Origin: Flavobacteriales bacterium
Lineage (GTDB): Bacteria > Bacteroidota > Bacteroidia > UBA10329
Direction: 5' to 3'
Length of the DNA: 64,000 nt
Assembly (NCBI GenBank): GCA_021739625.1
Contig: JAIPBJ010000009.1
Coordinates: forward strand, 1-64,000
The position numbers were made by a program, and so were the translations under genes. Shown piece after piece: positions 1 through 64,000 of the stretch; position 1 is the first letter of the stretch, and each line of letters starts with the position of its first letter. A model generated the notes under the pieces. It was not told the DNA's origin and made no database searches. It was given only the letters and a program-made list of their open reading frames with translations.

Positions 1-115
1 AAGATCTCTACAGGAGCATGGCTCACGGCCTGCTTAGACGCGATTGCTGCTCCCACCCCGCCTGTCCCAGTCAACTTGTGTCAACGGATTTATGAGTAGA
101 AGGGCCAAACATACG

Positions 116-135
116 AGACGCGATGAATCGCGTCT
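116..135. repeat. Small perfect palindrome AGACGCGAT-GA-ATCGCGTCT (9-bp arms)
   Basis: Read directly from sequence; resembles short REP-like intergenic palindromes. A half-copy (agacgcgatt) lies near 35-46. Confidence 0.6.
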
Positions 136-275
136 GTACTTGGCGGCAGAGAGGTTTTTTGCTGACGTGGAAACTTCGACAGGCTCAGTGCCGGCTGTCA
201 GCTAATAGGACACACGAGGCTGGGGGCTTGCGGGGACGCGAACTATCTGCCCAACCATTGTATCATGACCGCATA

Positions 276-2087
276 CTATTTCACTTTCGCAAAATCATGA
301 TCCTTAGCCTCTCTTGCTTTGTAGCTCAAATAAGCTCTAAGAAGACTTGATGCCTCAGGTTCTCGCAATCGTAGAACCCTCCTTATCCCAAAGTCAAATT
401 TACCGTTGGAATAGATTTTAGCCGTATTGATTATCTGTGGAATAGATAGAGAAGGGAACAGGCCCTGTAAAACCAGTGACTTAATACCTACGTACTTCCT
501 CCGTGAGGACGTGAATGAGTCAAATTGCTTTAAAGACCCGATTATTCTTTTCTCAAGAACACTATAAAATTCCTGAACTTTCCCGTACCGCGCAACCCAA
601 GGTGAATGAAGCCGCGTTGGACACACCAGCGGCCCCTTAGTTAAATCAATCTTACAAACGCCCTTTTCGTTAAAAACCGCAAGGTCCAACACTTGAACAT
701 TAACATAAACTACATCGTCAAACTCCACAAGTCGACCTTTGTCCGAATCATTTGCAATGTATGGCAGATATCCTTTTCCCTCCTTACTTTTTCTAAACTC
801 ATTAAGTGACGCTTCCTTCCCAACTGCTACAAGGGGGCCAATTAAATCAGCTGCTGAATGATTCACCTCGCGCTCACCACTTGCACGCACCATTAAATCA
901 CATGGTTGGGCCATTAAAATGTACCATTTTCCAGAAATCTCGAAAATGTCTCCAGTCTGAATTGGTGAATAGGAGGGATTCAAAGTTGACCCTGCTTCAT
1001 ATAGTTCAATATGCCTTAGATTGTTCATCACCACTGTTGATGGTGAAATTTCGTCTCTGCCAACTGGCACGTTACATAACTTTCTTGTCAGCGCCACTAA
1101 TACATGAAGATCCTGATATTTTGCATGACTCAAGATTTGGGGTGCTTCATTTTCGAGATGGATATCATATATGCGGGACAACGTATTCAACTCTGACACC
1201 CCCTCACCAGTTGAGGATTCAAATACGATATGCCTAAAATTGAAAACATTCAAGGACTTAATTTCTTTTTGAGCTTTTGCTGATGCTGCTTGAATAACAG
1301 CAGCCAGTTGATTTTTTACTTGTTCTGCCAATTGATTTAGGAATGTATACTTCAAACCCTCCGCTAAAAGGGGATAGCTATTCATCCGGTCCTTTGATAA
1401 CGGAATGAAATCACTGAAATCAATTTCATAGGCATTTTTAAATGACTGCCAATGCTCAACCTCTGTAGCAACTTCAAATTGATGGCTAATAATGCCAACG
1501 ATTACATGCGCGTGCTTTTCACCCACGACCTCTTTAAGCAAGGTGACACCACTTTCAGGACTAAATCCTGAGCATCTGCTTAAATCCTTGTCAATCAAGC
1601 AAAGAATTCGACCATCCTGTGGTGGCCTTTCAAGTAAGATTGATTTATCACTGCGCCATTGAGAAGGTGAGATTTCTATAAAGTCAATGTCTTGCAGACA
1701 ATTTTTCAGATTCGAGAGAGCTGACAAATCTTTCTGAATAGATGGGTCAAACTCATTCTTGGTTGCTTCTGCCACTTTACGAAGAATCTTGGCCTTTTTT
1801 ACCTGATCCCATTCAGCCCAGAGTTCTCTTATCTCGGCAACTACAACATCATATGGCTCTGAGTTAATTTTAATCTCCGCACATTGTGTTTCAACGTTTA
1901 AGCGTCCTCCCTCATCTAAGGATCTAATCCAGCCAAACAATGGCTCAACATCCGGATGATAATCAACAATGTCATCAATCACAATGACTTTTTTGATATT
2001 TCGAATTCCAGCCATAGTGTGAATTGCAGACTTAGCAATATCGGCTGGCCTAGCGCTGGTTGTATTACTTAAAACGGTGCTGCTCAT
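276..2087 (-). CDS. Divergent response-receiver domain protein with large C-terminal effector/unknown region (defence-associated)
   Basis: 603 aa; N-terminal KKVIVIDDI (receiver beta1 acidic pair), GRILCLIDKDLS (candidate phospho-acceptor Asp), HVIVGIISHQ and FIPLSKDR (candidate Lys). Start overlaps the upstream gene by 4 bp (ATGA). Confidence 0.8.
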   Translation of the reverse strand: MSSTVLSNTTSARPADIAKSAIHTMAGIRNIKKVIVIDDIVDYHPDVEPLFGWIRSLDEGGRLNVETQCAEIKINSEPYDVVVAEIRELWAEWDQVKKAKILRKVAEATKNEFDPSIQKDLSALSNLKNCLQDIDFIEISPSQWRSDKSILLERPPQDGRILCLIDKDLSRCSGFSPESGVTLLKEVVGEKHAHVIVGIISHQFEVATEVEHWQSFKNAYEIDFSDFIPLSKDRMNSYPLLAEGLKYTFLNQLAEQVKNQLAAVIQAASAKAQKEIKSLNVFNFRHIVFESSTGEGVSELNTLSRIYDIHLENEAPQILSHAKYQDLHVLVALTRKLCNVPVGRDEISPSTVVMNNLRHIELYEAGSTLNPSYSPIQTGDIFEISGKWYILMAQPCDLMVRASGEREVNHSAADLIGPLVAVGKEASLNEFRKSKEGKGYLPYIANDSDKGRLVEFDDVVYVNVQVLDLAVFNEKGVCKIDLTKGPLVCPTRLHSPWVARYGKVQEFYSVLEKRIIGSLKQFDSFTSSRRKYVGIKSLVLQGLFPSLSIPQIINTAKIYSNGKFDFGIRRVLRLREPEASSLLRAYLSYKAREAKDHDFAKVK

Positions 2088-4525
2088 AGTGCTTGCATTC
2101 CTGATAGGTCTAACCTAAAAATATACCTGCGCTTAAACTCATTTCTATTCGGCTGAAGTCCAATTGAACACCCATGGGGTTCTAGTAGTCGGGTGACGAT
2201 ATACAGACCCAAACCGCGTCCTTTTGACTTGCCGGAAATGAACGGTTCAAAGATGACCTCCTCCAAGGAGGGTTCCACACCCAGAGCATTATCGTATAAA
2301 AGCACGGAACCCGCTTGACTGACCTCTATGCTGATTTTGGGATGAAACCCTCTGTTTACCTTTTTGAATTCTGTGAGCCAGAACTCCGAATTGAGAATAA
2401 GATTATCGAAGATCTGCGTCAACTTTCCCCGGTTCACCTTTACCTTGAAGTTCACGAAAGGCTCGATCAACTCGATTCTTATCCCCTGTTGGGCAAATCT
2501 TCCAGAGTAGAACTGAAGGTGATTTGTCAAAAATTCTTTAACGTCAAAAACCTCCTCCTTTTCTCTGACATATCTTAACGATGGGGAAAGATGGCCAAGT
2601 TGCCTACGCATGGCGGAAACGGCACTTGCCACATACTCAAGGTAAGTGTTCAGTTGTACGTCTGCAAGTTTTTGCTTTTCGATATGCTCCTCAATTTTCA
2701 CTGTTTGTTGTGCCAGCCGATTTGCAATTTCCGCGAACTCATGAGAAATCGCTTCTGCGGTCATCCCAAGAGCCGCAAGTTCAGCAAAGAGAGCGGCCTG
2801 TTCTTCCACTTTCGTGAACCGTTGCCTGACCTGATCGGCTACGTCATTCAGCACTGCTGCCTGATCGAGTGTAACCTTGAGCTCTTTGAAAAATTTGGAC
2901 AGCACTTTGTCGCTAAGGTTGCCCTTAGAAAGGTCAAAATTGAGGTTGTCAACGTTTACGGAGAACTTTTCGGCACTCTTTCCAGTGTCAGCCATCATTG
3001 TCAACGCGCTCTCCATTGTAGGCAGCTGTGTCCGTTCAGCCGCCACTTCTTCCTTATAACTATTGTATGCCCTGCGAATTCGATTTAGGAAATCATTGAC
3101 CTGTTTTACTGAAAAGTCTATCAGCAAGTGAAAGTTTCTGGAGTAGGGTGTTTCAACAAATCCCTCTCTATCCGTTTTCTCTTGCAGATGTCTGTTCACT
3201 GCGCCCTTCAGGGAAACGAAACCGACCACGTTATTTGGTCTTAGGGCATAAAAATTACCAGAAGTTGAAGCGCGAGACAGATTCAGCCAATCATTTCCAT
3301 CAAGACCAAATGGCCGAATCCCAAAACCATCGCGATAAACCTTCACTCCTGCCTGCTCCTCAATCAATGATCTGAACAGGTCGAAATCGCTGAACACCCC
3401 TTTAATTTGATCTTCGCTCTCAAGATTAAACTCATTGATTTCGCCATTGAATTCGCCCGGATTAGCGATTATTCTATTCACAGCCTCACCGTTATCTTCA
3501 GACAAGTTACTTGATACACCTCCAATGCCTTTGAATTCATGTCGCTGTTCGAAGTTCAAATACCATCCCTTGTCCACAGATTGTGATACATTGAATGAAA
3601 TGGCCCATTTGTTCTTTCGGTCATCTAGAAGATAATCGAGAAATGCCTTGCCTCTGTCTTTCAATAACAGGTGCTCGAAGTTTTCTTTGTCGATGGACTT
3701 GTTGCTGCCTTTCAACTTGTTCAACTTGATTCGCCCCGAAACGACCAAATAGGAACCATCGAAATCGATTGTGAATCTCGAAATGGCGAGATTTCGTAGC
3801 TTGTCGCTAATGGTGTCGAAGTCAACACGCTTACCATCAATTATCAATGAAACCGTAAATGGTCGCTGGTCTTTATACGGGGATATTAACTGAGACAGCC
3901 TACCTATTATCTTCTTGCCGGCCTCATCAGACCATGTCCCCGGATTCTTGAGATCAAGGATTATCAGTTTTGTCCCCTTCTTTTCAGGCGACTTAGAAGA
4001 TGGAGTCCAGCGAACAGGAACTTTGGCAAGCATTGTCCCCTCCTTGAAGTCATCAAAATTGAAACCTACATGGTATTGAATACTGTCATCGACCTTACCT
4101 GTGATGATTTCCAGTTTGCGACCTAAACGTTGAGCACTTAACCTTCCTAAGCCTTTATCGCCTTGTGGGGTTCTTCCCAATCTGGTTACGCCACCGTGTT
4201 TTTTGATTTCACGTTTCTTCGAGCTAGAAATGGTCAGCCAACCTTTGGTCAGTTCTTCATCATTCATTCCATCCCCACCGTCTTCGATGATGATATACCC
4301 TTTATGTTTCGGGAAAGTGAGAGATGGCATGCTGAGCGTGTTGCCAGTGCTGATGTTAATTTTTACATAAGTTGAATCCGCGTCATAGGCGTTCTTAACC
4401 AACTCCATCAGAGCTGTCACTTCATCAGATACAAGCTCTTCCCCAAGTTGCTTGACAACATATGCACTTATATCAAAGTGCGGAACGTTGTCCTCACCAT
4501 TGTTTACCTCTCCCGTGCTCATCAT
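2084..4525 (-). CDS. ATP-binding protein with N-terminal HSP90/MORC-like GHKL domain and C-terminal histidine-kinase-like HATPase
   Basis: 813 aa; N-terminal ELVKNAYDAD...IIIEDGGDGMNDEEL...GDKGLGRLSAQRLG; coiled-coil with H-box-like AISHEFAEIANRL; C-terminal NLILNSEFW...DNALGV...GRGLGLYIV. Confidence 0.88.
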   Translation of the reverse strand: MMSTGEVNNGEDNVPHFDISAYVVKQLGEELVSDEVTALMELVKNAYDADSTYVKINISTGNTLSMPSLTFPKHKGYIIIEDGGDGMNDEELTKGWLTISSSKKREIKKHGGVTRLGRTPQGDKGLGRLSAQRLGRKLEIITGKVDDSIQYHVGFNFDDFKEGTMLAKVPVRWTPSSKSPEKKGTKLIILDLKNPGTWSDEAGKKIIGRLSQLISPYKDQRPFTVSLIIDGKRVDFDTISDKLRNLAISRFTIDFDGSYLVVSGRIKLNKLKGSNKSIDKENFEHLLLKDRGKAFLDYLLDDRKNKWAISFNVSQSVDKGWYLNFEQRHEFKGIGGVSSNLSEDNGEAVNRIIANPGEFNGEINEFNLESEDQIKGVFSDFDLFRSLIEEQAGVKVYRDGFGIRPFGLDGNDWLNLSRASTSGNFYALRPNNVVGFVSLKGAVNRHLQEKTDREGFVETPYSRNFHLLIDFSVKQVNDFLNRIRRAYNSYKEEVAAERTQLPTMESALTMMADTGKSAEKFSVNVDNLNFDLSKGNLSDKVLSKFFKELKVTLDQAAVLNDVADQVRQRFTKVEEQAALFAELAALGMTAEAISHEFAEIANRLAQQTVKIEEHIEKQKLADVQLNTYLEYVASAVSAMRRQLGHLSPSLRYVREKEEVFDVKEFLTNHLQFYSGRFAQQGIRIELIEPFVNFKVKVNRGKLTQIFDNLILNSEFWLTEFKKVNRGFHPKISIEVSQAGSVLLYDNALGVEPSLEEVIFEPFISGKSKGRGLGLYIVTRLLEPHGCSIGLQPNRNEFKRRYIFRLDLSGMQAL

Positions 4526-5943
4526 TCAGTTGTCTTTCGGAAAATCAGAATATCCTCCATACTCATTGTCACTGTCGAATCGTTTCGCTGAGCCATTCGT
4601 TTGTTTAGAATCTCGCGCTTGGCGCGTGTAACCAGAATGCAGTCCTTGGCCTGCATCAATTCAATGAGAATCTTATCATTCTCAATCTCCATACCTCCAA
4701 CATGTCGGTTGCCCATTGTCCAGATGAAGTATCCATTAGAGGCCATTGCAGCTACTGCCTTGTCAAGCGCGCGGTCGAAGTCGCGAACAAAGCTCACCAC
4801 CTTCTTCACCTTGTCGGGATGGTGCATTTTCAATGTCGCAGCTATGCGCGATAAGGTTGGTGTTCTATCAAACAGAGCGGCCAACTCTTCTTGCTTGGCA
4901 TCTTGCAAGCTGCCTCCTAAACTTCTTCTATCAATTTCATTCGCGGTTCGTCTCACAGATCCATCAACCGAGTGGTCAATATCCTCGAGATCGATCCATT
5001 GCAAGGCAAGGAAGGCGTGTTGTCCATAAGGCACTGTGGTCTGATTGTCCCCATAAGGGCTGGAGGAAACAAGCAGATCATACTTCTGTGCTACTCCATT
5101 GATCACGGGTTGAAAAACTTCCTGCCCCGAATTTTGAAGCATCAGATGCACCTCTCGTGTGTAACGGCCCTTGGACAAATAGTCAAGATGGGTCAATGAC
5201 CGAGCCTGCAACTTGATGTCTTCAATATTCTTGCGTATCAGACGCTCGAAGGTGTTGATAGGAGAAACGAACCGTTCCTCTATCTCATCAATAGGCCTTG
5301 CGTGAAGCTTGAATGTGGAAGTTCTATCGTTGGAGGTGAGCCGAACGGTCTCCGCCAACGTAATCCACATCAGCCTACGAGCATCTAAACGCTTAACGCT
5401 GCGGATAGCCCGAACCAACCGTGAAAGATCGATTGCCACATCCTCACGGAACCATTTCCGCCAATTGGAAAAGGTAATGGTCAACTCGATGGACACATCT
5501 GCCTTGGCGGCTGCCAGAACATGTCCGGCATCTTTCCCAAATGCAACATGGTTATATGGGCCACACTTGACCCGCGACAGCAGCACCGCCAGCGGGTTGA
5601 TGTCCTGTCCGGTGCAATGCAACCCACATTGCATGGCGGCCACAATGGAGGTTGAAGACCCCATGAACGGGTCGAGCATCCGCTCGATTTCTGGCTTACA
5701 GTTCTTAATGGTCTCAATCAGTCGCTTCTGTACGACCGGCACCATCATGGCGGGATACTGGAAGAACGAATGGACGAATTCGCGCCTGTTGTAATTTGGG
5801 GCAGTCCAGACGTGGGCATCTTCTTCCGTAAGCCGCTCAAGTTCTGCCCTAAGTGCAGCGTCCACCTGTTCAGGTGTACGATGACGGTTCTTGTCCCTGC
5901 GGAACAGGGTTTCCGCAGGTTGTACACTCGTAGGGGACTGCAT
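4522..5943 (-). CDS. DNA methyltransferase (beta-class, N6A/N4C type)
   Basis: 473 aa; motif I DPFMGSST, motif IV-like SSSPYGDNQTTVPYGQ. Stop overlaps the next gene start by 4 bp. Confidence 0.85.
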   Translation of the reverse strand: MQSPTSVQPAETLFRRDKNRHRTPEQVDAALRAELERLTEEDAHVWTAPNYNRREFVHSFFQYPAMMVPVVQKRLIETIKNCKPEIERMLDPFMGSSTSIVAAMQCGLHCTGQDINPLAVLLSRVKCGPYNHVAFGKDAGHVLAAAKADVSIELTITFSNWRKWFREDVAIDLSRLVRAIRSVKRLDARRLMWITLAETVRLTSNDRTSTFKLHARPIDEIEERFVSPINTFERLIRKNIEDIKLQARSLTHLDYLSKGRYTREVHLMLQNSGQEVFQPVINGVAQKYDLLVSSSPYGDNQTTVPYGQHAFLALQWIDLEDIDHSVDGSVRRTANEIDRRSLGGSLQDAKQEELAALFDRTPTLSRIAATLKMHHPDKVKKVVSFVRDFDRALDKAVAAMASNGYFIWTMGNRHVGGMEIENDKILIELMQAKDCILVTRAKREILNKRMAQRNDSTVTMSMEDILIFRKTTE

Positions 5944-6033
5944 AGGTAATCTCTACTTAGGCCGCGAAAGATATGGAAACATCCTTCGGGCTATACGGCC
6001 AATCACAATGTTTCGCGTCTTTGAATCCATCGG

Positions 6034-6825
6034 TCATCCCTGAAACCTCTGCTCGTAATGCTCCTTCAGCAAAGTCCCATCAGGCCAAAACTTCTTCGGT
6101 TGATGTATGGGTTTCCCGTCATATTGAAAGAAGAGCTCATCTAATCTTTTCGCATCTCCCAGTCCTTTGAGCTTGGGAGAGACCTTGATAATGTGATTCG
6201 GTGTGATGGTGATGAGGCCCTGCTCGTAAGCCTTGTCGTGAAGTGCGTTGATGGCGAGACCATTGTGAGGGTTCATCCTGTTCTTCTCACCATCGGCCCA
6301 CCGCTGGATGTGTCCTGCAACAAGTAGCTCTGAGGAAGTTATTCCTGTGATGCAGCAAGTGTTGTCGTAGGCCGAAAGCACCATCTTTCGGAAGAACCAC
6401 TGGTTCACACGCATCTTAACTATCCGCTCACGCTCTTCACCGCCCTTGCTCAATATGTCATCAAGGTCAGGTTCAGTGGCAAGGATATCACCGACATCGC
6501 GCAACTCTTTGTTGGCCCTAAGCAGTTCGCTCTCAAAGGCCACGGTCTCAATGTTGCCGTAGAACTCATCCCAAATGATCCTGTCGAGCTTGCTTGCATT
6601 GGTGGCCCCTTTCACACCCCGTGCCTGAAGCATGGGGTCGAAACTCGCAAGGTTTCCCAACTTCAAACCCACAGAAGAAGGCGTTCTGCCTATCAGGTTT
6701 GCAAGGGCAATCACTTCAGGGTTGCTCTTGTGAAACTTGCCGAAGGGCAGCTTAGAGTACAGGTTGATAGCCAGTATCAATTCTTCTCTCGTCCAAAGCT
6801 TCTGTCCTGCTTTCATGTTTGTCAA
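6034..6825 (-). CDS. HNH endonuclease
   Basis: 263 aa; C-terminal CCITGITSSELLVAGHIQRWADGEKNRMNPHNGLAINALHDKAYEQGLITI, typical of HNH_2-type restriction nucleases. Confidence 0.87.
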   Translation of the reverse strand: MTNMKAGQKLWTREELILAINLYSKLPFGKFHKSNPEVIALANLIGRTPSSVGLKLGNLASFDPMLQARGVKGATNASKLDRIIWDEFYGNIETVAFESELLRANKELRDVGDILATEPDLDDILSKGGEERERIVKMRVNQWFFRKMVLSAYDNTCCITGITSSELLVAGHIQRWADGEKNRMNPHNGLAINALHDKAYEQGLITITPNHIIKVSPKLKGLGDAKRLDELFFQYDGKPIHQPKKFWPDGTLLKEHYEQRFQG

Positions 6826-6849
6826 AATGAGGCTGCAATCTACTCCAAC

Positions 6850-7185
6850 TCAAAGATCCTGTAGCGAATCAATAAGCTCTCTCAGCTTGCTCACCTCCCT
6901 CAGATACCACTCCCTCGCCCCGAACACCTCTGCCTTCACTTCCTCGTCCTTACCATTATAAAAGGTCATGTCCATAATCGTACGCACACCCTCTTCGGAG
7001 AATTGCGTTGGAAACCGTGCCATCTGAGGGACGACCTCATTCCGTTCATTGGTGGTAAGCGTCATAGGCCCAACCTGCACAATGAGATTGCACCGCTCCA
7101 GCATCCGCACGTTCAGAATCCGTTCGTAGGCGGAGGCGCGCTCTTCGAGTTCAAGAATGGTCGTGGTGATTTTTTCTCTGTTCAT
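6850..7185 (-). CDS. Hypothetical protein (~111 aa, start trimmed to MNREKITTT)
   Basis: Coherent hydrophilic ORF; the longer ORF (to 7563) overlaps the lipoprotein gene at 7246-7524, so the internal ATG is preferred. Confidence 0.55.
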   Translation of the reverse strand: MNREKITTTILELEERASAYERILNVRMLERCNLIVQVGPMTLTTNERNEVVPQMARFPTQFSEEGVRTIMDMTFYNGKDEEVKAEVFGAREWYLREVSKLRELIDSLQDL

Positions 7186-7245
7186 GCCACAAACCAACAC
7201 CCCCACCCCATAACCTATCTGCGGTCTTCTTCTACCTTCACCGCC

Positions 7246-7524
7246 ATGAGACACCTCCCCATCTTTGCCTTGGCCATTCTTGCCACCGCGTGCGGCAGCA
7301 AATGCGATGACGCCCAGCTCTGCGTCCGTAACATGGGCACCGACACCATCTATTATTGCTGGGGCTGCAACTACTATGCAGACACCCTGCTGCCCAACGG
7401 CTCGGCCTGCATCAACGTTGGTCCCGTAAGCAGCTCGCAGTACACATATATCAACTTCCAATATGACCTCGCCAGCTACGACATCCTCGTTGACAAGTGC
7501 GAGGTGGAAAGCGTCATAGAGTAG
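7246..7524 (+). CDS. Small putative lipoprotein
   Basis: MRHLPIFALAILATACGSKC: signal peptide with lipobox-like LATAC. Confidence 0.6.
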   Translation: MRHLPIFALAILATACGSKCDDAQLCVRNMGTDTIYYCWGCNYYADTLLPNGSACINVGPVSSSQYTYINFQYDLASYDILVDKCEVESVIE

Positions 7525-7625
7525 GCGGCAAACCCTTGCCCACCGAAGAATACGCGGTTGCACTTACTCCACCTCCACTTTCGCCCACCTATCTTCGCCC
7601 CGAACCAACCATCAACCTAACCCCC

Positions 7626-8198
7626 ATGAATCTCCACCGCACCGCTCTCCCCATTTCATTGCTCCTCCTCTCTGCCACACTCTTCTTCTCGGCCTGCGAA
7701 AAGGACACCGAAGGCGATGGCCTCACCTGTGCCGACCTTACGGACAATGTCATCATCATCGATGGCAAGGAATTCACCCGCTATGAGACCTACCCTGTCA
7801 ACTGCGGGCCCATCAACCCCTACGGAACACCACGTCAGGTGCATGGCCGTGCCCTCATCTACGGCAGTGGAAGCTCGCTCATCATGCCCGATCTGGTCAT
7901 CACCCTGTGCGATGTGCCTGCCGTGGGCACCACCACCTACCAGCTCGACAACGGTATGTGGCTGCTCAACGCAGACCCCGCCACCGGCAAGGCCACCCTC
8001 CGCGTGAACAACCACGAGGAGACCCCTGAGCTCCAAGAGAACTGGTTCTCGGACTCTGAGAGCGGAACCGTGGAGGTTACCGCAGATGCCAGCGGCAACA
8101 TCACCTACAACTTCTCGGTGGAGTTGGTGAAGAACGGTGGTCAGCTCACCGACCGCAAGACCGTCTGTGGGCAGAACATCACCTGCAACGGACTCTGA
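7626..8198 (+). CDS. Putative lipoprotein
   Basis: MNLHRTALPISLLLLSATLFFSACEKD: lipobox LFFSAC, 190 aa. Confidence 0.65.
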   Translation: MNLHRTALPISLLLLSATLFFSACEKDTEGDGLTCADLTDNVIIIDGKEFTRYETYPVNCGPINPYGTPRQVHGRALIYGSGSSLIMPDLVITLCDVPAVGTTTYQLDNGMWLLNADPATGKATLRVNNHEETPELQENWFSDSESGTVEVTADASGNITYNFSVELVKNGGQLTDRKTVCGQNITCNGL

Positions 8199-8220
8199 CA
8201 CCTCTCTTTCCCAACACAAA

Positions 8221-8351
8221 GGGGCCGTCTCATAAGTCGGGCAACGTCATTGCGAGGGAAGAATGACCGAAGCAATCTTGTTGTCAGCAAGCGTCTTACG
8301 AAACAGAGATTGCTTCACTCCGTTCGCAATGACGCCTTATGTGACAGCCCC
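8221..8351. repeat. Palindromic MITE/REP-like element between convergent genes
   Basis: Near-perfect terminal inverted repeats ggggccgtctcataag / cttatgtgacagcccc (14/16), inner arms cgtcattgcgag...gaagcaatct / agattgcttc...cgcaatgacg; followed by T-run. Confidence 0.75.
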
Positions 8352-8424
8352 TTTTTGCATTTGCATCCTCATCTGCCCTTCGATGCACCACGTGAAGAAC
8401 GGCAGCCCGGGGCGACCCGCAGTG

Positions 8425-9312
8425 CTACTGCACCAGGGCCGGCTGCGACCACAGGGTGCGGCTTCCATTGGCGCAGATGCCCCGCGCATAGACATAATAG
8501 GTCGTTGAGCCCGAAACCCCGCTGAAGAACCCTCCTGTGGACCCGTCCATGTCAACGATGGTCCCTGTGCCCGGCTCGCCATAGACGGTTCCAAGGCTCA
8601 CCTCGTGGTTGCCCTCGCCATCGGGGGTGAAGTTGAACTGTATGCCACCGTTCTGCCGCGATGCTGTCACATTGTAGGGAGGAAGGCAACGGTTGGCATT
8701 CTCATCGGCATAGAAGGTCTCTGCCCCGCTCCAATTGCTCCACCCTTCTGCTCCGCAATTGGCCCGCACATAGAACCGATAGCTGTTGTTCTTGGTGATG
8801 ACCGCCTCCGAATAGCCCTCGGACGATACGGTGACCACTGTTCCGGATCCCAGTGCCACTCCCTCCAGCGCATAGTCCACCTCATAGTAGTCGCCACTTG
8901 AGTGATCCCAATACATGTTGTAATCGTAGAACATCCATTGCGTGCGCACATTGGTGGGCGTGGCGCAATTGAACGTCTGCCCGCCCTGGATGAGAAAACT
9001 GGTGGGGCCGTTCCAATCGCTCCACGAGTCGCCACCGCAATTGCCCCGCAGATAGAAGTCGTAGGCCCCGTTCGCAAGGCCCTCAATAGGCGTGGCCGCG
9101 CTGATGGTCAGGGTAGTCCCGGCCCCTTGGGCAAATCCATTGGGACCATACTCAACCTCAAAGAACCCGTGCACATAACTGGTGATGGTAGGAGACACCG
9201 TGCTGCCATTGACATACAGCGACACCAGTGGTGTTTCGCATGGGTTCTCCTCTTCGGTGCTGCACCCTGATGCGGCCAGCACCAAGGAGACATATAGGGC
9301 AAGTCTTTTCAT
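8425..9312 (-). CDS. Lipoprotein with fibronectin-III-like repeats
   Basis: MKRLALYVSLVLAASGCSTEEEN lipobox; three repeats of 'Y-x-F-Y-[LV]-R-x-N-C-G-x-x-x-W-S-x-W' type. Confidence 0.68.
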   Translation of the reverse strand: MKRLALYVSLVLAASGCSTEEENPCETPLVSLYVNGSTVSPTITSYVHGFFEVEYGPNGFAQGAGTTLTISAATPIEGLANGAYDFYLRGNCGGDSWSDWNGPTSFLIQGGQTFNCATPTNVRTQWMFYDYNMYWDHSSGDYYEVDYALEGVALGSGTVVTVSSEGYSEAVITKNNSYRFYVRANCGAEGWSNWSGAETFYADENANRCLPPYNVTASRQNGGIQFNFTPDGEGNHEVSLGTVYGEPGTGTIVDMDGSTGGFFSGVSGSTTYYVYARGICANGSRTLWSQPALVQ

Positions 9313-9535
9313 TTTCCTTTCTGATCGGACACCAAATCTACACATTGGCCGAGAAGGTATCGACAACGCGGGCTATCGAGGCAGGGGCCTGTGAAGGAAG
9401 TTCTCTGCCATCTCGGATCGGATGCGTGTGCCCTGCGTTGTCCGATATCAGAACTCCCCGCTGACATACCATTCCCTAAGTTTGCAATAGACTTCAGGAA
9501 CGCAGCAGAGGCCATTAACGGATAGCACCCACAGC

Positions 9536-9943
9536 ATGAGTTACAACATCGGGACGAAGGAAAAGCCAATGGCATTGAAGACCCCGCCATTGACGAGCTC
9601 ATACACGATGCACGTTGACGGGAAGGACGGCAAGGACGTGCTGGTATGCACCGTGGGCAAAACAGTGCTGCATTACAACATTGCCTGCATAGACGACCTG
9701 CACAGGATGCTCAAAGACCATGGCGATTGGATGGAGCTTGGCAGCGCAGACGAGCAGAAACCGGCAAAGGCCGGAACAGTAGAGGCCTGGGGACGTTCTG
9801 AGAGCAATCCGGTCGGTGGATGGTATGGGATGAAGAAGGGACTTCGCGGCAGATTCGGGATGTACGTTCCTCCACTGCTGGAAGCGCTCGGCCTTGCAGA
9901 AGTGACCCACGATCCGAAGGGAAACAGGATGAGGGCCCTATAG
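9536..9943 (+). CDS. Hypothetical protein
   Basis: 135 aa compact ORF, no recognised domain. Confidence 0.55.
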   Translation: MSYNIGTKEKPMALKTPPLTSSYTMHVDGKDGKDVLVCTVGKTVLHYNIACIDDLHRMLKDHGDWMELGSADEQKPAKAGTVEAWGRSESNPVGGWYGMKKGLRGRFGMYVPPLLEALGLAEVTHDPKGNRMRAL

Positions 9944-9953
9944 CAGCACGGCC

Positions 9954-10688
9954 GTGCCAATGAGAACAGTGCTCTTCGTGTTCCTTCAGCTCTGTATGCT
10001 TGCCGCAGAGGCACAGCACTTCTCCAAAGGGAAACTGCTGTATGCCAACAGCCTCTCCACCGAAGAAAGCACCTCGGACTGGCGGATGGAAGGATTCGGG
10101 CAGGTCGGATTCAAGGATGGCTGGATGACCATGCAGTCCGCTGGCGAAAAGGGACATCACGTGTTCTGGTGTCCCGAGCAGTTCCCAGAGCGTTTCATAG
10201 CTGAATGGGAGGTGCAGAACCTCAACACCTCGGCAGGTCTGTGCATAGTCTTCTTTGCCGCCAAAGGACAGGACGGGGAGGATATTCATGCGGCAGCACT
10301 GCCAAAGCGGAGCGGAAGGTTCTCCGATTACACGAAAGGGGCCATCGACAATTATCACATATCGTATCACGCCAACGCCAAGAACGAACCTTTTCGTGAA
10401 GGTGCCAATCTGCGCAAGAACAGGGGCTTTCACAAGGTGCAATCGGGCGAAGTGGGCGTGCCCGCAGATTCAGAGGCCGTTCACACCGTGAAACTGGTCA
10501 AGCACAAGGGCAGAATAATCCTCTATGTGGATGCCCGCAAGGTGATCGACTGGGAAGATGACGGAGTGAAATGGGGAAAGATCCTTGAAGATGGCCGAAT
10601 CGGGTTCAGACAGATGAAATGGACACGGTTCGCCTATCGCAACTTCAAGGTGTGGGAATGTGAAACGAGCGCGCAGGACAACCAGTAG
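9954..10688 (+). CDS. DUF1961-like (YesU/concanavalin-like) protein
   Basis: HHVFWCPEQFPERFIAEWEVQNL...DNYHISYHANAKNEPFREGANLRKNRGFHKV...RIGFRQMKWTRFAYRNFKVWE. ATG alternative at 9960. Confidence 0.68.
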   Translation: MPMRTVLFVFLQLCMLAAEAQHFSKGKLLYANSLSTEESTSDWRMEGFGQVGFKDGWMTMQSAGEKGHHVFWCPEQFPERFIAEWEVQNLNTSAGLCIVFFAAKGQDGEDIHAAALPKRSGRFSDYTKGAIDNYHISYHANAKNEPFREGANLRKNRGFHKVQSGEVGVPADSEAVHTVKLVKHKGRIILYVDARKVIDWEDDGVKWGKILEDGRIGFRQMKWTRFAYRNFKVWECETSAQDNQ

Positions 10689-10726
10689 GGGGAGCACCTT
10701 CCGTTTGAAAAGGAGAAAGCCCCTCC

Positions 10727-12931
<2,205 letters not shown>

Positions 12932-13124
12932 TCATGTTCCTTGTTGGAGGCCCCGGCCCACGTGGTCTGATGTTGCAGATCTGGAACTTCCCGATGCCAT
13001 TCATCACCCGAAGGTGAATTGCTCGCACATAGACTCAAAGCGAATGCACGGGGTTTTGTTCGGTGGCTGTGGACATTTTCCGGGATGGCGGCCGTGCGGT
13101 CCGGTCCGATCGCTGTGGACCTGC

Positions 13125-13132
13125 TACATTTG
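13125..13132 (+). promoter_or_regulatory. Candidate Bacteroidota -7 element TACATTTG
   Basis: Matches TAnnTTTG upstream of 13185. Confidence 0.45.
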
Positions 13133-13184
13133 ACAGGACGGTCAGTTAAGGTATGTGCTCTTGGATTCCGCAACCTATAGAACC

Positions 13185-13550
13185 ATGACAACCACCCCCG
13201 AACATGATGCGCGCATCGCCAGCATGACCTTCGGGTCGGTGTATCCGCACTACGTGAACAAAGTGGAAAGCAAGGGCCGCACGAAGGAGGAACTGCATGA
13301 GGTGATCGCGTGGCTCACCGGCTTTGAAGTAGCGCAGCTTGGCAAGCTCGTAGAGGAGCAGGCCACGTTCGAGACCTTCTTCCGCAAGGCAAAGTTGAAC
13401 CCCAATGCACACCTCATCACCGGGACGATCTGCGGCTATCGCATAGAAGAGATTGAGAATCCGTTGACGCGACAGGTCCGCTACCTCGACAAGCTCGTGG
13501 ACGAACTGGCAAAGGGCCGGAAGATGGAGAAGATACTGCGGGGCGCGTAG
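13185..13550 (+). CDS. DUF2200 family protein
   Basis: MTFGSVYPHYVNKVESKGRTKEELHEVIAWLTGF...; 121 aa. Confidence 0.8.
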   Translation: MTTTPEHDARIASMTFGSVYPHYVNKVESKGRTKEELHEVIAWLTGFEVAQLGKLVEEQATFETFFRKAKLNPNAHLITGTICGYRIEEIENPLTRQVRYLDKLVDELAKGRKMEKILRGA

Positions 13551-13578
13551 CACGAGGGCCCCAAGCCTGCAGCCTCTA

Positions 13579-14922
13579 TTAAAGCAGTTCATTCGCCAGA
13601 TTGGCCAGCGCGCTCCGTTCACCCTTCTGCAGCGTCACGTGGGCGCACAGCGGGTTGCCCTTCACCTTCTCGATGAGATAGGACAGCCCGTTCGACTGCG
13701 TATCGAGATAAGGCGTATCGATCTGGAAAATATCGCCCGTGAACACGATCTTGGTGTTCTCGCCCGCCCGGGTGATGATGGTCTTGATCTCGTGGGGCGT
13801 CAGGTTCTGCGCCTCGTCAATGATGAAGAAGATGTTGCTCAGGCTCCGGCCCCTGATGTAGGCCAATGGCGTGATCAGCAGTTTCTCCTGCTCCACCATC
13901 TGCTGAATCTGCTTCACCTCCTTGCCCTTGTCTGGAAACTGGCTCTGGATGTATTTCAGATTGTCCCACAGCGGCTCCATGTAGGGGTTGATCTTACTCT
14001 TGATGTCGCCCGGCAGAAAACCGATGTCACGGTTGCTCAGCGGCACGATGGGCCGCGCAAGGTATATCTGCCAATAGTCGCGTTTCTGCTCCAACGCCCC
14101 CGCCAGTGCCAGCAGTGTCTTGCCCGTGCCCGCAACCCCTTGAAGCGTGACCAGCTTCACATTCGGATTCAGTATGGCATGTAGCGCGAACACCTGCTCG
14201 GCATTCAACGGCCTGATGCCGTACGCCTCCGTCTTCTCTATGCGTTCAAGCAGGCCCGTCTCACCGTTGTAGTGCACCAGGGCCGACTTCTTCCCATTCT
14301 TCAGAATGTAGTAATGGTTGTTCTGCGGATCCTTCAGCCCGATCCTCGAAGGTGCGCACGTCCCGTCCTGATACAGGTCGTTGATGATAGCGCTGTCGAT
14401 GCCCGCAATGCTGCTCTCTCCCTTATAGATCGAGTTCACATCCTTGATCTTGCCCGTCTCATAGTCCTCTGCCTGTAGGCTCAGGCTCTTGGCCTTCAGT
14501 CGCAGGTTGATGTCCTTGCTCACAAGGATCACCTTCCTGTCGGGATACTCACGCTGCACCTCCAATGCCGAATTGAGGATGCCGTGATCGGCCTTCACCT
14601 CTCCGAACACCCGGTTGGCATCCACCGCCTTACTGTCGATCGGGGCCGTCATCACCACCTTGAACGAACCTGAACCCGAACCTCCCAAGGGTATCCAGTG
14701 CTGCAGCGTGGTGCCCGATGCCAACTGGTCCACCATCCTGATGAACTCGCGGGCCGCGAAATTCTTCGTGTCGTTCCCCTTCTTGAAATTGTCCAACTCC
14801 TCCAGCACTGTGATCGGGATCACCACGTCATGCTCAGCGAAATGGTGGATCGAATTGTGGTCGTAGATGATAACTGAGGTGTCAAGCACAAAGATCTTGC
14901 GCGCTTCCTTCTTCTTGGCCAT
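13579..14922 (-). CDS. PIN domain - PhoH-type ATPase fusion
   Basis: N-terminal PIN (KIFVLDTSVIIYDH), C-terminal PhoH P-loop GVAGTGKT and FFIIDEAQNLTPHE. Start trimmed to MAKKKEARK. Confidence 0.92.
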   Translation of the reverse strand: MAKKKEARKIFVLDTSVIIYDHNSIHHFAEHDVVIPITVLEELDNFKKGNDTKNFAAREFIRMVDQLASGTTLQHWIPLGGSGSGSFKVVMTAPIDSKAVDANRVFGEVKADHGILNSALEVQREYPDRKVILVSKDINLRLKAKSLSLQAEDYETGKIKDVNSIYKGESSIAGIDSAIINDLYQDGTCAPSRIGLKDPQNNHYYILKNGKKSALVHYNGETGLLERIEKTEAYGIRPLNAEQVFALHAILNPNVKLVTLQGVAGTGKTLLALAGALEQKRDYWQIYLARPIVPLSNRDIGFLPGDIKSKINPYMEPLWDNLKYIQSQFPDKGKEVKQIQQMVEQEKLLITPLAYIRGRSLSNIFFIIDEAQNLTPHEIKTIITRAGENTKIVFTGDIFQIDTPYLDTQSNGLSYLIEKVKGNPLCAHVTLQKGERSALANLANELL

Positions 14923-15017
14923 TAGGGTGCTTTGGAATCGGAAAGTTACAGGCACGCGCCCCGTCACAGATGCCGCAAGTCCACACTGACAAGGGAATTA
15001 TCCACAGGGGTATAAAC

Positions 15018-15053
15018 AGCAAGCCCCCGGCCGATAAGGACCGGGGGCTTGCT
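15018..15053 (-). terminator. Stem-loop terminator downstream of sdhB
   Basis: agcaagcccccgg-N10-ccgggggcttgct, 13-bp perfect stem 20 nt past the sdhB stop. Confidence 0.75.
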
Positions 15054-15072
15054 ATAAAGTCGTGTCCCTGTA

Positions 15073-15837
15073 TTACTTCTCGCTCATCAGGGCTGCGCTC
15101 AGATACTCGCGGTTCAGCCTCGCAATGTTCTGCAACGAGATGCCTTTGGGGCATTCCACCTCGCAGGCACCGGTATTGGTACAGTTGCCGAAACCCTCCA
15201 CATCCATCTGTTGCACCATGTTCAGCACGCGCTCCTCGGCCTCGATGCGGCCCTGAGGAAGCAATGCCAACTGACTCACCTTGGCCGATACGAACAGCAT
15301 GGCCGATGCATTCTTGCACGTGGCCACGCAGGCACCGCAACCGATGCACATGGCGGCCGAGAATGCCGCGTCTGCGTCCTTCTTGTTCACTGGAAGGCAG
15401 TTTGCATCCTGGGCCGCGCCCGTGTTGACACTGATGTAACCGCCCGCCTGAATGATCCGGTCAAATGCACTGCGGTCCACCACCAGATCCTTGATCACTG
15501 GGAATGCCTCGGCCCTCCACGGCTCGATATAGATGGTGTCTCCGTCATTGAAGGAGCGCATGTGAAGCTGACAGGTGGTGATGCCCGTCTGCGGGCCATG
15601 TGCGCGCCCATTGATGTAGAGCGAACACATGCCACAGATGCCCTCGCGGCAATCATGGTCGAAGGCCACTGGCTCCTCTCCCTTCATCACCAGTTGCTCG
15701 TTCAGCACGTCCAGCATCTCCAGAAAGGACATGTCGGGCGACACGTCCGTCACCGGATAGTCCACCAGTTTTCCTGCATCCTTGGGGCCTTTCTGCCTCC
15801 AGATCTTCAATGTGAGTTTCATTCCGTGATCTGCCAT
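15073..15837 (-). CDS. sdhB: Succinate dehydrogenase/fumarate reductase iron-sulfur subunit
   Basis: [52 protein letters not shown]. Confidence 0.95.
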
Positions 15838-15858
15838 GATTTTCAGTCTTTTCTCCGA

Positions 15859-17862
15859 TTACTTGTAAGAACGTTGAACCACCTTGATGTTCTCATACAC
15901 CAGCTCCTCCTTGTGCAGGACGGCCTTGCCGGGGTCACCTGCGAATTCCCACGCGGACACGAACGCCATGCCCACGTCATCGCGCTTCGCCTCGCCCTCC
16001 TCGGTCTGGTGCTCCTCGCGGAAGTGACCTCCACATGATTCCTCGCGGCTCAGTGCGTCAAGGCACATCAGCTCGGCCAGTTCCAGAAAATCTGCCACAC
16101 GGCATGCCTTCTCCAGTTCAGGGTTGAAATCGCTTTCCGATCCCGGAACACGCACATCCTTCCAGAATTCCTCGCGGATCGCCCGAATCTCACCGACCGC
16201 CTCGGTCAGTCCCTTGGCATTGCGCGCCATTCCACACTTGTCCCACATCACTTTGCCAAGGCGCTTGTGAAAATGGTCCACCGTCCTCGTTCCCTTGTTG
16301 TTCACAAAGAAGCTGATGCGGTCCTTCACCGCCTTCTCGGCCTCATCGAACTCTGGTGTGTCGGTCGGGATCTTCCCGGTGCGGATGTCGTTAGCAAGAT
16401 AGTTGCCGATGGTATAGGGAATCACGAAATATCCGTCTGCCAGGCCCTGCATCAGTGCCGATGCCCCCAACCGGTTGGCTCCGTGATCACTGAAATTGGC
16501 CTCGCCCAAAGCATATAGCCCCGGAACCGTGGTCATCAGCTCATAATCGACCCACAGTCCGCCCATGGTATAGTGTACCGCAGGATAGATCTTCATGGGG
16601 ACCTCATAAGGGTTCTCGCCTGTGATCTGCTGGTACATGTCGAACAGGTTGCCATACTTCTCCTTCACCACCTCCTTGCCCATGGCGATGATGGTGGCAC
16701 TGTCGGCATTCACCAGGTTCCGCTTGTTGGCCTCAATGTGGCCATAGCGCTCAAATGCGGCAGCATAGTCCAAGAACACCGCCTCGCCAGTTGCATTCAC
16801 CCCATGGCCCGCATCACAGCGCTCTTTGGCCGCACGGCTCGCCACATCTCTCGGAACAAGGTTGCCGAAAGCAGGATAGCGCCTTTCCAGATAATAGTCG
16901 CGGTCGGCCTCTGCCAGCTCTGTGGCCTTCTTCTTCCCTTGCTGTATCGCCTTGGCATCTTCCAACTTGGCCGGCACCCATATCCGTCCGTCATTCCTCA
17001 GCGACTCTGACATCAGCGTCAGTTTGCTCTGATGGTCACCCGATACCGGTATGCACGTAGGGTGTATCTGCGTGTAGCATGGGTTGCCGAAATATGCTCC
17101 ACGCTTATGTGCCTTCCAGGCAGCACTCACGTTGCAGCCCATGGCGTTGGTGCTCAGAAAGAACACGTTGCCATAGCCTCCGGTACACAGCAGCACCGCA
17201 TGGCCACCGTGACGCTCGATCTTGCCCGTCACCAGATTGCGAACGATGACGCCCCGGGTCTTTCCGTTCACGTTCACCACATCCATCATCTCATGCCGGT
17301 TGTACATCTTCACCGATCCCTTCGATATCTCTTTCGAAAGGGCCGAGTAGGCTCCCAACAAGAGTTGCTGCCCTGTTTGACCCGCAGCATAGAACGTTCG
17401 CTGCACCTGTGTTCCACCGAACGAACGGTTGTCCAATAGTCCACCGTACTCACGCGCAAATGGAACACCCTGCGCCACACACTGGTCAATGATGGCCGCA
17501 GACACCTCTGCCAAACGGTGTACGTTGGCCTCGCGGGCACGGTAGTCTCCGCCCTTTATAGTGTCGTAGAACAGGCGGTAGGTGCTGTCGCCATCGTTCT
17601 TATAGTTCTTGGCCGCGTTGATACCGCCCTGCGCTGCAATGGAGTGCGCCCTGCGCGGACTGTCCTGAAAGCAGAAGCACTTCACGGCATAGCCCATCTC
17701 TGCCAACGATGCGGCTGCAGATGCCCCGGCAAGGCCCGACCCGATCACTATCACGTCAATGCTCCGCTTGTTCGATGGGTTGACCAACAGCGCGTGGTCC
17801 TTGTAGTCGGTCCACTTCTTATCGACCGGCCCTACTGGTATCTTGGAATTCAATGCACACAT
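15859..17862 (-). CDS. sdhA: Succinate dehydrogenase/fumarate reductase flavoprotein subunit
   Basis: [25 protein letters not shown] motif, [15 protein letters not shown], 667 aa. Confidence 0.96.
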
Positions 17863-17883
17863 GTCGCTTGATTTTATCCTTGG

Positions 17884-18552
17884 TTACTGTGCCAGAAAGT
17901 GATACACCGCCACGATTACGAATCCCAGTGGCACCACGATGGCATAGATGTTAGACAGTTTCTTGATGATGGGCGTATAGCGCCTGTGGTTGAACCCCAC
18001 CGACTGGAAGGCCGACTGGAACCCGTGCATCAGGTGCAGACCCAGGAACACGAAGGCCAGAACATAAAGACCCACACGGATCGGGTCCTGAAACTTGTGA
18101 TGCAGCTCCTCCCAGTAGCGGAACCGGTCTGTGCCCTCCACAAGACCGCTCATATCTCCTTGCATATACTTCACATTCAGCTCTGGGAACCAGAAATCAT
18201 AGAAGTGAAGACCCAGGAACAGCAGCACCATCACTCCGGTGATGATCATGTTGCGGCTCATCCACGTGCTGCTGGCCGCTGCGTTGCTGAACGCATACTT
18301 CACTGGGCGCGAGCTGCGGTTCTTCAGTTCCAATATGAATCCCAGCACAAGGTGAAACACCACTCCGAAGGCAAGCACAGGCTGCATCACGAACTGTATG
18401 AGCCAGAACGTGCCCATGAAATGCGAAGCACTGTCAAAGGCCGCAGGGCAGCACACCGAAAGCAGATTGATGCTCACGTGCAGCAGGAGAAATGAAAGCA
18501 GGAAGAACCCCGAAAGGGCCATGGCTACCTTTCTGACGATGGAAACCGACAT
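17884..18552 (-). CDS. sdhC: Succinate dehydrogenase cytochrome b subunit
   Basis: Five-TM cytochrome b; adjacent to sdhAB. Confidence 0.92.
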   Translation of the reverse strand: MSVSIVRKVAMALSGFFLLSFLLLHVSINLLSVCCPAAFDSASHFMGTFWLIQFVMQPVLAFGVVFHLVLGFILELKNRSSRPVKYAFSNAAASSTWMSRNMIITGVMVLLFLGLHFYDFWFPELNVKYMQGDMSGLVEGTDRFRYWEELHHKFQDPIRVGLYVLAFVFLGLHLMHGFQSAFQSVGFNHRRYTPIIKKLSNIYAIVVPLGFVIVAVYHFLAQ

Positions 18553-18600
18553 CGGAAAATTGTTTTTGTTAGGAACGCCAAGACCTCAGCATTCGGGGCG

Positions 18601-18608
18601 CAAATGTA
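18601..18608 (-). promoter_or_regulatory. Candidate -7 element TACATTTG (sdhC)
   Basis: caaatgta on + strand, 49 nt upstream of the sdhC start. Confidence 0.5.
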
Positions 18609-18792
18609 ACATGGGGGTCTAAAACAGTCAAGGTAGCAATTGGACATCTATCTAATTTAGAACGTTTCTGTATTTCTCTCCCTGAATCCGCAGCTCAGAC
18701 CGCTTGCCGAGCGGGAATCTCACTGCCCATCAGGGCCTGTGTCCTCAGATGCTAAATGACGCGTCAGCGGTCAGCTGCCCCAAAATCTGTTA

Positions 18793-20487
18793 ATGGCAGG
18801 CAGTGGTCTGCCCGCCCGTCTAATTTTGCCTCTCTTGGGAGAAAGAACACTCAGACCTATCATCGTCATCATGTCCGTGGCCCTCATAGGGCTGGTGGGC
18901 ATACAGCTGTATTGGATAAACAGCGCAGTCAAACTGCGCGAGCAGCGTTTTCACAATGCGGTCAACGAGGCCCTCAACGGGGTCGTCTATCAATATGACA
19001 AGCTGATGACGGCCGACCGCCTCTCCATGCAGATGGACTTTGAGCAGCGCAGAAGGCGGATCCTCATGCAGATGGACTCCATCAACCGGGCCATCAGCGC
19101 CACACAGTCGGGCCCTACCCATCAGGAGCGCTTCAAGCTGGACGGCAACAACCTATGGAAGGACTACGACCCCGACCTGCAAATTGATGTTTACGAGGAA
19201 TTTCTGGTCGATTCAGGTGGACAACTGGTCAAGCGCAGCCGTCAAAGGCAGTTCAGGGCTCCCGTTTTCGCACCGTTGAGACCGCCTCACGACCTGGAAC
19301 AGAAGGACCGGTCGGCCTGGACCACCGACAGCCTGAACCACGCCAATCAGGTGAACATGCAATGGATAGAGAGGCGTGCCGAGATGGTCAATGAAATCTT
19401 TGAGGAACTGGTGAATGCCGACCTCTATACCGAGCAGCACGACCTGGACCCCGACATGCTCGACTCACTTCTGCAGCAACAGTTCGCTGACAAGGGCATA
19501 GGTGCCAGCTACGTCTTCGGCATCTTCGACCCCTTCATGAATCCTTTCCATTCAGATGCCACCGCAAATGACTTGGATGGGCTGTTGGCCTCGCAGCACC
19601 GTGTCAACGTCACCCCGGGCAACGTTTTCACTCCTCCTATGTATCTCTCGGTGTTCTTTCCCGATGAAGGACGCTACCTGCTCCGCACGATGTGGGTGCT
19701 GCTCATCGGTTCGGCACTGCTCATCCTGGTCATCATCTTCTCGTTCTGGTTCACCGTCTCCACCATCTACAGACAGAAACAGGTGTCGGAGATCAAGAAC
19801 GACTTCATCAACAACATGACCCACGAACTGAAAACACCCATCAGCACCATTTCGCTCGCCTGTCAGGCACTGGCAGACCCCGACATCAAAGGAAGGCCGG
19901 GCATAGTGGACAACTACATTCGCGTGATCGGTGATGAGAACAAGCGGTTGGCGATGGTGGTGGAGAACGTGCTGCGCACCGCGGTGATGGACAAGGGCGA
20001 ACTGAAGCTGAAAATCCAAGAGCTGGACATCCACGCCATCATCACCCACGTGAGCGACACCATGCGCCTTCAACTGGAGCAGAAGGGGGGCGAAATAACC
20101 CTGCATCTGGATGCCCGGGACCCTGTGGTCGAGGCCGATCAGGTGCATCTGACCAACGTGGTCTTCAACCTCATCGACAATGCATTGAAATACACCGAGA
20201 ACATCCCTCTGATAAAGGTCGGGACGCGTACCACAGAGAACGGGGTGATCCTGTTTGTGGAGGACAACGGGATCGGCATCAGCAAGGAGAACCAGAACCG
20301 TATCTTCGAGAAACTCTACCGTGTGCCCACCGGCAATGTCCATAATGTGAAAGGATTCGGGCTGGGCCTGAGCTACGTGCAGGCCATTGTGGAGAAACAC
20401 CATGGCTGGGTCACTGTGAAGAGCGAACTGGGCAAAGGCAGCAGATTTGAGATCTTTGTACCCCATGATTATTCAAGGGACGAGTGA
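18793..20487 (+). CDS. Sensor histidine kinase (true start probably downstream of 18830)
   Basis: Two TMs, MTHELKTPISTISL H-box, NLIDNALKYT, GFGLGLSYV. A TAATTTTG -7-like element sits inside the ORF at 18821. Confidence 0.92.
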   Translation: MAGSGLPARLILPLLGERTLRPIIVIMSVALIGLVGIQLYWINSAVKLREQRFHNAVNEALNGVVYQYDKLMTADRLSMQMDFEQRRRRILMQMDSINRAISATQSGPTHQERFKLDGNNLWKDYDPDLQIDVYEEFLVDSGGQLVKRSRQRQFRAPVFAPLRPPHDLEQKDRSAWTTDSLNHANQVNMQWIERRAEMVNEIFEELVNADLYTEQHDLDPDMLDSLLQQQFADKGIGASYVFGIFDPFMNPFHSDATANDLDGLLASQHRVNVTPGNVFTPPMYLSVFFPDEGRYLLRTMWVLLIGSALLILVIIFSFWFTVSTIYRQKQVSEIKNDFINNMTHELKTPISTISLACQALADPDIKGRPGIVDNYIRVIGDENKRLAMVVENVLRTAVMDKGELKLKIQELDIHAIITHVSDTMRLQLEQKGGEITLHLDARDPVVEADQVHLTNVVFNLIDNALKYTENIPLIKVGTRTTENGVILFVEDNGIGISKENQNRIFEKLYRVPTGNVHNVKGFGLGLSYVQAIVEKHHGWVTVKSELGKGSRFEIFVPHDYSRDE

Positions 20488-20511
20488 AGAATAGACCACA
20501 GACAATAGACG

Positions 20512-20549
20512 ATAGACCATAGCAGGATGTCTCCGATGCTGTGGTCTAT
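20512..20549. repeat. Hairpin between histidine kinase and response regulator genes
   Basis: atagaccatagca / tgctgtggtctat (13 bp with one G.U), within a low-complexity 'agacaatagac / atagaccat' tract. Confidence 0.6.
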
Positions 20550-20580
20550 GGATTGAAGACCATTGACCAATCAAACAACC

Positions 20581-21282
20581 ATGAGCGACAAGACAATGAA
20601 AGTACTGCTGGCAGAAGACGACCCGAACCTCGGCACGTTGCTGCGCGAGTATCTGGAAGCCAAAGGCTTTGACACCACGTTGGCCATCAATGGAAAGCAG
20701 GGCTATGAACGGTTCAGGCAGGGCGGATTCGACATCTGCATACTCGATGTGATGATGCCCGTGAAGGACGGATTCACCATGGCCGAGGAGATCCGCCAGA
20801 CCGACAAGGAGATTCCCATCATCTTCCTCACGGCCAAGAGCATGAAGGACGACAAGCTGCGTGGTTTCGAGATGGGGGCCGATGATTACATCACCAAGCC
20901 CTTCAGTATGGATGAGCTGCTGATGCGCATGCAGGCCATCTTGCGCAGAACACAGCCCGACAGCGACCGTCCGCAGAAGAAGCAGGCCATCACCGTAGGC
21001 GAGTTCCTATTCGACTATGACCGTCAGGCGCTGACACACAGGGGCGTGGAGCGCAAACTGACCACCAAGGAGAGCGAGCTGCTTTTCATGCTCTGCGCCA
21101 ACCGCTATGACGTGCTTGACCGCAATTACGCCCTCAATAAGATCTGGGGCGATGACAACTATTTCAACTCACGCAGCATGGACGTTTACATCGCCAAACT
21201 GCGCAAATACCTGAGCGAAGACCCCGAAGTGGAGCTCGTGAACGTGCATGGCAAGGGATTCAAGCTGCTGGCGAAGGGTTAG
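20581..21282 (+). CDS. OmpR-family response regulator
   Basis: Receiver (LLAEDDPNLG, DICILDVMMPVKDG, FLTAKS) plus winged-helix C-terminus. Confidence 0.94.
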   Translation: MSDKTMKVLLAEDDPNLGTLLREYLEAKGFDTTLAINGKQGYERFRQGGFDICILDVMMPVKDGFTMAEEIRQTDKEIPIIFLTAKSMKDDKLRGFEMGADDYITKPFSMDELLMRMQAILRRTQPDSDRPQKKQAITVGEFLFDYDRQALTHRGVERKLTTKESELLFMLCANRYDVLDRNYALNKIWGDDNYFNSRSMDVYIAKLRKYLSEDPEVELVNVHGKGFKLLAKG

Positions 21283-21977
21283 GACCGTTCCAGTAGTGCT
21301 CCAAGCATAGATTCGAAGATAATCCTGCCATCCGTATTGCCCAATTCAAGGTCGGACGCGCGCTCTGGGTGAGGCATCATTCCGAAAACATTCCTGCCCT
21401 TGTTGCACACACCTGCAATGTGGCCAGTGGCCCCGTTCGGGTTGGCCGCATCGTCCAATTTGCCGGTAGGGTCGCAGTAGCGGAAAAGCACTTGGTCGTT
21501 AGACTGCATCTCTGCCAATGTGGAGGAGTCTGCATAGAAACGGCCCTCTCCGTGTGCAATTGGAATGGTGAGCACCTGCCCCGGCTCGATGGCCGAGGTG
21601 ATGAGCGACCTGGAAGTCTCGCAACGGATGTTCACATTGCGGCAGATGAACTTCTGCGTGCCGTTGTGCAACAGCGCCCCTGGCACAAGACCTGCCTCGC
21701 AAAGCACCTGAAAGCCATTGCACACCCCGAAAACATAGCCGCCACGGTCGGCATGGGCGATCACCTCGGTCATGATGGGCGAGAAACGTGCAATGGCCCC
21801 CGACCGCAGATAGTCGCCAAAGGAGAACCCGCCTGGCAGCACCACCATGTCGCAGCCTTGCAGGTCGTGGTCCTTGTGCCACAGTTCCACCACTTCCTGT
21901 CCCATGATGTTGCGCAGCACATAGATCATGTCGTGGTCGCAGTTGGAGCCTGGAAAAATCACCACACCGAATTTCAT
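21279..21977 (-). CDS. purQ: Phosphoribosylformylglycinamidine synthase subunit PurQ
   Basis: MKFGVVIFPGSNCDHD...VLPGGFSFGDYLRSGAIARFSP...GVCNGFQVLCEAGLVPGALLHN. Confidence 0.95.
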   Translation of the reverse strand: MKFGVVIFPGSNCDHDMIYVLRNIMGQEVVELWHKDHDLQGCDMVVLPGGFSFGDYLRSGAIARFSPIMTEVIAHADRGGYVFGVCNGFQVLCEAGLVPGALLHNGTQKFICRNVNIRCETSRSLITSAIEPGQVLTIPIAHGEGRFYADSSTLAEMQSNDQVLFRYCDPTGKLDDAANPNGATGHIAGVCNKGRNVFGMMPHPERASDLELGNTDGRIIFESMLGALLERS

Positions 21978-21994
21978 AGCCGTTTTCTTTCCTG

Positions 21995-22002
21995 CAAAAA
22001 TA
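21995..22002 (-). promoter_or_regulatory. Candidate -7 element TATTTTTG (purQ)
   Basis: caaaaata on + strand, 18 nt upstream of the start. Confidence 0.45.
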
Positions 22003-22039
22003 GGGCTTGACAAAAGGGAAGAACTAAGGAATGACGGGG

Positions 22040-22047
22040 TATTTTTG
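22040..22047 (+). promoter_or_regulatory. Candidate -7 element TATTTTTG (GH1)
   Basis: 22 nt upstream of ATG 22069. Confidence 0.5.
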
Positions 22048-22068
22048 ACGGATTCTCAACAGACAGCG

Positions 22069-23511
22069 ATGAACAGACGCGACCTCATCAGAAAGCTCGG
22101 AATGGCAACCGCAGGAATGGCGCTGGCCCCTTATGCCAAAGGCATGAACCCGTTCTTGGGCCCCGTCCTCGATTTCACCCGTGCAGATTTTGGCAAGGAT
22201 TTCCTCTGGGGCGTGGCCACTGCCGCCTATCAGATCGAGGGCGCGTGGGACAGGGACGGCAAGGGCCCTTCCGTCTGGGACACCTTTTCGCACAGGCGCG
22301 GCAAGATCCACAACAATGAGAATGGCGATGTGAGCTGCGATTTCTACGGTCGCTTCGCCACCGACATCCCATTCGTCAAGCAGATGAACATGGACGTGTT
22401 CCGATTCTCCACGGCATGGGCACGCATCCTACCGAATGGAACGGGGCAGGTCAACCAGAAAGGCATCGACTTCTATCACCGTGTCATAGACACCTGTCTG
22501 GAAAATGGAGTGCAGCCATGGCCCACCCTCTACCACTGGGACATTCCTCAGGCCCTGGAGGACAAGGGCGGCTGGCAGAACCGCGATGTGGTGGGATGGT
22601 TCTCCGAGTATGCAGACCTCGTCACCCGTACCTATGGCGACAAGGTCAAGAACTGGATGGTGCTCAATGAACCGATGGCGTTCACTGCGATCGGCTATCT
22701 GTTGGGGGTTCACGCTCCGGGAAAGCAGTGGCCCAAGAATTTCCTTCCCACCGTACACCACGCCACACTCTGCCAGGCCGAGGGCGGGCGCATCATCCGA
22801 AGGAATGTGCCGGGGGCCAATGTGGGCACGACATTCTCGTGCTCATCAGCAGAACCCGTCAATGGGAATAAGGTACACCGCGAGGCTGTGAAGCGCCTCG
22901 ATGTGCTCTTCAACCGCCTTTACATCGAACCTCCGCAGGGACTGGGCTATCCGATCGATGACCTGCCCATGCTGCGGAAACTGGAGAACTGGATCCAACC
23001 AGGCGACATGGAAAAGGTGAAGTTCGACTTCGATTTCTATGGATTGCAGAACTACACCCGATCGGTCATCAAAGGCAATGGCATCATCCCCTTCGTCAAA
23101 GGATCGCCCATGCAGCCCAAAAACCTGAAGCCCCGCCCCGAGATCACCGAAATGAACTGGGAGGTACACCCCATGGGCATTTACAAGATGCTGAAGTACT
23201 TCGCCAAGTATCCCGGCATCAAGAACATCATTGTCACCGAGAACGGTGCTTCATTCCCCGACAAGGTGGAGAACGCAAGGGTGCATGATGTGCAGCGCAC
23301 CAGGTTCTATCAGGACTATCTGCGCGAGGTGCTGCGGGCCAAGCGCGAGGGGGTGAATGTGAACGGCTATTTCTGCTGGACGCTGCTCGACAACTTTGAA
23401 TGGGCCGAAGGCTATGACACCCGCTTCGGCCTTGTTCACGTGGATTTCGAGACACAGGAGCGCGTGATGAAGGATTCAGGCCTCTGGTTCAAAGAGTTCT
23501 TGGCCGATTGA
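22069..23511 (+). CDS. GH1 family beta-glucosidase with Tat-like leader
   Basis: MNRRDLIRKLGMATAGMALA leader; FLWGVATAAYQIEGAWDRDGKGPSVWDTF; VLNEPMAF (acid/base), IVTENGASF (nucleophile). Confidence 0.95.
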   Translation: MNRRDLIRKLGMATAGMALAPYAKGMNPFLGPVLDFTRADFGKDFLWGVATAAYQIEGAWDRDGKGPSVWDTFSHRRGKIHNNENGDVSCDFYGRFATDIPFVKQMNMDVFRFSTAWARILPNGTGQVNQKGIDFYHRVIDTCLENGVQPWPTLYHWDIPQALEDKGGWQNRDVVGWFSEYADLVTRTYGDKVKNWMVLNEPMAFTAIGYLLGVHAPGKQWPKNFLPTVHHATLCQAEGGRIIRRNVPGANVGTTFSCSSAEPVNGNKVHREAVKRLDVLFNRLYIEPPQGLGYPIDDLPMLRKLENWIQPGDMEKVKFDFDFYGLQNYTRSVIKGNGIIPFVKGSPMQPKNLKPRPEITEMNWEVHPMGIYKMLKYFAKYPGIKNIIVTENGASFPDKVENARVHDVQRTRFYQDYLREVLRAKREGVNVNGYFCWTLLDNFEWAEGYDTRFGLVHVDFETQERVMKDSGLWFKEFLAD

Positions 23512-23536
23512 CCATGGCCTGTCCCAACCTTGAGCT

Positions 23537-24313
23537 TTGAACCCGATCGCCCTCAATTACAAGGACTATGGCACCGGTTGCCCGATGGTGATCCTCCACG
23601 GGCTGTTCGGTTCGTTGGACAATTGGTTCTCGCTCGCCAAGGCATTTGCCGATGACCACCATGTCTATCTGGTCGATCAGCGTAACCACGGCCAATCGCC
23701 CCACACCGACTCGCATACGTATAGCGAAATGGCGGACGACCTCTTCCATTTCTTTCAGGAACATGGATTGAAGGATGCCGTGCTCATCGGCCATTCGATG
23801 GGCGGAAAGGTGGCCATGCGGTTCGCAGCAGAGCACCCCGAACTGTTGTCGAAATTGATCGTGGTGGATATGGGCGTGAAGGCATATCCCGTTCACCACG
23901 ACCTCATCCTCCGCTCCATGCAGGCCATCGACCTCCCGAATGTCTCATCGCGCAAGCAGGCCGAAGAAGAGCTTGCCCGCTACATCAGCGAGCAGGACGT
24001 GGTGCAGTTCCTCACCAAGAACATCTATCGGAAGAAGAACGAGGACAGCTCTGCCGAATATGCGTGGCGTTTCAACCTCGACCGCATAGCCGAGGACATT
24101 GAGGAGATGGGAATGCCCATTTTCAACGGAAGTGCTGTCCCAACGCTGTTCATCAGCGGTTCGCAGTCGCGTTATGTGGTGCCCGAAGACGAAAAAGGCA
24201 TCCGGGAGCTGTTCCCGAATGCCGCTTTCATCTATTTGCCCACAGGGCATTGGGTGCATGCCGAAGACCCCGCAGGACTGGTCGGGGCGGTGAAGGTGTT
24301 TATTGCAGGATGA
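23537..24313 (+). CDS. Alpha/beta-fold hydrolase
   Basis: VILHGLFGSLDNW, LVDQRNHGQSP, IGHSMGGKVAMR, C-terminal GHWVHAEDP. Confidence 0.88.
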   Translation: MNPIALNYKDYGTGCPMVILHGLFGSLDNWFSLAKAFADDHHVYLVDQRNHGQSPHTDSHTYSEMADDLFHFFQEHGLKDAVLIGHSMGGKVAMRFAAEHPELLSKLIVVDMGVKAYPVHHDLILRSMQAIDLPNVSSRKQAEEELARYISEQDVVQFLTKNIYRKKNEDSSAEYAWRFNLDRIAEDIEEMGMPIFNGSAVPTLFISGSQSRYVVPEDEKGIRELFPNAAFIYLPTGHWVHAEDPAGLVGAVKVFIAG

Positions 24314-26540
24314 CCTTCTGCGAAAGTGTGCCGTTCGCACCATTCACCTGCAGCAGATAAACCCCTTTCGCGGTTCCGTTGAGGTCAAGCTGATGCTGTG
24401 ATGCGCCTGCCGGTGCATTGATAGCATGGGAATACACGCTGCGGCCTGAGATGTCGAACAGGTGTACATTCAGTACATCCGACTGACGCATGTCCAATGT
24501 CATGTTCAGCAGACCTTCAGTAGGATTAGGGTAGATGCCCACAGTGCCGAAAGCCACTTCCTCAATGCTGTTGGGCGTGGTGAGACATGGAATCTCGGTC
24601 GGTTCCACCAGCGTCATGTCGCTGAAGTCGATGTAGCACACCCAGTTCACGCTGTCCACGAACGGGTTGCGGTTGCCCTGCACGCTCTCCACATAATCGT
24701 TGCGGGCGATCTCGTAGTTGCTCGGTGGGTCCTGCCAATGCCACTGCTTCAGCACATCCTGATCCTGACCGTACTGAACGAGGAAGTCAATCGGGTTCGG
24801 AAGCTCCCAACTATCTCCGGTGCCATTCCATTTGGCAGCCATGTACATTATGGCGCGTGCGGCATCGCCCTTGTGGCTGTCGCGTGGTTCATAGACGAGG
24901 TTGCCGTTGGCATCGGTGCCATACTTCGCACCGAGGAACGAGCTGGTCTGGTTCACAACCACCCCAAGCGGACGATTGCTGCGCACAGCATTAGCACTGT
25001 TCTGATGGGCGGGGAAGAGGTTGTGCAGGTCGCTGTACTCCATGCCTTCCTCATCGGGCCATGTGGGCATCCAGCTGTGCGGCCAAGTGTGCTCACGGCT
25101 GATGACATCATAGAAGAACGCACCGGGATAGAGATGCGCGTAGCCCGAATAGACACAGTTCACCACCCGCTGTCCGTCCGTGGTATCGCGCGCAGCGAAG
25201 TTGTCGATCATCACTGGCGCATAATTGCTGTAGTAGGTCTGGCTGTATGGGCTGTTGAGGCGGCTCTGCAGCGTACCGAGGAAGTTGGCGGTCGTGGCAT
25301 CGATGCCCTGATAATAGTTGCCCATCATGTTGTCGGGCGTCTGCGTAGTACCGATCAGCGGGCTGTCCGTCCTGTAATTCTCGTAGCCGCTCGGCCCGTT
25401 GAAGGCATAGACGTAGAAGTTGTACTCCGTATTGGCCACCACATTCGTAGGGCGGAAGCTGCCGGCAGGACCCACGTGCACCACCTGTGTGATGGCATCG
25501 ATGTAATCGCCCTTCACGTAGGTCTGTCCGTCTGTGGGCGGGGTCAGGAAGGCCGCGTTGATGCCGCGCGTCACCAGATACTTCTCCGCAACTGGGCTAC
25601 CAGCGCTGAAACTCACATCATAGCCGTAGGTGGTCAGGTCGCTGATGGAAAGGTTGATGGCGGATGCGGTCGGTTCGGTGGCGAGATTCCCGCCAATTCC
25701 CAATAGGTTGATGACGTAGGTGCTCTCGTCCCCGTTCGCATCATTGTTCTCAATGGTCAGCGTTGCATAACGAGATCCGTTGGCCCCGGCACTGAAATTC
25801 ACATCAAAACTCTCTGTGCCGTTGGCGGCCACGTCAAATGGGGTTGACACGCCCGAAATGGAGAAATCGGCCGCATTCGTTCCGGTGATGCTCATGCTGG
25901 TCACATTCAATGCGCTGCCACCTGAAAGATTGAAATTGGTGATGGTGAAAGTGGTCGATGGCAAGTTGCCGATCACATAAGTGTTGCCAGTGAATACCGC
26001 ATTTCCGGCAACTGAGACATTGATCTCCTGAGCGTTTGTGGCTACCTGCGGAGCCAAAGAGATCTCATCGAGCGCGATATTCCGTCCGCTCTGTTTATTG
26101 GTGAAGAAGAAGCGGATATAACGGCTCGATGCCTGCGGGACATCCGTGTACTCAACGAAATTATCGGAGGCGGCATTGAGGTCGGCCGTGCTCAATACGC
26201 GCATTGCGGTCCAAGTATTGCCATTGGTCGATTCCTGAATGCTGAATGAGTCTCCGCTCGCAGTGCCTTGTCCTTTGACGTTGTAGGTGACCGAGCCGCA
26301 CACGTCACCGAAGTTCACCAGCACATACTCACCAGTTGCGTCCAAGCGGCAGGCGGCATTCACAAGGCCGTTGGTGTAGCGCGTGTTGCCCACCACCACA
26401 TCAAGGAGTTCTGACCAACCCGTTGGCAACGGGTCATCGAAATTGAAAGAGGTGGGGAGGGGCGCCTGCGCGGCAGCATTGAGCCAAAGCAGCAGGGCAA
26501 TAGGGAAAGAGAGGAGCTTTTTCAAAAGGAATCGGTTCAA
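24300..26540 (-). CDS. Secreted endonuclease I family nuclease with T9SS sorting domain
   Basis: ISREHTWPHSWMP...YSDLHNLFPAHQNSANAVRSNRPLG; C-terminal VGIYPNPTEGLLNM...GVYLLQV. Confidence 0.88.
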   Translation of the reverse strand: MNRFLLKKLLSFPIALLLWLNAAAQAPLPTSFNFDDPLPTGWSELLDVVVGNTRYTNGLVNAACRLDATGEYVLVNFGDVCGSVTYNVKGQGTASGDSFSIQESTNGNTWTAMRVLSTADLNAASDNFVEYTDVPQASSRYIRFFFTNKQSGRNIALDEISLAPQVATNAQEINVSVAGNAVFTGNTYVIGNLPSTTFTITNFNLSGGSALNVTSMSITGTNAADFSISGVSTPFDVAANGTESFDVNFSAGANGSRYATLTIENNDANGDESTYVINLLGIGGNLATEPTASAINLSISDLTTYGYDVSFSAGSPVAEKYLVTRGINAAFLTPPTDGQTYVKGDYIDAITQVVHVGPAGSFRPTNVVANTEYNFYVYAFNGPSGYENYRTDSPLIGTTQTPDNMMGNYYQGIDATTANFLGTLQSRLNSPYSQTYYSNYAPVMIDNFAARDTTDGQRVVNCVYSGYAHLYPGAFFYDVISREHTWPHSWMPTWPDEEGMEYSDLHNLFPAHQNSANAVRSNRPLGVVVNQTSSFLGAKYGTDANGNLVYEPRDSHKGDAARAIMYMAAKWNGTGDSWELPNPIDFLVQYGQDQDVLKQWHWQDPPSNYEIARNDYVESVQGNRNPFVDSVNWVCYIDFSDMTLVEPTEIPCLTTPNSIEEVAFGTVGIYPNPTEGLLNMTLDMRQSDVLNVHLFDISGRSVYSHAINAPAGASQHQLDLNGTAKGVYLLQVNGANGTLSQKVILQ

Positions 26541-26576
26541 GGTTTAATGTTCAAGTACTGTATTCTGATCTAAAGT

Positions 26577-29330
26577 CTAAAACTTCACTGCCACTGAAGC
26601 CGTCCATCTGCGCCCCATGCCTACGAAAACCGAAGCTCCTGTGGCATCAAAGGTCTGCGAACCGGAGGCGTTGTTGTCGGCATCAGAAATGTAGAAAGCG
26701 TCAAGTACATTGAGCACACTTGCGCTCAGCGTGATGTCGGCTTTTTTCAGGTTAATAGTATAACCAGCATGAATGTCGAAGAGGTAGTACGCGGGCATTT
26801 GCCACGATTGCCTCCGCCTATTGTCCCCTTGCAGTGTGGTCGCATCAAAGTTGGCATAATTCCAATCGAAATACGTGAACTGCCCTTTGACATATCCATT
26901 CTTCAAGGGATAGAACTTCAATGCTCCCGCAACTTGGAGCTGTGCAGCATCGCCCACTTTTACACCCGTGGCATCAAAGTCTATTGAATCTATTGGCATA
27001 TCACTCTGTTCGGCATAGAAATATGCAGTGGTGGCTCCTTGCCAGGTCCAATCGCCTATGGAGACAAGCCCTTCTACATCGAAGAAATATGGAGTCTTGT
27101 ACACCGCGTCCAGCTCAATACCTTGGTGAACAGCTCCCAGATCGGGGATTGCCACCGCAACCAATGTGCCTCCAATGAGGACGGAACGGCTACGCACCGG
27201 GCGGTTCTCCCATGTCGTGCGATAGAGGTTGAGGTTGGCTGCCCAACGTGGATACTTCACCGAATAGCCCAACTCCAGTCCCCAAACGAATTCATTGCCA
27301 ACGCCCTGAACCAACGAGAACGTGCTGCCCACATAGACATCATTGATGGTTGGTGGACGAAAGAACACACCCCCATTGAAGAACACGTTCATATGGTCGT
27401 TGATATTGTAGTTTACACCCGCTTTTGCAGTGCCGCCCCAATAACTTACCCAATCCATAGAGGCAATCTCGGCCTCTTCCGATTCGTGCGTGTAATTCTG
27501 TCCGTTATAGTTGATGGTATCATTGATTCCCAACGCTAGGCGCATCGTGGTGTCAGGCAGAAAAAGGTCGCGCTTGCGCATCCGGTCAGAGCGGATGTAG
27601 GCATTATACCCTCCAGATACACTCAGGAATCCTGAAAACTTCTTGGCTTTATATTCTAACTGGCCGAATACTCCAGCAGTGTACACCGATGTGTTGGTAC
27701 GGAACCCCGCCACATCTCCTTCACGCTTCACGTTGTCGTCCGGGTTAAAGAGTTCGAAAGGCTGTGCCGTTGAATTGGACACAACATAGTCACCTCCTAA
27801 TAGGTCGTAAGGGGTACTGTACTTTTCTACCCAGAAGACCCTTGCGTCCACCCCAACCGACATTTCCCATTTGGGGCTGATGGTGTAGTTCACGGTTGAA
27901 AGCAGGCCATACCAATAGTGATTGTTCATATTGGCCTGCACAAAATTCTTGGACTTATACTGGGATGTGTCATCTACTGCGAGGAGATCATAGGGCGGAA
28001 CGAACACAGTACCATTAACGTTCTCATTATAGATGGCTCCCATGTCCAATTGGCCCCTATTGTCCAGTTCAGATGTGTTGCCCCTTAGGGCTGTTCCGCC
28101 ACCCCGCCCCAACGAACCATAAACTATGTTGGAAACCGCCACCTTATCCTTTGCCCAGAAATGCTTCAGGTTGAAGACAGGCTTGTGATAGAAATTCTGG
28201 TTGGTGTTAAGGGTCTCTAACGATGCGTTCGGGTTGTTTCTACTGCGTCTCAAAACGCCCCAATCTGCATTGTAGCGCGGGCCATATCCGCCATATAAAT
28301 TCGAGGTTACCGCGTTAGAATTGAAATCCACGCCAAGTTCGGCTGCATACTCTCGGTCATATATATGAATCTGCTCTTTCTGTTTGCGTTCACCACGATC
28401 TTGTGGTGCGCCCATAGCTCCAACGCTCAGGGTATGGTTGCCCAGTTGCTTCTGTAGCTTGATGAAGTAGAAGAAACGGCTGGCATAGGTCTGATCTACC
28501 CATCCGTCCTGGCGGTCGTAGGCAAATGCCGCTGTGACGCCCCATCCGTCTTTGAGCTTGCCAGAGTTATAGCCGATACTGGTGCGCACCAACCCATTGT
28601 TGCCCACCATGAGCTGTATCTCGGTAGAGCGTTTGGAGGTGATGCCCGTGGTGAGGATGTTCATACTACCACCCACCGCAGGGATGGAAAGCTTGCTGGC
28701 CCCCAGCCCGCGCTGCACCTGCACCCGTTGCGTAACGCCATCTAGCCCGAACCAGTTGCTCCAATACACCCAGCCGTTCTCCATATCGTTCATCGGCACA
28801 CCATCGATCTGCACCGAGATGTTGCGCTGCGAGAAACCGCGGATCGTGACCCGTGCATCACCTGCGCCACCGCCCTGATTGGTGGCATAGACGCCCGGGG
28901 TGGAGTTGAGCAGCATGGGAAGGTCCTGTCCGCCCAGTTCCTGCTTGATCTTTACCGGGTCGATGTTGGTGAAGGCCACAGGAGTCTCGCGACCTACCGC
29001 CATATCGGCCACCACCTGCACCTCGTTCAAAGTGAAAGTTTTCAGAGCGAAATGCAGTTCCAATTGGCCGCCTCTCAGCGAAACGGGCTTCGTCTGCGTC
29101 TCATAGCCGATATAGGAGATGGTCAGCGTGTAATCTCCATTGGCGACATCGAGGGAGTAACGCCCATCAAGATCGGTCACCACGCCCAGACCCTCGGCCA
29201 CAAGTACGTTGGCCGCAATGAGCGGTTCGCCCGATGTGGCGTCCTTCACCGTTCCATAGAGACGCGTCTTCTGCGCACTGGCCGTGAACGACAGCGCCAA
29301 CAGAAAGGGCAGCAGCCTTTGTATCATCAT
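26577..29330 (-). CDS. TonB-dependent receptor with carboxypeptidase-like regulatory domain
   Basis: N-terminal GTVKDATSGEPLIAANVLVAEGLGVVTDLDGRYSLDV, plug domain LPMLLNSTPGVYATNQGGGAGDARVTIRGFSQRNISVQIDGVPMND, 917 aa beta-barrel. Confidence 0.93.
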   Translation of the reverse strand: MMIQRLLPFLLALSFTASAQKTRLYGTVKDATSGEPLIAANVLVAEGLGVVTDLDGRYSLDVANGDYTLTISYIGYETQTKPVSLRGGQLELHFALKTFTLNEVQVVADMAVGRETPVAFTNIDPVKIKQELGGQDLPMLLNSTPGVYATNQGGGAGDARVTIRGFSQRNISVQIDGVPMNDMENGWVYWSNWFGLDGVTQRVQVQRGLGASKLSIPAVGGSMNILTTGITSKRSTEIQLMVGNNGLVRTSIGYNSGKLKDGWGVTAAFAYDRQDGWVDQTYASRFFYFIKLQKQLGNHTLSVGAMGAPQDRGERKQKEQIHIYDREYAAELGVDFNSNAVTSNLYGGYGPRYNADWGVLRRSRNNPNASLETLNTNQNFYHKPVFNLKHFWAKDKVAVSNIVYGSLGRGGGTALRGNTSELDNRGQLDMGAIYNENVNGTVFVPPYDLLAVDDTSQYKSKNFVQANMNNHYWYGLLSTVNYTISPKWEMSVGVDARVFWVEKYSTPYDLLGGDYVVSNSTAQPFELFNPDDNVKREGDVAGFRTNTSVYTAGVFGQLEYKAKKFSGFLSVSGGYNAYIRSDRMRKRDLFLPDTTMRLALGINDTINYNGQNYTHESEEAEIASMDWVSYWGGTAKAGVNYNINDHMNVFFNGGVFFRPPTINDVYVGSTFSLVQGVGNEFVWGLELGYSVKYPRWAANLNLYRTTWENRPVRSRSVLIGGTLVAVAIPDLGAVHQGIELDAVYKTPYFFDVEGLVSIGDWTWQGATTAYFYAEQSDMPIDSIDFDATGVKVGDAAQLQVAGALKFYPLKNGYVKGQFTYFDWNYANFDATTLQGDNRRRQSWQMPAYYLFDIHAGYTINLKKADITLSASVLNVLDAFYISDADNNASGSQTFDATGASVFVGMGRRWTASVAVKF

Positions 29331-29338
29331 GGAAGGGT

Positions 29339-30268
29339 TCAGTTGCCCTTGCCGATCATCACCCTGCGGGAGGCCACGGTGCCATCGGCCATCAGCAGAC
29401 GCACCACATAGATGCCGTCTTGCAGCGTACTGAGGTCGAGACGGTTCGTACGGATGCCCTGTGCCATCTTCACTTCCTCTGCCTGACGTCCGATGATGTC
29501 ATACACCTCAATGGCAGCAATGTCCTTGTTGGCAGAAATCATCAGCACCTTGTCGGCAGACGGGTTGGGGAACACATTCATTTTCGCAGGCTCCTGATTG
29601 CGCACGCTGAGTGCAGAACAAGCACAGTCATGCCAACCGAGGTTGGTGAATGAATCCTCTGGCAAACTGTCCCACTCCACCTCCGGCAGGAACGCATCCA
29701 GACCGTCTGTGTCGCCTTTCAACACGGTTGATTTACGGATCAGGGTCTTGTCCACAGTCCACCATGTGCCGTTGCCATCGCTCCAAGCAGTTCCGGGATC
29801 CTCACCGATGCGACCAACAACATCAATCAGATCGCTCGTTCCTTTGATCAACGGCACGGCATCATCACCATTGAAATAGAAAGGCGAGTTGGACTGGACG
29901 TAAACGGGATTCACGAACACATCACCGACAGCAAGCAAAGCGTCATCCACGGGAGCCTCGAAGCCTGTTCCGTTCGGGTCGCGTTTGTCAACAACGATCA
30001 CATAGGTGCCATAAGGGGCAATTGTGCCTGTCAGCATTCCTGTTTCCTCGTTCAGAAGCATGGGGGTGCCGGCTCCGTCACGAAACCGTCCCACATTGTA
30101 TCCGGCCATATCAATGGGTGCATTGGTCGGATTGTAGAGTTCAAGCGCACGGTTGTTGCCGCTGCCTACAACATATTCGGAGATGAACAGTTCGGAGCAG
30201 TCCTGTGTCTGGGCCTGTGAATTGACACAAAAGGCGGGTATGGCGAGGGCAAGTAGCAGTTTTCTCAT
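29339..30268 (-). CDS. Secreted lamin-tail-domain protein with T9SS sorting domain
   Basis: LFISEYVVGSGNNRALELYNPTNAPIDMAGYNVGRF (LTD); C-terminal MNVFPNPSADKVLM...GIYVVRL. Confidence 0.83.
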   Translation of the reverse strand: MRKLLLALAIPAFCVNSQAQTQDCSELFISEYVVGSGNNRALELYNPTNAPIDMAGYNVGRFRDGAGTPMLLNEETGMLTGTIAPYGTYVIVVDKRDPNGTGFEAPVDDALLAVGDVFVNPVYVQSNSPFYFNGDDAVPLIKGTSDLIDVVGRIGEDPGTAWSDGNGTWWTVDKTLIRKSTVLKGDTDGLDAFLPEVEWDSLPEDSFTNLGWHDCACSALSVRNQEPAKMNVFPNPSADKVLMISANKDIAAIEVYDIIGRQAEEVKMAQGIRTNRLDLSTLQDGIYVVRLLMADGTVASRRVMIGKGN

Positions 30269-30293
30269 TTTGAGGAGGGAAGGTTAGACGGGG

Positions 30294-30301
30294 CAAAAGT
30301 A
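30294..30301 (-). promoter_or_regulatory. Candidate -7 element TACTTTTG
   Basis: caaaagta on + strand, upstream of the 30268 start. Confidence 0.45.
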
Positions 30302-30392
30302 GCCTAATGCCCAGCATGGCAAGTGACGGCAAGTTTCCAAGGCATGCTTTATTAACAATTCCTTGAAGCATGCAGCGAATCAAAAGGAAGAT

Positions 30393-30400
30393 TACCTTTG
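30393..30400 (+). promoter_or_regulatory. Candidate -7 element TACCTTTG (tRNA-Leu)
   Basis: 10 nt upstream of the tRNA 5' end. Confidence 0.5.
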
Positions 30401-30410
30401 CCGCCCACTT

Positions 30411-30495
30411 GCCCAGGTGGCGGAACTGGTAGACGCGCACGTTTCAGGTGCGTGTGCCGCAAGGCGTGGGGGTTCGACTCCCTTCCTGGGCACCA
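30411..30495 (+). tRNA. tRNA-Leu(CAG), CCA encoded
   Basis: Acceptor GCCCAGG/CCTGGGC, anticodon arm with CAG, long variable arm, GGTTCGACTCC T-arm, 3' ACCA. Confidence 0.95.
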
Positions 30496-30506
30496 AAGTG
30501 CATAAG

Positions 30507-30534
30507 GCCCTGTCGGAAACGGCAGGGCTTTTTT
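30507..30534 (+). terminator. Intrinsic terminator after tRNA-Leu
   Basis: gccctgtcg-gaaa-cggcagggc followed by TTTTTT. Confidence 0.9.
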
Positions 30535-30545
30535 GTTGATGTGAT

Positions 30546-30953
30546 TCAGAGAAGGGCCAGACAGCCGTCCTCTCTGGCCCGGATCGCTTTCTGCTCTGGC
30601 TCGGTCTTGTCACCATGGCCAAGCAGGTGCAGCACACCATGCACCATTACGCGATGCAGCTCTTCCTCAAACGCAATACTGAGGTCGGCCGCATTTTCAC
30701 GAACCCGGTCCACGCTGATGAAAAGATCGCCTGATATCACTGGCCCTTCGCAGTAATCGAATGTGATGATGTCGGTGTAGTAGTCGTGCTGAAGATGGTC
30801 GATGTTCATCTTCAGCAGATACTCGTCAGAGCAGAAGATGAAGCTCACCGCACCGGGGGTCTTTCCTTCAGACTCAATGACCTTGACGATCCATTGGGAA
30901 AGTTTCTCCTGCTGATCTGGGAGAAATTCAGTGTCTTCAGAGAAGAAGTCCAT
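30546..30953 (-). CDS. ybeY: rRNA maturation RNase YbeY
   Basis: HRVMVHGVLHLLGHGDKTEPE (HGxLHLxGyDH-type zinc motif). Confidence 0.92.
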   Translation of the reverse strand: MDFFSEDTEFLPDQQEKLSQWIVKVIESEGKTPGAVSFIFCSDEYLLKMNIDHLQHDYYTDIITFDYCEGPVISGDLFISVDRVRENAADLSIAFEEELHRVMVHGVLHLLGHGDKTEPEQKAIRAREDGCLALL

Positions 30954-31016
30954 CTAAAGCATGAAGTGGTGGGTGAGCAGATTGTAAGGAAACAAAGAGT
31001 GGTCTGCCAAAATCCT

Positions 31017-31424
31017 TCAAGCCGCCACCTTGAACACCATTTCCACCGTGGCCCCGTTGTCTCGGAATTCGACCACATCTGCAAGATTGCGCATCAGGAA
31101 CACGCCCCGGCCGCTGATCTTCTCCAGATTGGCGGGATCTGTTGGATCGGGCAGGTGCTCGTGGTCAAAGCCTTCGCCCTGATCCTTCACAATGAAGTGG
31201 AGTGACCTGTCACCGTTGCTATAGAACTCGATATCGACCTGCTTCAGCGGGTTCTGGCGGTTGCCGTGATTGATAGCGTTGTTCACCGCCTCGGTGAGCG
31301 CAATGAGGATGTTGCCATAGTAGTCCTCATCCACGTTGAACTTGGAGCACACATCATCCACGAGCTTTTCGGCCATGACGATATTGTCGGCCTTTGACTC
31401 AAAGTTTACAGTCAATTTTTCCAT
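31017..31424 (-). CDS. Anti-sigma regulatory factor-like ATP-binding protein (RsbW-type HATPase)
   Basis: ALTEAVNNAINHGN...VKDQGEGFDH...GRGVFLMRNLAD. Confidence 0.88.
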   Translation of the reverse strand: MEKLTVNFESKADNIVMAEKLVDDVCSKFNVDEDYYGNILIALTEAVNNAINHGNRQNPLKQVDIEFYSNGDRSLHFIVKDQGEGFDHEHLPDPTDPANLEKISGRGVFLMRNLADVVEFRDNGATVEMVFKVAA

Positions 31425-31433
31425 CAGCGCAGA

Positions 31434-34400
31434 TCATTCCATCTGCTTCTTGAAGTACTCGTCCACTTTCTCCCTATAGAACGGATTGAGATTGGCGGGC
31501 ACGGTCCGAAGCAGTTCGGTCTCGTTGTTTTTCCGCCTTTTGTACTCAAAATAAATCTCAGGGTTACCGTAGTCCTCGTCTTTTGCCTCGCGGCTCTCTC
31601 TGCGCTCCTCCTGTTCGCGTTCGCGCTCAGCTTTCTCGGCCTCCAACAGTTTCACAAGTATTTCCTGCTGGCGCATCATGGTCTCGCGGGTGATCTGTTT
31701 GTTCACGATGTCGGTCTCGGTCTGCTCCATCAGGCGGCTCAGGTCGTCCATGTCGCCACCGCTGCCCTTGCCACCCCCTTGTTTCTTGAGTTCGTTCTCG
31801 TACTCGCGCACCATCTGGCGTAGGGCCTCCTGCTGCGCGGCCATCTTGGCCATTTCCTTGCTCATGCCCATGCCGCCCTGCCCGGGCTTGTTGCCGCCCG
31901 GCTTCGGTCCTTTCTCCTGTCCGCCCTTTTCCATGCCCTTCTTCATCTGCTCCATCTGCTTGTTGAGCTGTTCCTGTAGCGAGCGCATTGTGGCTGCCGA
32001 TGGCTTATTGCCTTTGCCGGGCTTCTTGCACGAACCGCTGCCTGATGCCTGTGCCATGGCGTTCTGCATCTGTTCGATGGCCTCGCTCAGGAGCAGTGCG
32101 AGGTTGTTCACCGAGGTGAGCGCCTGCTGTTGCCGCGATGCCGCTTCGGGCGTCCTGCGGTCGGCCATGGAACCGATGGCCTTGCCCATGTTGCTGTTCA
32201 CGGAGCGTATCTCGCGGTTCACCACGGTCTCGATCTGCGGCACACGCTTGCTGAGGGCGTAGAGCGAGTCCTCGATCAGTTTGCTGTCGTCCTTCAATTT
32301 CAATTGCTCACGGGCAAGCTCAGTGTATTTGGGATCGTTGCGGTTGGTGCCCTTCAGCGTCAGCATCAATTTCTCCTGGTCGAAGCTGAGGGTGAGCAGG
32401 TTGTCAACGATCTGCCGCAGTGCATCAAGGTCTTCGCTCTGCGACTCCTGCTGCATCTGCGCCATCATTTCGCCCATTTTCTGAGCCATGTTCTCCATCT
32501 GCTTGGCGGCATTCTTCTGCGATTCAGAAGCTTTCTTCTTCTGGTCTTTCTGAAGCTGGTCCTCGGCCTCTTTCTGTTCTTCGCTCACGGACTCCTTCTC
32601 GTCCGCCATGTCCTCCATCTTGTTGGGCTTCTCCAACTCCTCGTTCTGCTTCTCCAGGTCGTCCATGTCCTTCTTCAGGCCATCGAATTCCTTGCTCAGT
32701 TCCTCCTGCTTCTCCGCCAGTTCGTCCTTGTCGCTGTCCTTGTTCAGTGATTCCTCCGAGAGCTTGTCCTGTTCGTTGGCCAATTCTTCCATACGCTCCT
32801 TGGTCTGTTCGAGTTTCTGCTCAAATTTCAATTGCTTGAAAAGTTCGAGGCTGCGGTCAAGTTCCTTCTCCAGATCCTCCGCGCTGAACTTCATGTCCTC
32901 CAGCAATTCCTGCGCCTTGTCCTTAGTAAGCTCGTCCATCAGCTCCTCCATCTTCTTAAAAAGCTCCTTCATCTCATCCGACATCACCTCATCGAACAGC
33001 TTCTCCAACTGCTTCTGCTTTTCCACCAGCGCGGGGTCGAACTCCATGAACTCGCTCATCTTGGAGTTCTTTTGCTGGTTCTCCTGCTTCATCTGCTCCA
33101 CCTGTTTTTTCAGATCCTTCTGCATCTCGATGAGTTCCTGCATCTTCGCCTTGTCCTCCCACGTGAGTTGCTGCTTGTCGAGCATGTCCTTCTGCATCTT
33201 GCCCAACTCCTTCTGCATCTTCTGGGCCTGCTTGACAGCCTCGCTCAGCTCGTCCTTCATCTTCTCGCCCTTGGCATCATTCTCCTCCGCCAGTTCGTTG
33301 AGGGTGGGCAGGCGGTAGGTGCGCTTGTCGGTGCGGGCCGATTTGCTGCCGTTCACACCATCGTTGTCCCACACCTCGAACCAGTACTCCAGCACATCGC
33401 CAGGCGCGAGTTCCATTCTTCCCAAGTCCCAGAAATGGTAGAAATCCTCGCTGGTCCTGCCTTTCGGAACGGCCAGTTCCTGCTCCTGCACGGCCTCCTC
33501 GCCCTTGCCGCTGCGGATGACCGAGTAGCGGAAACGCAGGGCCGAGAAACCGTAGTCGTCCTTTATCTGCCCGCTGAAATAGAGCCTTTTGGGGTTCAAC
33601 GAGTCGGGTGTCTCCTCTGCCGCGATGCTGGGATAGAGGTCGGGGATGATCCCGATGGTATAACGCAGCGAGTCGGCATGTTTCAGGTAATTGTTGCTGG
33701 TCAGAACGGTATAGGCCGTGCTCTGCCGAAACCGCTGCGAGAGACTGAAACCGTCCTTTCCCGTGCGCTCAGGCAGGTGCAGCGAGTCGTCCATCAGCAG
33801 GTGCAGCTGCTCGGTCTCAGAGGTGCGGAATCGCCAGGTGACCTTCGTTCCCGTGGGAATGAGCAGATCACCGTTGTTCTGACGCGTCTCCATCTTGCTG
33901 CCCGTGTAGGTGGGATAGTCCAGCTCCACCTCGAAGGCCAGTACACTTGGTTTGGGATAGACCTTCAACTCGTAGCCTTGCGAGCGGAATCCGCCTCCGT
34001 AGAGCTGGAATGTCTGGCTCTCTCGAGGCTGGCGGAACACGTAAGTGAACAGCGCGGCATTCTCTCGCACCATCATCTGCCGGGTCCCGTCCACTTCTAT
34101 GTACAGATCGCTGGGCACCTCATCGCCCTCCAGACGGATGCTGAGCGGAAAATCCTGCAGGGCCACAGTCTCCAGCCCATCGTTCATCACCACAAAGCGG
34201 AACGGGGCCATGTCCTCGAACGCAGTACCGTGGCGCACGATGCGGGTGGTGCTGTCGCGCACCATGCTGGGTGCAACTATGAGCAGCGTTAGCAGCACGA
34301 GTGCGGGCGGCAGCGCAAAACGAAGGAACCGCCTGTTCTCGCGCAGGTCGATGGCCGCCACGAAGGGCATGGGGCGCAGCTCGGCCGTGCGCTGGTCTAT

Positions 34401-34793
34401 GCTGGCCAGCAGCAGTTCCGACCCCGCACCCGCTGTCTGCGCCTGCCGTTGCAGTTGCAGCGTGTTCAACAACTTATCTTCTATGGTGGGGAAATGCTTT
34501 CCAATGATGGTGGCAGCCTCATCGTGGCTGATAACCGGCCCGATGCGCCTGAGTCGAACCGCTGGCAGCCCCACCCACAGCCCCAGCGCGGCCAGGGACA
34601 CTGACACGAAGGCGTAGAAAAGCACCGTCCGCGTGCCCGTGCCGAAATGCCCGAAATGCTCCATCACCGCCAGCCCCACGAACAGCCCCACGATGAGGCC
34701 CGTGCTGAGCAGCGCACCGCGTATCACCTGATTGAGGTAATACTTGCGGGTGAACGCATCCAGTTTTTCTATGAGCAGACCGTGCTGTGCCAT
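31434..34793 (-). CDS. DUF4175-like membrane/coiled-coil protein
   Basis: 1119 aa, two N-terminal TMs then long E/K/Q-rich coiled coil. Confidence 0.82.
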   Translation of the reverse strand: MAQHGLLIEKLDAFTRKYYLNQVIRGALLSTGLIVGLFVGLAVMEHFGHFGTGTRTVLFYAFVSVSLAALGLWVGLPAVRLRRIGPVISHDEAATIIGKHFPTIEDKLLNTLQLQRQAQTAGAGSELLLASIDQRTAELRPMPFVAAIDLRENRRFLRFALPPALVLLTLLIVAPSMVRDSTTRIVRHGTAFEDMAPFRFVVMNDGLETVALQDFPLSIRLEGDEVPSDLYIEVDGTRQMMVRENAALFTYVFRQPRESQTFQLYGGGFRSQGYELKVYPKPSVLAFEVELDYPTYTGSKMETRQNNGDLLIPTGTKVTWRFRTSETEQLHLLMDDSLHLPERTGKDGFSLSQRFRQSTAYTVLTSNNYLKHADSLRYTIGIIPDLYPSIAAEETPDSLNPKRLYFSGQIKDDYGFSALRFRYSVIRSGKGEEAVQEQELAVPKGRTSEDFYHFWDLGRMELAPGDVLEYWFEVWDNDGVNGSKSARTDKRTYRLPTLNELAEENDAKGEKMKDELSEAVKQAQKMQKELGKMQKDMLDKQQLTWEDKAKMQELIEMQKDLKKQVEQMKQENQQKNSKMSEFMEFDPALVEKQKQLEKLFDEVMSDEMKELFKKMEELMDELTKDKAQELLEDMKFSAEDLEKELDRSLELFKQLKFEQKLEQTKERMEELANEQDKLSEESLNKDSDKDELAEKQEELSKEFDGLKKDMDDLEKQNEELEKPNKMEDMADEKESVSEEQKEAEDQLQKDQKKKASESQKNAAKQMENMAQKMGEMMAQMQQESQSEDLDALRQIVDNLLTLSFDQEKLMLTLKGTNRNDPKYTELAREQLKLKDDSKLIEDSLYALSKRVPQIETVVNREIRSVNSNMGKAIGSMADRRTPEAASRQQQALTSVNNLALLLSEAIEQMQNAMAQASGSGSCKKPGKGNKPSAATMRSLQEQLNKQMEQMKKGMEKGGQEKGPKPGGNKPGQGGMGMSKEMAKMAAQQEALRQMVREYENELKKQGGGKGSGGDMDDLSRLMEQTETDIVNKQITRETMMRQQEILVKLLEAEKAEREREQEERRESREAKDEDYGNPEIYFEYKRRKNNETELLRTVPANLNPFYREKVDEYFKKQME

Positions 34794-34844
34794 TATTTGG
34801 ATGCTACGTCATCGCCCACGATGGTGTGATGTTTCGGGGGGATG

Positions 34845-34852
34845 CAAAGGTA
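34845..34852 (-). promoter_or_regulatory. Candidate -7 element TACCTTTG (DUF4175 gene)
   Basis: caaaggta on + strand. Confidence 0.45.
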
Positions 34853-34976
34853 GGCAGGGCTCCTGACTGCGTTGGCACAACATGGCTGTATGAATAAGCC
34901 ACGTCCCGGATGTTTATCTTTTCCAGTTCCCGCTGTAGGTGAGGGTATCTTCGCGCCCAAAATCCGGATACCGCTG

Positions 34977-37103
34977 ATGTTCAAACACTTTTTACCCTTT
35001 GCCCTTGTGGCACTTCCTTTCCTTTCATTCTCGCAGTATGAGGCCCCTAAGGGATACAGGCCTTCAGATGGCAATGATGTGTCTCCCGCCAAGTATCACT
35101 GGAAAAAGGAAACGAAATACAAGGACTACACGATGCAGTCCTACTACATCGAAATGCGCGATGGCATTCCCATTGCAGTGGACGTCTATCTGCCCAAGAC
35201 CAAGGTGAAGGATGAGAAGTTCCCCACCATTCTCCATCAGACCCGCTACTGGCGCAGCATTGAGCTGAAATGGCCCTACAAATGGTTCCGCAAGAACCCG
35301 ATAGGCCCGCTAGGCGATTTCATGAAACCTGTTATTCTGAACGGTTATGCCGTGGTGGTGATCGATTCGCGTGGGAGCGGTGCGTCCGGAGGGTTCCGAC
35401 ATCATCCGTGGAGCAAGGACGAGGTGGCCGACATGACCGAAATCGTGGATCACATCATCAAGCAGCAATGGAGCAATGGAATCGTGGGCGCAGCAGGGGC
35501 ATCCTATAGTGGCACCACCTCCGAGTTCCTGCTCACCGTGAAACATCCTGCGGTGAAGGCGGTGGTCAACATGTACTCGCTGTTCGATGTCTATACCGAC
35601 AACGCCTTCACGGGTGGGATGCACAACGCATGGTTCACCCGTGTGTGGGGCGAGGCCAACGAGGCGCTGGATGCCAACACGCTGCCTGCCCATGCCAGCA
35701 AGGCCAAGAAATTCATCAAAGGCGTGCTGCCCGTGAAGGCGGGATTCAAGAATGAGAAGGGACGGGAGATATTGGAACGCCACATCCGCGAGCGCGACAA
35801 CCGCAACGTGCATGAAGGCGCCCTCACCATGGATTTCCGTGACGATGTGCCGAAGAACGGTGCGGCCGAGAATGCCGATGAGTTCAGTCCGCACATGCGC
35901 TGGAAGGCGCAGGATGCGTCCGGAGCAGCCGTCTATAGCTGGAGCGGCTGGTATGACGGGGCCTATCAGAATGCTGCCGCCAAGCGCCATATCACACTTT
36001 CAAACCCACAGAACCGCCTCATTTTCGGCCCATGGGAGCATGGTGGTCGGTGGAACTGCGGCCACACCAACCCTGGCCCGTCAGGCTTCGACCACATCGG
36101 GGAGGTGCTGCGTTTCTTCGACCATCACCTCAAGGGCCACGACACTGGCATCGACAAGGAGAAGCCCGTCCACTATTTCACCATGGTGGAGGAGAAATGG
36201 AAGACCTCCGATGTGTGGCCACCCAAGGAGGCGAAGCCACTGTCGGTGTTCCTGGCCGAGAACAACAGCCTTACTTGGGGCAACGATTTCAGCGCGCACG
36301 AGCAGATGAAGGCCGACCTCAAGTTCTGGGGCGATTCAGTGAACGTGCTCAAGAGCCGGGGCGTTCTGAAGATACTGGACGGCATAAAGGGTGAAGGCCG
36401 TCTGAGCGATGCGGACGAGAAGCAATTGGCGCACTACCGCAAGGTGGAACAGCAGTTCAATGATGCGCTGGCGAAGCTGAACGCCATCGCCCCGAAGATC
36501 CGTGAGCTGCGCGACAACTCCGTTGGACAGGACATCCTTGCGGTGGACACCACTGTGAATACGGGTCAGGTGACGCGCTATGAGAGTGTTGCAGGAAGAC
36601 TGAAGACACCACTTGTCTATCCCGACCGCGCCAGCCGCGATTCGGCCCTCCTGGTCTATGACTCCGCTCCACTGGACGCTGACATGGAAGTGACCGGGCA
36701 TGTTGAGGTGCTACTGCATCTGTCCTCCTCCTCCAATGACGCACAGGTGTTCGTCTATCTGGAGGATGTGGCGCCTGATGGTTCGGTCGAATACGTCACT
36801 GAGGGACTTTTCCGTGGCATTCACAGGAAGATCGGAGAGAATGCCCCTTATGCCATGGCCGAGCCTTACCACACCTACCTGAAGGCCGATGCCCTGCCGT
36901 TGGTGCCGAGCGAGGCCGCTGAGCTGAACTTCGGAATGCTTCCCGTGTCGTATCTCTTCAAGAAGGGGCACCGCATCCGTATCGCCATTTCCGGGGCCGA
37001 TGCCGAGCACTACCGCAACATGACGAAAGACCAACCGACCTACACCATACACCGCACTTTTACCCATCCGAGCAAAGTGGTGCTACCGGTCATACGGAAG
37101 TAG
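34977..37103 (+). CDS. CocE/NonD family hydrolase (X-Pro dipeptidyl-peptidase-like)
   Basis: Signal peptide; GIPIAVDVYLPK, VVIDSRGSGASGG, GAAGASYSGTTSEF, C-terminal jelly-roll. Confidence 0.9.
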   Translation: MFKHFLPFALVALPFLSFSQYEAPKGYRPSDGNDVSPAKYHWKKETKYKDYTMQSYYIEMRDGIPIAVDVYLPKTKVKDEKFPTILHQTRYWRSIELKWPYKWFRKNPIGPLGDFMKPVILNGYAVVVIDSRGSGASGGFRHHPWSKDEVADMTEIVDHIIKQQWSNGIVGAAGASYSGTTSEFLLTVKHPAVKAVVNMYSLFDVYTDNAFTGGMHNAWFTRVWGEANEALDANTLPAHASKAKKFIKGVLPVKAGFKNEKGREILERHIRERDNRNVHEGALTMDFRDDVPKNGAAENADEFSPHMRWKAQDASGAAVYSWSGWYDGAYQNAAAKRHITLSNPQNRLIFGPWEHGGRWNCGHTNPGPSGFDHIGEVLRFFDHHLKGHDTGIDKEKPVHYFTMVEEKWKTSDVWPPKEAKPLSVFLAENNSLTWGNDFSAHEQMKADLKFWGDSVNVLKSRGVLKILDGIKGEGRLSDADEKQLAHYRKVEQQFNDALAKLNAIAPKIRELRDNSVGQDILAVDTTVNTGQVTRYESVAGRLKTPLVYPDRASRDSALLVYDSAPLDADMEVTGHVEVLLHLSSSSNDAQVFVYLEDVAPDGSVEYVTEGLFRGIHRKIGENAPYAMAEPYHTYLKADALPLVPSEAAELNFGMLPVSYLFKKGHRIRIAISGADAEHYRNMTKDQPTYTIHRTFTHPSKVVLPVIRK

Positions 37104-37295
37104 TAGGCGGCCACATGCCCCTGTTCGGGACTCAATTGTCTACCGCCCAAACAGGGAGCGGGGATTTTACTGCCGCTTGTACTGTCAGTGGCAGTATGCA
37201 ATGCACATCGATGCATCGCCTATACGGCCAGTTGAACTGACATAAATCATATTTTACTACGCGAATGCACTTAGAAACATCGGTTTACTCCCTTT

Positions 37296-37303
37296 TACCT
37301 TTG
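37296..37303 (+). promoter_or_regulatory. Candidate -7 element TACCTTTG
   Basis: 20 nt upstream of ATG 37323. Confidence 0.45.
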
Positions 37304-37322
37304 CTTTCTCAGAAGCAAAATC

Positions 37323-38327
37323 ATGAAACCGAACCTCAAAGCATCTCTCCTTGGACTAATCCTGACGGCCCACGCAGCGCAGGCCACCGTGCGCACCGTT
37401 AGCAACGATCCTCAGAGTCCGGGCCAGTTCACCTCCATTGCAGCAGCCATCACCGCTGCCAGCAATGGCGACACCATCTACATTCAAGGGACCAACATCA
37501 ACTATGGCGGTTTTTCAGTCAATAAGAGCTTGACTTTCATTGGTTCGGGTCACAATCCTCAGAATCAGAACTCCTCCCGCTCGCTGGTCAACACTATAAC
37601 CCTGTTGGCGGGAAGCAACAGCTCCAAATTCTATGCGCTGGTCATGCTCGGAAACATTTCATCCTCTGCGGCCATTTCAGATGTCACTGTGGCCAGAAAC
37701 CACATTTCTGGGAGCATCTATCTCTCCAGCACATGCCCGAACTGGCGGGTGGAGAGCAACATCTTTGCGGCAACCGGTCAGAACATGTATGGCGGCAACA
37801 CAGGAGGCACGAACAACTGGTATGTCGTGAAGAACGTGTTCAATGGCTCCATTGATTACTTTATAGGTTCCTACAATTATTTCTTCAATAACCTGTTCCT
37901 GCGCAATGCTCAGTCCTTTATCGGCATGTCCAATTGCTATGTGTACAACAACATTTTCTACCGCGCTGTGCCGAGCCTCAGTATCTCCGCATCGGTGTTT
38001 GAGCGGAACCTGTCCTATCAGTGTACCAACAACAGCTTTCCCAATGGCACCAACCTGATCGGTCAGGATCCACAGTTCGTGAGCTTTCCATTGGCCGGTG
38101 CAAGTTTCAGTCTGACACACAATTATCGGCTGCAAGGCACTTCGCCATGTATTGATTATGGCATAGATGCCGAAGACATCGGTCTCTACGGAGGGTCGAT
38201 GGGATACTATGAGCAGAACGGTATTCCGAGCATTCCGCAGTTGCGCGAGTTCAATATCACGTCTGCCACCACGGTTCCGGTCGGAGGCACGGTGAATATC
38301 AGTGTCAAGTCCACCATCCGTCCATAA
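37323..38327 (+). CDS. Secreted right-handed beta-helix-like protein
   Basis: Signal peptide; IAAAITAASNGDTIYIQGTNI...; repeated NN-rich coils. Confidence 0.65.
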   Translation: MKPNLKASLLGLILTAHAAQATVRTVSNDPQSPGQFTSIAAAITAASNGDTIYIQGTNINYGGFSVNKSLTFIGSGHNPQNQNSSRSLVNTITLLAGSNSSKFYALVMLGNISSSAAISDVTVARNHISGSIYLSSTCPNWRVESNIFAATGQNMYGGNTGGTNNWYVVKNVFNGSIDYFIGSYNYFFNNLFLRNAQSFIGMSNCYVYNNIFYRAVPSLSISASVFERNLSYQCTNNSFPNGTNLIGQDPQFVSFPLAGASFSLTHNYRLQGTSPCIDYGIDAEDIGLYGGSMGYYEQNGIPSIPQLREFNITSATTVPVGGTVNISVKSTIRP

Positions 38328-38344
38328 TCCTTGATAAAGAGGAA

Positions 38345-41068
38345 ATGAAACGGGAGATCCGGTCTCTGCTTTGCGTTGCCCTGACGATTTGTTGGAGCCA
38401 TGCTGCATTGGGCCAGGGCATAAGTGCAGCTGAATATTTTTTCAATGCCGATCCAGGAGTGGGCAGTGGCACTGCCATCCCGATCATTGCCACACCCGAT
38501 TCCATATCGTTCAATGCCACGGTTAGCACTACAGGGCTTGATAATGGATATCATCTTCTATATGTGCGCACCAGAGACGATCAGGGAAGATGGTCGCTGC
38601 ATGCACCACGGAGAATTGAAGTCCACGACCTGAATATGGCCGAGGCCGAGTACTTCTTCAACACCGATCCAGGGGTGGGCAGCGGCACCGCGATCACTGT
38701 TGCCACCACGCCCGATTCGGTGGCCTTAAACGCCACAGTGAATACCACAGGGCTTGCCAATGGATACCATCTGCTGTATGTGCGCACCAGAGACGATCAG
38801 GGAAGATGGTCGCTGCATGCGCCACGCAGAATAGAGGTCCGCGACCTGAACATGGCCGGGGCCGAGTATTTCTTCGACACCGATCCAGGGGTTGGCAACG
38901 GCACCGCAATCACTGTTTCTACCTCGCCCGATTCAGTGGCCTTCAATGCCACGATAAATACCACCGGACTTGCCAATGAATACCATCTTCTGTATCTGCG
39001 CACCAGGGACGACCGAGGAAAATGGTCACTGCATGCGCCACGCAGGATAGAGGTCCGCGACCTGAATATGGCCGGGGCCGAGTATTTCTTCGACACAGAT
39101 CCAGGGGTGGGCAACGGCACTGCGATCGCTGTTGCCAACACGACCGATTCGGTGGCCTTCAATGCTACCGTGAACACCGTAGGACTTTCCAGCGGATTTC
39201 ACATGCTCTATGTCCGTACAAGAGATGACCGTGGAAAATGGTCGCTCCAAGCTCCAAGAAGAATGAACATCTCCTCCTCGATCGTGGCCGCAGAGATATT
39301 CTTCGATACCGACCCAGGAATCGGAAACGGCAATGCACTCACCCCTGGCGTTGCCTCTGACTCGGTAAGTTGGACACTGACAGCCACCATACCTGCCCTC
39401 AGCCTTGGCGACCACAACATGTATGTCAGAACCAAGGACGACCACGGTGTATGGGGTCATTACTCGCTGCTTCAGCTCATCACGGTCATCACCGGTCCCA
39501 ACGTGTGGACAGGTAACTCAAGTCAGCTTTGGAACGTCACGCTCAACTGGAGCAACGCCACTGTTCCATCGGGAACCGACAACGCGCTTGTTCCGACCAC
39601 ACCGATCGGTGGAAACTTCCCAACGGTGAACATCCTGACAGCCTCTGTGAACGACATCGAGATAGAGACCGGTGCCACGCTCACTGTCACCTCTGGCAAC
39701 GCGCTTACCGTGGAAGGCGCACTGACCAATGATGGCACCGTGTACGTGAATAATGCCGGGAGTCTGGTGCAGACCACTGGAAGTGATCTTTTCGGGAGCG
39801 GCCAGTTCCAATTGCAGCGTGTGGGAAGCAGCGTCTATGACTATTGGAGCTCACCCATATCCTCCGCCACCCCGAACTTTCTCGGAACCACGGTCTACCA
39901 GTTCGACCCGTCCACCGGAACAGCCGATCATGGGGATGATGCCTTCGATCCGGGCTGGGTGGCCCCTGGCGCAACCATGACCCCCGGAAAGGGATTTGCC
40001 GCCTATGGAGCAGGCACAAAGACCTTCATCGGTATTGTCAACAACGGCCCGGTCGATATCGGGGTCACCGCCCACCCATTGCCCAACGTCAGCTACAACC
40101 TTATTGGCAACCCTTACCCTTGCGGAGTGGATGTGAACACATTCCTCACTGCCAACAGTGCGCTGTTGGCCACTGGGGCCATTTATCTCTGGGACGATCC
40201 GGGCACGAACACCTACGTGACGGGCGATTACGCCACCCGCAACGGAACAGGCGGAACTGCCGGAGGTGGAGGCCACACTCCGACTCACATCATTGGCACT
40301 GCCCAAGGGTTCAAAGTGCAGGTGAATGGCAATGGCAACATCAACTTCACCAATGCCATGCGAACCACGGGAAATAGTCCCATGCTTTTCCGCCAGTCAC
40401 AGAACCAGCGGCTCTGGCTATCGGCCCTCAGTGCAGGCAACAGGTTCAATCAGACCCTGATAGGTTTCATGGAAGATGGCACTGATGGAGTGGACTGGCT
40501 ATATGACGCACCCAAATTGAACCCTGTAGGACAGCTCAGCCTCTACAGTTCTCTGAATGATGAACCGTATGCCATCCAAGGCTTTGGCCCATTGGGCGCT
40601 GGACGGGTTGTTCCCCTCGGCCTGCATTCCTACTTCCAGACGATCGTCACCATAGCTTTGGACAGCACGGACAATCTCAATGGACAGGACATTGTTCTTG
40701 AAGACCGTCACCTCAATATATTCCATGACCTGCGTGCAAGTGACTACACATTCATGAGCGAACAGGCGCACTACAGCGACCGATTCTTTCTGCATGTTTC
40801 GTCCGAGTTGGTCACAGCAGTAGAAGAAGGCCCGACAGTGCAACGGATGCAAGGATGGACCTATCAGGGAATTCTGACCGTTGTTATGGATGGGGCCCTT
40901 GCGAAAACAGCAACAATCCAGATACTCGACCTTATGGGTCGTCAGATCTGCGAACGAGCCGTGACCGAACCTCGCACCCAATTGGATATGCGCGCGATGA
41001 GCCATGGCATCTATATCGTGAGGATGATCAATGGTGCGGACTCGTGTCAGTTGAAGGTGATGAATTAG
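38345..41068 (+). CDS. Secreted repeat protein with T9SS sorting domain
   Basis: 907 aa; five 'AEYFFDTDPGVGNGTAI...RTRDDxGxWSLHAPRRIEVRDLNM' repeats; C-terminal TATIQILDLMGRQI...GIYIVRM. Confidence 0.82.
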   Translation: MKREIRSLLCVALTICWSHAALGQGISAAEYFFNADPGVGSGTAIPIIATPDSISFNATVSTTGLDNGYHLLYVRTRDDQGRWSLHAPRRIEVHDLNMAEAEYFFNTDPGVGSGTAITVATTPDSVALNATVNTTGLANGYHLLYVRTRDDQGRWSLHAPRRIEVRDLNMAGAEYFFDTDPGVGNGTAITVSTSPDSVAFNATINTTGLANEYHLLYLRTRDDRGKWSLHAPRRIEVRDLNMAGAEYFFDTDPGVGNGTAIAVANTTDSVAFNATVNTVGLSSGFHMLYVRTRDDRGKWSLQAPRRMNISSSIVAAEIFFDTDPGIGNGNALTPGVASDSVSWTLTATIPALSLGDHNMYVRTKDDHGVWGHYSLLQLITVITGPNVWTGNSSQLWNVTLNWSNATVPSGTDNALVPTTPIGGNFPTVNILTASVNDIEIETGATLTVTSGNALTVEGALTNDGTVYVNNAGSLVQTTGSDLFGSGQFQLQRVGSSVYDYWSSPISSATPNFLGTTVYQFDPSTGTADHGDDAFDPGWVAPGATMTPGKGFAAYGAGTKTFIGIVNNGPVDIGVTAHPLPNVSYNLIGNPYPCGVDVNTFLTANSALLATGAIYLWDDPGTNTYVTGDYATRNGTGGTAGGGGHTPTHIIGTAQGFKVQVNGNGNINFTNAMRTTGNSPMLFRQSQNQRLWLSALSAGNRFNQTLIGFMEDGTDGVDWLYDAPKLNPVGQLSLYSSLNDEPYAIQGFGPLGAGRVVPLGLHSYFQTIVTIALDSTDNLNGQDIVLEDRHLNIFHDLRASDYTFMSEQAHYSDRFFLHVSSELVTAVEEGPTVQRMQGWTYQGILTVVMDGALAKTATIQILDLMGRQICERAVTEPRTQLDMRAMSHGIYIVRMINGADSCQLKVMN
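38429..39490 (+). repeat. Coding tandem repeat, 216-bp period, ~5 units
   Basis: AEYFF motif starts at 38429, 38645, 38861, 39077 (exact 216-bp steps) and 39290 (213). Confidence 0.9.
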
Positions 41069-41171
41069 CATTGGCTGGTGCTGATCCGGTCGCTGGAATT
41101 ATAGGTCTTTCATACTCCAGAGCGATGCGTACCACAAGGGCTCCCCACTCTGCCCCGCACCATTCCGCCCC

Positions 41172-41179
41172 TACCTTTG
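41172..41179 (+). promoter_or_regulatory. Candidate -7 element TACCTTTG
   Basis: Upstream of ATG 41192 (very short leader). Confidence 0.4.
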
Positions 41180-41191
41180 CAGCCCATCGTC

Positions 41192-41818
41192 ATGCTGCAG
41201 ACCTCTTCTCTCCACTACTCCTACCCACAAGGCCCGTCATTCGCATTTCCCGACCTGCATGTAGGGCTTCAAGAGGTGCTGCTCGTGCTCGGTAGGTCAG
41301 GTTCGGGCAAGACCACATTGCTGCATCTGCTCGCAGGGCTGATGTCGCCTGTGGGCGGATCGGTCACCGTGAACGGTACAGTCCTTTCGACCCTCTCGGG
41401 CAGTGGCATGGATGCTTTCCGAGGGCAGCACATCGGGCTGGTTTTCCAACAGCCGCTGTTCATCCGTTCGGTGAATGTGATGGAGAACCTTCAATTGGCC
41501 CGCACCCTCGCGGGGCTTCCGGCAGATGCCCATCGCGCCAATCAGCTTCTGTCAGAGCTCGGATTGGATGAAAAGGCAACGCAGATGCCGCAGTCGCTGA
41601 GCATCGGTGAGCGGCAGCGGGTCAGCATTGCCCGCGCCCTGATGACCTCACCCGGCCTGCTCCTGGCCGATGAACCGACCTCGGCCCTGGATGACGCCAA
41701 CTGCCTCCGCGTGGCACATCTGCTTCAAGAAGCCGCCAGCCGTCACGGTGCTGCCCTCGTCATCGTTACGCATGACAGAAGACTGAAAGACCGTTTCACC
41801 AACGCTGTGGAGCTATGA
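41192..41818 (+). CDS. ABC transporter ATP-binding protein (MacB/LolD type)
   Basis: GRSGSGKTTLL, LSIGERQRVSIARALM, LLADEPTSALD. Confidence 0.93.
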   Translation: MLQTSSLHYSYPQGPSFAFPDLHVGLQEVLLVLGRSGSGKTTLLHLLAGLMSPVGGSVTVNGTVLSTLSGSGMDAFRGQHIGLVFQQPLFIRSVNVMENLQLARTLAGLPADAHRANQLLSELGLDEKATQMPQSLSIGERQRVSIARALMTSPGLLLADEPTSALDDANCLRVAHLLQEAASRHGAALVIVTHDRRLKDRFTNAVEL

Positions 41819-43053
41819 ACATGCTGCGCCTCAGCTGGGCCAATCTCCGGGCCGACCGCCTCAGCACCGTCCTCAGCATCATGCTGCTGGCCATTGGCGT
41901 GGGCATGGTGTCGTTCGTAATGGTGGCGGGAGCGCAGATGCTGGACCGCTTCAACCGCGACATTCGTGGCATCGACATGGTGGTGGGCGCCAAGGGCAGT
42001 CCGCTCCAGCTCATCCTCTCGGCCGTCTATCAGATGGACAGCCCCACGGGCAACATCCCTTTGAGCGAAGCGCAGAAATTGCAGAAACACCCATTGGTGA
42101 AATACAGCATTCCGCTGGCCTATGGCGACAGCTATCAGGGCTATCGCATAGTTGGCTCCGAGGTGCGGTATCTGGAACACTATGGGGCCCAATTCGCTGC
42201 GGGAGAGGGCTGGACAGACGATTTTGAGGCGGTCTTGGGCAGTGTGGTGGCCGAGAATCTCGGTCTCAGACTGGGCGACCATTTCCATGGTTCGCACGGA
42301 CTGGTGGACGATATGCAGGTTCACGAAGAAGCGGCATATCATGTGGTGGGGATCCTGAATCCCACAGGAACCGTGTTGGACAGGCTCATTCTTACCAACA
42401 TTGGCAGTGTGTGGCATATCCATGGCGAGCATGCAGATGCAGCAGAGGAAGCACAGGCGGAGCACGGCCATGCGGACGAAGAACATGCCCACCAGGCAGC
42501 AGAGGACGACCGCGAGATAACCGCACTCCTCGTCAAGTTCAAAAGCCCGATGGGCATGATGCAGCTGCCGCGCCACATCAACGCCAACACCTCCATGCAG
42601 GCCGCGCTCCCCGCCATCGAGATCAACAGGCTCTACGAACTGCTGGGCGTAGGTTTCACCACGCTGCAGATCATCGGGATGCTCATCATGGCGATTGCGG
42701 CCATCAGCGTGTTCATCTCTCTGCTCAATTCACTCAAGGACCGCAAGTATGAACTGGCCCTGATGCGCTCGCTCGGTGCATCGCCTGCCAAGCTGTTCGG
42801 CATGGTCATCATGGAAAGCCTCCTGCTCTGTGCCATCGGCTATGCGGCAGGCATCGCCTTGGGCCGCGCAGCACTGCTGCTGATGTCATATCTGAGCGAA
42901 CAGCAGATGCAGTTCCAGCTTTCGGGCGGATGGTTCAGCGCGGAGGAGTTGTGCCTCTTGCCCATCACCTTGCTCATTGGCCTCTTCGCTGCGTTGATCC
43001 CTGCATTTCAGGCATACAGGACGGATATTTCAGAGATACTTCGCAATGAGTGA
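41815..43053 (+). CDS. FtsX/MacB-like ABC permease with His-rich loop
   Basis: Four TMs; extracytoplasmic insert WHIHGEHADAAEEAQAEHGHADEEHAHQAAEDDREI. Confidence 0.9.
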   Translation: MNMLRLSWANLRADRLSTVLSIMLLAIGVGMVSFVMVAGAQMLDRFNRDIRGIDMVVGAKGSPLQLILSAVYQMDSPTGNIPLSEAQKLQKHPLVKYSIPLAYGDSYQGYRIVGSEVRYLEHYGAQFAAGEGWTDDFEAVLGSVVAENLGLRLGDHFHGSHGLVDDMQVHEEAAYHVVGILNPTGTVLDRLILTNIGSVWHIHGEHADAAEEAQAEHGHADEEHAHQAAEDDREITALLVKFKSPMGMMQLPRHINANTSMQAALPAIEINRLYELLGVGFTTLQIIGMLIMAIAAISVFISLLNSLKDRKYELALMRSLGASPAKLFGMVIMESLLLCAIGYAAGIALGRAALLLMSYLSEQQMQFQLSGGWFSAEELCLLPITLLIGLFAALIPAFQAYRTDISEILRNE

Positions 43054-43660
43054 GAAAATGGAGCGTATCAGCAGATCAGGGTATCAGCGAATCAGTGCCT
43101 TGACCACGAAGGCGCACGAAGGCCTATCACAAAGGCGCACGAACTTTGTTTCACGCGAAGATGCGAAGAAGCAAAGGGCGGTGAATCGCAAATCGTCAAT
43201 CGTCAATCGTTCTTCGCAAATCCTTTTCTCCCTTGTCCCCATTGTCCTCCTGCTCCTGATTTCCTCCTCTGTCATCGCCCAGCACCGCAGGATCGACTGG
43301 GACCTCCTCGCCAAGGTCGAGTGGTCGGAGAAGTACTCCGAGGAGCATGACGAGGTGTTCTATTACCCCAAGTTTGCAACGGAGGTGTTGGCCGTCAACG
43401 GACAGCCCGTGCAGATCAAGGGCTACGTCATCCCTGTCGATGTCGAGACCGGCTACTTCGTGCTGTCGGCCAACCCTTTCGCGAGCTGTTTCTTCTGCGG
43501 GCAGGCCGGCCCAGAGAGCATTCTTGAGCTGCAGATGAAAGCAGGCGGCAAGAGATTCAAGACCGATGATGTCGTCAGCTTCAAAGGCACGCTACGCCTC
43601 AACTACGAGGACCTCATGCACTGCAATTATATCCTTGAAGAGGCCGAGGTGGTTAAATGA
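43046..43660 (+). CDS. DUF3299-like exported protein with CFFCG motif (true start uncertain)
   Basis: IKGYVIPVDVETGYFVLSANPFASCFFCGQAGPES; N-terminal ~50 aa look like translated intergenic repeat. Confidence 0.7.
   Translation: MSEKMERISRSGYQRISALTTKAHEGLSQRRTNFVSREDAKKQRAVNRKSSIVNRSSQILFSLVPIVLLLLISSSVIAQHRRIDWDLLAKVEWSEKYSEEHDEVFYYPKFATEVLAVNGQPVQIKGYVIPVDVETGYFVLSANPFASCFFCGQAGPESILELQMKAGGKRFKTDDVVSFKGTLRLNYEDLMHCNYILEEAEVVK
43103..43150 (+). repeat. Intergenic-type repeat 'cacgaaggcgcacgaagg...cacaaaggcgcacgaac'
   Basis: Same family as the hairpin at 47526-47588. Confidence 0.5.
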
Positions 43661-43726
43661 TCGCGGATTGACGAACTGGTCTCAGTACTGCACCCAACCA
43701 TTTTCCATTTCCCATTTTCCCTACAG

Positions 43727-44167
43727 ATGAAACTCCTGCTCACCATCGCTTTCGCCCTCTCGCTGCAATCTGCGGTGGCGCAGCGCATGGTGGACTGGAG
43801 CACTTTGGCCAACGTCACCTTCACCCGCGAGTTCTCCAAGCAGTTCGGTTTTGAGGTGAATGTGAAGCCGCCCAGGTTCGCCCCCGAGATACTCGCTTTG
43901 CACGGGCAGACCGTGAGGGTGCGCGGCTACGTCATTCCCGTGGACATGGAACTGGGCCTCTACATGGTCTCGGCAAATCCGTTCGCAAACTGCTTCTTCT
44001 GCGGTGGTGCAGGGCCAGAGACAGTGGTCGAACTGTTCGGAGCAGAGAAGTTCCCGCGTTTCAATACCGATCAGGTGGTCACCTTTCAAGGCAAGTTCCA
44101 AGTGAGCACTGGCGGAGAGATGGGCGGTGTGCCCTATCAGCTCTTTCAGGCAAGGATGGTGAAGTGA
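43727..44167 (+). CDS. DUF3299-like exported protein with CFFCG motif (paralogue)
   Basis: MKLLLTIAFALSLQSAVAQ signal peptide; VRGYVIPVDMELGLYMVSANPFANCFFCGGAGPET. Confidence 0.75.
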   Translation: MKLLLTIAFALSLQSAVAQRMVDWSTLANVTFTREFSKQFGFEVNVKPPRFAPEILALHGQTVRVRGYVIPVDMELGLYMVSANPFANCFFCGGAGPETVVELFGAEKFPRFNTDQVVTFQGKFQVSTGGEMGGVPYQLFQARMVK

Positions 44168-44187
44168 CCGAACAGCGCAATCTTCGG

Positions 44188-44195
44188 TAACTTTG
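44188..44195 (+). promoter_or_regulatory. Candidate -7 element TAACTTTG (mntA-like)
   Basis: 5 nt upstream of ATG 44200. Confidence 0.4.
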
Positions 44196-44199
44196 GCCC

Positions 44200-44496
44200 A
44201 TGCTTCGCACCGAACACATAATCAGACAGTTGACGGATCGCAAGGCTCAGCTGCGTGAGGCGGGCGTCACAGAGGTCGGGCTTTTCGGATCATCCCTCAA
44301 AAACGAGCGGCACGAAGGAAGCGATGTGGATGTGCTCATTGATTTCGCAGAGACCGAAGAGACCTATGGCAATTTCCTGAAGGCTTGCGAGATTCTCGAA
44401 GCCGCTTTCAAAGGAGTCCGAGTGGACATCGTCACAAAGAAAGGTCTCAGCCCGTTCCTGCGCAATGCCATTCTCAGTTCAGTCCGCTATGTCTGA
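44200..44496 (+). CDS. Minimal nucleotidyltransferase (MntA-like antitoxin)
   Basis: VGLFGSSLKNERHEGSDVDVLIDF. Confidence 0.88.
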   Translation: MLRTEHIIRQLTDRKAQLREAGVTEVGLFGSSLKNERHEGSDVDVLIDFAETEETYGNFLKACEILEAAFKGVRVDIVTKKGLSPFLRNAILSSVRYV

Positions 44497-44839
44497 AAAA
44501 GACCATCGTCTCATCCTCCACCACATGCTCTCTGAATGTGAGTTCATTCTTTCCCAAAAAGGGAAGGGACTCTCATTCGGAAAGTTCATGGCAGATGAGA
44601 CCCTGAAACGGGCCGTGGTGAGAAGCCTCGAAGTGCTGGGCGAGGCCACTAAGAAGATACCCGTTGATGTGAAACTCCAATGGAACGCGATAGATTGGAA
44701 GGCGATTGCAGGTATGCGCGACCGACTGATACACGATTACATGGGAGTGAACTACACCATTGTCTGGGATGTGATTCAGCACAGCATTCCCGAATTGGAT
44801 ACGACCATCAGGGCAATCCTTGAGAAGGAAGCATCATAG
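44489..44839 (+). CDS. HEPN (DUF86/HepT-like) toxin
   Basis: Overlaps the nucleotidyltransferase; RDRLIHDYMGV matches the RX4HXY HEPN motif. Confidence 0.87.
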   Translation: MSEKDHRLILHHMLSECEFILSQKGKGLSFGKFMADETLKRAVVRSLEVLGEATKKIPVDVKLQWNAIDWKAIAGMRDRLIHDYMGVNYTIVWDVIQHSIPELDTTIRAILEKEAS

Positions 44840-44847
44840 CCCTTCCT

Positions 44848-45897
44848 TCAATTGCCCATTCCCCTCATCAGCACGAACCCGTGCTGTTTCCCCTGATAAT
44901 GGTTGTGGATAAGAATGGTGCGCAATGGTTTTACAGCCTGGCGAAGCACCGTCATCGGCACAGGTTCCCTTCCACTCAGCAACTGTGCAACATACCACGT
45001 GGCGAAAGCACTGGCCGAGGGCGATTCCCCGAAAATGTTCTTGAACGAAAGTCTGCCCGCTCCCGGAAGCACCGCATCTGCGAAGCTGTGATAGACAGGG
45101 TCGGAACCGGCATCGCCCGAAAGGCCCATCATCACCCCATCCACATCCGAATAGGCCAGTCCGTTCCGCTTCAGTAGCTGCGTGGCCTTTGCCAATAGGT
45201 CGCCCATCGTGGGAAATGAGATCACATCGAAGTCCACGATCTCCGCCACAGCATCTTCGGGCACATCCTGCACAACGAACATGGCGGCACCCTCACCGTT
45301 CACCGCGCCCGGGGTCTTGGAAAGGTAGAGCCCGTCCGCCCGCACCTCATCCTTCTTGATGAACCCCGCCAGCGTCTCGATGCGGAACTGCGCAGGCGAG
45401 ATCTCCTCCACGCAGCCCACCATCATCCGTTTCGCAGCACCCTCCCTCATCAGAAGCCACGCGTCCATCAGGCCGTTCTCGAACGAGATGCCCTTGTTCG
45501 CATGGGTGTTGTTGTAGCCCGGATTCTTGGCCATCAGTGCCAATCCGCCCGCCACCGCACTCGGGCTGCCCTGCACAAAGGTGGTGGGCGTCAGCGTGCC
45601 CTCGTTGTATTCGATGATCTGATTCAGGAAACGGTGGCAGTCCTCCATGCCCCCGTCCGTACTGCCTATGATGATGCCGTCCACCGCGTGCTCCGTAAGC
45701 AGCGGCATGGCCGCGCCCGTGGCCAACCGCACCGACTTGCCCATTCTGCGCAGCAGCCCGTTGGGTATCACCCCTGCATAGCTCGGCTCCTCGGCCCAGT
45801 ACTGCGAACCGCTGTGTACGATCGGCCCTTCGGCAAAGAGGCCCTCCCCATCGAAGGTCCTTTGGGGCGATATGCAGCGCAGATCCCTGATATACAT
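44848..45897 (-). CDS. Beta-ketoacyl-synthase-fold protein lacking catalytic residues (chain-length-factor-like)
   Basis: KS-like TPTTFVQGSPSAVAGGLAL, but THANKGISF where the Cys nucleophile is expected, and no HGT or KxxxGH motifs. Confidence 0.75.
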   Translation of the reverse strand: MYIRDLRCISPQRTFDGEGLFAEGPIVHSGSQYWAEEPSYAGVIPNGLLRRMGKSVRLATGAAMPLLTEHAVDGIIIGSTDGGMEDCHRFLNQIIEYNEGTLTPTTFVQGSPSAVAGGLALMAKNPGYNNTHANKGISFENGLMDAWLLMREGAAKRMMVGCVEEISPAQFRIETLAGFIKKDEVRADGLYLSKTPGAVNGEGAAMFVVQDVPEDAVAEIVDFDVISFPTMGDLLAKATQLLKRNGLAYSDVDGVMMGLSGDAGSDPVYHSFADAVLPGAGRLSFKNIFGESPSASAFATWYVAQLLSGREPVPMTVLRQAVKPLRTILIHNHYQGKQHGFVLMRGMGN

Positions 45898-45900
45898 GGC

Positions 45901-47100
45901 CTATACCTTCGAAAAGATGAGCGATGAACAATTGCCACCGAAACCGAACGAGTTGCTCAGCACGTGGCGCAGCTCCGCCCCGCTCCGGTAAACCGTCTGT
46001 GGCGCAATGCCGAAGTCTGCGATGGGCGTGGCGAAATTGAGGCTGGGATATATCTCCCCGTGCGCAATGCTCAGCAGGCTGAACACCGCCTCCATCGCCC
46101 CGGCAGCGGCCAGCGTGTGCCCGGTGAAGGATTTTGTGCTGACAAAGGGCGGCACCTGCCCGAATATCCTGCTCAGGCCCAGCAGCTCCGTATAATCGTT
46201 GTTCTGCGTGCCAGTCCCGTGCGCGTTGATGTGGTCGATGTCCGAAGGGGCCAGTCCTGCGGTCTGCAACGCCCCGCTGATGGCCCCCCGAACGCCCACC
46301 GCATCGGGCGACATGGACGAGGGGTGATACGCATCGTTGGCGTTCCCATAGCCCCGCACCTCTCCATAGGTCCGCTTCCCCTCGGCATCCTCCTCGCGTT
46401 CCAGCACCAGATAGGCCGCGCCCTCACCCAGGTTCAGCCCCTTGCGGTGCTCATCGAAGGGGCGGATCATCTCATCCGAGAATATCTGCAACGCGTTGAA
46501 ACCGTTCACCGTGTATCTCGACAGGCTGTCAACCCCGCCAACAATGGCCCGCCTCGCCCTGCCCGCTCTTATCAGCCTTGCGCCCAGCATGATCGCATTG
46601 GCCGATGACGAACAGGCCGTGTTGATCGTATCCGTATAGCCCCTTATGCCGAACATCCGCGCCAGCTCCAGCGTGTGCGCCCCACTGCGGTAGCAGTTCA
46701 CGAATTCCGAGGGCTCCGTGTGCGTGTTCGCATCGCCATGGATGGCCTCCGTCTCCACCATGCCGCCCACCGTTGTGGCCGAAACAAGCGCAGTATCGAA
46801 ATCAGAAAGGTCTTCTTTGGTGAAAGCGGCATCGCCCACCGCCTCGTTGAAAGCGCTGATGGCCAGCAGTTCTGTGCGCGTCAGACCACGCGTATCCCGC
46901 AGCCCCGTGGCCGTGCGAAGCTCCGCATTGCTCAGGTGTACCTCCCCGAAAAGGAATCTTTCTGTGAACGATGAATCGAGGTGAATGGCCTTGCCTATGC
47001 CCGTGCGTCCTGCACGCAGGTTATGGAGGTTGTCCGCAACTCCGTTCCCGAGCGCAGACACCACCCCCAGGCCCGTGACGACCACCCTGCCCATGGTCAC
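45901..47100 (-). CDS. 3-oxoacyl-ACP synthase (FabF-like)
   Basis: TINTACSSSANA (Cys), INAHGTGTQNND (His), KSFTGHTLAAAGA (His). Confidence 0.93.
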   Translation of the reverse strand: MTMGRVVVTGLGVVSALGNGVADNLHNLRAGRTGIGKAIHLDSSFTERFLFGEVHLSNAELRTATGLRDTRGLTRTELLAISAFNEAVGDAAFTKEDLSDFDTALVSATTVGGMVETEAIHGDANTHTEPSEFVNCYRSGAHTLELARMFGIRGYTDTINTACSSSANAIMLGARLIRAGRARRAIVGGVDSLSRYTVNGFNALQIFSDEMIRPFDEHRKGLNLGEGAAYLVLEREEDAEGKRTYGEVRGYGNANDAYHPSSMSPDAVGVRGAISGALQTAGLAPSDIDHINAHGTGTQNNDYTELLGLSRIFGQVPPFVSTKSFTGHTLAAAGAMEAVFSLLSIAHGEIYPSLNFATPIADFGIAPQTVYRSGAELRHVLSNSFGFGGNCSSLIFSKV

Positions 47101-47363
47101 ACCACTTGCGGGTTGGCCAGAATGTGGGCGGCCATGCTGTTCACGTCATACAGGATCTTGCGGCCTTCCGCAGGGTCTGTGATCTTGATGCCGTATTCGC
47201 GCTCCATCAGCACCGAAAGTTCCAGCGCATCTATCGAGTCCAGGCCCAGCGCCTCACCGAACAGTGGCTCATCGTCCTTGATGTCCTCCGGCTTGATGTC
47301 CAACAGGTTCAGATACTTGATGATGTGCTGCTTCAGCTCGGCCTTCAGTGCTTTTTCTTCCAT
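47097..47363 (-). CDS. Acyl carrier protein
   Basis: FGEALGLDSIDALELSVLMEREYGI (phosphopantetheine Ser). Confidence 0.92.
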   Translation of the reverse strand: MEEKALKAELKQHIIKYLNLLDIKPEDIKDDEPLFGEALGLDSIDALELSVLMEREYGIKITDPAEGRKILYDVNSMAAHILANPQVV

Positions 47364-47525
47364 GGTCTTGGGCTTCGTGCCAGCCTGAGGCGGGCGGGCG
47401 GCAAAGTAACTCACAAATGTTGGAAATGTGCGCCTCAGACTCCGTGTCGAACAGGGCCAACGCATCAAAATTCACAACCACGAAAACACATTGATTATCA
47501 ACCAAATGCTCTTAACCACAAAGGA

Positions 47526-47565
47526 CACAAAGGCACACGAAGAAAATTCTTCGTGTGCCTTTGTG
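47526..47565. repeat. Perfect 19-bp-arm inverted repeat (cacaaaggcacacgaagaa-aa-ttcttcgtgtgcctttgtg)
   Basis: Read directly; an additional partial copy ccttcgtgtgcctttgtg at 47571-47588. Confidence 0.9.
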
Positions 47566-47598
47566 AAAGCCCTTCGTGTGCCTTTGTGTTGAAAATCA

Positions 47599-47619
47599 AA
47601 GTCTTCCGAAGGAAGACTT
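47599..47619. repeat. Hairpin AAGTCTTCC-GAA-GGAAGACTT
   Basis: 9-bp perfect arms, GAA loop. Confidence 0.7.
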
Positions 47620-47695
47620 CAAAATACTCTCCTTGGGGTTGGATTTGATGCGTTGGCCCTGCCGTGTCGAACCTCCGCTCCCATCAAACCCCCTC

Positions 47696-48349
47696 TCAGT
47701 GCCCCAGCTTCCTCAGCACCTCCCCCGGCACATCTTCCGCACGCGGCAGCACCGGCCGCCTCAAGGGCGCCAGCACGTGGTCCTCAGGCCCCTCGAAACT
47801 GTACAGGTCGCTCGGCAGACAACCGAAACCCTGGCACAGCTTCGTCATCACGCTCAGCCGCAAGGCCCGGTGATCACCGTTCAGCAGCATACGCGCAACC
47901 ATCGCACCCAGCCCCATTCCCTGTAGGAAAGCATACGGACTGCCAACGGTCCTCAACCTCACCAGCCGCCCCACGTCAAGCCGAAGCACCCCGCCACTCA
48001 CCTTCGGAGAAGGCCCCATGGCGGCCGTCAGCTCCTCCACCTTCGCCCAGAACTTCTCCACCTCAGCTTGGCTCAGCCCCTCCAACCGCTCCTGCAATGG
48101 CCGAACGCTGCCCTTGTTCAGCAACGCAAGTGGATCATTCTCTGCACCGAGCCAACCGAAGAGGTCGTTCGGCATGCACACCAACGCCTCGCACAGCCGC
48201 TGCACCGTCCTGTCCCTCAGCTGCACCACCCTGTCACCATGCGCCATCCCACGCGCCTCCGCGTAGGTGAAACCCCGCTGCGTCAAATAGCTCGTCACCC
48301 TCCGCCCCCCACGCGACAACACGAGCCGCTCTACATTCACTGTCAGCAT
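47696..48349 (-). CDS. Tandem XRE-like helix-turn-helix DNA-binding protein
   Basis: 217 aa with two internally homologous HTH units: FTYAEARGMAHGDRVVQLRDRTVQRLCEALVCMPNDLF and LGAMVARMLLNGDHRALRLSVMTKLCQGFGCLPSDLY. Confidence 0.72.
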   Translation of the reverse strand: MLTVNVERLVLSRGGRRVTSYLTQRGFTYAEARGMAHGDRVVQLRDRTVQRLCEALVCMPNDLFGWLGAENDPLALLNKGSVRPLQERLEGLSQAEVEKFWAKVEELTAAMGPSPKVSGGVLRLDVGRLVRLRTVGSPYAFLQGMGLGAMVARMLLNGDHRALRLSVMTKLCQGFGCLPSDLYSFEGPEDHVLAPLRRPVLPRAEDVPGEVLRKLGH

Positions 48350-48375
48350 CACTGTTCCGTTTTACACCGCAAATA

Positions 48376-48606
48376 TCATGTTTCTCAACCACATTACGCT
48401 GTGCTTTGACCACCTACAGATGTTCTTTCACATCGTTCCATTATTCTTTCACACCGCACTGTTGTGCTTTTGCATCTCACTGTTGTGCATTATGAATGGT
48501 GACATGTACTGTCACAAGTGACGATTATGCTTTCACAGTGGACATTTATGCTCTCGCACCGTACTGCTGTGCTTTGACAACTCACTGTTGTGCTTGAGCA
48601 ACAGTC
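48376..48606. repeat. Intergenic array of 11 imperfect 21-bp repeats (core TGTGCTTTCACA)
   Basis: Units start at 48376, 48397, 48418, 48439, 48460, 48481, 48502, 48523, 48544, 48565, 48586; T at core positions 1 and 3 is invariant and C at core position 5 is 10/11. Confidence 0.85.
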
Positions 48607-48655
48607 AGGGGAAGAAATGCCTATTCCTCCAACTATTCCTACCCTTGGTCACGGT

Positions 48656-50047
48656 TCACAGATACCCCAGCGTCTTCAGCATCCCCTCATGCCCCTGCTC
48701 CTCGCAGAACAGTTCGGACGTGATGTTCCCATCCTTGTCCTTGTCCACAACGATCTGGCGCGGTGACGGGATCAGGCAGTGCTGAATGCCCCCATAGCCG
48801 CCCAGCGCATTCTGGTACGCCCCCGTGTTGAAGAACCCGATCACCAACGGCTCTTCCTTGCGGTATTCCGGCAGGTAGATGTTGTTCACGTGCGCCTCCA
48901 CGTTGTAATAGTCCTGACTGTCACACGTCAGGCCGCCCAGATTCACCCGCTCAAAGGGGCTGCCCCAACGGTTCACCGCCAGCATGATGAACCGCTGATT
49001 GATGGCCCACGTGTCGGGCAGCGTGGTGATGAACGAGCTGTCGATCATGTTCCACCACTCCACATCGTTCTGCCTCTTCTGGTCGATGATGCTGTATATG
49101 GCCGCACCGCTGTCGGCCACGGTATAACTGCCGAACTCCGAGAAGATGTTGGGCTCGGGCACACCCTGCTCCTTGCAGAATTCCTTCACCTGCCGCACGA
49201 TCTCATCGGCCAGATACTGATAATCGAACTCCTCTGCCAGCGAATGCTTCACCGGGAAACCGCCCCCGATGTTCAGCGAATCGAGCGTGGGGCACTTCTT
49301 CCGCAATTCGCAATAGACCGCCAGGCATTTCTGCAACTCATTCCAGTAATAGAGACTGTCCTCGATGCCATTGTCGATGAAGAAGTGGAGCATCTTGAGC
49401 TTGAACAGCTTCTCCTTCTTGATCACATTGGTGTAATAGTCCACAATCTCGCGATGACGTATCCCCAGCCGGGCCGTGTAGTAGTTCGACTGCGGCTCCT
49501 CGCCCGTGGCAATGCGGATGCCGATGTTGCACTTCTTCTTCACCAGCGGACGGAAATGCTCCAGCTCCACCATGTTGTCGAGCACCGGCAGGCTGTTGAA
49601 CCCATCGTTGATAAGCCCCGCTATGAGCTCCACATAAAGCTGTCGCTTATAGCCGTTGTGAATGATGTAGGTGTCCTTGTCGATCTTCCCCTGCCCGTAG
49701 AGGTTGCGCACAATGTGAATATCGAACGATGAGGAGGTCTCCAGGTGGATGTCGTTCTTCAGCGCCTCGTTCAGCACAAAACTGAAATGCGAGCTCTTGG
49801 TGCAGTAGCAGTAGGTGTAGTCGCCCTTGTAGTCCACCTTCTTCATCGCCTTCGAGAAGAACCTCTTGGCGTGCTTTATCCGCTCCGATATCACTGGCAG
49901 ATAGGTGAGCTTCAGCGGAGTGCCGTACTGTTTCACAATGGCCATCAGGTCGATGCCCCGGAAATACAGTTGATTGTCCTTGACCTCGAAGCCGTCCTGA
50001 GGGAAGACGAAGGTCTGGTCGATGAGGTTGTAGTAGTTGTTCTCCAA
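48656..50047 (-). CDS. speA: Biosynthetic arginine decarboxylase (start trimmed to TTG: LENNYYNLIDQTF)
   Basis: DYTYCYCTKSSHFSFVLNEALKNDIHLETSSSFD...NIGGGFPVKHSL...; the ORF upstream of 50047 is antisense to the PPTase gene. Confidence 0.88.
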   Translation of the reverse strand: MENNYYNLIDQTFVFPQDGFEVKDNQLYFRGIDLMAIVKQYGTPLKLTYLPVISERIKHAKRFFSKAMKKVDYKGDYTYCYCTKSSHFSFVLNEALKNDIHLETSSSFDIHIVRNLYGQGKIDKDTYIIHNGYKRQLYVELIAGLINDGFNSLPVLDNMVELEHFRPLVKKKCNIGIRIATGEEPQSNYYTARLGIRHREIVDYYTNVIKKEKLFKLKMLHFFIDNGIEDSLYYWNELQKCLAVYCELRKKCPTLDSLNIGGGFPVKHSLAEEFDYQYLADEIVRQVKEFCKEQGVPEPNIFSEFGSYTVADSGAAIYSIIDQKRQNDVEWWNMIDSSFITTLPDTWAINQRFIMLAVNRWGSPFERVNLGGLTCDSQDYYNVEAHVNNIYLPEYRKEEPLVIGFFNTGAYQNALGGYGGIQHCLIPSPRQIVVDKDKDGNITSELFCEEQGHEGMLKTLGYL

Positions 50048-50149
50048 TTCCTGACGGTGAGGCGCGGGGTTTTTGCTGCGCGGGCGCAAAGAAAACGAAT
50101 GATGCGGTCGGAGGTCGGTTGCGCAGACATTGTTTCGCAGATTTGTGCC

Positions 50150-50755
50150 ATGCCTCTGGTCGACACGTTGGAAATTCCCGTTGGAAGGGTAGGCCTTTGG
50201 CGCATCGATGGCACCGAGGAGGCGCGCTACGATCTGCAATTCCCTTCTGTGGGCACCAAGGGCACGGTTCATCCCCGCACTTCGCTCCAACGCAAGGCAT
50301 CGCGGCTGCTTCTCGCGCAGATGCTCGGATTCCGCCCCGAACTGGAGAAGGATGCCGATGGCCGGCCCATGCTCACCAACAGCCCTCTCAATGTCTCCGT
50401 ATCGCACACGGACGGTTTCGCGGCCGTGATGCTGGGCCCCGGCCCGGTGTCCGTGGACGTGCAGGCCATAACCCCCCGCATCCTGAAACTCCGCGAACGC
50501 TACTTGAAACCTGAGGAGCAGCGCATGGCCCCGGACATGGACACGGCCACCCTGCTGTGGGCCGCCAAGGAGACGGTCTATAAGTTCTGCGCCACAGAGA
50601 GGCACGATTTCCGTGCACCCATCACCGTCCACCACATTTCAGAGGACACGATGGCCGCAACCCTCCTTGTCGGGGAAGAACTCTCCAGCCTGACCCTCGG
50701 CCACCGCTGGCTTTCAGGCGCGGTGCTGGTGTGGCTCGAATCAGTGCGCTCATAG
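50150..50755 (+). CDS. 4'-phosphopantetheinyl transferase superfamily protein
   Basis: GRPMLTNSPLNVSVSHTDGFAAVMLGPGPVSVDVQAI...LLWAAKETVYKF. Confidence 0.87.
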   Translation: MPLVDTLEIPVGRVGLWRIDGTEEARYDLQFPSVGTKGTVHPRTSLQRKASRLLLAQMLGFRPELEKDADGRPMLTNSPLNVSVSHTDGFAAVMLGPGPVSVDVQAITPRILKLRERYLKPEEQRMAPDMDTATLLWAAKETVYKFCATERHDFRAPITVHHISEDTMAATLLVGEELSSLTLGHRWLSGAVLVWLESVRS

Positions 50756-50827
50756 CCGCAGACCGTGGGCCTTGGTGCGGTCAGAGTGCCACCTGCAATC
50801 TCGCTACGCCCCCTTTCGTCCACAGGT

Positions 50828-51658
50828 TCAGTCACCGATCAGGGCCATGAGGTCCTTCTCGGTCAATACCCGGTGACAGATGTTCATCCCCGCGATCACC
50901 TGCCCTTCGGGCCGGCCGCTCTTGATGAATGCCGCTGTGCGATAGTAATCGTCAGGAACGTGTATGAGGTCTATCTCGATGCCATCGTCCGTCTGTCTTC
51001 CAAAGGCGGTGACCAGTGGCGCCTCGACCGCTATCATTTTGATGACCAGGGCCAGCCGCGTGCGCCCCGACACGTTGGGCCGCGAATAGTGGAGCATGTT
51101 GTTGTGGAACACCACCGCATGCCCCGCCCTCACGCTCAGGTTGTCCATGTGTGCCTTGGCTAGGTCTCCCACCTGCCCATAGGGCGATGGGATGGAGAGC
51201 GCATGGTAGGGATGGGTGTAATGGCGGCTGCTTGGCAGTATGCAGAACTCGCCCCCACTGCCGTCCGCATCAATCAACGGCACCCAGATGCCGATGTGGT
51301 CATTGGGTTCGATGGTCATGGAGGGGTCCAGATGAAGCCCCAGTTCGCTGCCACTGTCACTCTTCTTCACATAATACATGGATATCACCACGCGGTAATT
51401 GTTCATGAGCTGTGCGATACGATGGCCGCAGATGCGCATGATGCCATCATGGAGCGCCCTGCGCACGGCCACCGTGGGCTCCGTCAGGCTGTCGAACTTG
51501 ATTCCGATCGCCTGCTCGTGCACGTGCGCATGGAACAGCCGGTGCAGCTGCACCATCTCCACATCACCGATGAACGGCACAACGCCATAGCCCACCGTGG
51601 CGAGCGATCGCTCCAATGCTGCATCCTCCATCCCTATCCGTCCCTGCTGTATGGTCAT
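50828..51658 (-). CDS. Phytanoyl-CoA dioxygenase (PhyH)-like Fe(II)/2OG oxygenase
   Basis: LGLHLDPSMT (HxD), MLHYSRPNVSGRTR (distal His/Arg). 4-bp overlap with the upstream gene. Confidence 0.83.
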   Translation of the reverse strand: MTIQQGRIGMEDAALERSLATVGYGVVPFIGDVEMVQLHRLFHAHVHEQAIGIKFDSLTEPTVAVRRALHDGIMRICGHRIAQLMNNYRVVISMYYVKKSDSGSELGLHLDPSMTIEPNDHIGIWVPLIDADGSGGEFCILPSSRHYTHPYHALSIPSPYGQVGDLAKAHMDNLSVRAGHAVVFHNNMLHYSRPNVSGRTRLALVIKMIAVEAPLVTAFGRQTDDGIEIDLIHVPDDYYRTAAFIKSGRPEGQVIAGMNICHRVLTEKDLMALIGD

Positions 51659-53328
51659 CGCGCTGCAAAATAAGCCCTTATGCGCTGACCCGAGGCCTCA
51701 AAGGATTCAAAGTCCGCTTCGGGGATGAATCGGATGTCCATGCCATGCACCGTGCTGGCATACCTGCTCAACAGATCGGTGCGGCCATCGGACGAGAGTA
51801 TCATGATGCCCTTCCCCTCGCGGCCCATATAGTCCATGAACTCGGTGAACATTGCCGACCGGCAGCCACAGATGCTGTCGAGCCGTTCACGGTATTGAGG
51901 TATCATGGACAGTTGTCCCTGATCGTAGAGCAGCACCCTGCCCATGGGCCTGTACATGCGGAACACATGCCCGTTCAGGATCTCGCGGGCGTTGGCATCG
52001 AGATAGAGCGTGCGTTCGCCACGATGGCCCTGCACGCGCTCAAGCACAGCGGCCCTCGATGCGGCCTCGCGTCCCAGCGCAGCAGCATCGAAGACCATGC
52101 TGACGACCACTATGGTGCTCACCAAGGCCATGACCCCTACTGCGACCCTGTTTTGCGCAACGAACCGCCCCGCCCCAAAGAACACCATGGTCACAAGGTT
52201 GAAGAGGATGCCTGTCTGCAACATGGGAACGTAATGCCATTTCTCCATCTTGAGGAAATAGGCCAATACCATGATGGTGAGCATTAGAAGGACATTGAAC
52301 ATCAGCACACGTAGCAGGCCAGCCTTGCCGGCCTCGCGGAACGAAAGCCATAGGGCCAGTACCATGATGAGCACAAAGACCCATGTGAGCACCTGGTTGG
52401 TGGCGAACGAGGGGCCGATGATAGAAAGGGCCACCGGGATGAACCGCGCAGAAGTTCCGCCAGCGAACGCTATGGCCTCTGATTTCTGATCCACCAGCCG
52501 CTCAAAAAGAGCGAGGTTCAGTTGGGAGGTGTCGTTGAAGAACGAGTATTTGATGGCTTCCACCTTCACGCTGTCAACCGCATTCTGGCTGTCAACCGGG
52601 GGCTGGAACCGCGAATCGGTGACGTAGAATATGTATGGTTCTATCTGGCTCAGAAAGGGAAGACGGGCATACTCATAAGCGATGGTCAACAGAAACATAG
52701 CGGACATGGTCCCGGGAAGCAACAACGCTTTGAACCTTGGCAATAATGGTCGCGGAGCAACGATGCCGATGAAAAGAAGCGCGATGAATGTGCCGCCCAG
52801 CGCAGAGTCGATGCGGGAGAAATAGCCGGTGATATAGAAGACCGACAACAGGCACACCTTGCCCCATGGTATCGGCCCCTCCTGTTTGGCAGTCAGATGC
52901 CAGATGCCCAGCATGGCGGACGCAGTGGTGAGGAAGCTCACCGATGAACCCGACAACTCGGTGATGACGAAACCGTAGGCCGGCAGCATGAGCAGAGGGA
53001 TGGCCCATGGAGGGATGTTCCGATGTTCAGGTCGCCCTTGCAGCACACCGTCCAGCACGTGGCCGGTCACGGCCAACGACACCAGCAGGCTGAGCCAAAA
53101 GGCCACCCCCATCCATGGCCACATTGGCAAAAGGCCGTGCAGGGGAGCCAGCAGCTTGCCAAGTGGCTCGGCACCATAAAAATAGAACTCGGTCAAAGGG
53201 CCGTTGGTAATGGTTCCGCTGATGAGGATGGCCGCAAATCCCTCATAGAATCCCCACACCGGGTCGGTGAGCAGGGTCAGGAGCAGCAGCACAATGAAAC
53301 TCGCCCCAAGATGTTTTGAAAAACTCAT
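51655..53328 (-). CDS. Polytopic membrane protein (glycosyltransferase-C-like)
   Basis: ~557 aa from MSFSKHLGASF, >10 hydrophobic segments then a soluble C-terminal domain; 4-bp overlaps with both neighbours. Confidence 0.72.
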   Translation of the reverse strand: MSFSKHLGASFIVLLLLTLLTDPVWGFYEGFAAILISGTITNGPLTEFYFYGAEPLGKLLAPLHGLLPMWPWMGVAFWLSLLVSLAVTGHVLDGVLQGRPEHRNIPPWAIPLLMLPAYGFVITELSGSSVSFLTTASAMLGIWHLTAKQEGPIPWGKVCLLSVFYITGYFSRIDSALGGTFIALLFIGIVAPRPLLPRFKALLLPGTMSAMFLLTIAYEYARLPFLSQIEPYIFYVTDSRFQPPVDSQNAVDSVKVEAIKYSFFNDTSQLNLALFERLVDQKSEAIAFAGGTSARFIPVALSIIGPSFATNQVLTWVFVLIMVLALWLSFREAGKAGLLRVLMFNVLLMLTIMVLAYFLKMEKWHYVPMLQTGILFNLVTMVFFGAGRFVAQNRVAVGVMALVSTIVVVSMVFDAAALGREAASRAAVLERVQGHRGERTLYLDANAREILNGHVFRMYRPMGRVLLYDQGQLSMIPQYRERLDSICGCRSAMFTEFMDYMGREGKGIMILSSDGRTDLLSRYASTVHGMDIRFIPEADFESFEASGQRIRAYFAAR

Positions 53329-54881
53329 TCGGCCATGGACGGGATGAGTACCGGAGCCTTGTCTGCGGGCAATATCTGCACACTCTTGCGCTTGATGAGG
53401 TCTGACAGGGCCATCTCGGCACGGCTCTCGGCACGATCGGTCATCAGGTTCCATACGGTGCGGAACAGCCTCCACGGCCTGAACAGATAGTTGGACCCAT
53501 AGAACACCAGCAGATATAGGATGACGTAGATCCGAAGTGCCCGCTCACCGATGTGCTTGTTGTAGAAACGGGTCTTATCGAATGTGTCCACGTAGATGAT
53601 CTGACAGAAGTAGTCGTCATTCTCCAGATCGATGTCGCCCTCATCTACCAGGCGGTTGAACAGCTCGCTGCCCGGATAGGGCGAGAAAACCCCCGGTGCC
53701 ATGTCGTTCACCCCATACCAACTGGCCTTCACCAGAAACCACATGCTCAGCCAGAGGTCCTTGTGGTGTTCGTCCGGAAACCCAAGGATGAAGTTGATCT
53801 TGATGTTCATCTTCTCCTTCGATGAATAGCTGATGGACTCCAGCATGTTGGACAGCGACACCTTCTTCTTGATGAGTCGGACCATCTCTTTGCTGCCGCT
53901 CTCAGGCGCATAGGTGATGTTGCGGCAGCCGCTCTTATACAGGTTATGGGCCACTTCTCGGTCTATGGCCTCGCTGCGGGTGCCGGCAGGGATCTGCCAA
54001 GTGATCTTCAGGTTGCGGGCCATTATCTCTTGGGCAAATTCGAGGATCCATTCCCGCTTGATGATGGCCGTGAGGTCATAGAAGTCGAAGTTGTGAATGC
54101 CGAAACGGTTCACATACGATTCTATCTCATCGGCCACGAGCTGCGGTGAGCGCATGTAGTAGCGCGTGCCCCACATCTGCGGACTGCTGCAGAACGTGCA
54201 CTGGAACGGGCATCCGCGGGTGGCCATCAGCGGCAGCGAGAACGAACCGTGATCCACCCCGTAGGTTATGCCATGGCGGTTGTAATCGTCCAACGGAAAA
54301 AGCTCCCATGCGGGCAGCGGCATGTTGTCCACATCCTTAACTCTGGCCCTTGCTGCCGATTTCGCACAGGTGCCGTCTGCGGCACGGTAGGCGATGCCCG
54401 CCACGTGCTCCAGCGGTGTGCCGTCACGCAGGGCGTTCACCAGAGCTATCACCGTCTCCTCGCCCTCGCCAAGCACACAGGCCTGCAGGTGCTTGGTCTG
54501 TTTGATGCACAGCTCGGGCACAGCAGTGATGTGCTCGCCTCCAGCGATCACCTTGGCTTTGGGAAATGCCTCGCCAACGCAGTCTATGAGCTTGCGGTAG
54601 AACAGCCAGTTGCCACTGAACATCATGGTGAAACCGATGATGTCTGTGCCCGGTGCGATCAGGTGAGCGGTCTGGGCCTCAGTCAGACCATTGATAACGA
54701 TATCATCATTGAAATGCACGAACTGCTTTGGAGCATGCGCAAATGAGTCGATGATCTGCACCGTATGGCCTGCTGCCTTCAACGCACCGGCTATGAACGC
54801 CAAACCCAGCGGGGGCGATGGCTTCAGGCTCACGGTCATGGGCCGCACGATCCTGGAGGGGTTTATCAGACATATCTTCAT
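53325..54881 (-). CDS. B12-binding-type radical SAM protein (copy A)
   Basis: MKICLINPSRIVRPMTVSLKPSPPLGLAFIAGAL; RGCPFQCTFCSSPQMWG (CxxxCxxC); FYGSNYLFRPWR. Confidence 0.9.
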   Translation of the reverse strand: MKICLINPSRIVRPMTVSLKPSPPLGLAFIAGALKAAGHTVQIIDSFAHAPKQFVHFNDDIVINGLTEAQTAHLIAPGTDIIGFTMMFSGNWLFYRKLIDCVGEAFPKAKVIAGGEHITAVPELCIKQTKHLQACVLGEGEETVIALVNALRDGTPLEHVAGIAYRAADGTCAKSAARARVKDVDNMPLPAWELFPLDDYNRHGITYGVDHGSFSLPLMATRGCPFQCTFCSSPQMWGTRYYMRSPQLVADEIESYVNRFGIHNFDFYDLTAIIKREWILEFAQEIMARNLKITWQIPAGTRSEAIDREVAHNLYKSGCRNITYAPESGSKEMVRLIKKKVSLSNMLESISYSSKEKMNIKINFILGFPDEHHKDLWLSMWFLVKASWYGVNDMAPGVFSPYPGSELFNRLVDEGDIDLENDDYFCQIIYVDTFDKTRFYNKHIGERALRIYVILYLLVFYGSNYLFRPWRLFRTVWNLMTDRAESRAEMALSDLIKRKSVQILPADKAPVLIPSMAE

Positions 54882-54968
54882 TACTCCTTTGCTTAGAATG
54901 ATTTGCCCGGTCCGATGACGAATTTGAATCTGGAGAACATTCCTGATCGGTCTGTCCGGACCTACGGG

Positions 54969-54976
54969 CAAATGTA
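54969..54976 (-). promoter_or_regulatory. Candidate -7 element TACATTTG (radical SAM A operon)
   Basis: caaatgta on + strand. Confidence 0.5.
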
Positions 54977-55043
54977 GCCAACCCATTGGCGCGGGTAAAA
55001 CCTTGGCGCAGGTCGCAGGACCACCATCTGTGCAATAAAGCCT

Positions 55044-55051
55044 TAGGTTTG
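55044..55051 (+). promoter_or_regulatory. Candidate -7 element TAGGTTTG (SGNH operon)
   Basis: 20 nt upstream of ATG 55071. Confidence 0.45.
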
Positions 55052-55070
55052 CGTTCCCCTCCCGTCTCCA

Positions 55071-56219
55071 ATGGCATCAAAAAGCCCGTCAGGCCTATCG
55101 TTTGTAAATGTGTCCATTGCGGTGCTGCTCACAGCCGTGCTGGTGGAAGCGGTATTCAGACTTGTAGTGTTCAAGGAGGGTACAATGTACCAGAACCTGC
55201 ACCACGGGCTCATAAACGGAACACCGGGCTATGCCTCGGCCCCGTTTCTCAATTATGTGAACAACCCTAAGCTCAGGAATGACCGGGGCGAGTATCAGGT
55301 GAACACCATGGGCATCCGCTATCCCAACGAGATAGAGATCCCCAAACCCGACAGCACTCTCCGCATTCTCTTCCTTGGCGGCTCCACCACCTTTGGCGAT
55401 GTGGATGACGACTATCCGATGTTCTCCGCCATCATTGAAGACTCGCTGGCCGGAAAGATCCGCTCGATCGACCCGCGTTTCAACAAGGTGGAATGCCTCA
55501 ATGCCGGGGCACACGGCCTCACATCAGCAGAACTGCTCACCCACTATCAGTTCCGTCATCAGTATGTGGAACCAGATCTGGTAGTGGTGCATGCGGGTGC
55601 CAATGACGCCTTCTGCTATTGCGATGTGAACGGGGCCACCTACCAGCCCGACTATCATAACTGTAGAAGGGTTTTCAGAGACATCACCGTGGCCACAGAT
55701 GTGGACAAGGCACTGATGCACTCGCGGGCCGTGGCCTTCGTGCTGATACATCTCAAGTTCAGTGAATATCTTGAGACCACCTTCGAGCACAATCCGTTCT
55801 TCAGCTTCAGGCCGGGCGAGCCGTGGCATCCGCTGGCCAACGATTCACTTCGCTCTGCCAAGTACAATGCTTTCCACAATAACATCAGCGCCATTGTGAA
55901 ACTGGCCTCCATGCGCGAAGCCGATGTGCTGCTTGTGCCTGAGGTGATTGACAGCACCTTCATGCCTGAGCCGTTCAACGAGGTGTTGCCTCGGTCGCTC
56001 AGGATGCATTGCGGCTTTCTCGAAAGCATAGCAGCGCTGGAACCAAACGCCACCTACTGCCATCTGTCCACCGAGCTGTTCACCAAGGACGTGTTCATCA
56101 CCAATGATGACGGGTTGCATGTGAGCGCCAAGGGCGAGGAGCTCAAGGCACAGATGATGGAGGCGGCCATTGTAGAAATACTTCGGAGTAGGAACGAAAA
56201 AGCCACGCATCCCCTCTGA
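55071..56219 (+). CDS. Membrane-anchored SGNH-hydrolase-like protein (copy 1)
   Basis: N-terminal TM; FLGGSTTFGD, VVHAGANDAF, DDGLHVSAKGEE. Confidence 0.83.
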   Translation: MASKSPSGLSFVNVSIAVLLTAVLVEAVFRLVVFKEGTMYQNLHHGLINGTPGYASAPFLNYVNNPKLRNDRGEYQVNTMGIRYPNEIEIPKPDSTLRILFLGGSTTFGDVDDDYPMFSAIIEDSLAGKIRSIDPRFNKVECLNAGAHGLTSAELLTHYQFRHQYVEPDLVVVHAGANDAFCYCDVNGATYQPDYHNCRRVFRDITVATDVDKALMHSRAVAFVLIHLKFSEYLETTFEHNPFFSFRPGEPWHPLANDSLRSAKYNAFHNNISAIVKLASMREADVLLVPEVIDSTFMPEPFNEVLPRSLRMHCGFLESIAALEPNATYCHLSTELFTKDVFITNDDGLHVSAKGEELKAQMMEAAIVEILRSRNEKATHPL

Positions 56220-56220
56220 C

Positions 56221-57351
56221 ATGTCCAAGGCACACCCATGGAAGTGGCCGGTCATCGGGCTGTTCATCCTGTTGTTGGTGGCAGCCATAGAGATTACGGT
56301 ACGACTGGTGGTCTTCAAAGACAGCAGCGCCTACAATGGCGTGCGCAACTATGTGCTTTCCACAGAGAGCTCCCCGCAGTATAGGGCGCAGCCCTTTCTC
56401 AACTACATGAATTTTCCGGGGATGCCCGATCCCGAGGGCGTGTCGCAGATCAACCGGATGGGTCTGCGCCATCGCACTGAGGCCACCCTGCCGAAACCTG
56501 CCGAAAACTACCGGATGCTCTTTCTTGGCGGATCGACCACATTCGGGGAGGTGGACACCCCTGAAGAGGCCTTTCCTGCCATTGTGCAGGAGACCCTCAA
56601 CCATTCGGAAGTGGCGCTCCCTTCAGGGGCACGGACGGTGGAATGTCTGAACGGGGGCATGGGCGCGGCCACATCGGCCGAGATCTTTACCCACTACCTC
56701 ATGCGCTATCGCTACCTCGATGCCGACATGGTGGTGATACACGCAGGCATCAATGACGCATTCGCCTATCCCGCCCTTCCTGGCTATGTCTATCAGCCGG
56801 ATTATCACACCAGCAAGCGGGTGATGCAGGACATGCCCACAGTGACCCCCGCCCTTCGCCTGCTGTGCCGCTCCTTTACGTTGGCGAGCATTCTCATACC
56901 TCACTACTTTCCTATTCAGGTCAATTCAGATTTCACCACCAACGACTTCTTTGATTATCACAACCGCGATCAGTGGCTTGCCTCAGGGAACGTGGCTGCG
57001 CGCGACACCACATACAACGCATTCTACCGCAACCTACAGGCCCTGATAAAACTGTTGAAGGAAGAAGGGAAGGCCGTGCTTCTGGTGACCGAGGTGGTGG
57101 AATACTCCATGATGCCCGTTGAAGCACGCAGCATGCTCGAGGGCGGGATCGAATGGAATGCCGAACTGATGACGAAACTGGCTGCCGAGATGGAGGTGCC
57201 GCTATTGAAGTTGGACAAGGCCGAATTTCCGCCCGACCTGTTCATCGCCAATGACGGCATTCATGTCAATGGCCTTGGCGAACAGAAGAAGGCAGAGCGG
57301 ATTACTGCTGCCATCCGCAGCGCATGGGATGCAAACGTGCCACCGCATTGA
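56221..57351 (+). CDS. Membrane-anchored SGNH-hydrolase-like protein (copy 2)
   Basis: N-terminal TM; FLGGSTTFGE, VIHAGINDAF, NDGIHVNGLGEQ. Confidence 0.83.
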   Translation: MSKAHPWKWPVIGLFILLLVAAIEITVRLVVFKDSSAYNGVRNYVLSTESSPQYRAQPFLNYMNFPGMPDPEGVSQINRMGLRHRTEATLPKPAENYRMLFLGGSTTFGEVDTPEEAFPAIVQETLNHSEVALPSGARTVECLNGGMGAATSAEIFTHYLMRYRYLDADMVVIHAGINDAFAYPALPGYVYQPDYHTSKRVMQDMPTVTPALRLLCRSFTLASILIPHYFPIQVNSDFTTNDFFDYHNRDQWLASGNVAARDTTYNAFYRNLQALIKLLKEEGKAVLLVTEVVEYSMMPVEARSMLEGGIEWNAELMTKLAAEMEVPLLKLDKAEFPPDLFIANDGIHVNGLGEQKKAERITAAIRSAWDANVPPH

Positions 57352-57440
57352 CCGGGCTGGCTGCTATTGCCCACAATCCCTTATTCCGACACCGCATCCA
57401 ATTCCTCCTATGCACTCCAACCCCTCTAAGGTGGTTCATC

Positions 57441-57448
57441 TACATTTG
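57441..57448 (+). promoter_or_regulatory. Candidate -7 element TACATTTG (radical SAM B)
   Basis: Upstream of ATG 57517. Confidence 0.5.
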
Positions 57449-57516
57449 TGTCCCGATGCCCCTTGAATCAAAGTGGGATCAGGACAGATGCTCCATTTAA
57501 AAGCCCATCAACATAT

Positions 57517-59097
57517 ATGAAGGTCTGTCTTATCAAACCTCCTGTTCTCTACAAGGCCGTGTCGGTGTCACTGATGCCTTCGCCTCCGTTGGGACTGGCA
57601 TACATTGCCGGGGCGCTTGTGGCCGCAGGCCACGAGGTGTCGGTGATCGATGCCACTGCTGAAGGTCTGAGCCGATCGGAGCTTTTCGAGGACGGTATCT
57701 ACCTGTTCGGACTCAACGCAAGGGATATCATTGACAGGATGGACCCTGATGCCGAGGTCATCTGCTTCAGCTTCATGTTCACCAACAACTGGCTCTATGA
57801 CAGACATCTGGTGGCGGAGGTGCGCAGGGCCTTTCCACACGCCATCATGGTGGCGGGCGGGGAGCATGCCACTGCAGCACCGGAGTTCTGCCTGCATCAG
57901 GCGCCCGGCCTGGACCATATAGTGCTCGGTGAGGGAGAGGCGACCATCATTGATCTGCTGACCAATTGCAAGAACCCTCAAGATGTGGACGGCATCGTTT
58001 ACAGGGATGGTGATGGCATCAGGGTCAACCGGAAGGGCAGCGTGAAGCGGATCAGCGCCATCGGGAACATTGCCAGGCCCGCATGGGAATTGTTCCCGCT
58101 GTCGAAATACTTTGAGAACGGTGTGGCGTATGGCATCTACAGGGGCAGGACGCTCCCGGTCATGGCCTCGCGCGGCTGCCCTTATGACTGCACCTTCTGT
58201 AGCAGCCCACAGATGTGGGGCAGAACCTACAGCATCAGAGAGCCGGAGGATTTTGTAGATGAGCTTGAGATGCTCAGAAACAACCATGGCGTCACCAACT
58301 TTGAGCTCTATGACCTCACTGCCATAATTCACCGCGAGTGGATCATACGCACCGCCAAGGAGATCATCAGGCGCAACCTGAACATCACCTACCAGATACC
58401 GGCCGGAACCCGTGCGGAGGCCATCGACCTTGAGGTGGCCGAATACCTGTACAGGTCGGGGTGCAAGAACATCACCTATGCCCCAGAGTCAGGCTCGGTC
58501 CGTGTTCTCAAGGACATCAGGAAGAAGGTGAAGCTCGATAGGATGCTCAAGTCCATCAGAGAATCCAACAGGGCGGGGCTCAACATCAAGCTCAACATCA
58601 TCATCGGTTTTCCCGATGAGACGCATCTCGACATCTGGAAGACCATCTGGTTCCTTGTAAAGGCCAGTTGGCACGGGGCGAACGACACCTCCCCGGCCGT
58701 CTTCTCGCCTTATCCCGGATCGCGCATGTTCGATGACCTGCTGAAGAAAGGACAGGTGGACCTCTACGATGACCGATACATCAAGGAGATCATCAACTCC
58801 TATGACCTCTGGCCGGGCAAGGTCTATGCAGAATGTGTGAGCCCCTTCTTTGTACGTTTGTACACCCTTGTCATCATGGCCCTGTTCTACGGTTCAAACT
58901 TTCTGTTCAGGCCGATACGCCTGTTCCACCTGATGCGCAACGTGATGAGCGACCGGCACGAGTCGCGGCTCGAGCTCTTCATTTCCAAGTCGCTCATACG
59001 CGGACGGTCTGTAAGGACAACCCGGTCTGCGGTTCACAGTAGGACGGATTCCGAGACGCGTGTGGCCCCCGTCAGCCCACATCATACCCTACACTAA
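57517..59097 (+). CDS. B12-binding-type radical SAM protein (copy B)
   Basis: MKVCLIKPPVLYKAVSVSLMPSPPLGLAYIAGAL; RGCPYDCTFCSSPQMWG; FYGSNFLFRPIR. Confidence 0.9.
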   Translation: MKVCLIKPPVLYKAVSVSLMPSPPLGLAYIAGALVAAGHEVSVIDATAEGLSRSELFEDGIYLFGLNARDIIDRMDPDAEVICFSFMFTNNWLYDRHLVAEVRRAFPHAIMVAGGEHATAAPEFCLHQAPGLDHIVLGEGEATIIDLLTNCKNPQDVDGIVYRDGDGIRVNRKGSVKRISAIGNIARPAWELFPLSKYFENGVAYGIYRGRTLPVMASRGCPYDCTFCSSPQMWGRTYSIREPEDFVDELEMLRNNHGVTNFELYDLTAIIHREWIIRTAKEIIRRNLNITYQIPAGTRAEAIDLEVAEYLYRSGCKNITYAPESGSVRVLKDIRKKVKLDRMLKSIRESNRAGLNIKLNIIIGFPDETHLDIWKTIWFLVKASWHGANDTSPAVFSPYPGSRMFDDLLKKGQVDLYDDRYIKEIINSYDLWPGKVYAECVSPFFVRLYTLVIMALFYGSNFLFRPIRLFHLMRNVMSDRHESRLELFISKSLIRGRSVRTTRSAVHSRTDSETRVAPVSPHHTLH

Positions 59098-59109
59098 CAG
59101 CTCAACAGC

Positions 59110-59886
59110 ATGCCAGCAGACAGCTATGTTTGGCCAGAGGGCGAGGAGATCGTCTATCTCAGGCCTCCCAAGGAAGAGTACACCGGAAAACTGGAGTACT
59201 TCTACGACCCATCCCTCTTCCCCGAACTGCAACCGCTGGTGGACAACTGGCAGTTGCTGCGCGAAGAGATCGTGGCCCACGAGCGCACCAAAGGCATCAT
59301 GGCCGAGATGGATTCGCATGTGCCTCCCACCAACACCAAAGACCAATGGAGTCACATCTATCTGATGAACTACCTGTGGAAGTTTCACCGCAATCTGAAA
59401 CGGTTCCCGGTCATCACCAGTGTGATTGAGAAGATTCCCAACTGCGTGTATGCCACCATCAGCGTGCTGCCTCCGCACACGGACATCCTGCCCCACTGCG
59501 GCAATAGCAACGGCATTGTACGCGCCCATATTGCGCTCATCATCCCCGCTCCGGCCCCTGTTTGTGCCATAAAGGTGGGCGATGAGATGCACGGCTGGGA
59601 AGAAGGCAAGTTGCTCACCTTCACCATTGTGAACAGACACGAGGCATGGAACCGCTCGGACCACAGGCGCTACATCATGATCATCGACATTGTGCCGGAG
59701 ATGTTCAGGCACCGCACCATGGAGATCTGCGCCAAGAACCTTGGCACCTCCACCTTCAATGTCCTCTACGACAGGTTCAGGTTCATAGGCAAGCTGCCCA
59801 ATGCCGTGCATGAGCTGATGGTGGCATCCTTCAGCATCTTCTGGCGGCTCTATCTGCCCATTCAGCGCAGATTGACTTTTCTCTGA
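59110..59886 (+). CDS. Aspartyl/asparaginyl beta-hydroxylase-like Fe(II)/2OG oxygenase
   Basis: LPPHTDILPHCGNSNGIVRAHIALIIP and TFTIVNRHEAWNRSDHRRYIMIIDI. Confidence 0.83.
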   Translation: MPADSYVWPEGEEIVYLRPPKEEYTGKLEYFYDPSLFPELQPLVDNWQLLREEIVAHERTKGIMAEMDSHVPPTNTKDQWSHIYLMNYLWKFHRNLKRFPVITSVIEKIPNCVYATISVLPPHTDILPHCGNSNGIVRAHIALIIPAPAPVCAIKVGDEMHGWEEGKLLTFTIVNRHEAWNRSDHRRYIMIIDIVPEMFRHRTMEICAKNLGTSTFNVLYDRFRFIGKLPNAVHELMVASFSIFWRLYLPIQRRLTFL

Positions 59887-59898
59887 GAAGGATTCTGC

Positions 59899-61474
59899 TC
59901 AAGTTATGTTCATGGGTTGCGGTGCCACCTTGGGCGGTTGCTCCAGCACCGTCACCCTCCTTCTTTTCATCATTTCGATGATGGTCATCTCCCCGCGCGA
60001 CTCCGCCCTGTCCATTATCACGTTGCGCAGCGTGCGCAGCAGTCGCCAAGGGCGGAAGAGATAGTTGGAACCGTAGAACACCACGAAGTAGAGCACCTGA
60101 TATGCCCGGAGTGCCGCTGTGCCGATATGGTAGTTGTACATCCGCGCGTCCGAAACGCTGTCCACGCTCACAATCTCCTTGAAATAGGCATCCGAGTACG
60201 GGTCCACCTTCCCATCGCGCACCAGACGGTCGAACAGCTCGCTGCCCGGATAGGGCGAGAAGAACCCGGGCGACATGTCGTGCGCCCCATGCCAACTGGC
60301 CTTTATCAGAAACAGCATGGTCATCCACACATGGCGGTGCCGCTCGTCAGGGAACGCAAGGATGATGTTGAGCTTGATGTTCATCCGCTCCTTGGCCGAA
60401 TGGCCCATGGACAGCAGCATGTTGGGCAACGACACCTTTTTCTTGATGGCCTTCAGCATCTCTACACTGCCGCTTTCGGGCGCATAGGTGATGTTGCGGC
60501 AACCTGACCGGTACAGCGCATGGGCCACCTCCCTGTCTATGGCCTCGCTGCGCGTGCCGCCCGGTATCTGCCACGTGATGTTGAGCCCCCTTCTGGTCAA
60601 CTCTCCCGTGAATTCCATGATCCACTCCTTTTTGATGATGGCGGTGAGGTCGTGGAAATCGAAGTTGCTGATGCCGTAGGTGGCGATGTAGGTCTCCATC
60701 TCATCGGCCACATCAGCGGGCGTGCGCATGTAGTAGCGCGTGCCCCACATCTGCGGACTGCTGCAGAAGGTGCAGCGATAGGGGCAGCCCCGCGTGGCCA
60801 GCAATGGCAGCGATACGGTGTCGCGCTCCACCCCGAAGGTCACACGGTTCTGCATATAGTCCTTCATGGGCAGCAGGTCCCAGGCGGGCCATGGGGCGCT
60901 GTCGAGGTCGCGCATGCGGCTGCGGGCGGGCGTCCGCTGACACTGGCCTTCCCTGTCCCGGAAGGCGATGCCCGCCATGCCCTCCATCGGCAGGCCGAGA
61001 CCGATGGCCTGCACCAGCTCCACCACGGTCTCCTCGCCCTCGCCCATCACTATGGCCGAGAGGGCGCGGGTCTGCGCAAAACAAAGCTCCGGTATGGCGG
61101 TGGCGTGCTCACCGCCCGCGATGATCGTGGCCGCTGGAATCAGCTCGCCAAGGCGGTCGGCCAGTTGACGGTAGAGCGGCCAGTTGACGGTAGAGCGGCC
61201 AGTTGCCACTGAACATCATGGAGATGCCGATGATCTCCGTGGCAGGGTCCATGAGGGCGGCCATCTGGTCGGGGGTGAGGCCGTGCGCCAGAATGTCACC
61301 GTCATACCTCACATACTGCTCCATCCCGCCCGCCAATGCGTCTATCACCTGCACACGGTGGCCGGCATCGCGCAGCGCACCGGCCACGTAGGCAAGCCCC
61401 AGCGGCATGGAGGGCCTGTGGGCCAAAGAGGCCAGTCTGATGAGCCGTGGGGGGTTTACAAGACAGATGTTCAT
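59899..61474 (-). pseudogene. B12-binding-type radical SAM protein (copy C), frameshifted by a 19-bp tandem duplication
   Basis: 5' part (MNICLVNPPRLIRLASLAHRPSMPLGLAYVAGAL...MMFSGNWPLYRQLA) and 3' part (NWPLYRQLADRLGELIPAATIIAGGEHATAIPELC...RGCPYRCTFCSSPQMWG) in different frames, overlapping at the duplication. Removing 19 bp gives 1557 bp, the same length as copy A. Confidence 0.88.
61159..61205. repeat. 19-bp tandem repeat (ggccagttgacggtagagc) x ~2.5
   Basis: 61159-61177, 61178-61196, partial 61197-61205, read directly. Confidence 0.95.
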
Positions 61475-61508
61475 GGCACGGGCGTGGCTGTCTGGCGGCA
61501 TGGGCTGT

Positions 61509-61516
61509 CAAAGATA
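61509..61516 (-). promoter_or_regulatory. Candidate -7 element TATCTTTG (radical SAM C)
   Basis: caaagata on + strand, upstream of the 61474 start. Confidence 0.45.
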
Positions 61517-61552
61517 GGCAGGATGCAAAAGGGCGCTATGGCCGCAAAGCCC

Positions 61553-61560
61553 TACTTTTG
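61553..61560 (+). promoter_or_regulatory. Candidate -7 element TACTTTTG (radical SAM D)
   Basis: 32 nt upstream of ATG 61592. Confidence 0.45.
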
Positions 61561-61591
61561 GGCATGGGCATCCAACCCTGTACCTGCTGAT

Positions 61592-63208
61592 ATGCGCAAA
61601 CTCAAAGTGACCTTCGTGGGGCTCGGCACCGAGCAGTTGGGCGTGAGCCAGCTCAGCGCCATCGCCAAGCAGCACGGGCATCAGGTGGGGCTGGCCTTCA
61701 GCGCATCGCTGTTCCACGACAGGTTCAATCTGGAGTTCCCTACCATCTCGCCCTTCTTTGACGACACCTCGGAGACCATCGCTGCCATACGCGAGCAGCG
61801 GCCCGATGTGCTGGCCTTCTCGGCCCTCACCAGCACCTACCAGTGGATGCTCGAAGTGGCGGCCAAGGCCAAGGAGATGGACCCGAACGTGCGCACCGTG
61901 TTCGGGGGCGTGCATCCATCGGCAGTGCCCGAGCGGGTATTGGCACGGCCGCAGGTCGATTTTGTGGTCATTGGCGAAGGGGACGATGCCTTTCCGCGCA
62001 TCCTCAGCATGGTGGCCGAGGGAACGTATGGCGACCCCATCTTCAACACCCGCTACAAGATGGCCGATGGCCGCGTGGTGGCCGGCATGCAGAAGGGTTT
62101 CCTGCAGCACCTCGACTCGCTGCCGTTCTATGACAAGCCCTTGTGGGAGGACCATGTGCGCATAGGTGACCTCTACCTCACCATGGCATCGCGCGGCTGC
62201 CCCTATCGCTGCACCTTCTGCTTCAACAACTTCTTTGCGAAGCTGCCCGAGGAGAAGAGTGGCAAGTATGTGCGCCTGCGCAGCGTGGACCACATGATAG
62301 CCGAGCTGAAGATCGCCAAGCGCAGGTACAGGCCCCATATCATCGACTTTCAGGACGATGTGTTCACCACCAGCAAGAAATGGCTGAAGGAGTTCACAGA
62401 GGTTTACAAAAGGGAGATAGGCACGCCCTACAACATCCTCACGCATCCGCGCTATTTCGATGCGGAGGTGGCCACGTGGCTCAAAGAGTCGGGCTGCCAG
62501 TGGGTGCAGATGGGCGTGCAGAGCCTCGATGAGGATTTCAAGAAGGACAACCTGATGCGCTACGAGAAGAGCGACCACGTGAGCAGCGCCCTGCAACTGA
62601 TGCACACCCACGGCCTCCATGCCAAGGTGGATCACATGTTCGGCCTGCCCAACGAGCCGGTGGAGGCGCAGGAGCTGGCCCGCGAGCTGTACAGCACCCA
62701 TCACCCCAAGCGCATACAGACCTTCTGGACCTGCTATCTGCCCGGCACTGCCATGATGAAGGAGGCCGAAGCCAACGGTTCGCTATCGAAGGAGCAGGCA
62801 GAGAAGATCAACGAGGGCGAGGACTTCTATTTCTTCCGCAACACCGACAACATCACCGATCCGAAGCTCATGGCGCGCTATCAGGCCTACGAGGTGCTGT
62901 TCCGTGTGATGCCCGCCCTGCCCGAAAGCTGGAAGGCCAAGGTGCAGGTGCGCCACTTCGAGCGGCTGCCGCATTTCCTCATCCGCCCGCTGTCGCTGCT
63001 GGCCGACATCCTATCGGGCTTCAAGCAGCGCAACCCCGAGTTCAGCGCCTATGCATGGCACAACCTCTACCACCTGTGGAAATTCACCGGAAGGAAACTG
63101 GGCTTCAAGGTGGGCAAGGCCTCGCAGGTGTTTGAGGATGTGACGTTCGATGTGCCCATGCCGACCGTGGAGCCGGAAACAACGGCCCTTGTGCAGGATG
63201 CCGCCTGA
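61592..63208 (+). CDS. B12-binding-type radical SAM protein (copy D, divergent)
   Basis: MRKLKVTFVGLGTEQLGVSQLSAIAKQHGH; FGGVHPSAVPE; SRGCPYRCTFCFNNFF. Confidence 0.9.
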   Translation: MRKLKVTFVGLGTEQLGVSQLSAIAKQHGHQVGLAFSASLFHDRFNLEFPTISPFFDDTSETIAAIREQRPDVLAFSALTSTYQWMLEVAAKAKEMDPNVRTVFGGVHPSAVPERVLARPQVDFVVIGEGDDAFPRILSMVAEGTYGDPIFNTRYKMADGRVVAGMQKGFLQHLDSLPFYDKPLWEDHVRIGDLYLTMASRGCPYRCTFCFNNFFAKLPEEKSGKYVRLRSVDHMIAELKIAKRRYRPHIIDFQDDVFTTSKKWLKEFTEVYKREIGTPYNILTHPRYFDAEVATWLKESGCQWVQMGVQSLDEDFKKDNLMRYEKSDHVSSALQLMHTHGLHAKVDHMFGLPNEPVEAQELARELYSTHHPKRIQTFWTCYLPGTAMMKEAEANGSLSKEQAEKINEGEDFYFFRNTDNITDPKLMARYQAYEVLFRVMPALPESWKAKVQVRHFERLPHFLIRPLSLLADILSGFKQRNPEFSAYAWHNLYHLWKFTGRKLGFKVGKASQVFEDVTFDVPMPTVEPETTALVQDAA

Positions 63209-63217
63209 AACGTGCCC

Positions 63218-64000
63218 ATGCCCCGGTCCATCATAGCGCATCTTGCCCGCTGGCCCGCTGCCATGGCCGTGGCGCTCCTCCTATCGGCCCTTGCCTACCT
63301 GTTTGTGGGCGCGTTCGTGGAGGACAACATGACCATCGTCATCGCCATCTTCTACGGCTACATCTCGTCACCGCCCATTGGGCTTTGGATAACGGACTAT
63401 TACACCTTCCTCATCCCCATCATCGCGTGGGGGTGCGAGCTGCTGCCGGGCGTGCCAGTGTTCGGGCTCTTATGGGCCGCGCAGCTTGTGGCATGGCTTG
63501 CGGCCGTGGTGATGTTCGTGGCGGGGCGCACTGCGCAGGCCACGCGCGCAGGGCAGGTGCTGCTGTGGGCCACTGCCCTGCTGCTGCTGAGCGAGGCCCT
63601 TTCGCACCACATCGTGCGGTTCTCCATCATCGCCTCGTTCACCGGGCTGCTGTTCATGCACGAGCGGCAGCGCAACGGACAGCGGCCGCAGGCCATGGAC
63701 ACGGGGCTGTTCCTACTGGGGCTGTTCATGCGCATGCACTCGGCCATCATCATGCTGGCGTTCTTCATGGCCCATGGGGTGCTCACAGGGCGGAGCATTG
63801 CCGACACCTTACGGGCGCACCGCTGGCATCTGGCGGTGTCGGCCCTGCTGCTGGTCACCTATCAGTTGCACGGGGTGCTCACCGAGAATATGGGCACCGT
63901 CATCGAGGCCAACTACGAGTATGCCCTGCTGGAGAAGGACCGCATGTATCCGCTGGCCGACATGCAGACCCATGCCGACAGTGTGCGCCACGCGGCACTC
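63218..64000 (+). CDS. Polytopic membrane protein, 3' truncated by window edge (not in ORF track)
   Basis: Open frame from ATG 63218 (MPRSIIAHLARWPAAMAVALLLSALAYLFVG...) to window end, 261 codons, multiple hydrophobic segments. Confidence 0.75.
   Translation, partial: MPRSIIAHLARWPAAMAVALLLSALAYLFVGAFVEDNMTIVIAIFYGYISSPPIGLWITDYYTFLIPIIAWGCELLPGVPVFGLLWAAQLVAWLAAVVMFVAGRTAQATRAGQVLLWATALLLLSEALSHHIVRFSIIASFTGLLFMHERQRNGQRPQAMDTGLFLLGLFMRMHSAIIMLAFFMAHGVLTGRSIADTLRAHRWHLAVSALLLVTYQLHGVLTENMGTVIEANYEYALLEKDRMYPLADMQTHADSVRHAAL

Follow-up and report, generated by a model that had tools for sequence, protein, structure and literature searches.

A conserved Bacteroidia gene cluster of cobalamin radical SAM enzymes and 2OG oxygenases that may tailor a membrane-bound surface glycan

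Introduction

B12-radical enzymes known so far serve mainly natural products, cofactors, hopanoids and peptides. The solved class-1 cobalamin radical SAM (rSAM) enzymes MgmA, AprD4, TsrM, OxsB, CysS and TokK consist of a B12-binding Rossmann domain followed by a barrel with a CxxxCxxC motif. The rSAM proteins A to D of the locus described here share this arrangement but are only 15 to 18% identical to the solved enzymes, from which they further differ by extra C-terminal helices carrying FY....L.RP.R, by a DLT motif and by a surface-glycan gene neighborhood. The best NCBIfam profiles for A to D are those of the BchE, HpnJ, HpnR and Sden_1168 families, with best scores of 107 to 173 bits against cut-offs of 481 to 578; no pathway partners of these families were found.

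The PF05118 family of Fe/2OG oxygenases includes OlsC, LpxO and mammalian AspH, whose core fold region is kept in the AspH-like protein of our locus. Unlike OlsC and LpxO, this protein has its own C-terminal extension, and its gene lies near rSAM genes in the genomes examined. The Kdo 3-hydroxylase KdoO carries out the 2OG hydroxylation of lipid-linked Kdo, an Fe/2OG reaction on a membrane-linked sugar similar to the role proposed here (PMC3492934), but KdoO is encoded by a stand-alone gene without an rSAM partner. ABC-dependent and Und-P-linked polysaccharide loci resemble the rSAM loci of relatives in their GT2 genes, epimerases, ABC exporter parts and Und-P glycosyltransferase-like GT2. In contrast to known polysaccharide loci, the present system combines several B12-radical enzymes with 2OG oxygenases of four or more kinds, a combination undescribed for such loci in the literature searched.

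Results

Gene content of the cluster

An earlier note had reported, at the end of the window (the whole 64,000-nucleotide stretch analyzed), four cobalamin-type rSAM enzymes interleaved with two oxygenases, two SGNH proteins and two polytopic membrane proteins. The DNA comes from an uncultured member of the Bacteroidia, and all of the named genes are present:

50828..51658, minus strand: PhyH-type Fe(II)/2OG oxygenase, 276 aa (Pfam PF05721, E 3.8e-12)
51655..53328, minus strand: polytopic membrane protein 1, orphan family, 557 aa, GT-C-like topology suspected
53325..54881, minus strand: cobalamin rSAM enzyme A, 518 aa (Pfam B12-binding and Radical_SAM; AF2 model; tree)
55071..56219, plus strand: membrane-anchored SGNH/GDSL protein 1 (PF13472, E 5.4e-9; GGS, GAND, DGLH)
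56221..57351, plus strand: membrane-anchored SGNH/GDSL protein 2 (PF13472, E 8.9e-12; GGS, GIND, DGIH)
57517..59097, plus strand: cobalamin rSAM enzyme B (Pfam; orthologues in tree)
59110..59886, plus strand: Asp/Asn-hydroxylase-like (PF05118) Fe/2OG oxygenase (Asp_Arg_Hydrox, E 1.5e-33)
59899..61501, minus strand: cobalamin rSAM enzyme C, frameshifted, pieces 59899-61209 and 61109-61501 (tblastn of A)
61158..61195, no strand: tandem repeat, two copies of CGGCCAGTTGACGGTAGAG and a partial third, source of the rSAM C frameshift
61592..63208, plus strand: cobalamin rSAM enzyme D, alternative start 61538 (Pfam; orthologues)
63212..64000, plus strand: polytopic membrane protein 2, like protein 1 of the orphan family (family profile match; 55 bp from D)

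The 4-bp translational overlaps noticed earlier are ATGA sequences at the junctions of rSAM A with membrane protein 1 and of membrane protein 1 with the PhyH gene. Both polytopic proteins are present, but the second is incomplete because the contig stops at position 64,014. Related genes continue on contigs C114 and C38 of the same genome, and the system is spread over several contigs.

The rSAM enzymes

Radical_SAM (PF04055) scores above the Pfam cut-off in all four proteins, and B12-binding (PF02310) does so in A, B and D. The fourth cobalamin-type gene, C, is present but not intact: the 19-bp unit CGGCCAGTTGACGGTAGAG is duplicated in tandem. As 19 cannot be divided by three, the gene changes frame at the repeat, and tblastn of rSAM A finds its match in both frames. 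The domains of C thus fall in two pieces, and the B12-binding part scores below the Pfam cut-off because the domain is split. In this assembly, C is possibly inactive.

As proposed earlier, the window contains exactly three copies each of CTFCSSPQMWG, SPYPGS and FYGSN[YF]LFRP[WI]R, belonging to A, B and C, and a single CTFCFNNFF, in D. CSSPQMWG is a narrow signature, since C[ST]SPxMWG is shared by 7 of the 79 members of the family; the signature of the wider family consists of CxxxCxxC and DLT (79/79), together with FY....L.RP.R close to the C terminus. The C-terminal segment around the FYGSN motif is hydrophobic in A and B, which would fit work at the membrane.

The AF2 model of rSAM A (pLDDT 91) was matched by Foldseek to solved cobalamin rSAM enzymes. 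The nearest relatives are MgmA, AprD4, TsrM and OxsB by fold, and BchE and Sden_1168 by profile, far under the cut-offs. AprD4, a fold neighbor of the A model, acts on an aminoglycoside, paromamine. The BchE profile (TIGR02026, cut-off 481) gave 158.6 bits with A, 162.8 with B, 124.1 with a piece of C and 77.2 with D; HpnJ (TIGR03471, curated cut-off 578) gave 107 to 124 bits, and the Sden_1168 P-methyltransferase profile (NF038361, cut-off 575) gave 173.1 with A and 167.9 with B.

Oxygenases, SGNH proteins and membrane proteins

In the PDB, the AspH-like protein matched AspH structures (E ~1e-31), and it scored 71.2 and 96.0 bits against the LpxO and OlsC profiles, whose cut-offs are 500 and 450. 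Its C-terminal extension is conserved. This genome has only two PF05118 genes, each beside these rSAM genes. The PhyH-type oxygenase carries an HLD motif at residue 109. A protein encoded on C114 matches the WelO5-type family PF22814 (E 1.8e-23), but its sequence SLHKDGD keeps HxD with the acidic residue unreplaced; it is therefore hydroxylase-like, and halogenation of the WelO5 type was rejected.

Both SGNH proteins score above the PF13472 cut-off and contain the catalytic blocks I, III and V, as GGS (a GDS variant), GxND and DGxH, and each has one N-terminal hydrophobic anchor segment. Membrane protein 1 has seven hydrophobic segments in a simple scan, and its family gave no Pfam or PDB match in sequence and profile searches, which lends no support to the GT-C-like label of the earlier note. 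An AF2 model built from three sequences was unusable (pLDDT 40). An acidic pair follows the first hydrophobic segment in several homologues, as judged by eye only, and remote homologues of the protein adjoin rSAM genes in relatives.

Conservation in Bacteroidia

The absence of co-occurrence in related genomes had been set beforehand as a refuting observation. The genes do co-occur, so that this refutation fails: orthologues of rSAM A, B and D, of the AspH-like oxygenase and of the membrane-protein family are found together, usually as close neighbors, in five other genomes of Bacteroidia, of which at least two belong to other families. Enzymes of the rSAM A/B type are present in 4 of the 388 genomes of the class, in all four with a cluster-type hydroxylase nearby, and none of 395 other genomes of the phylum showed this at a comparable score. 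The cluster is not a chance neighborhood.

In the tree, rSAM A, B and D each fall in an orthologous clade with members across Bacteroidia. Orthologues of B come from G006, G087 and Umea, with support of 100/100, and those of D from G152, Umea and UBA1941 (64 to 68% identity). Genes of the membrane-protein, AspH-like and SGNH families are found repeatedly close to these rSAM genes in Bacteroidia, and in none of 76 loci from outside the class. In UBA1941, about 30 kb hold counterparts of genes found on three contigs here: SGNH, rSAM B, WelO5-like, rSAM D, AspH, cupin, rSAM A and AspH, followed by a pair of membrane proteins, a further rSAM, PhyH and a membrane protein with TPR. Such a TPR membrane protein also lies near these genes in C38, G006 and G152.

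Neighborhoods of the wider rSAM family

The rSAM subfamily extends far beyond this cluster, to at least 572 loci from many phyla; Magnetospirillum moscoviense and Minicystis rosea, both culturable, have family members. Genes for glycosyltransferases and sugar epimerases, and further genes of the surface-polysaccharide type, abound in the flanks across the family. GT2 genes account for 16 of 109 direct neighbors against about 0.9% of the genes in the cluster's own genome (P roughly 6e-15), a value that covers the whole rSAM family rather than A to D alone and uses an automatic gene caller and a one-genome background. Of 80 loci, about 41 have a GT2 gene and about 34 an epimerase within 8 kb of the rSAM gene. 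Neighborhood genes were called with a codon-scored caller, because longest-ORF calling gave wrong genes where the GC content was high.

The neighbors of rSAM B and AspH in G006 are a PgfS/ArnC-like undecaprenyl-phosphate glycosyltransferase of full length, an ABC-2 permease and four PhyH genes. On C114, the rSAM paralogue comes after an ABC ATPase gene and before a PhyH gene. An ABC-2 permease is encoded on C14 of G006 and ATPases in C114 and Umea, with GT2 genes in each; no such permease/ATPase set with glycosyltransferases lies on the contig of the window, and no Wzt C-terminal domain was matched. As a point against a glycan substrate, the window holds no sequence-proven glycosyltransferase, the glycan genes being on other contigs of this genome or in relatives.

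Discussion

We propose, with a rough probability of 0.55, that the cluster belongs to a conserved, Bacteroidia-specific system for tailoring a surface glycan or glycolipid that is bound to the membrane and probably linked to polyprenyl phosphate. The predicted cobalamin enzymes A to D would most likely methylate unactivated carbons, or perform another radical C-C or C-O step, and the AspH-like and PhyH-like Fe/2OG enzymes would hydroxylate this same substrate. For the polytopic proteins encoded next to the rSAM genes, GT-C glycosyltransferase and transporter are the candidate roles, in either of which they would handle the modified unit at the membrane, and the anchored SGNH proteins may add or remove acyl groups outside.

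The earlier note had left the substrate as a lipid, surface glycan or secondary metabolite, a choice that the neighborhoods narrow in favor of a surface glycan or polyprenyl-linked glycoconjugate. Tailoring of a membrane lipid, in which acyl or isoprenoid chains would be methylated or cyclized by the rSAM enzymes and then, in the manner of OlsC and LpxO, be substrates for hydroxylation by the AspH- and PhyH-like ones, with glycans left untouched, appears improbable to us. The top NCBIfam matches of the AspH-like protein are indeed the lipid acyl hydroxylases OlsC and LpxO, which speaks against a glycan substrate; the profiles that A to D match include those of BchE, HpnJ, HpnR and ladderane-type lipid rSAM enzymes, and C38 encodes, besides a UbiA-like prenyltransferase, a methyltransferase that matches CMAS. 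However, all of these lipid-type profile matches are far under their cut-offs, and the flanks across the family are rich in glycosyltransferase and nucleotide-sugar genes, not lipid genes. We likewise regard as unlikely, if only by a shade more so, that the rSAM and 2OG enzymes build a secreted small molecule together with the nearby KAS, ACP, PPTase and PLP-decarboxylase and with the AsnB and NodU-like carbamoyltransferase of C38, even though natural-product pathways typically show mixtures of this kind and are served by many of the cobalamin rSAM enzymes whose function is known (PMC13331322). Homologues of the KAS, ACP, PPTase and PLP-decarboxylase are missing near the rSAM genes in all 80 loci, for which reason we excluded these genes from the cluster; the flanks are polysaccharide-like across phyla, and AsnB also scores high against the exosortase-system amidotransferase of exopolysaccharide loci (TIGR03108).

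Least probable of all is the modification of secreted proteins or lipoproteins, with the TPR-bearing polytopic and orphan membrane proteins glycosylating secreted proteins and the cluster tailoring the glycan or the protein through SPASM rSAM enzymes and AspH. It would account for the recurrent TPR membrane protein, for the three SPASM genes on C38 and for the hydroxylation of protein Asp/Asn by AspH relatives, but an unsystematic look noticed no conserved precursor or target protein beside the genes, and ABC exporter genes beside PhyH arrays suit a polymer.

As to which glycan would be tailored, the combination of UbiA-like, DprE1-like and GT-C proteins is the pattern of the mycobacterial decaprenyl-phosphoryl-arabinose pathway. 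A DprE1-like oxidase, which would stand for one possible donor pathway, is present in G006 (161/500 bits) but G000 has no good match; conservation therefore does not extend to any one glycan pathway, a point against our proposal. For the UbiA-like protein, the matches are to general prenyltransferases only. The arabinan hypothesis was rejected and is retained solely as a variant.

No characterized pathway or curated family matching the cluster was found, which, together with the co-occurrence of its genes, supports the earlier view of a modification cluster that looks undescribed and in which radical chemistry is used repeatedly. The literature searched, with most subscription papers outside reach, holds no description of the cluster or of a B12-radical SAM enzyme in surface-polysaccharide loci; a Xanthomonas biofilm paper containing both terms (PMC3130047) was discarded as a precedent, the genes that it mentions being unrelated. 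More tentatively, we suggest that a widespread B12-rSAM branch acts on polyprenyl-linked surface glycans and was expanded in Bacteroidia to a tailoring system with multiple radical enzymes and with 2OG oxygenases of four kinds, which would give a surface polymer containing C-methylated or skeleton-edited, heavily hydroxylated sugars. We know of no such chemistry in bacterial surface polysaccharides.

This branch of B12-radical enzymes, of which at least 572 loci are spread over many phyla, sits in surface-polysaccharide loci. Its core of rSAM, AspH and membrane protein is small enough for testing in a culturable relative or a heterologous host. If surface sugars are edited by these enzymes, this would be new chemistry for bacterial cell envelopes, the structures that decide phage attack, grazing and host contact.

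Gene content of the cluster

Every gene attributed to the cluster by the earlier note was found in the window. Pfam recognised B12-binding and Radical_SAM domains in three of the four cobalamin radical SAM enzymes (rSAM A, B and D) and in pieces of the fourth (C), and supported PhyH, Asp_Arg_Hydrox (hereafter AspH-like, PF05118) and two GDSL/SGNH proteins. The motifs described as common to A, B and C occur exactly three times each and that of D once, and the two claimed gene overlaps are genuine ATGA junctions. The description thus holds for the genes, but it overlooked that the last membrane protein is truncated at the contig end (contig C139 has 64,014 bases, of which the window takes the first 64,000) and that rSAM C is interrupted. 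The reading frame of C is broken at window 61158-61195 by a tandem duplication, in which the 19-bp unit CGGCCAGTTGACGGTAGAG stands in two copies followed by a partial one, and covering the gene takes two frames (tblastn, protein A as query). Since a 10-bp direct repeat, CGGCCAGTTG, opens each copy, the duplication may reflect either slippage within the population or a fault of assembly.

At lower coordinates lies a set that does not co-travel with the rSAM genes, and whose decarboxylase is SpeA/LysA/DokD-like, under cut-offs:

Window 44848-50755: small type II synthase set (CLF-like ketoacyl synthase without C-terminal domain, full ketoacyl synthase, ACP, PLP-dependent decarboxylase, phosphopantetheinyl transferase)

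Co-occurrence in related genomes

Failure to co-occur in relatives had been named beforehand as an outcome that would count against the proposed cluster, and the genes do co-occur. Of 388 genomes examined in the class, only four have A/B-type rSAM genes (E <= 1e-60), and all four carry a cluster-type AspH-like oxygenase near an rSAM gene.

AspH-like genes near an rSAM gene
Own genome: window and contig C38
G006: contig C14
G087: contig C48
G152: contig C32

When 396 genomes of the phylum were searched with a profile, no further genome reached a comparable AspH-like score. The association has a Fisher P of about 1e-9, which is approximate because the two samples (class and phylum) differ. The own genome, a 3.69-Mb draft, has only two PF05118 genes, both adjoining rSAM genes of the cluster kind.

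The most complete versions come from two additional Bacteroidia genomes found via a collection scan, Umea_bin-04588 (Umea) and UBA1941. A 48-kb Umea contig encodes three A-type rSAMs, D (64%), B (57%) and two other B12-rSAM enzymes, together with three AspH-like and about ten PhyH genes, one membrane protein of the orphan family (that of the two polytopic window proteins), an SGNH protein, glycosyltransferases and an ABC ATPase. About 30 kb of UBA1941 encode rSAM A (63%), B and D (68%) and a C38-type rSAM, together with two AspH proteins, a WelO5-family protein, a cupin, a PhyH and an SGNH protein, two orphan membrane proteins and a TPR membrane protein. These layouts show that counterparts of genes on C139 and on two further contigs of the own genome, C114 and C38, adjoin in a relative.

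Contig C114 carries an ABC ATPase, two B12-rSAM genes, a WelO5-family protein, a cupin and a PhyH array; C38 carries one AspH, two B12-rSAM and three SPASM radical SAM genes, and a methyltransferase among others.

L015 15349-16161 (C114, about 30.3-31.2 kb): WelO5-family (PF22814) 2OG enzyme, HxD iron motif intact
L016 6495-11290 (C114): tandem PhyH array, some double-domain (639 aa)
L113 11403-15941 and L018 1-16010 (C38): three SPASM radical SAM genes, AsnB (above its NCBIfam cut-off), NodU-like carbamoyltransferase, UbiA-like protein and TPR membrane protein, close to two B12-rSAM genes

The intact HxD motif speaks against a halogenase and makes the WelO5-family protein hydroxylase-like; it has relatives in Umea, G087 and UBA1941. 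PhyH matches number 10-18 in several genomes of the genus, including some that lack these rSAM genes; since PhyH arrays are found in such relatives too, they can act independently of the rSAM enzymes. With 11 B12-binding domain matches, the own genome is the highest among 58 relatives compared. Multihaem cytochrome c-like genes recur across the loci (L016 3-1124, with similar ones in L110 and L111 and on Umea contig C167) and mostly adjoin one B12-rSAM type, C114b. We also noted that CAMDOM010000014.1 (L019), recorded as Chryseobacterium gleum, is identical with the contig of G006, which is placed in the window's genus; its species label is probably incorrect.

The rSAM family

A scan with one genome per species returned at least 572 related stretches, the matches listed including Elusimicrobiota, Omnitrophota, Rhodospirillales, Myxococcota, Planctomycetota, Nitrospinota, Actinomycetota, Pelagibacteraceae and others. 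GT2 genes occur within 8 kb of the family rSAM in about 41 of 80 loci, SDR epimerases in about 34 and DegT-type aminotransferases in 16 (names taken from representative sequences). Direct neighbours, checked afterwards with Pfam (n=109), include Glycos_transf_2 (16), Radical_SAM (12), methyltransferase domains (9) and Epimerase (7); the GT2 background in the own genome is 29 matches in 3.69 Mb. None of the 76 loci outside Bacteroidia contains a member of the orphan membrane-protein, AspH-like or SGNH family. Given these flanks and this absence, the rSAM family is broad and tied to surface-glycan loci, but the gene combination appears Bacteroidia-specific.

In a maximum-likelihood tree of 31 proteins, Bacteroidia A/B/C-type rSAMs form one group (97/96), separate from those of other phyla. 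B groups with its G006, G087 and Umea counterparts (100/100) and D with those of G152 and Umea (100/100), while A and C fall together with proteins of G087 and G152 (96/96). The A/C pair looks like a lineage-specific duplication (94/91).

The predicted structure of rSAM A (40 sequences, pLDDT 91) matches MgmA, AprD4, TsrM, OxsB, CysS and TokK with probability 1.00, and none of the rSAM enzymes reaches a curated family cut-off. The matched enzymes differ in what they catalyse, MgmA, TsrM, CysS and TokK being methylases, OxsB performing a ring contraction and AprD4 working as a diol dehydratase on paromamine (titles of matched structures; PMC13331322), so the fold does not tell which reaction A to D catalyse. 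CxxxCxxC and DLT are present in 79 of 79 family members, which also have a hydrophobic helix followed by a near-invariant FY....L.RP.R. In A and B this helix exceeds or comes near a simple membrane threshold, in keeping with a membrane-bound substrate.

Proposed function

Of the nine orphan-family genes in these loci, eight have an rSAM gene less than 1 kb away, and for seven of the eight the distance is under 60 bp. The family has no match in Pfam or PDB and its predicted structure was of too low quality for use, so that these proteins are only candidate GT-C enzymes. Indirect support for that reading comes from G006, where a full-length PgfS/ArnC-like (undecaprenyl-phosphate) GT2 adjoins rSAM B, and from G026, in which no A/B-type rSAM was found and an orphan-family gene adjoins a similar GT2. 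Elsewhere in G006 (contig C61, L110 1968-4891), a DprE1-like oxidase, scoring 161 bits against a cut-off of 500, lies with an SDR beside genes for an orphan membrane protein and an AspH-like enzyme, a hint of a polyprenyl-phospho-pentose donor in that relative only.

Tailoring of a membrane-bound glycan is the best-supported reading of the cluster. The radical enzymes and oxygenases would modify a lipid-linked sugar in the cytoplasm, the orphan membrane protein would transfer or move the product, and the SGNH proteins might edit acyl groups on the outside. It is possible that the cluster instead tailors a lipid, makes a soluble natural product or modifies a protein; the glycosyltransferases and epimerases flanking the wider family point to a glycan.

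The literature searched, with incomplete coverage, yielded no description of the cluster or of B12-radical SAM enzymes in surface-polysaccharide loci. As the enzyme classes themselves are already known, what is new in the glycan tailoring proposed here is their combination and context.
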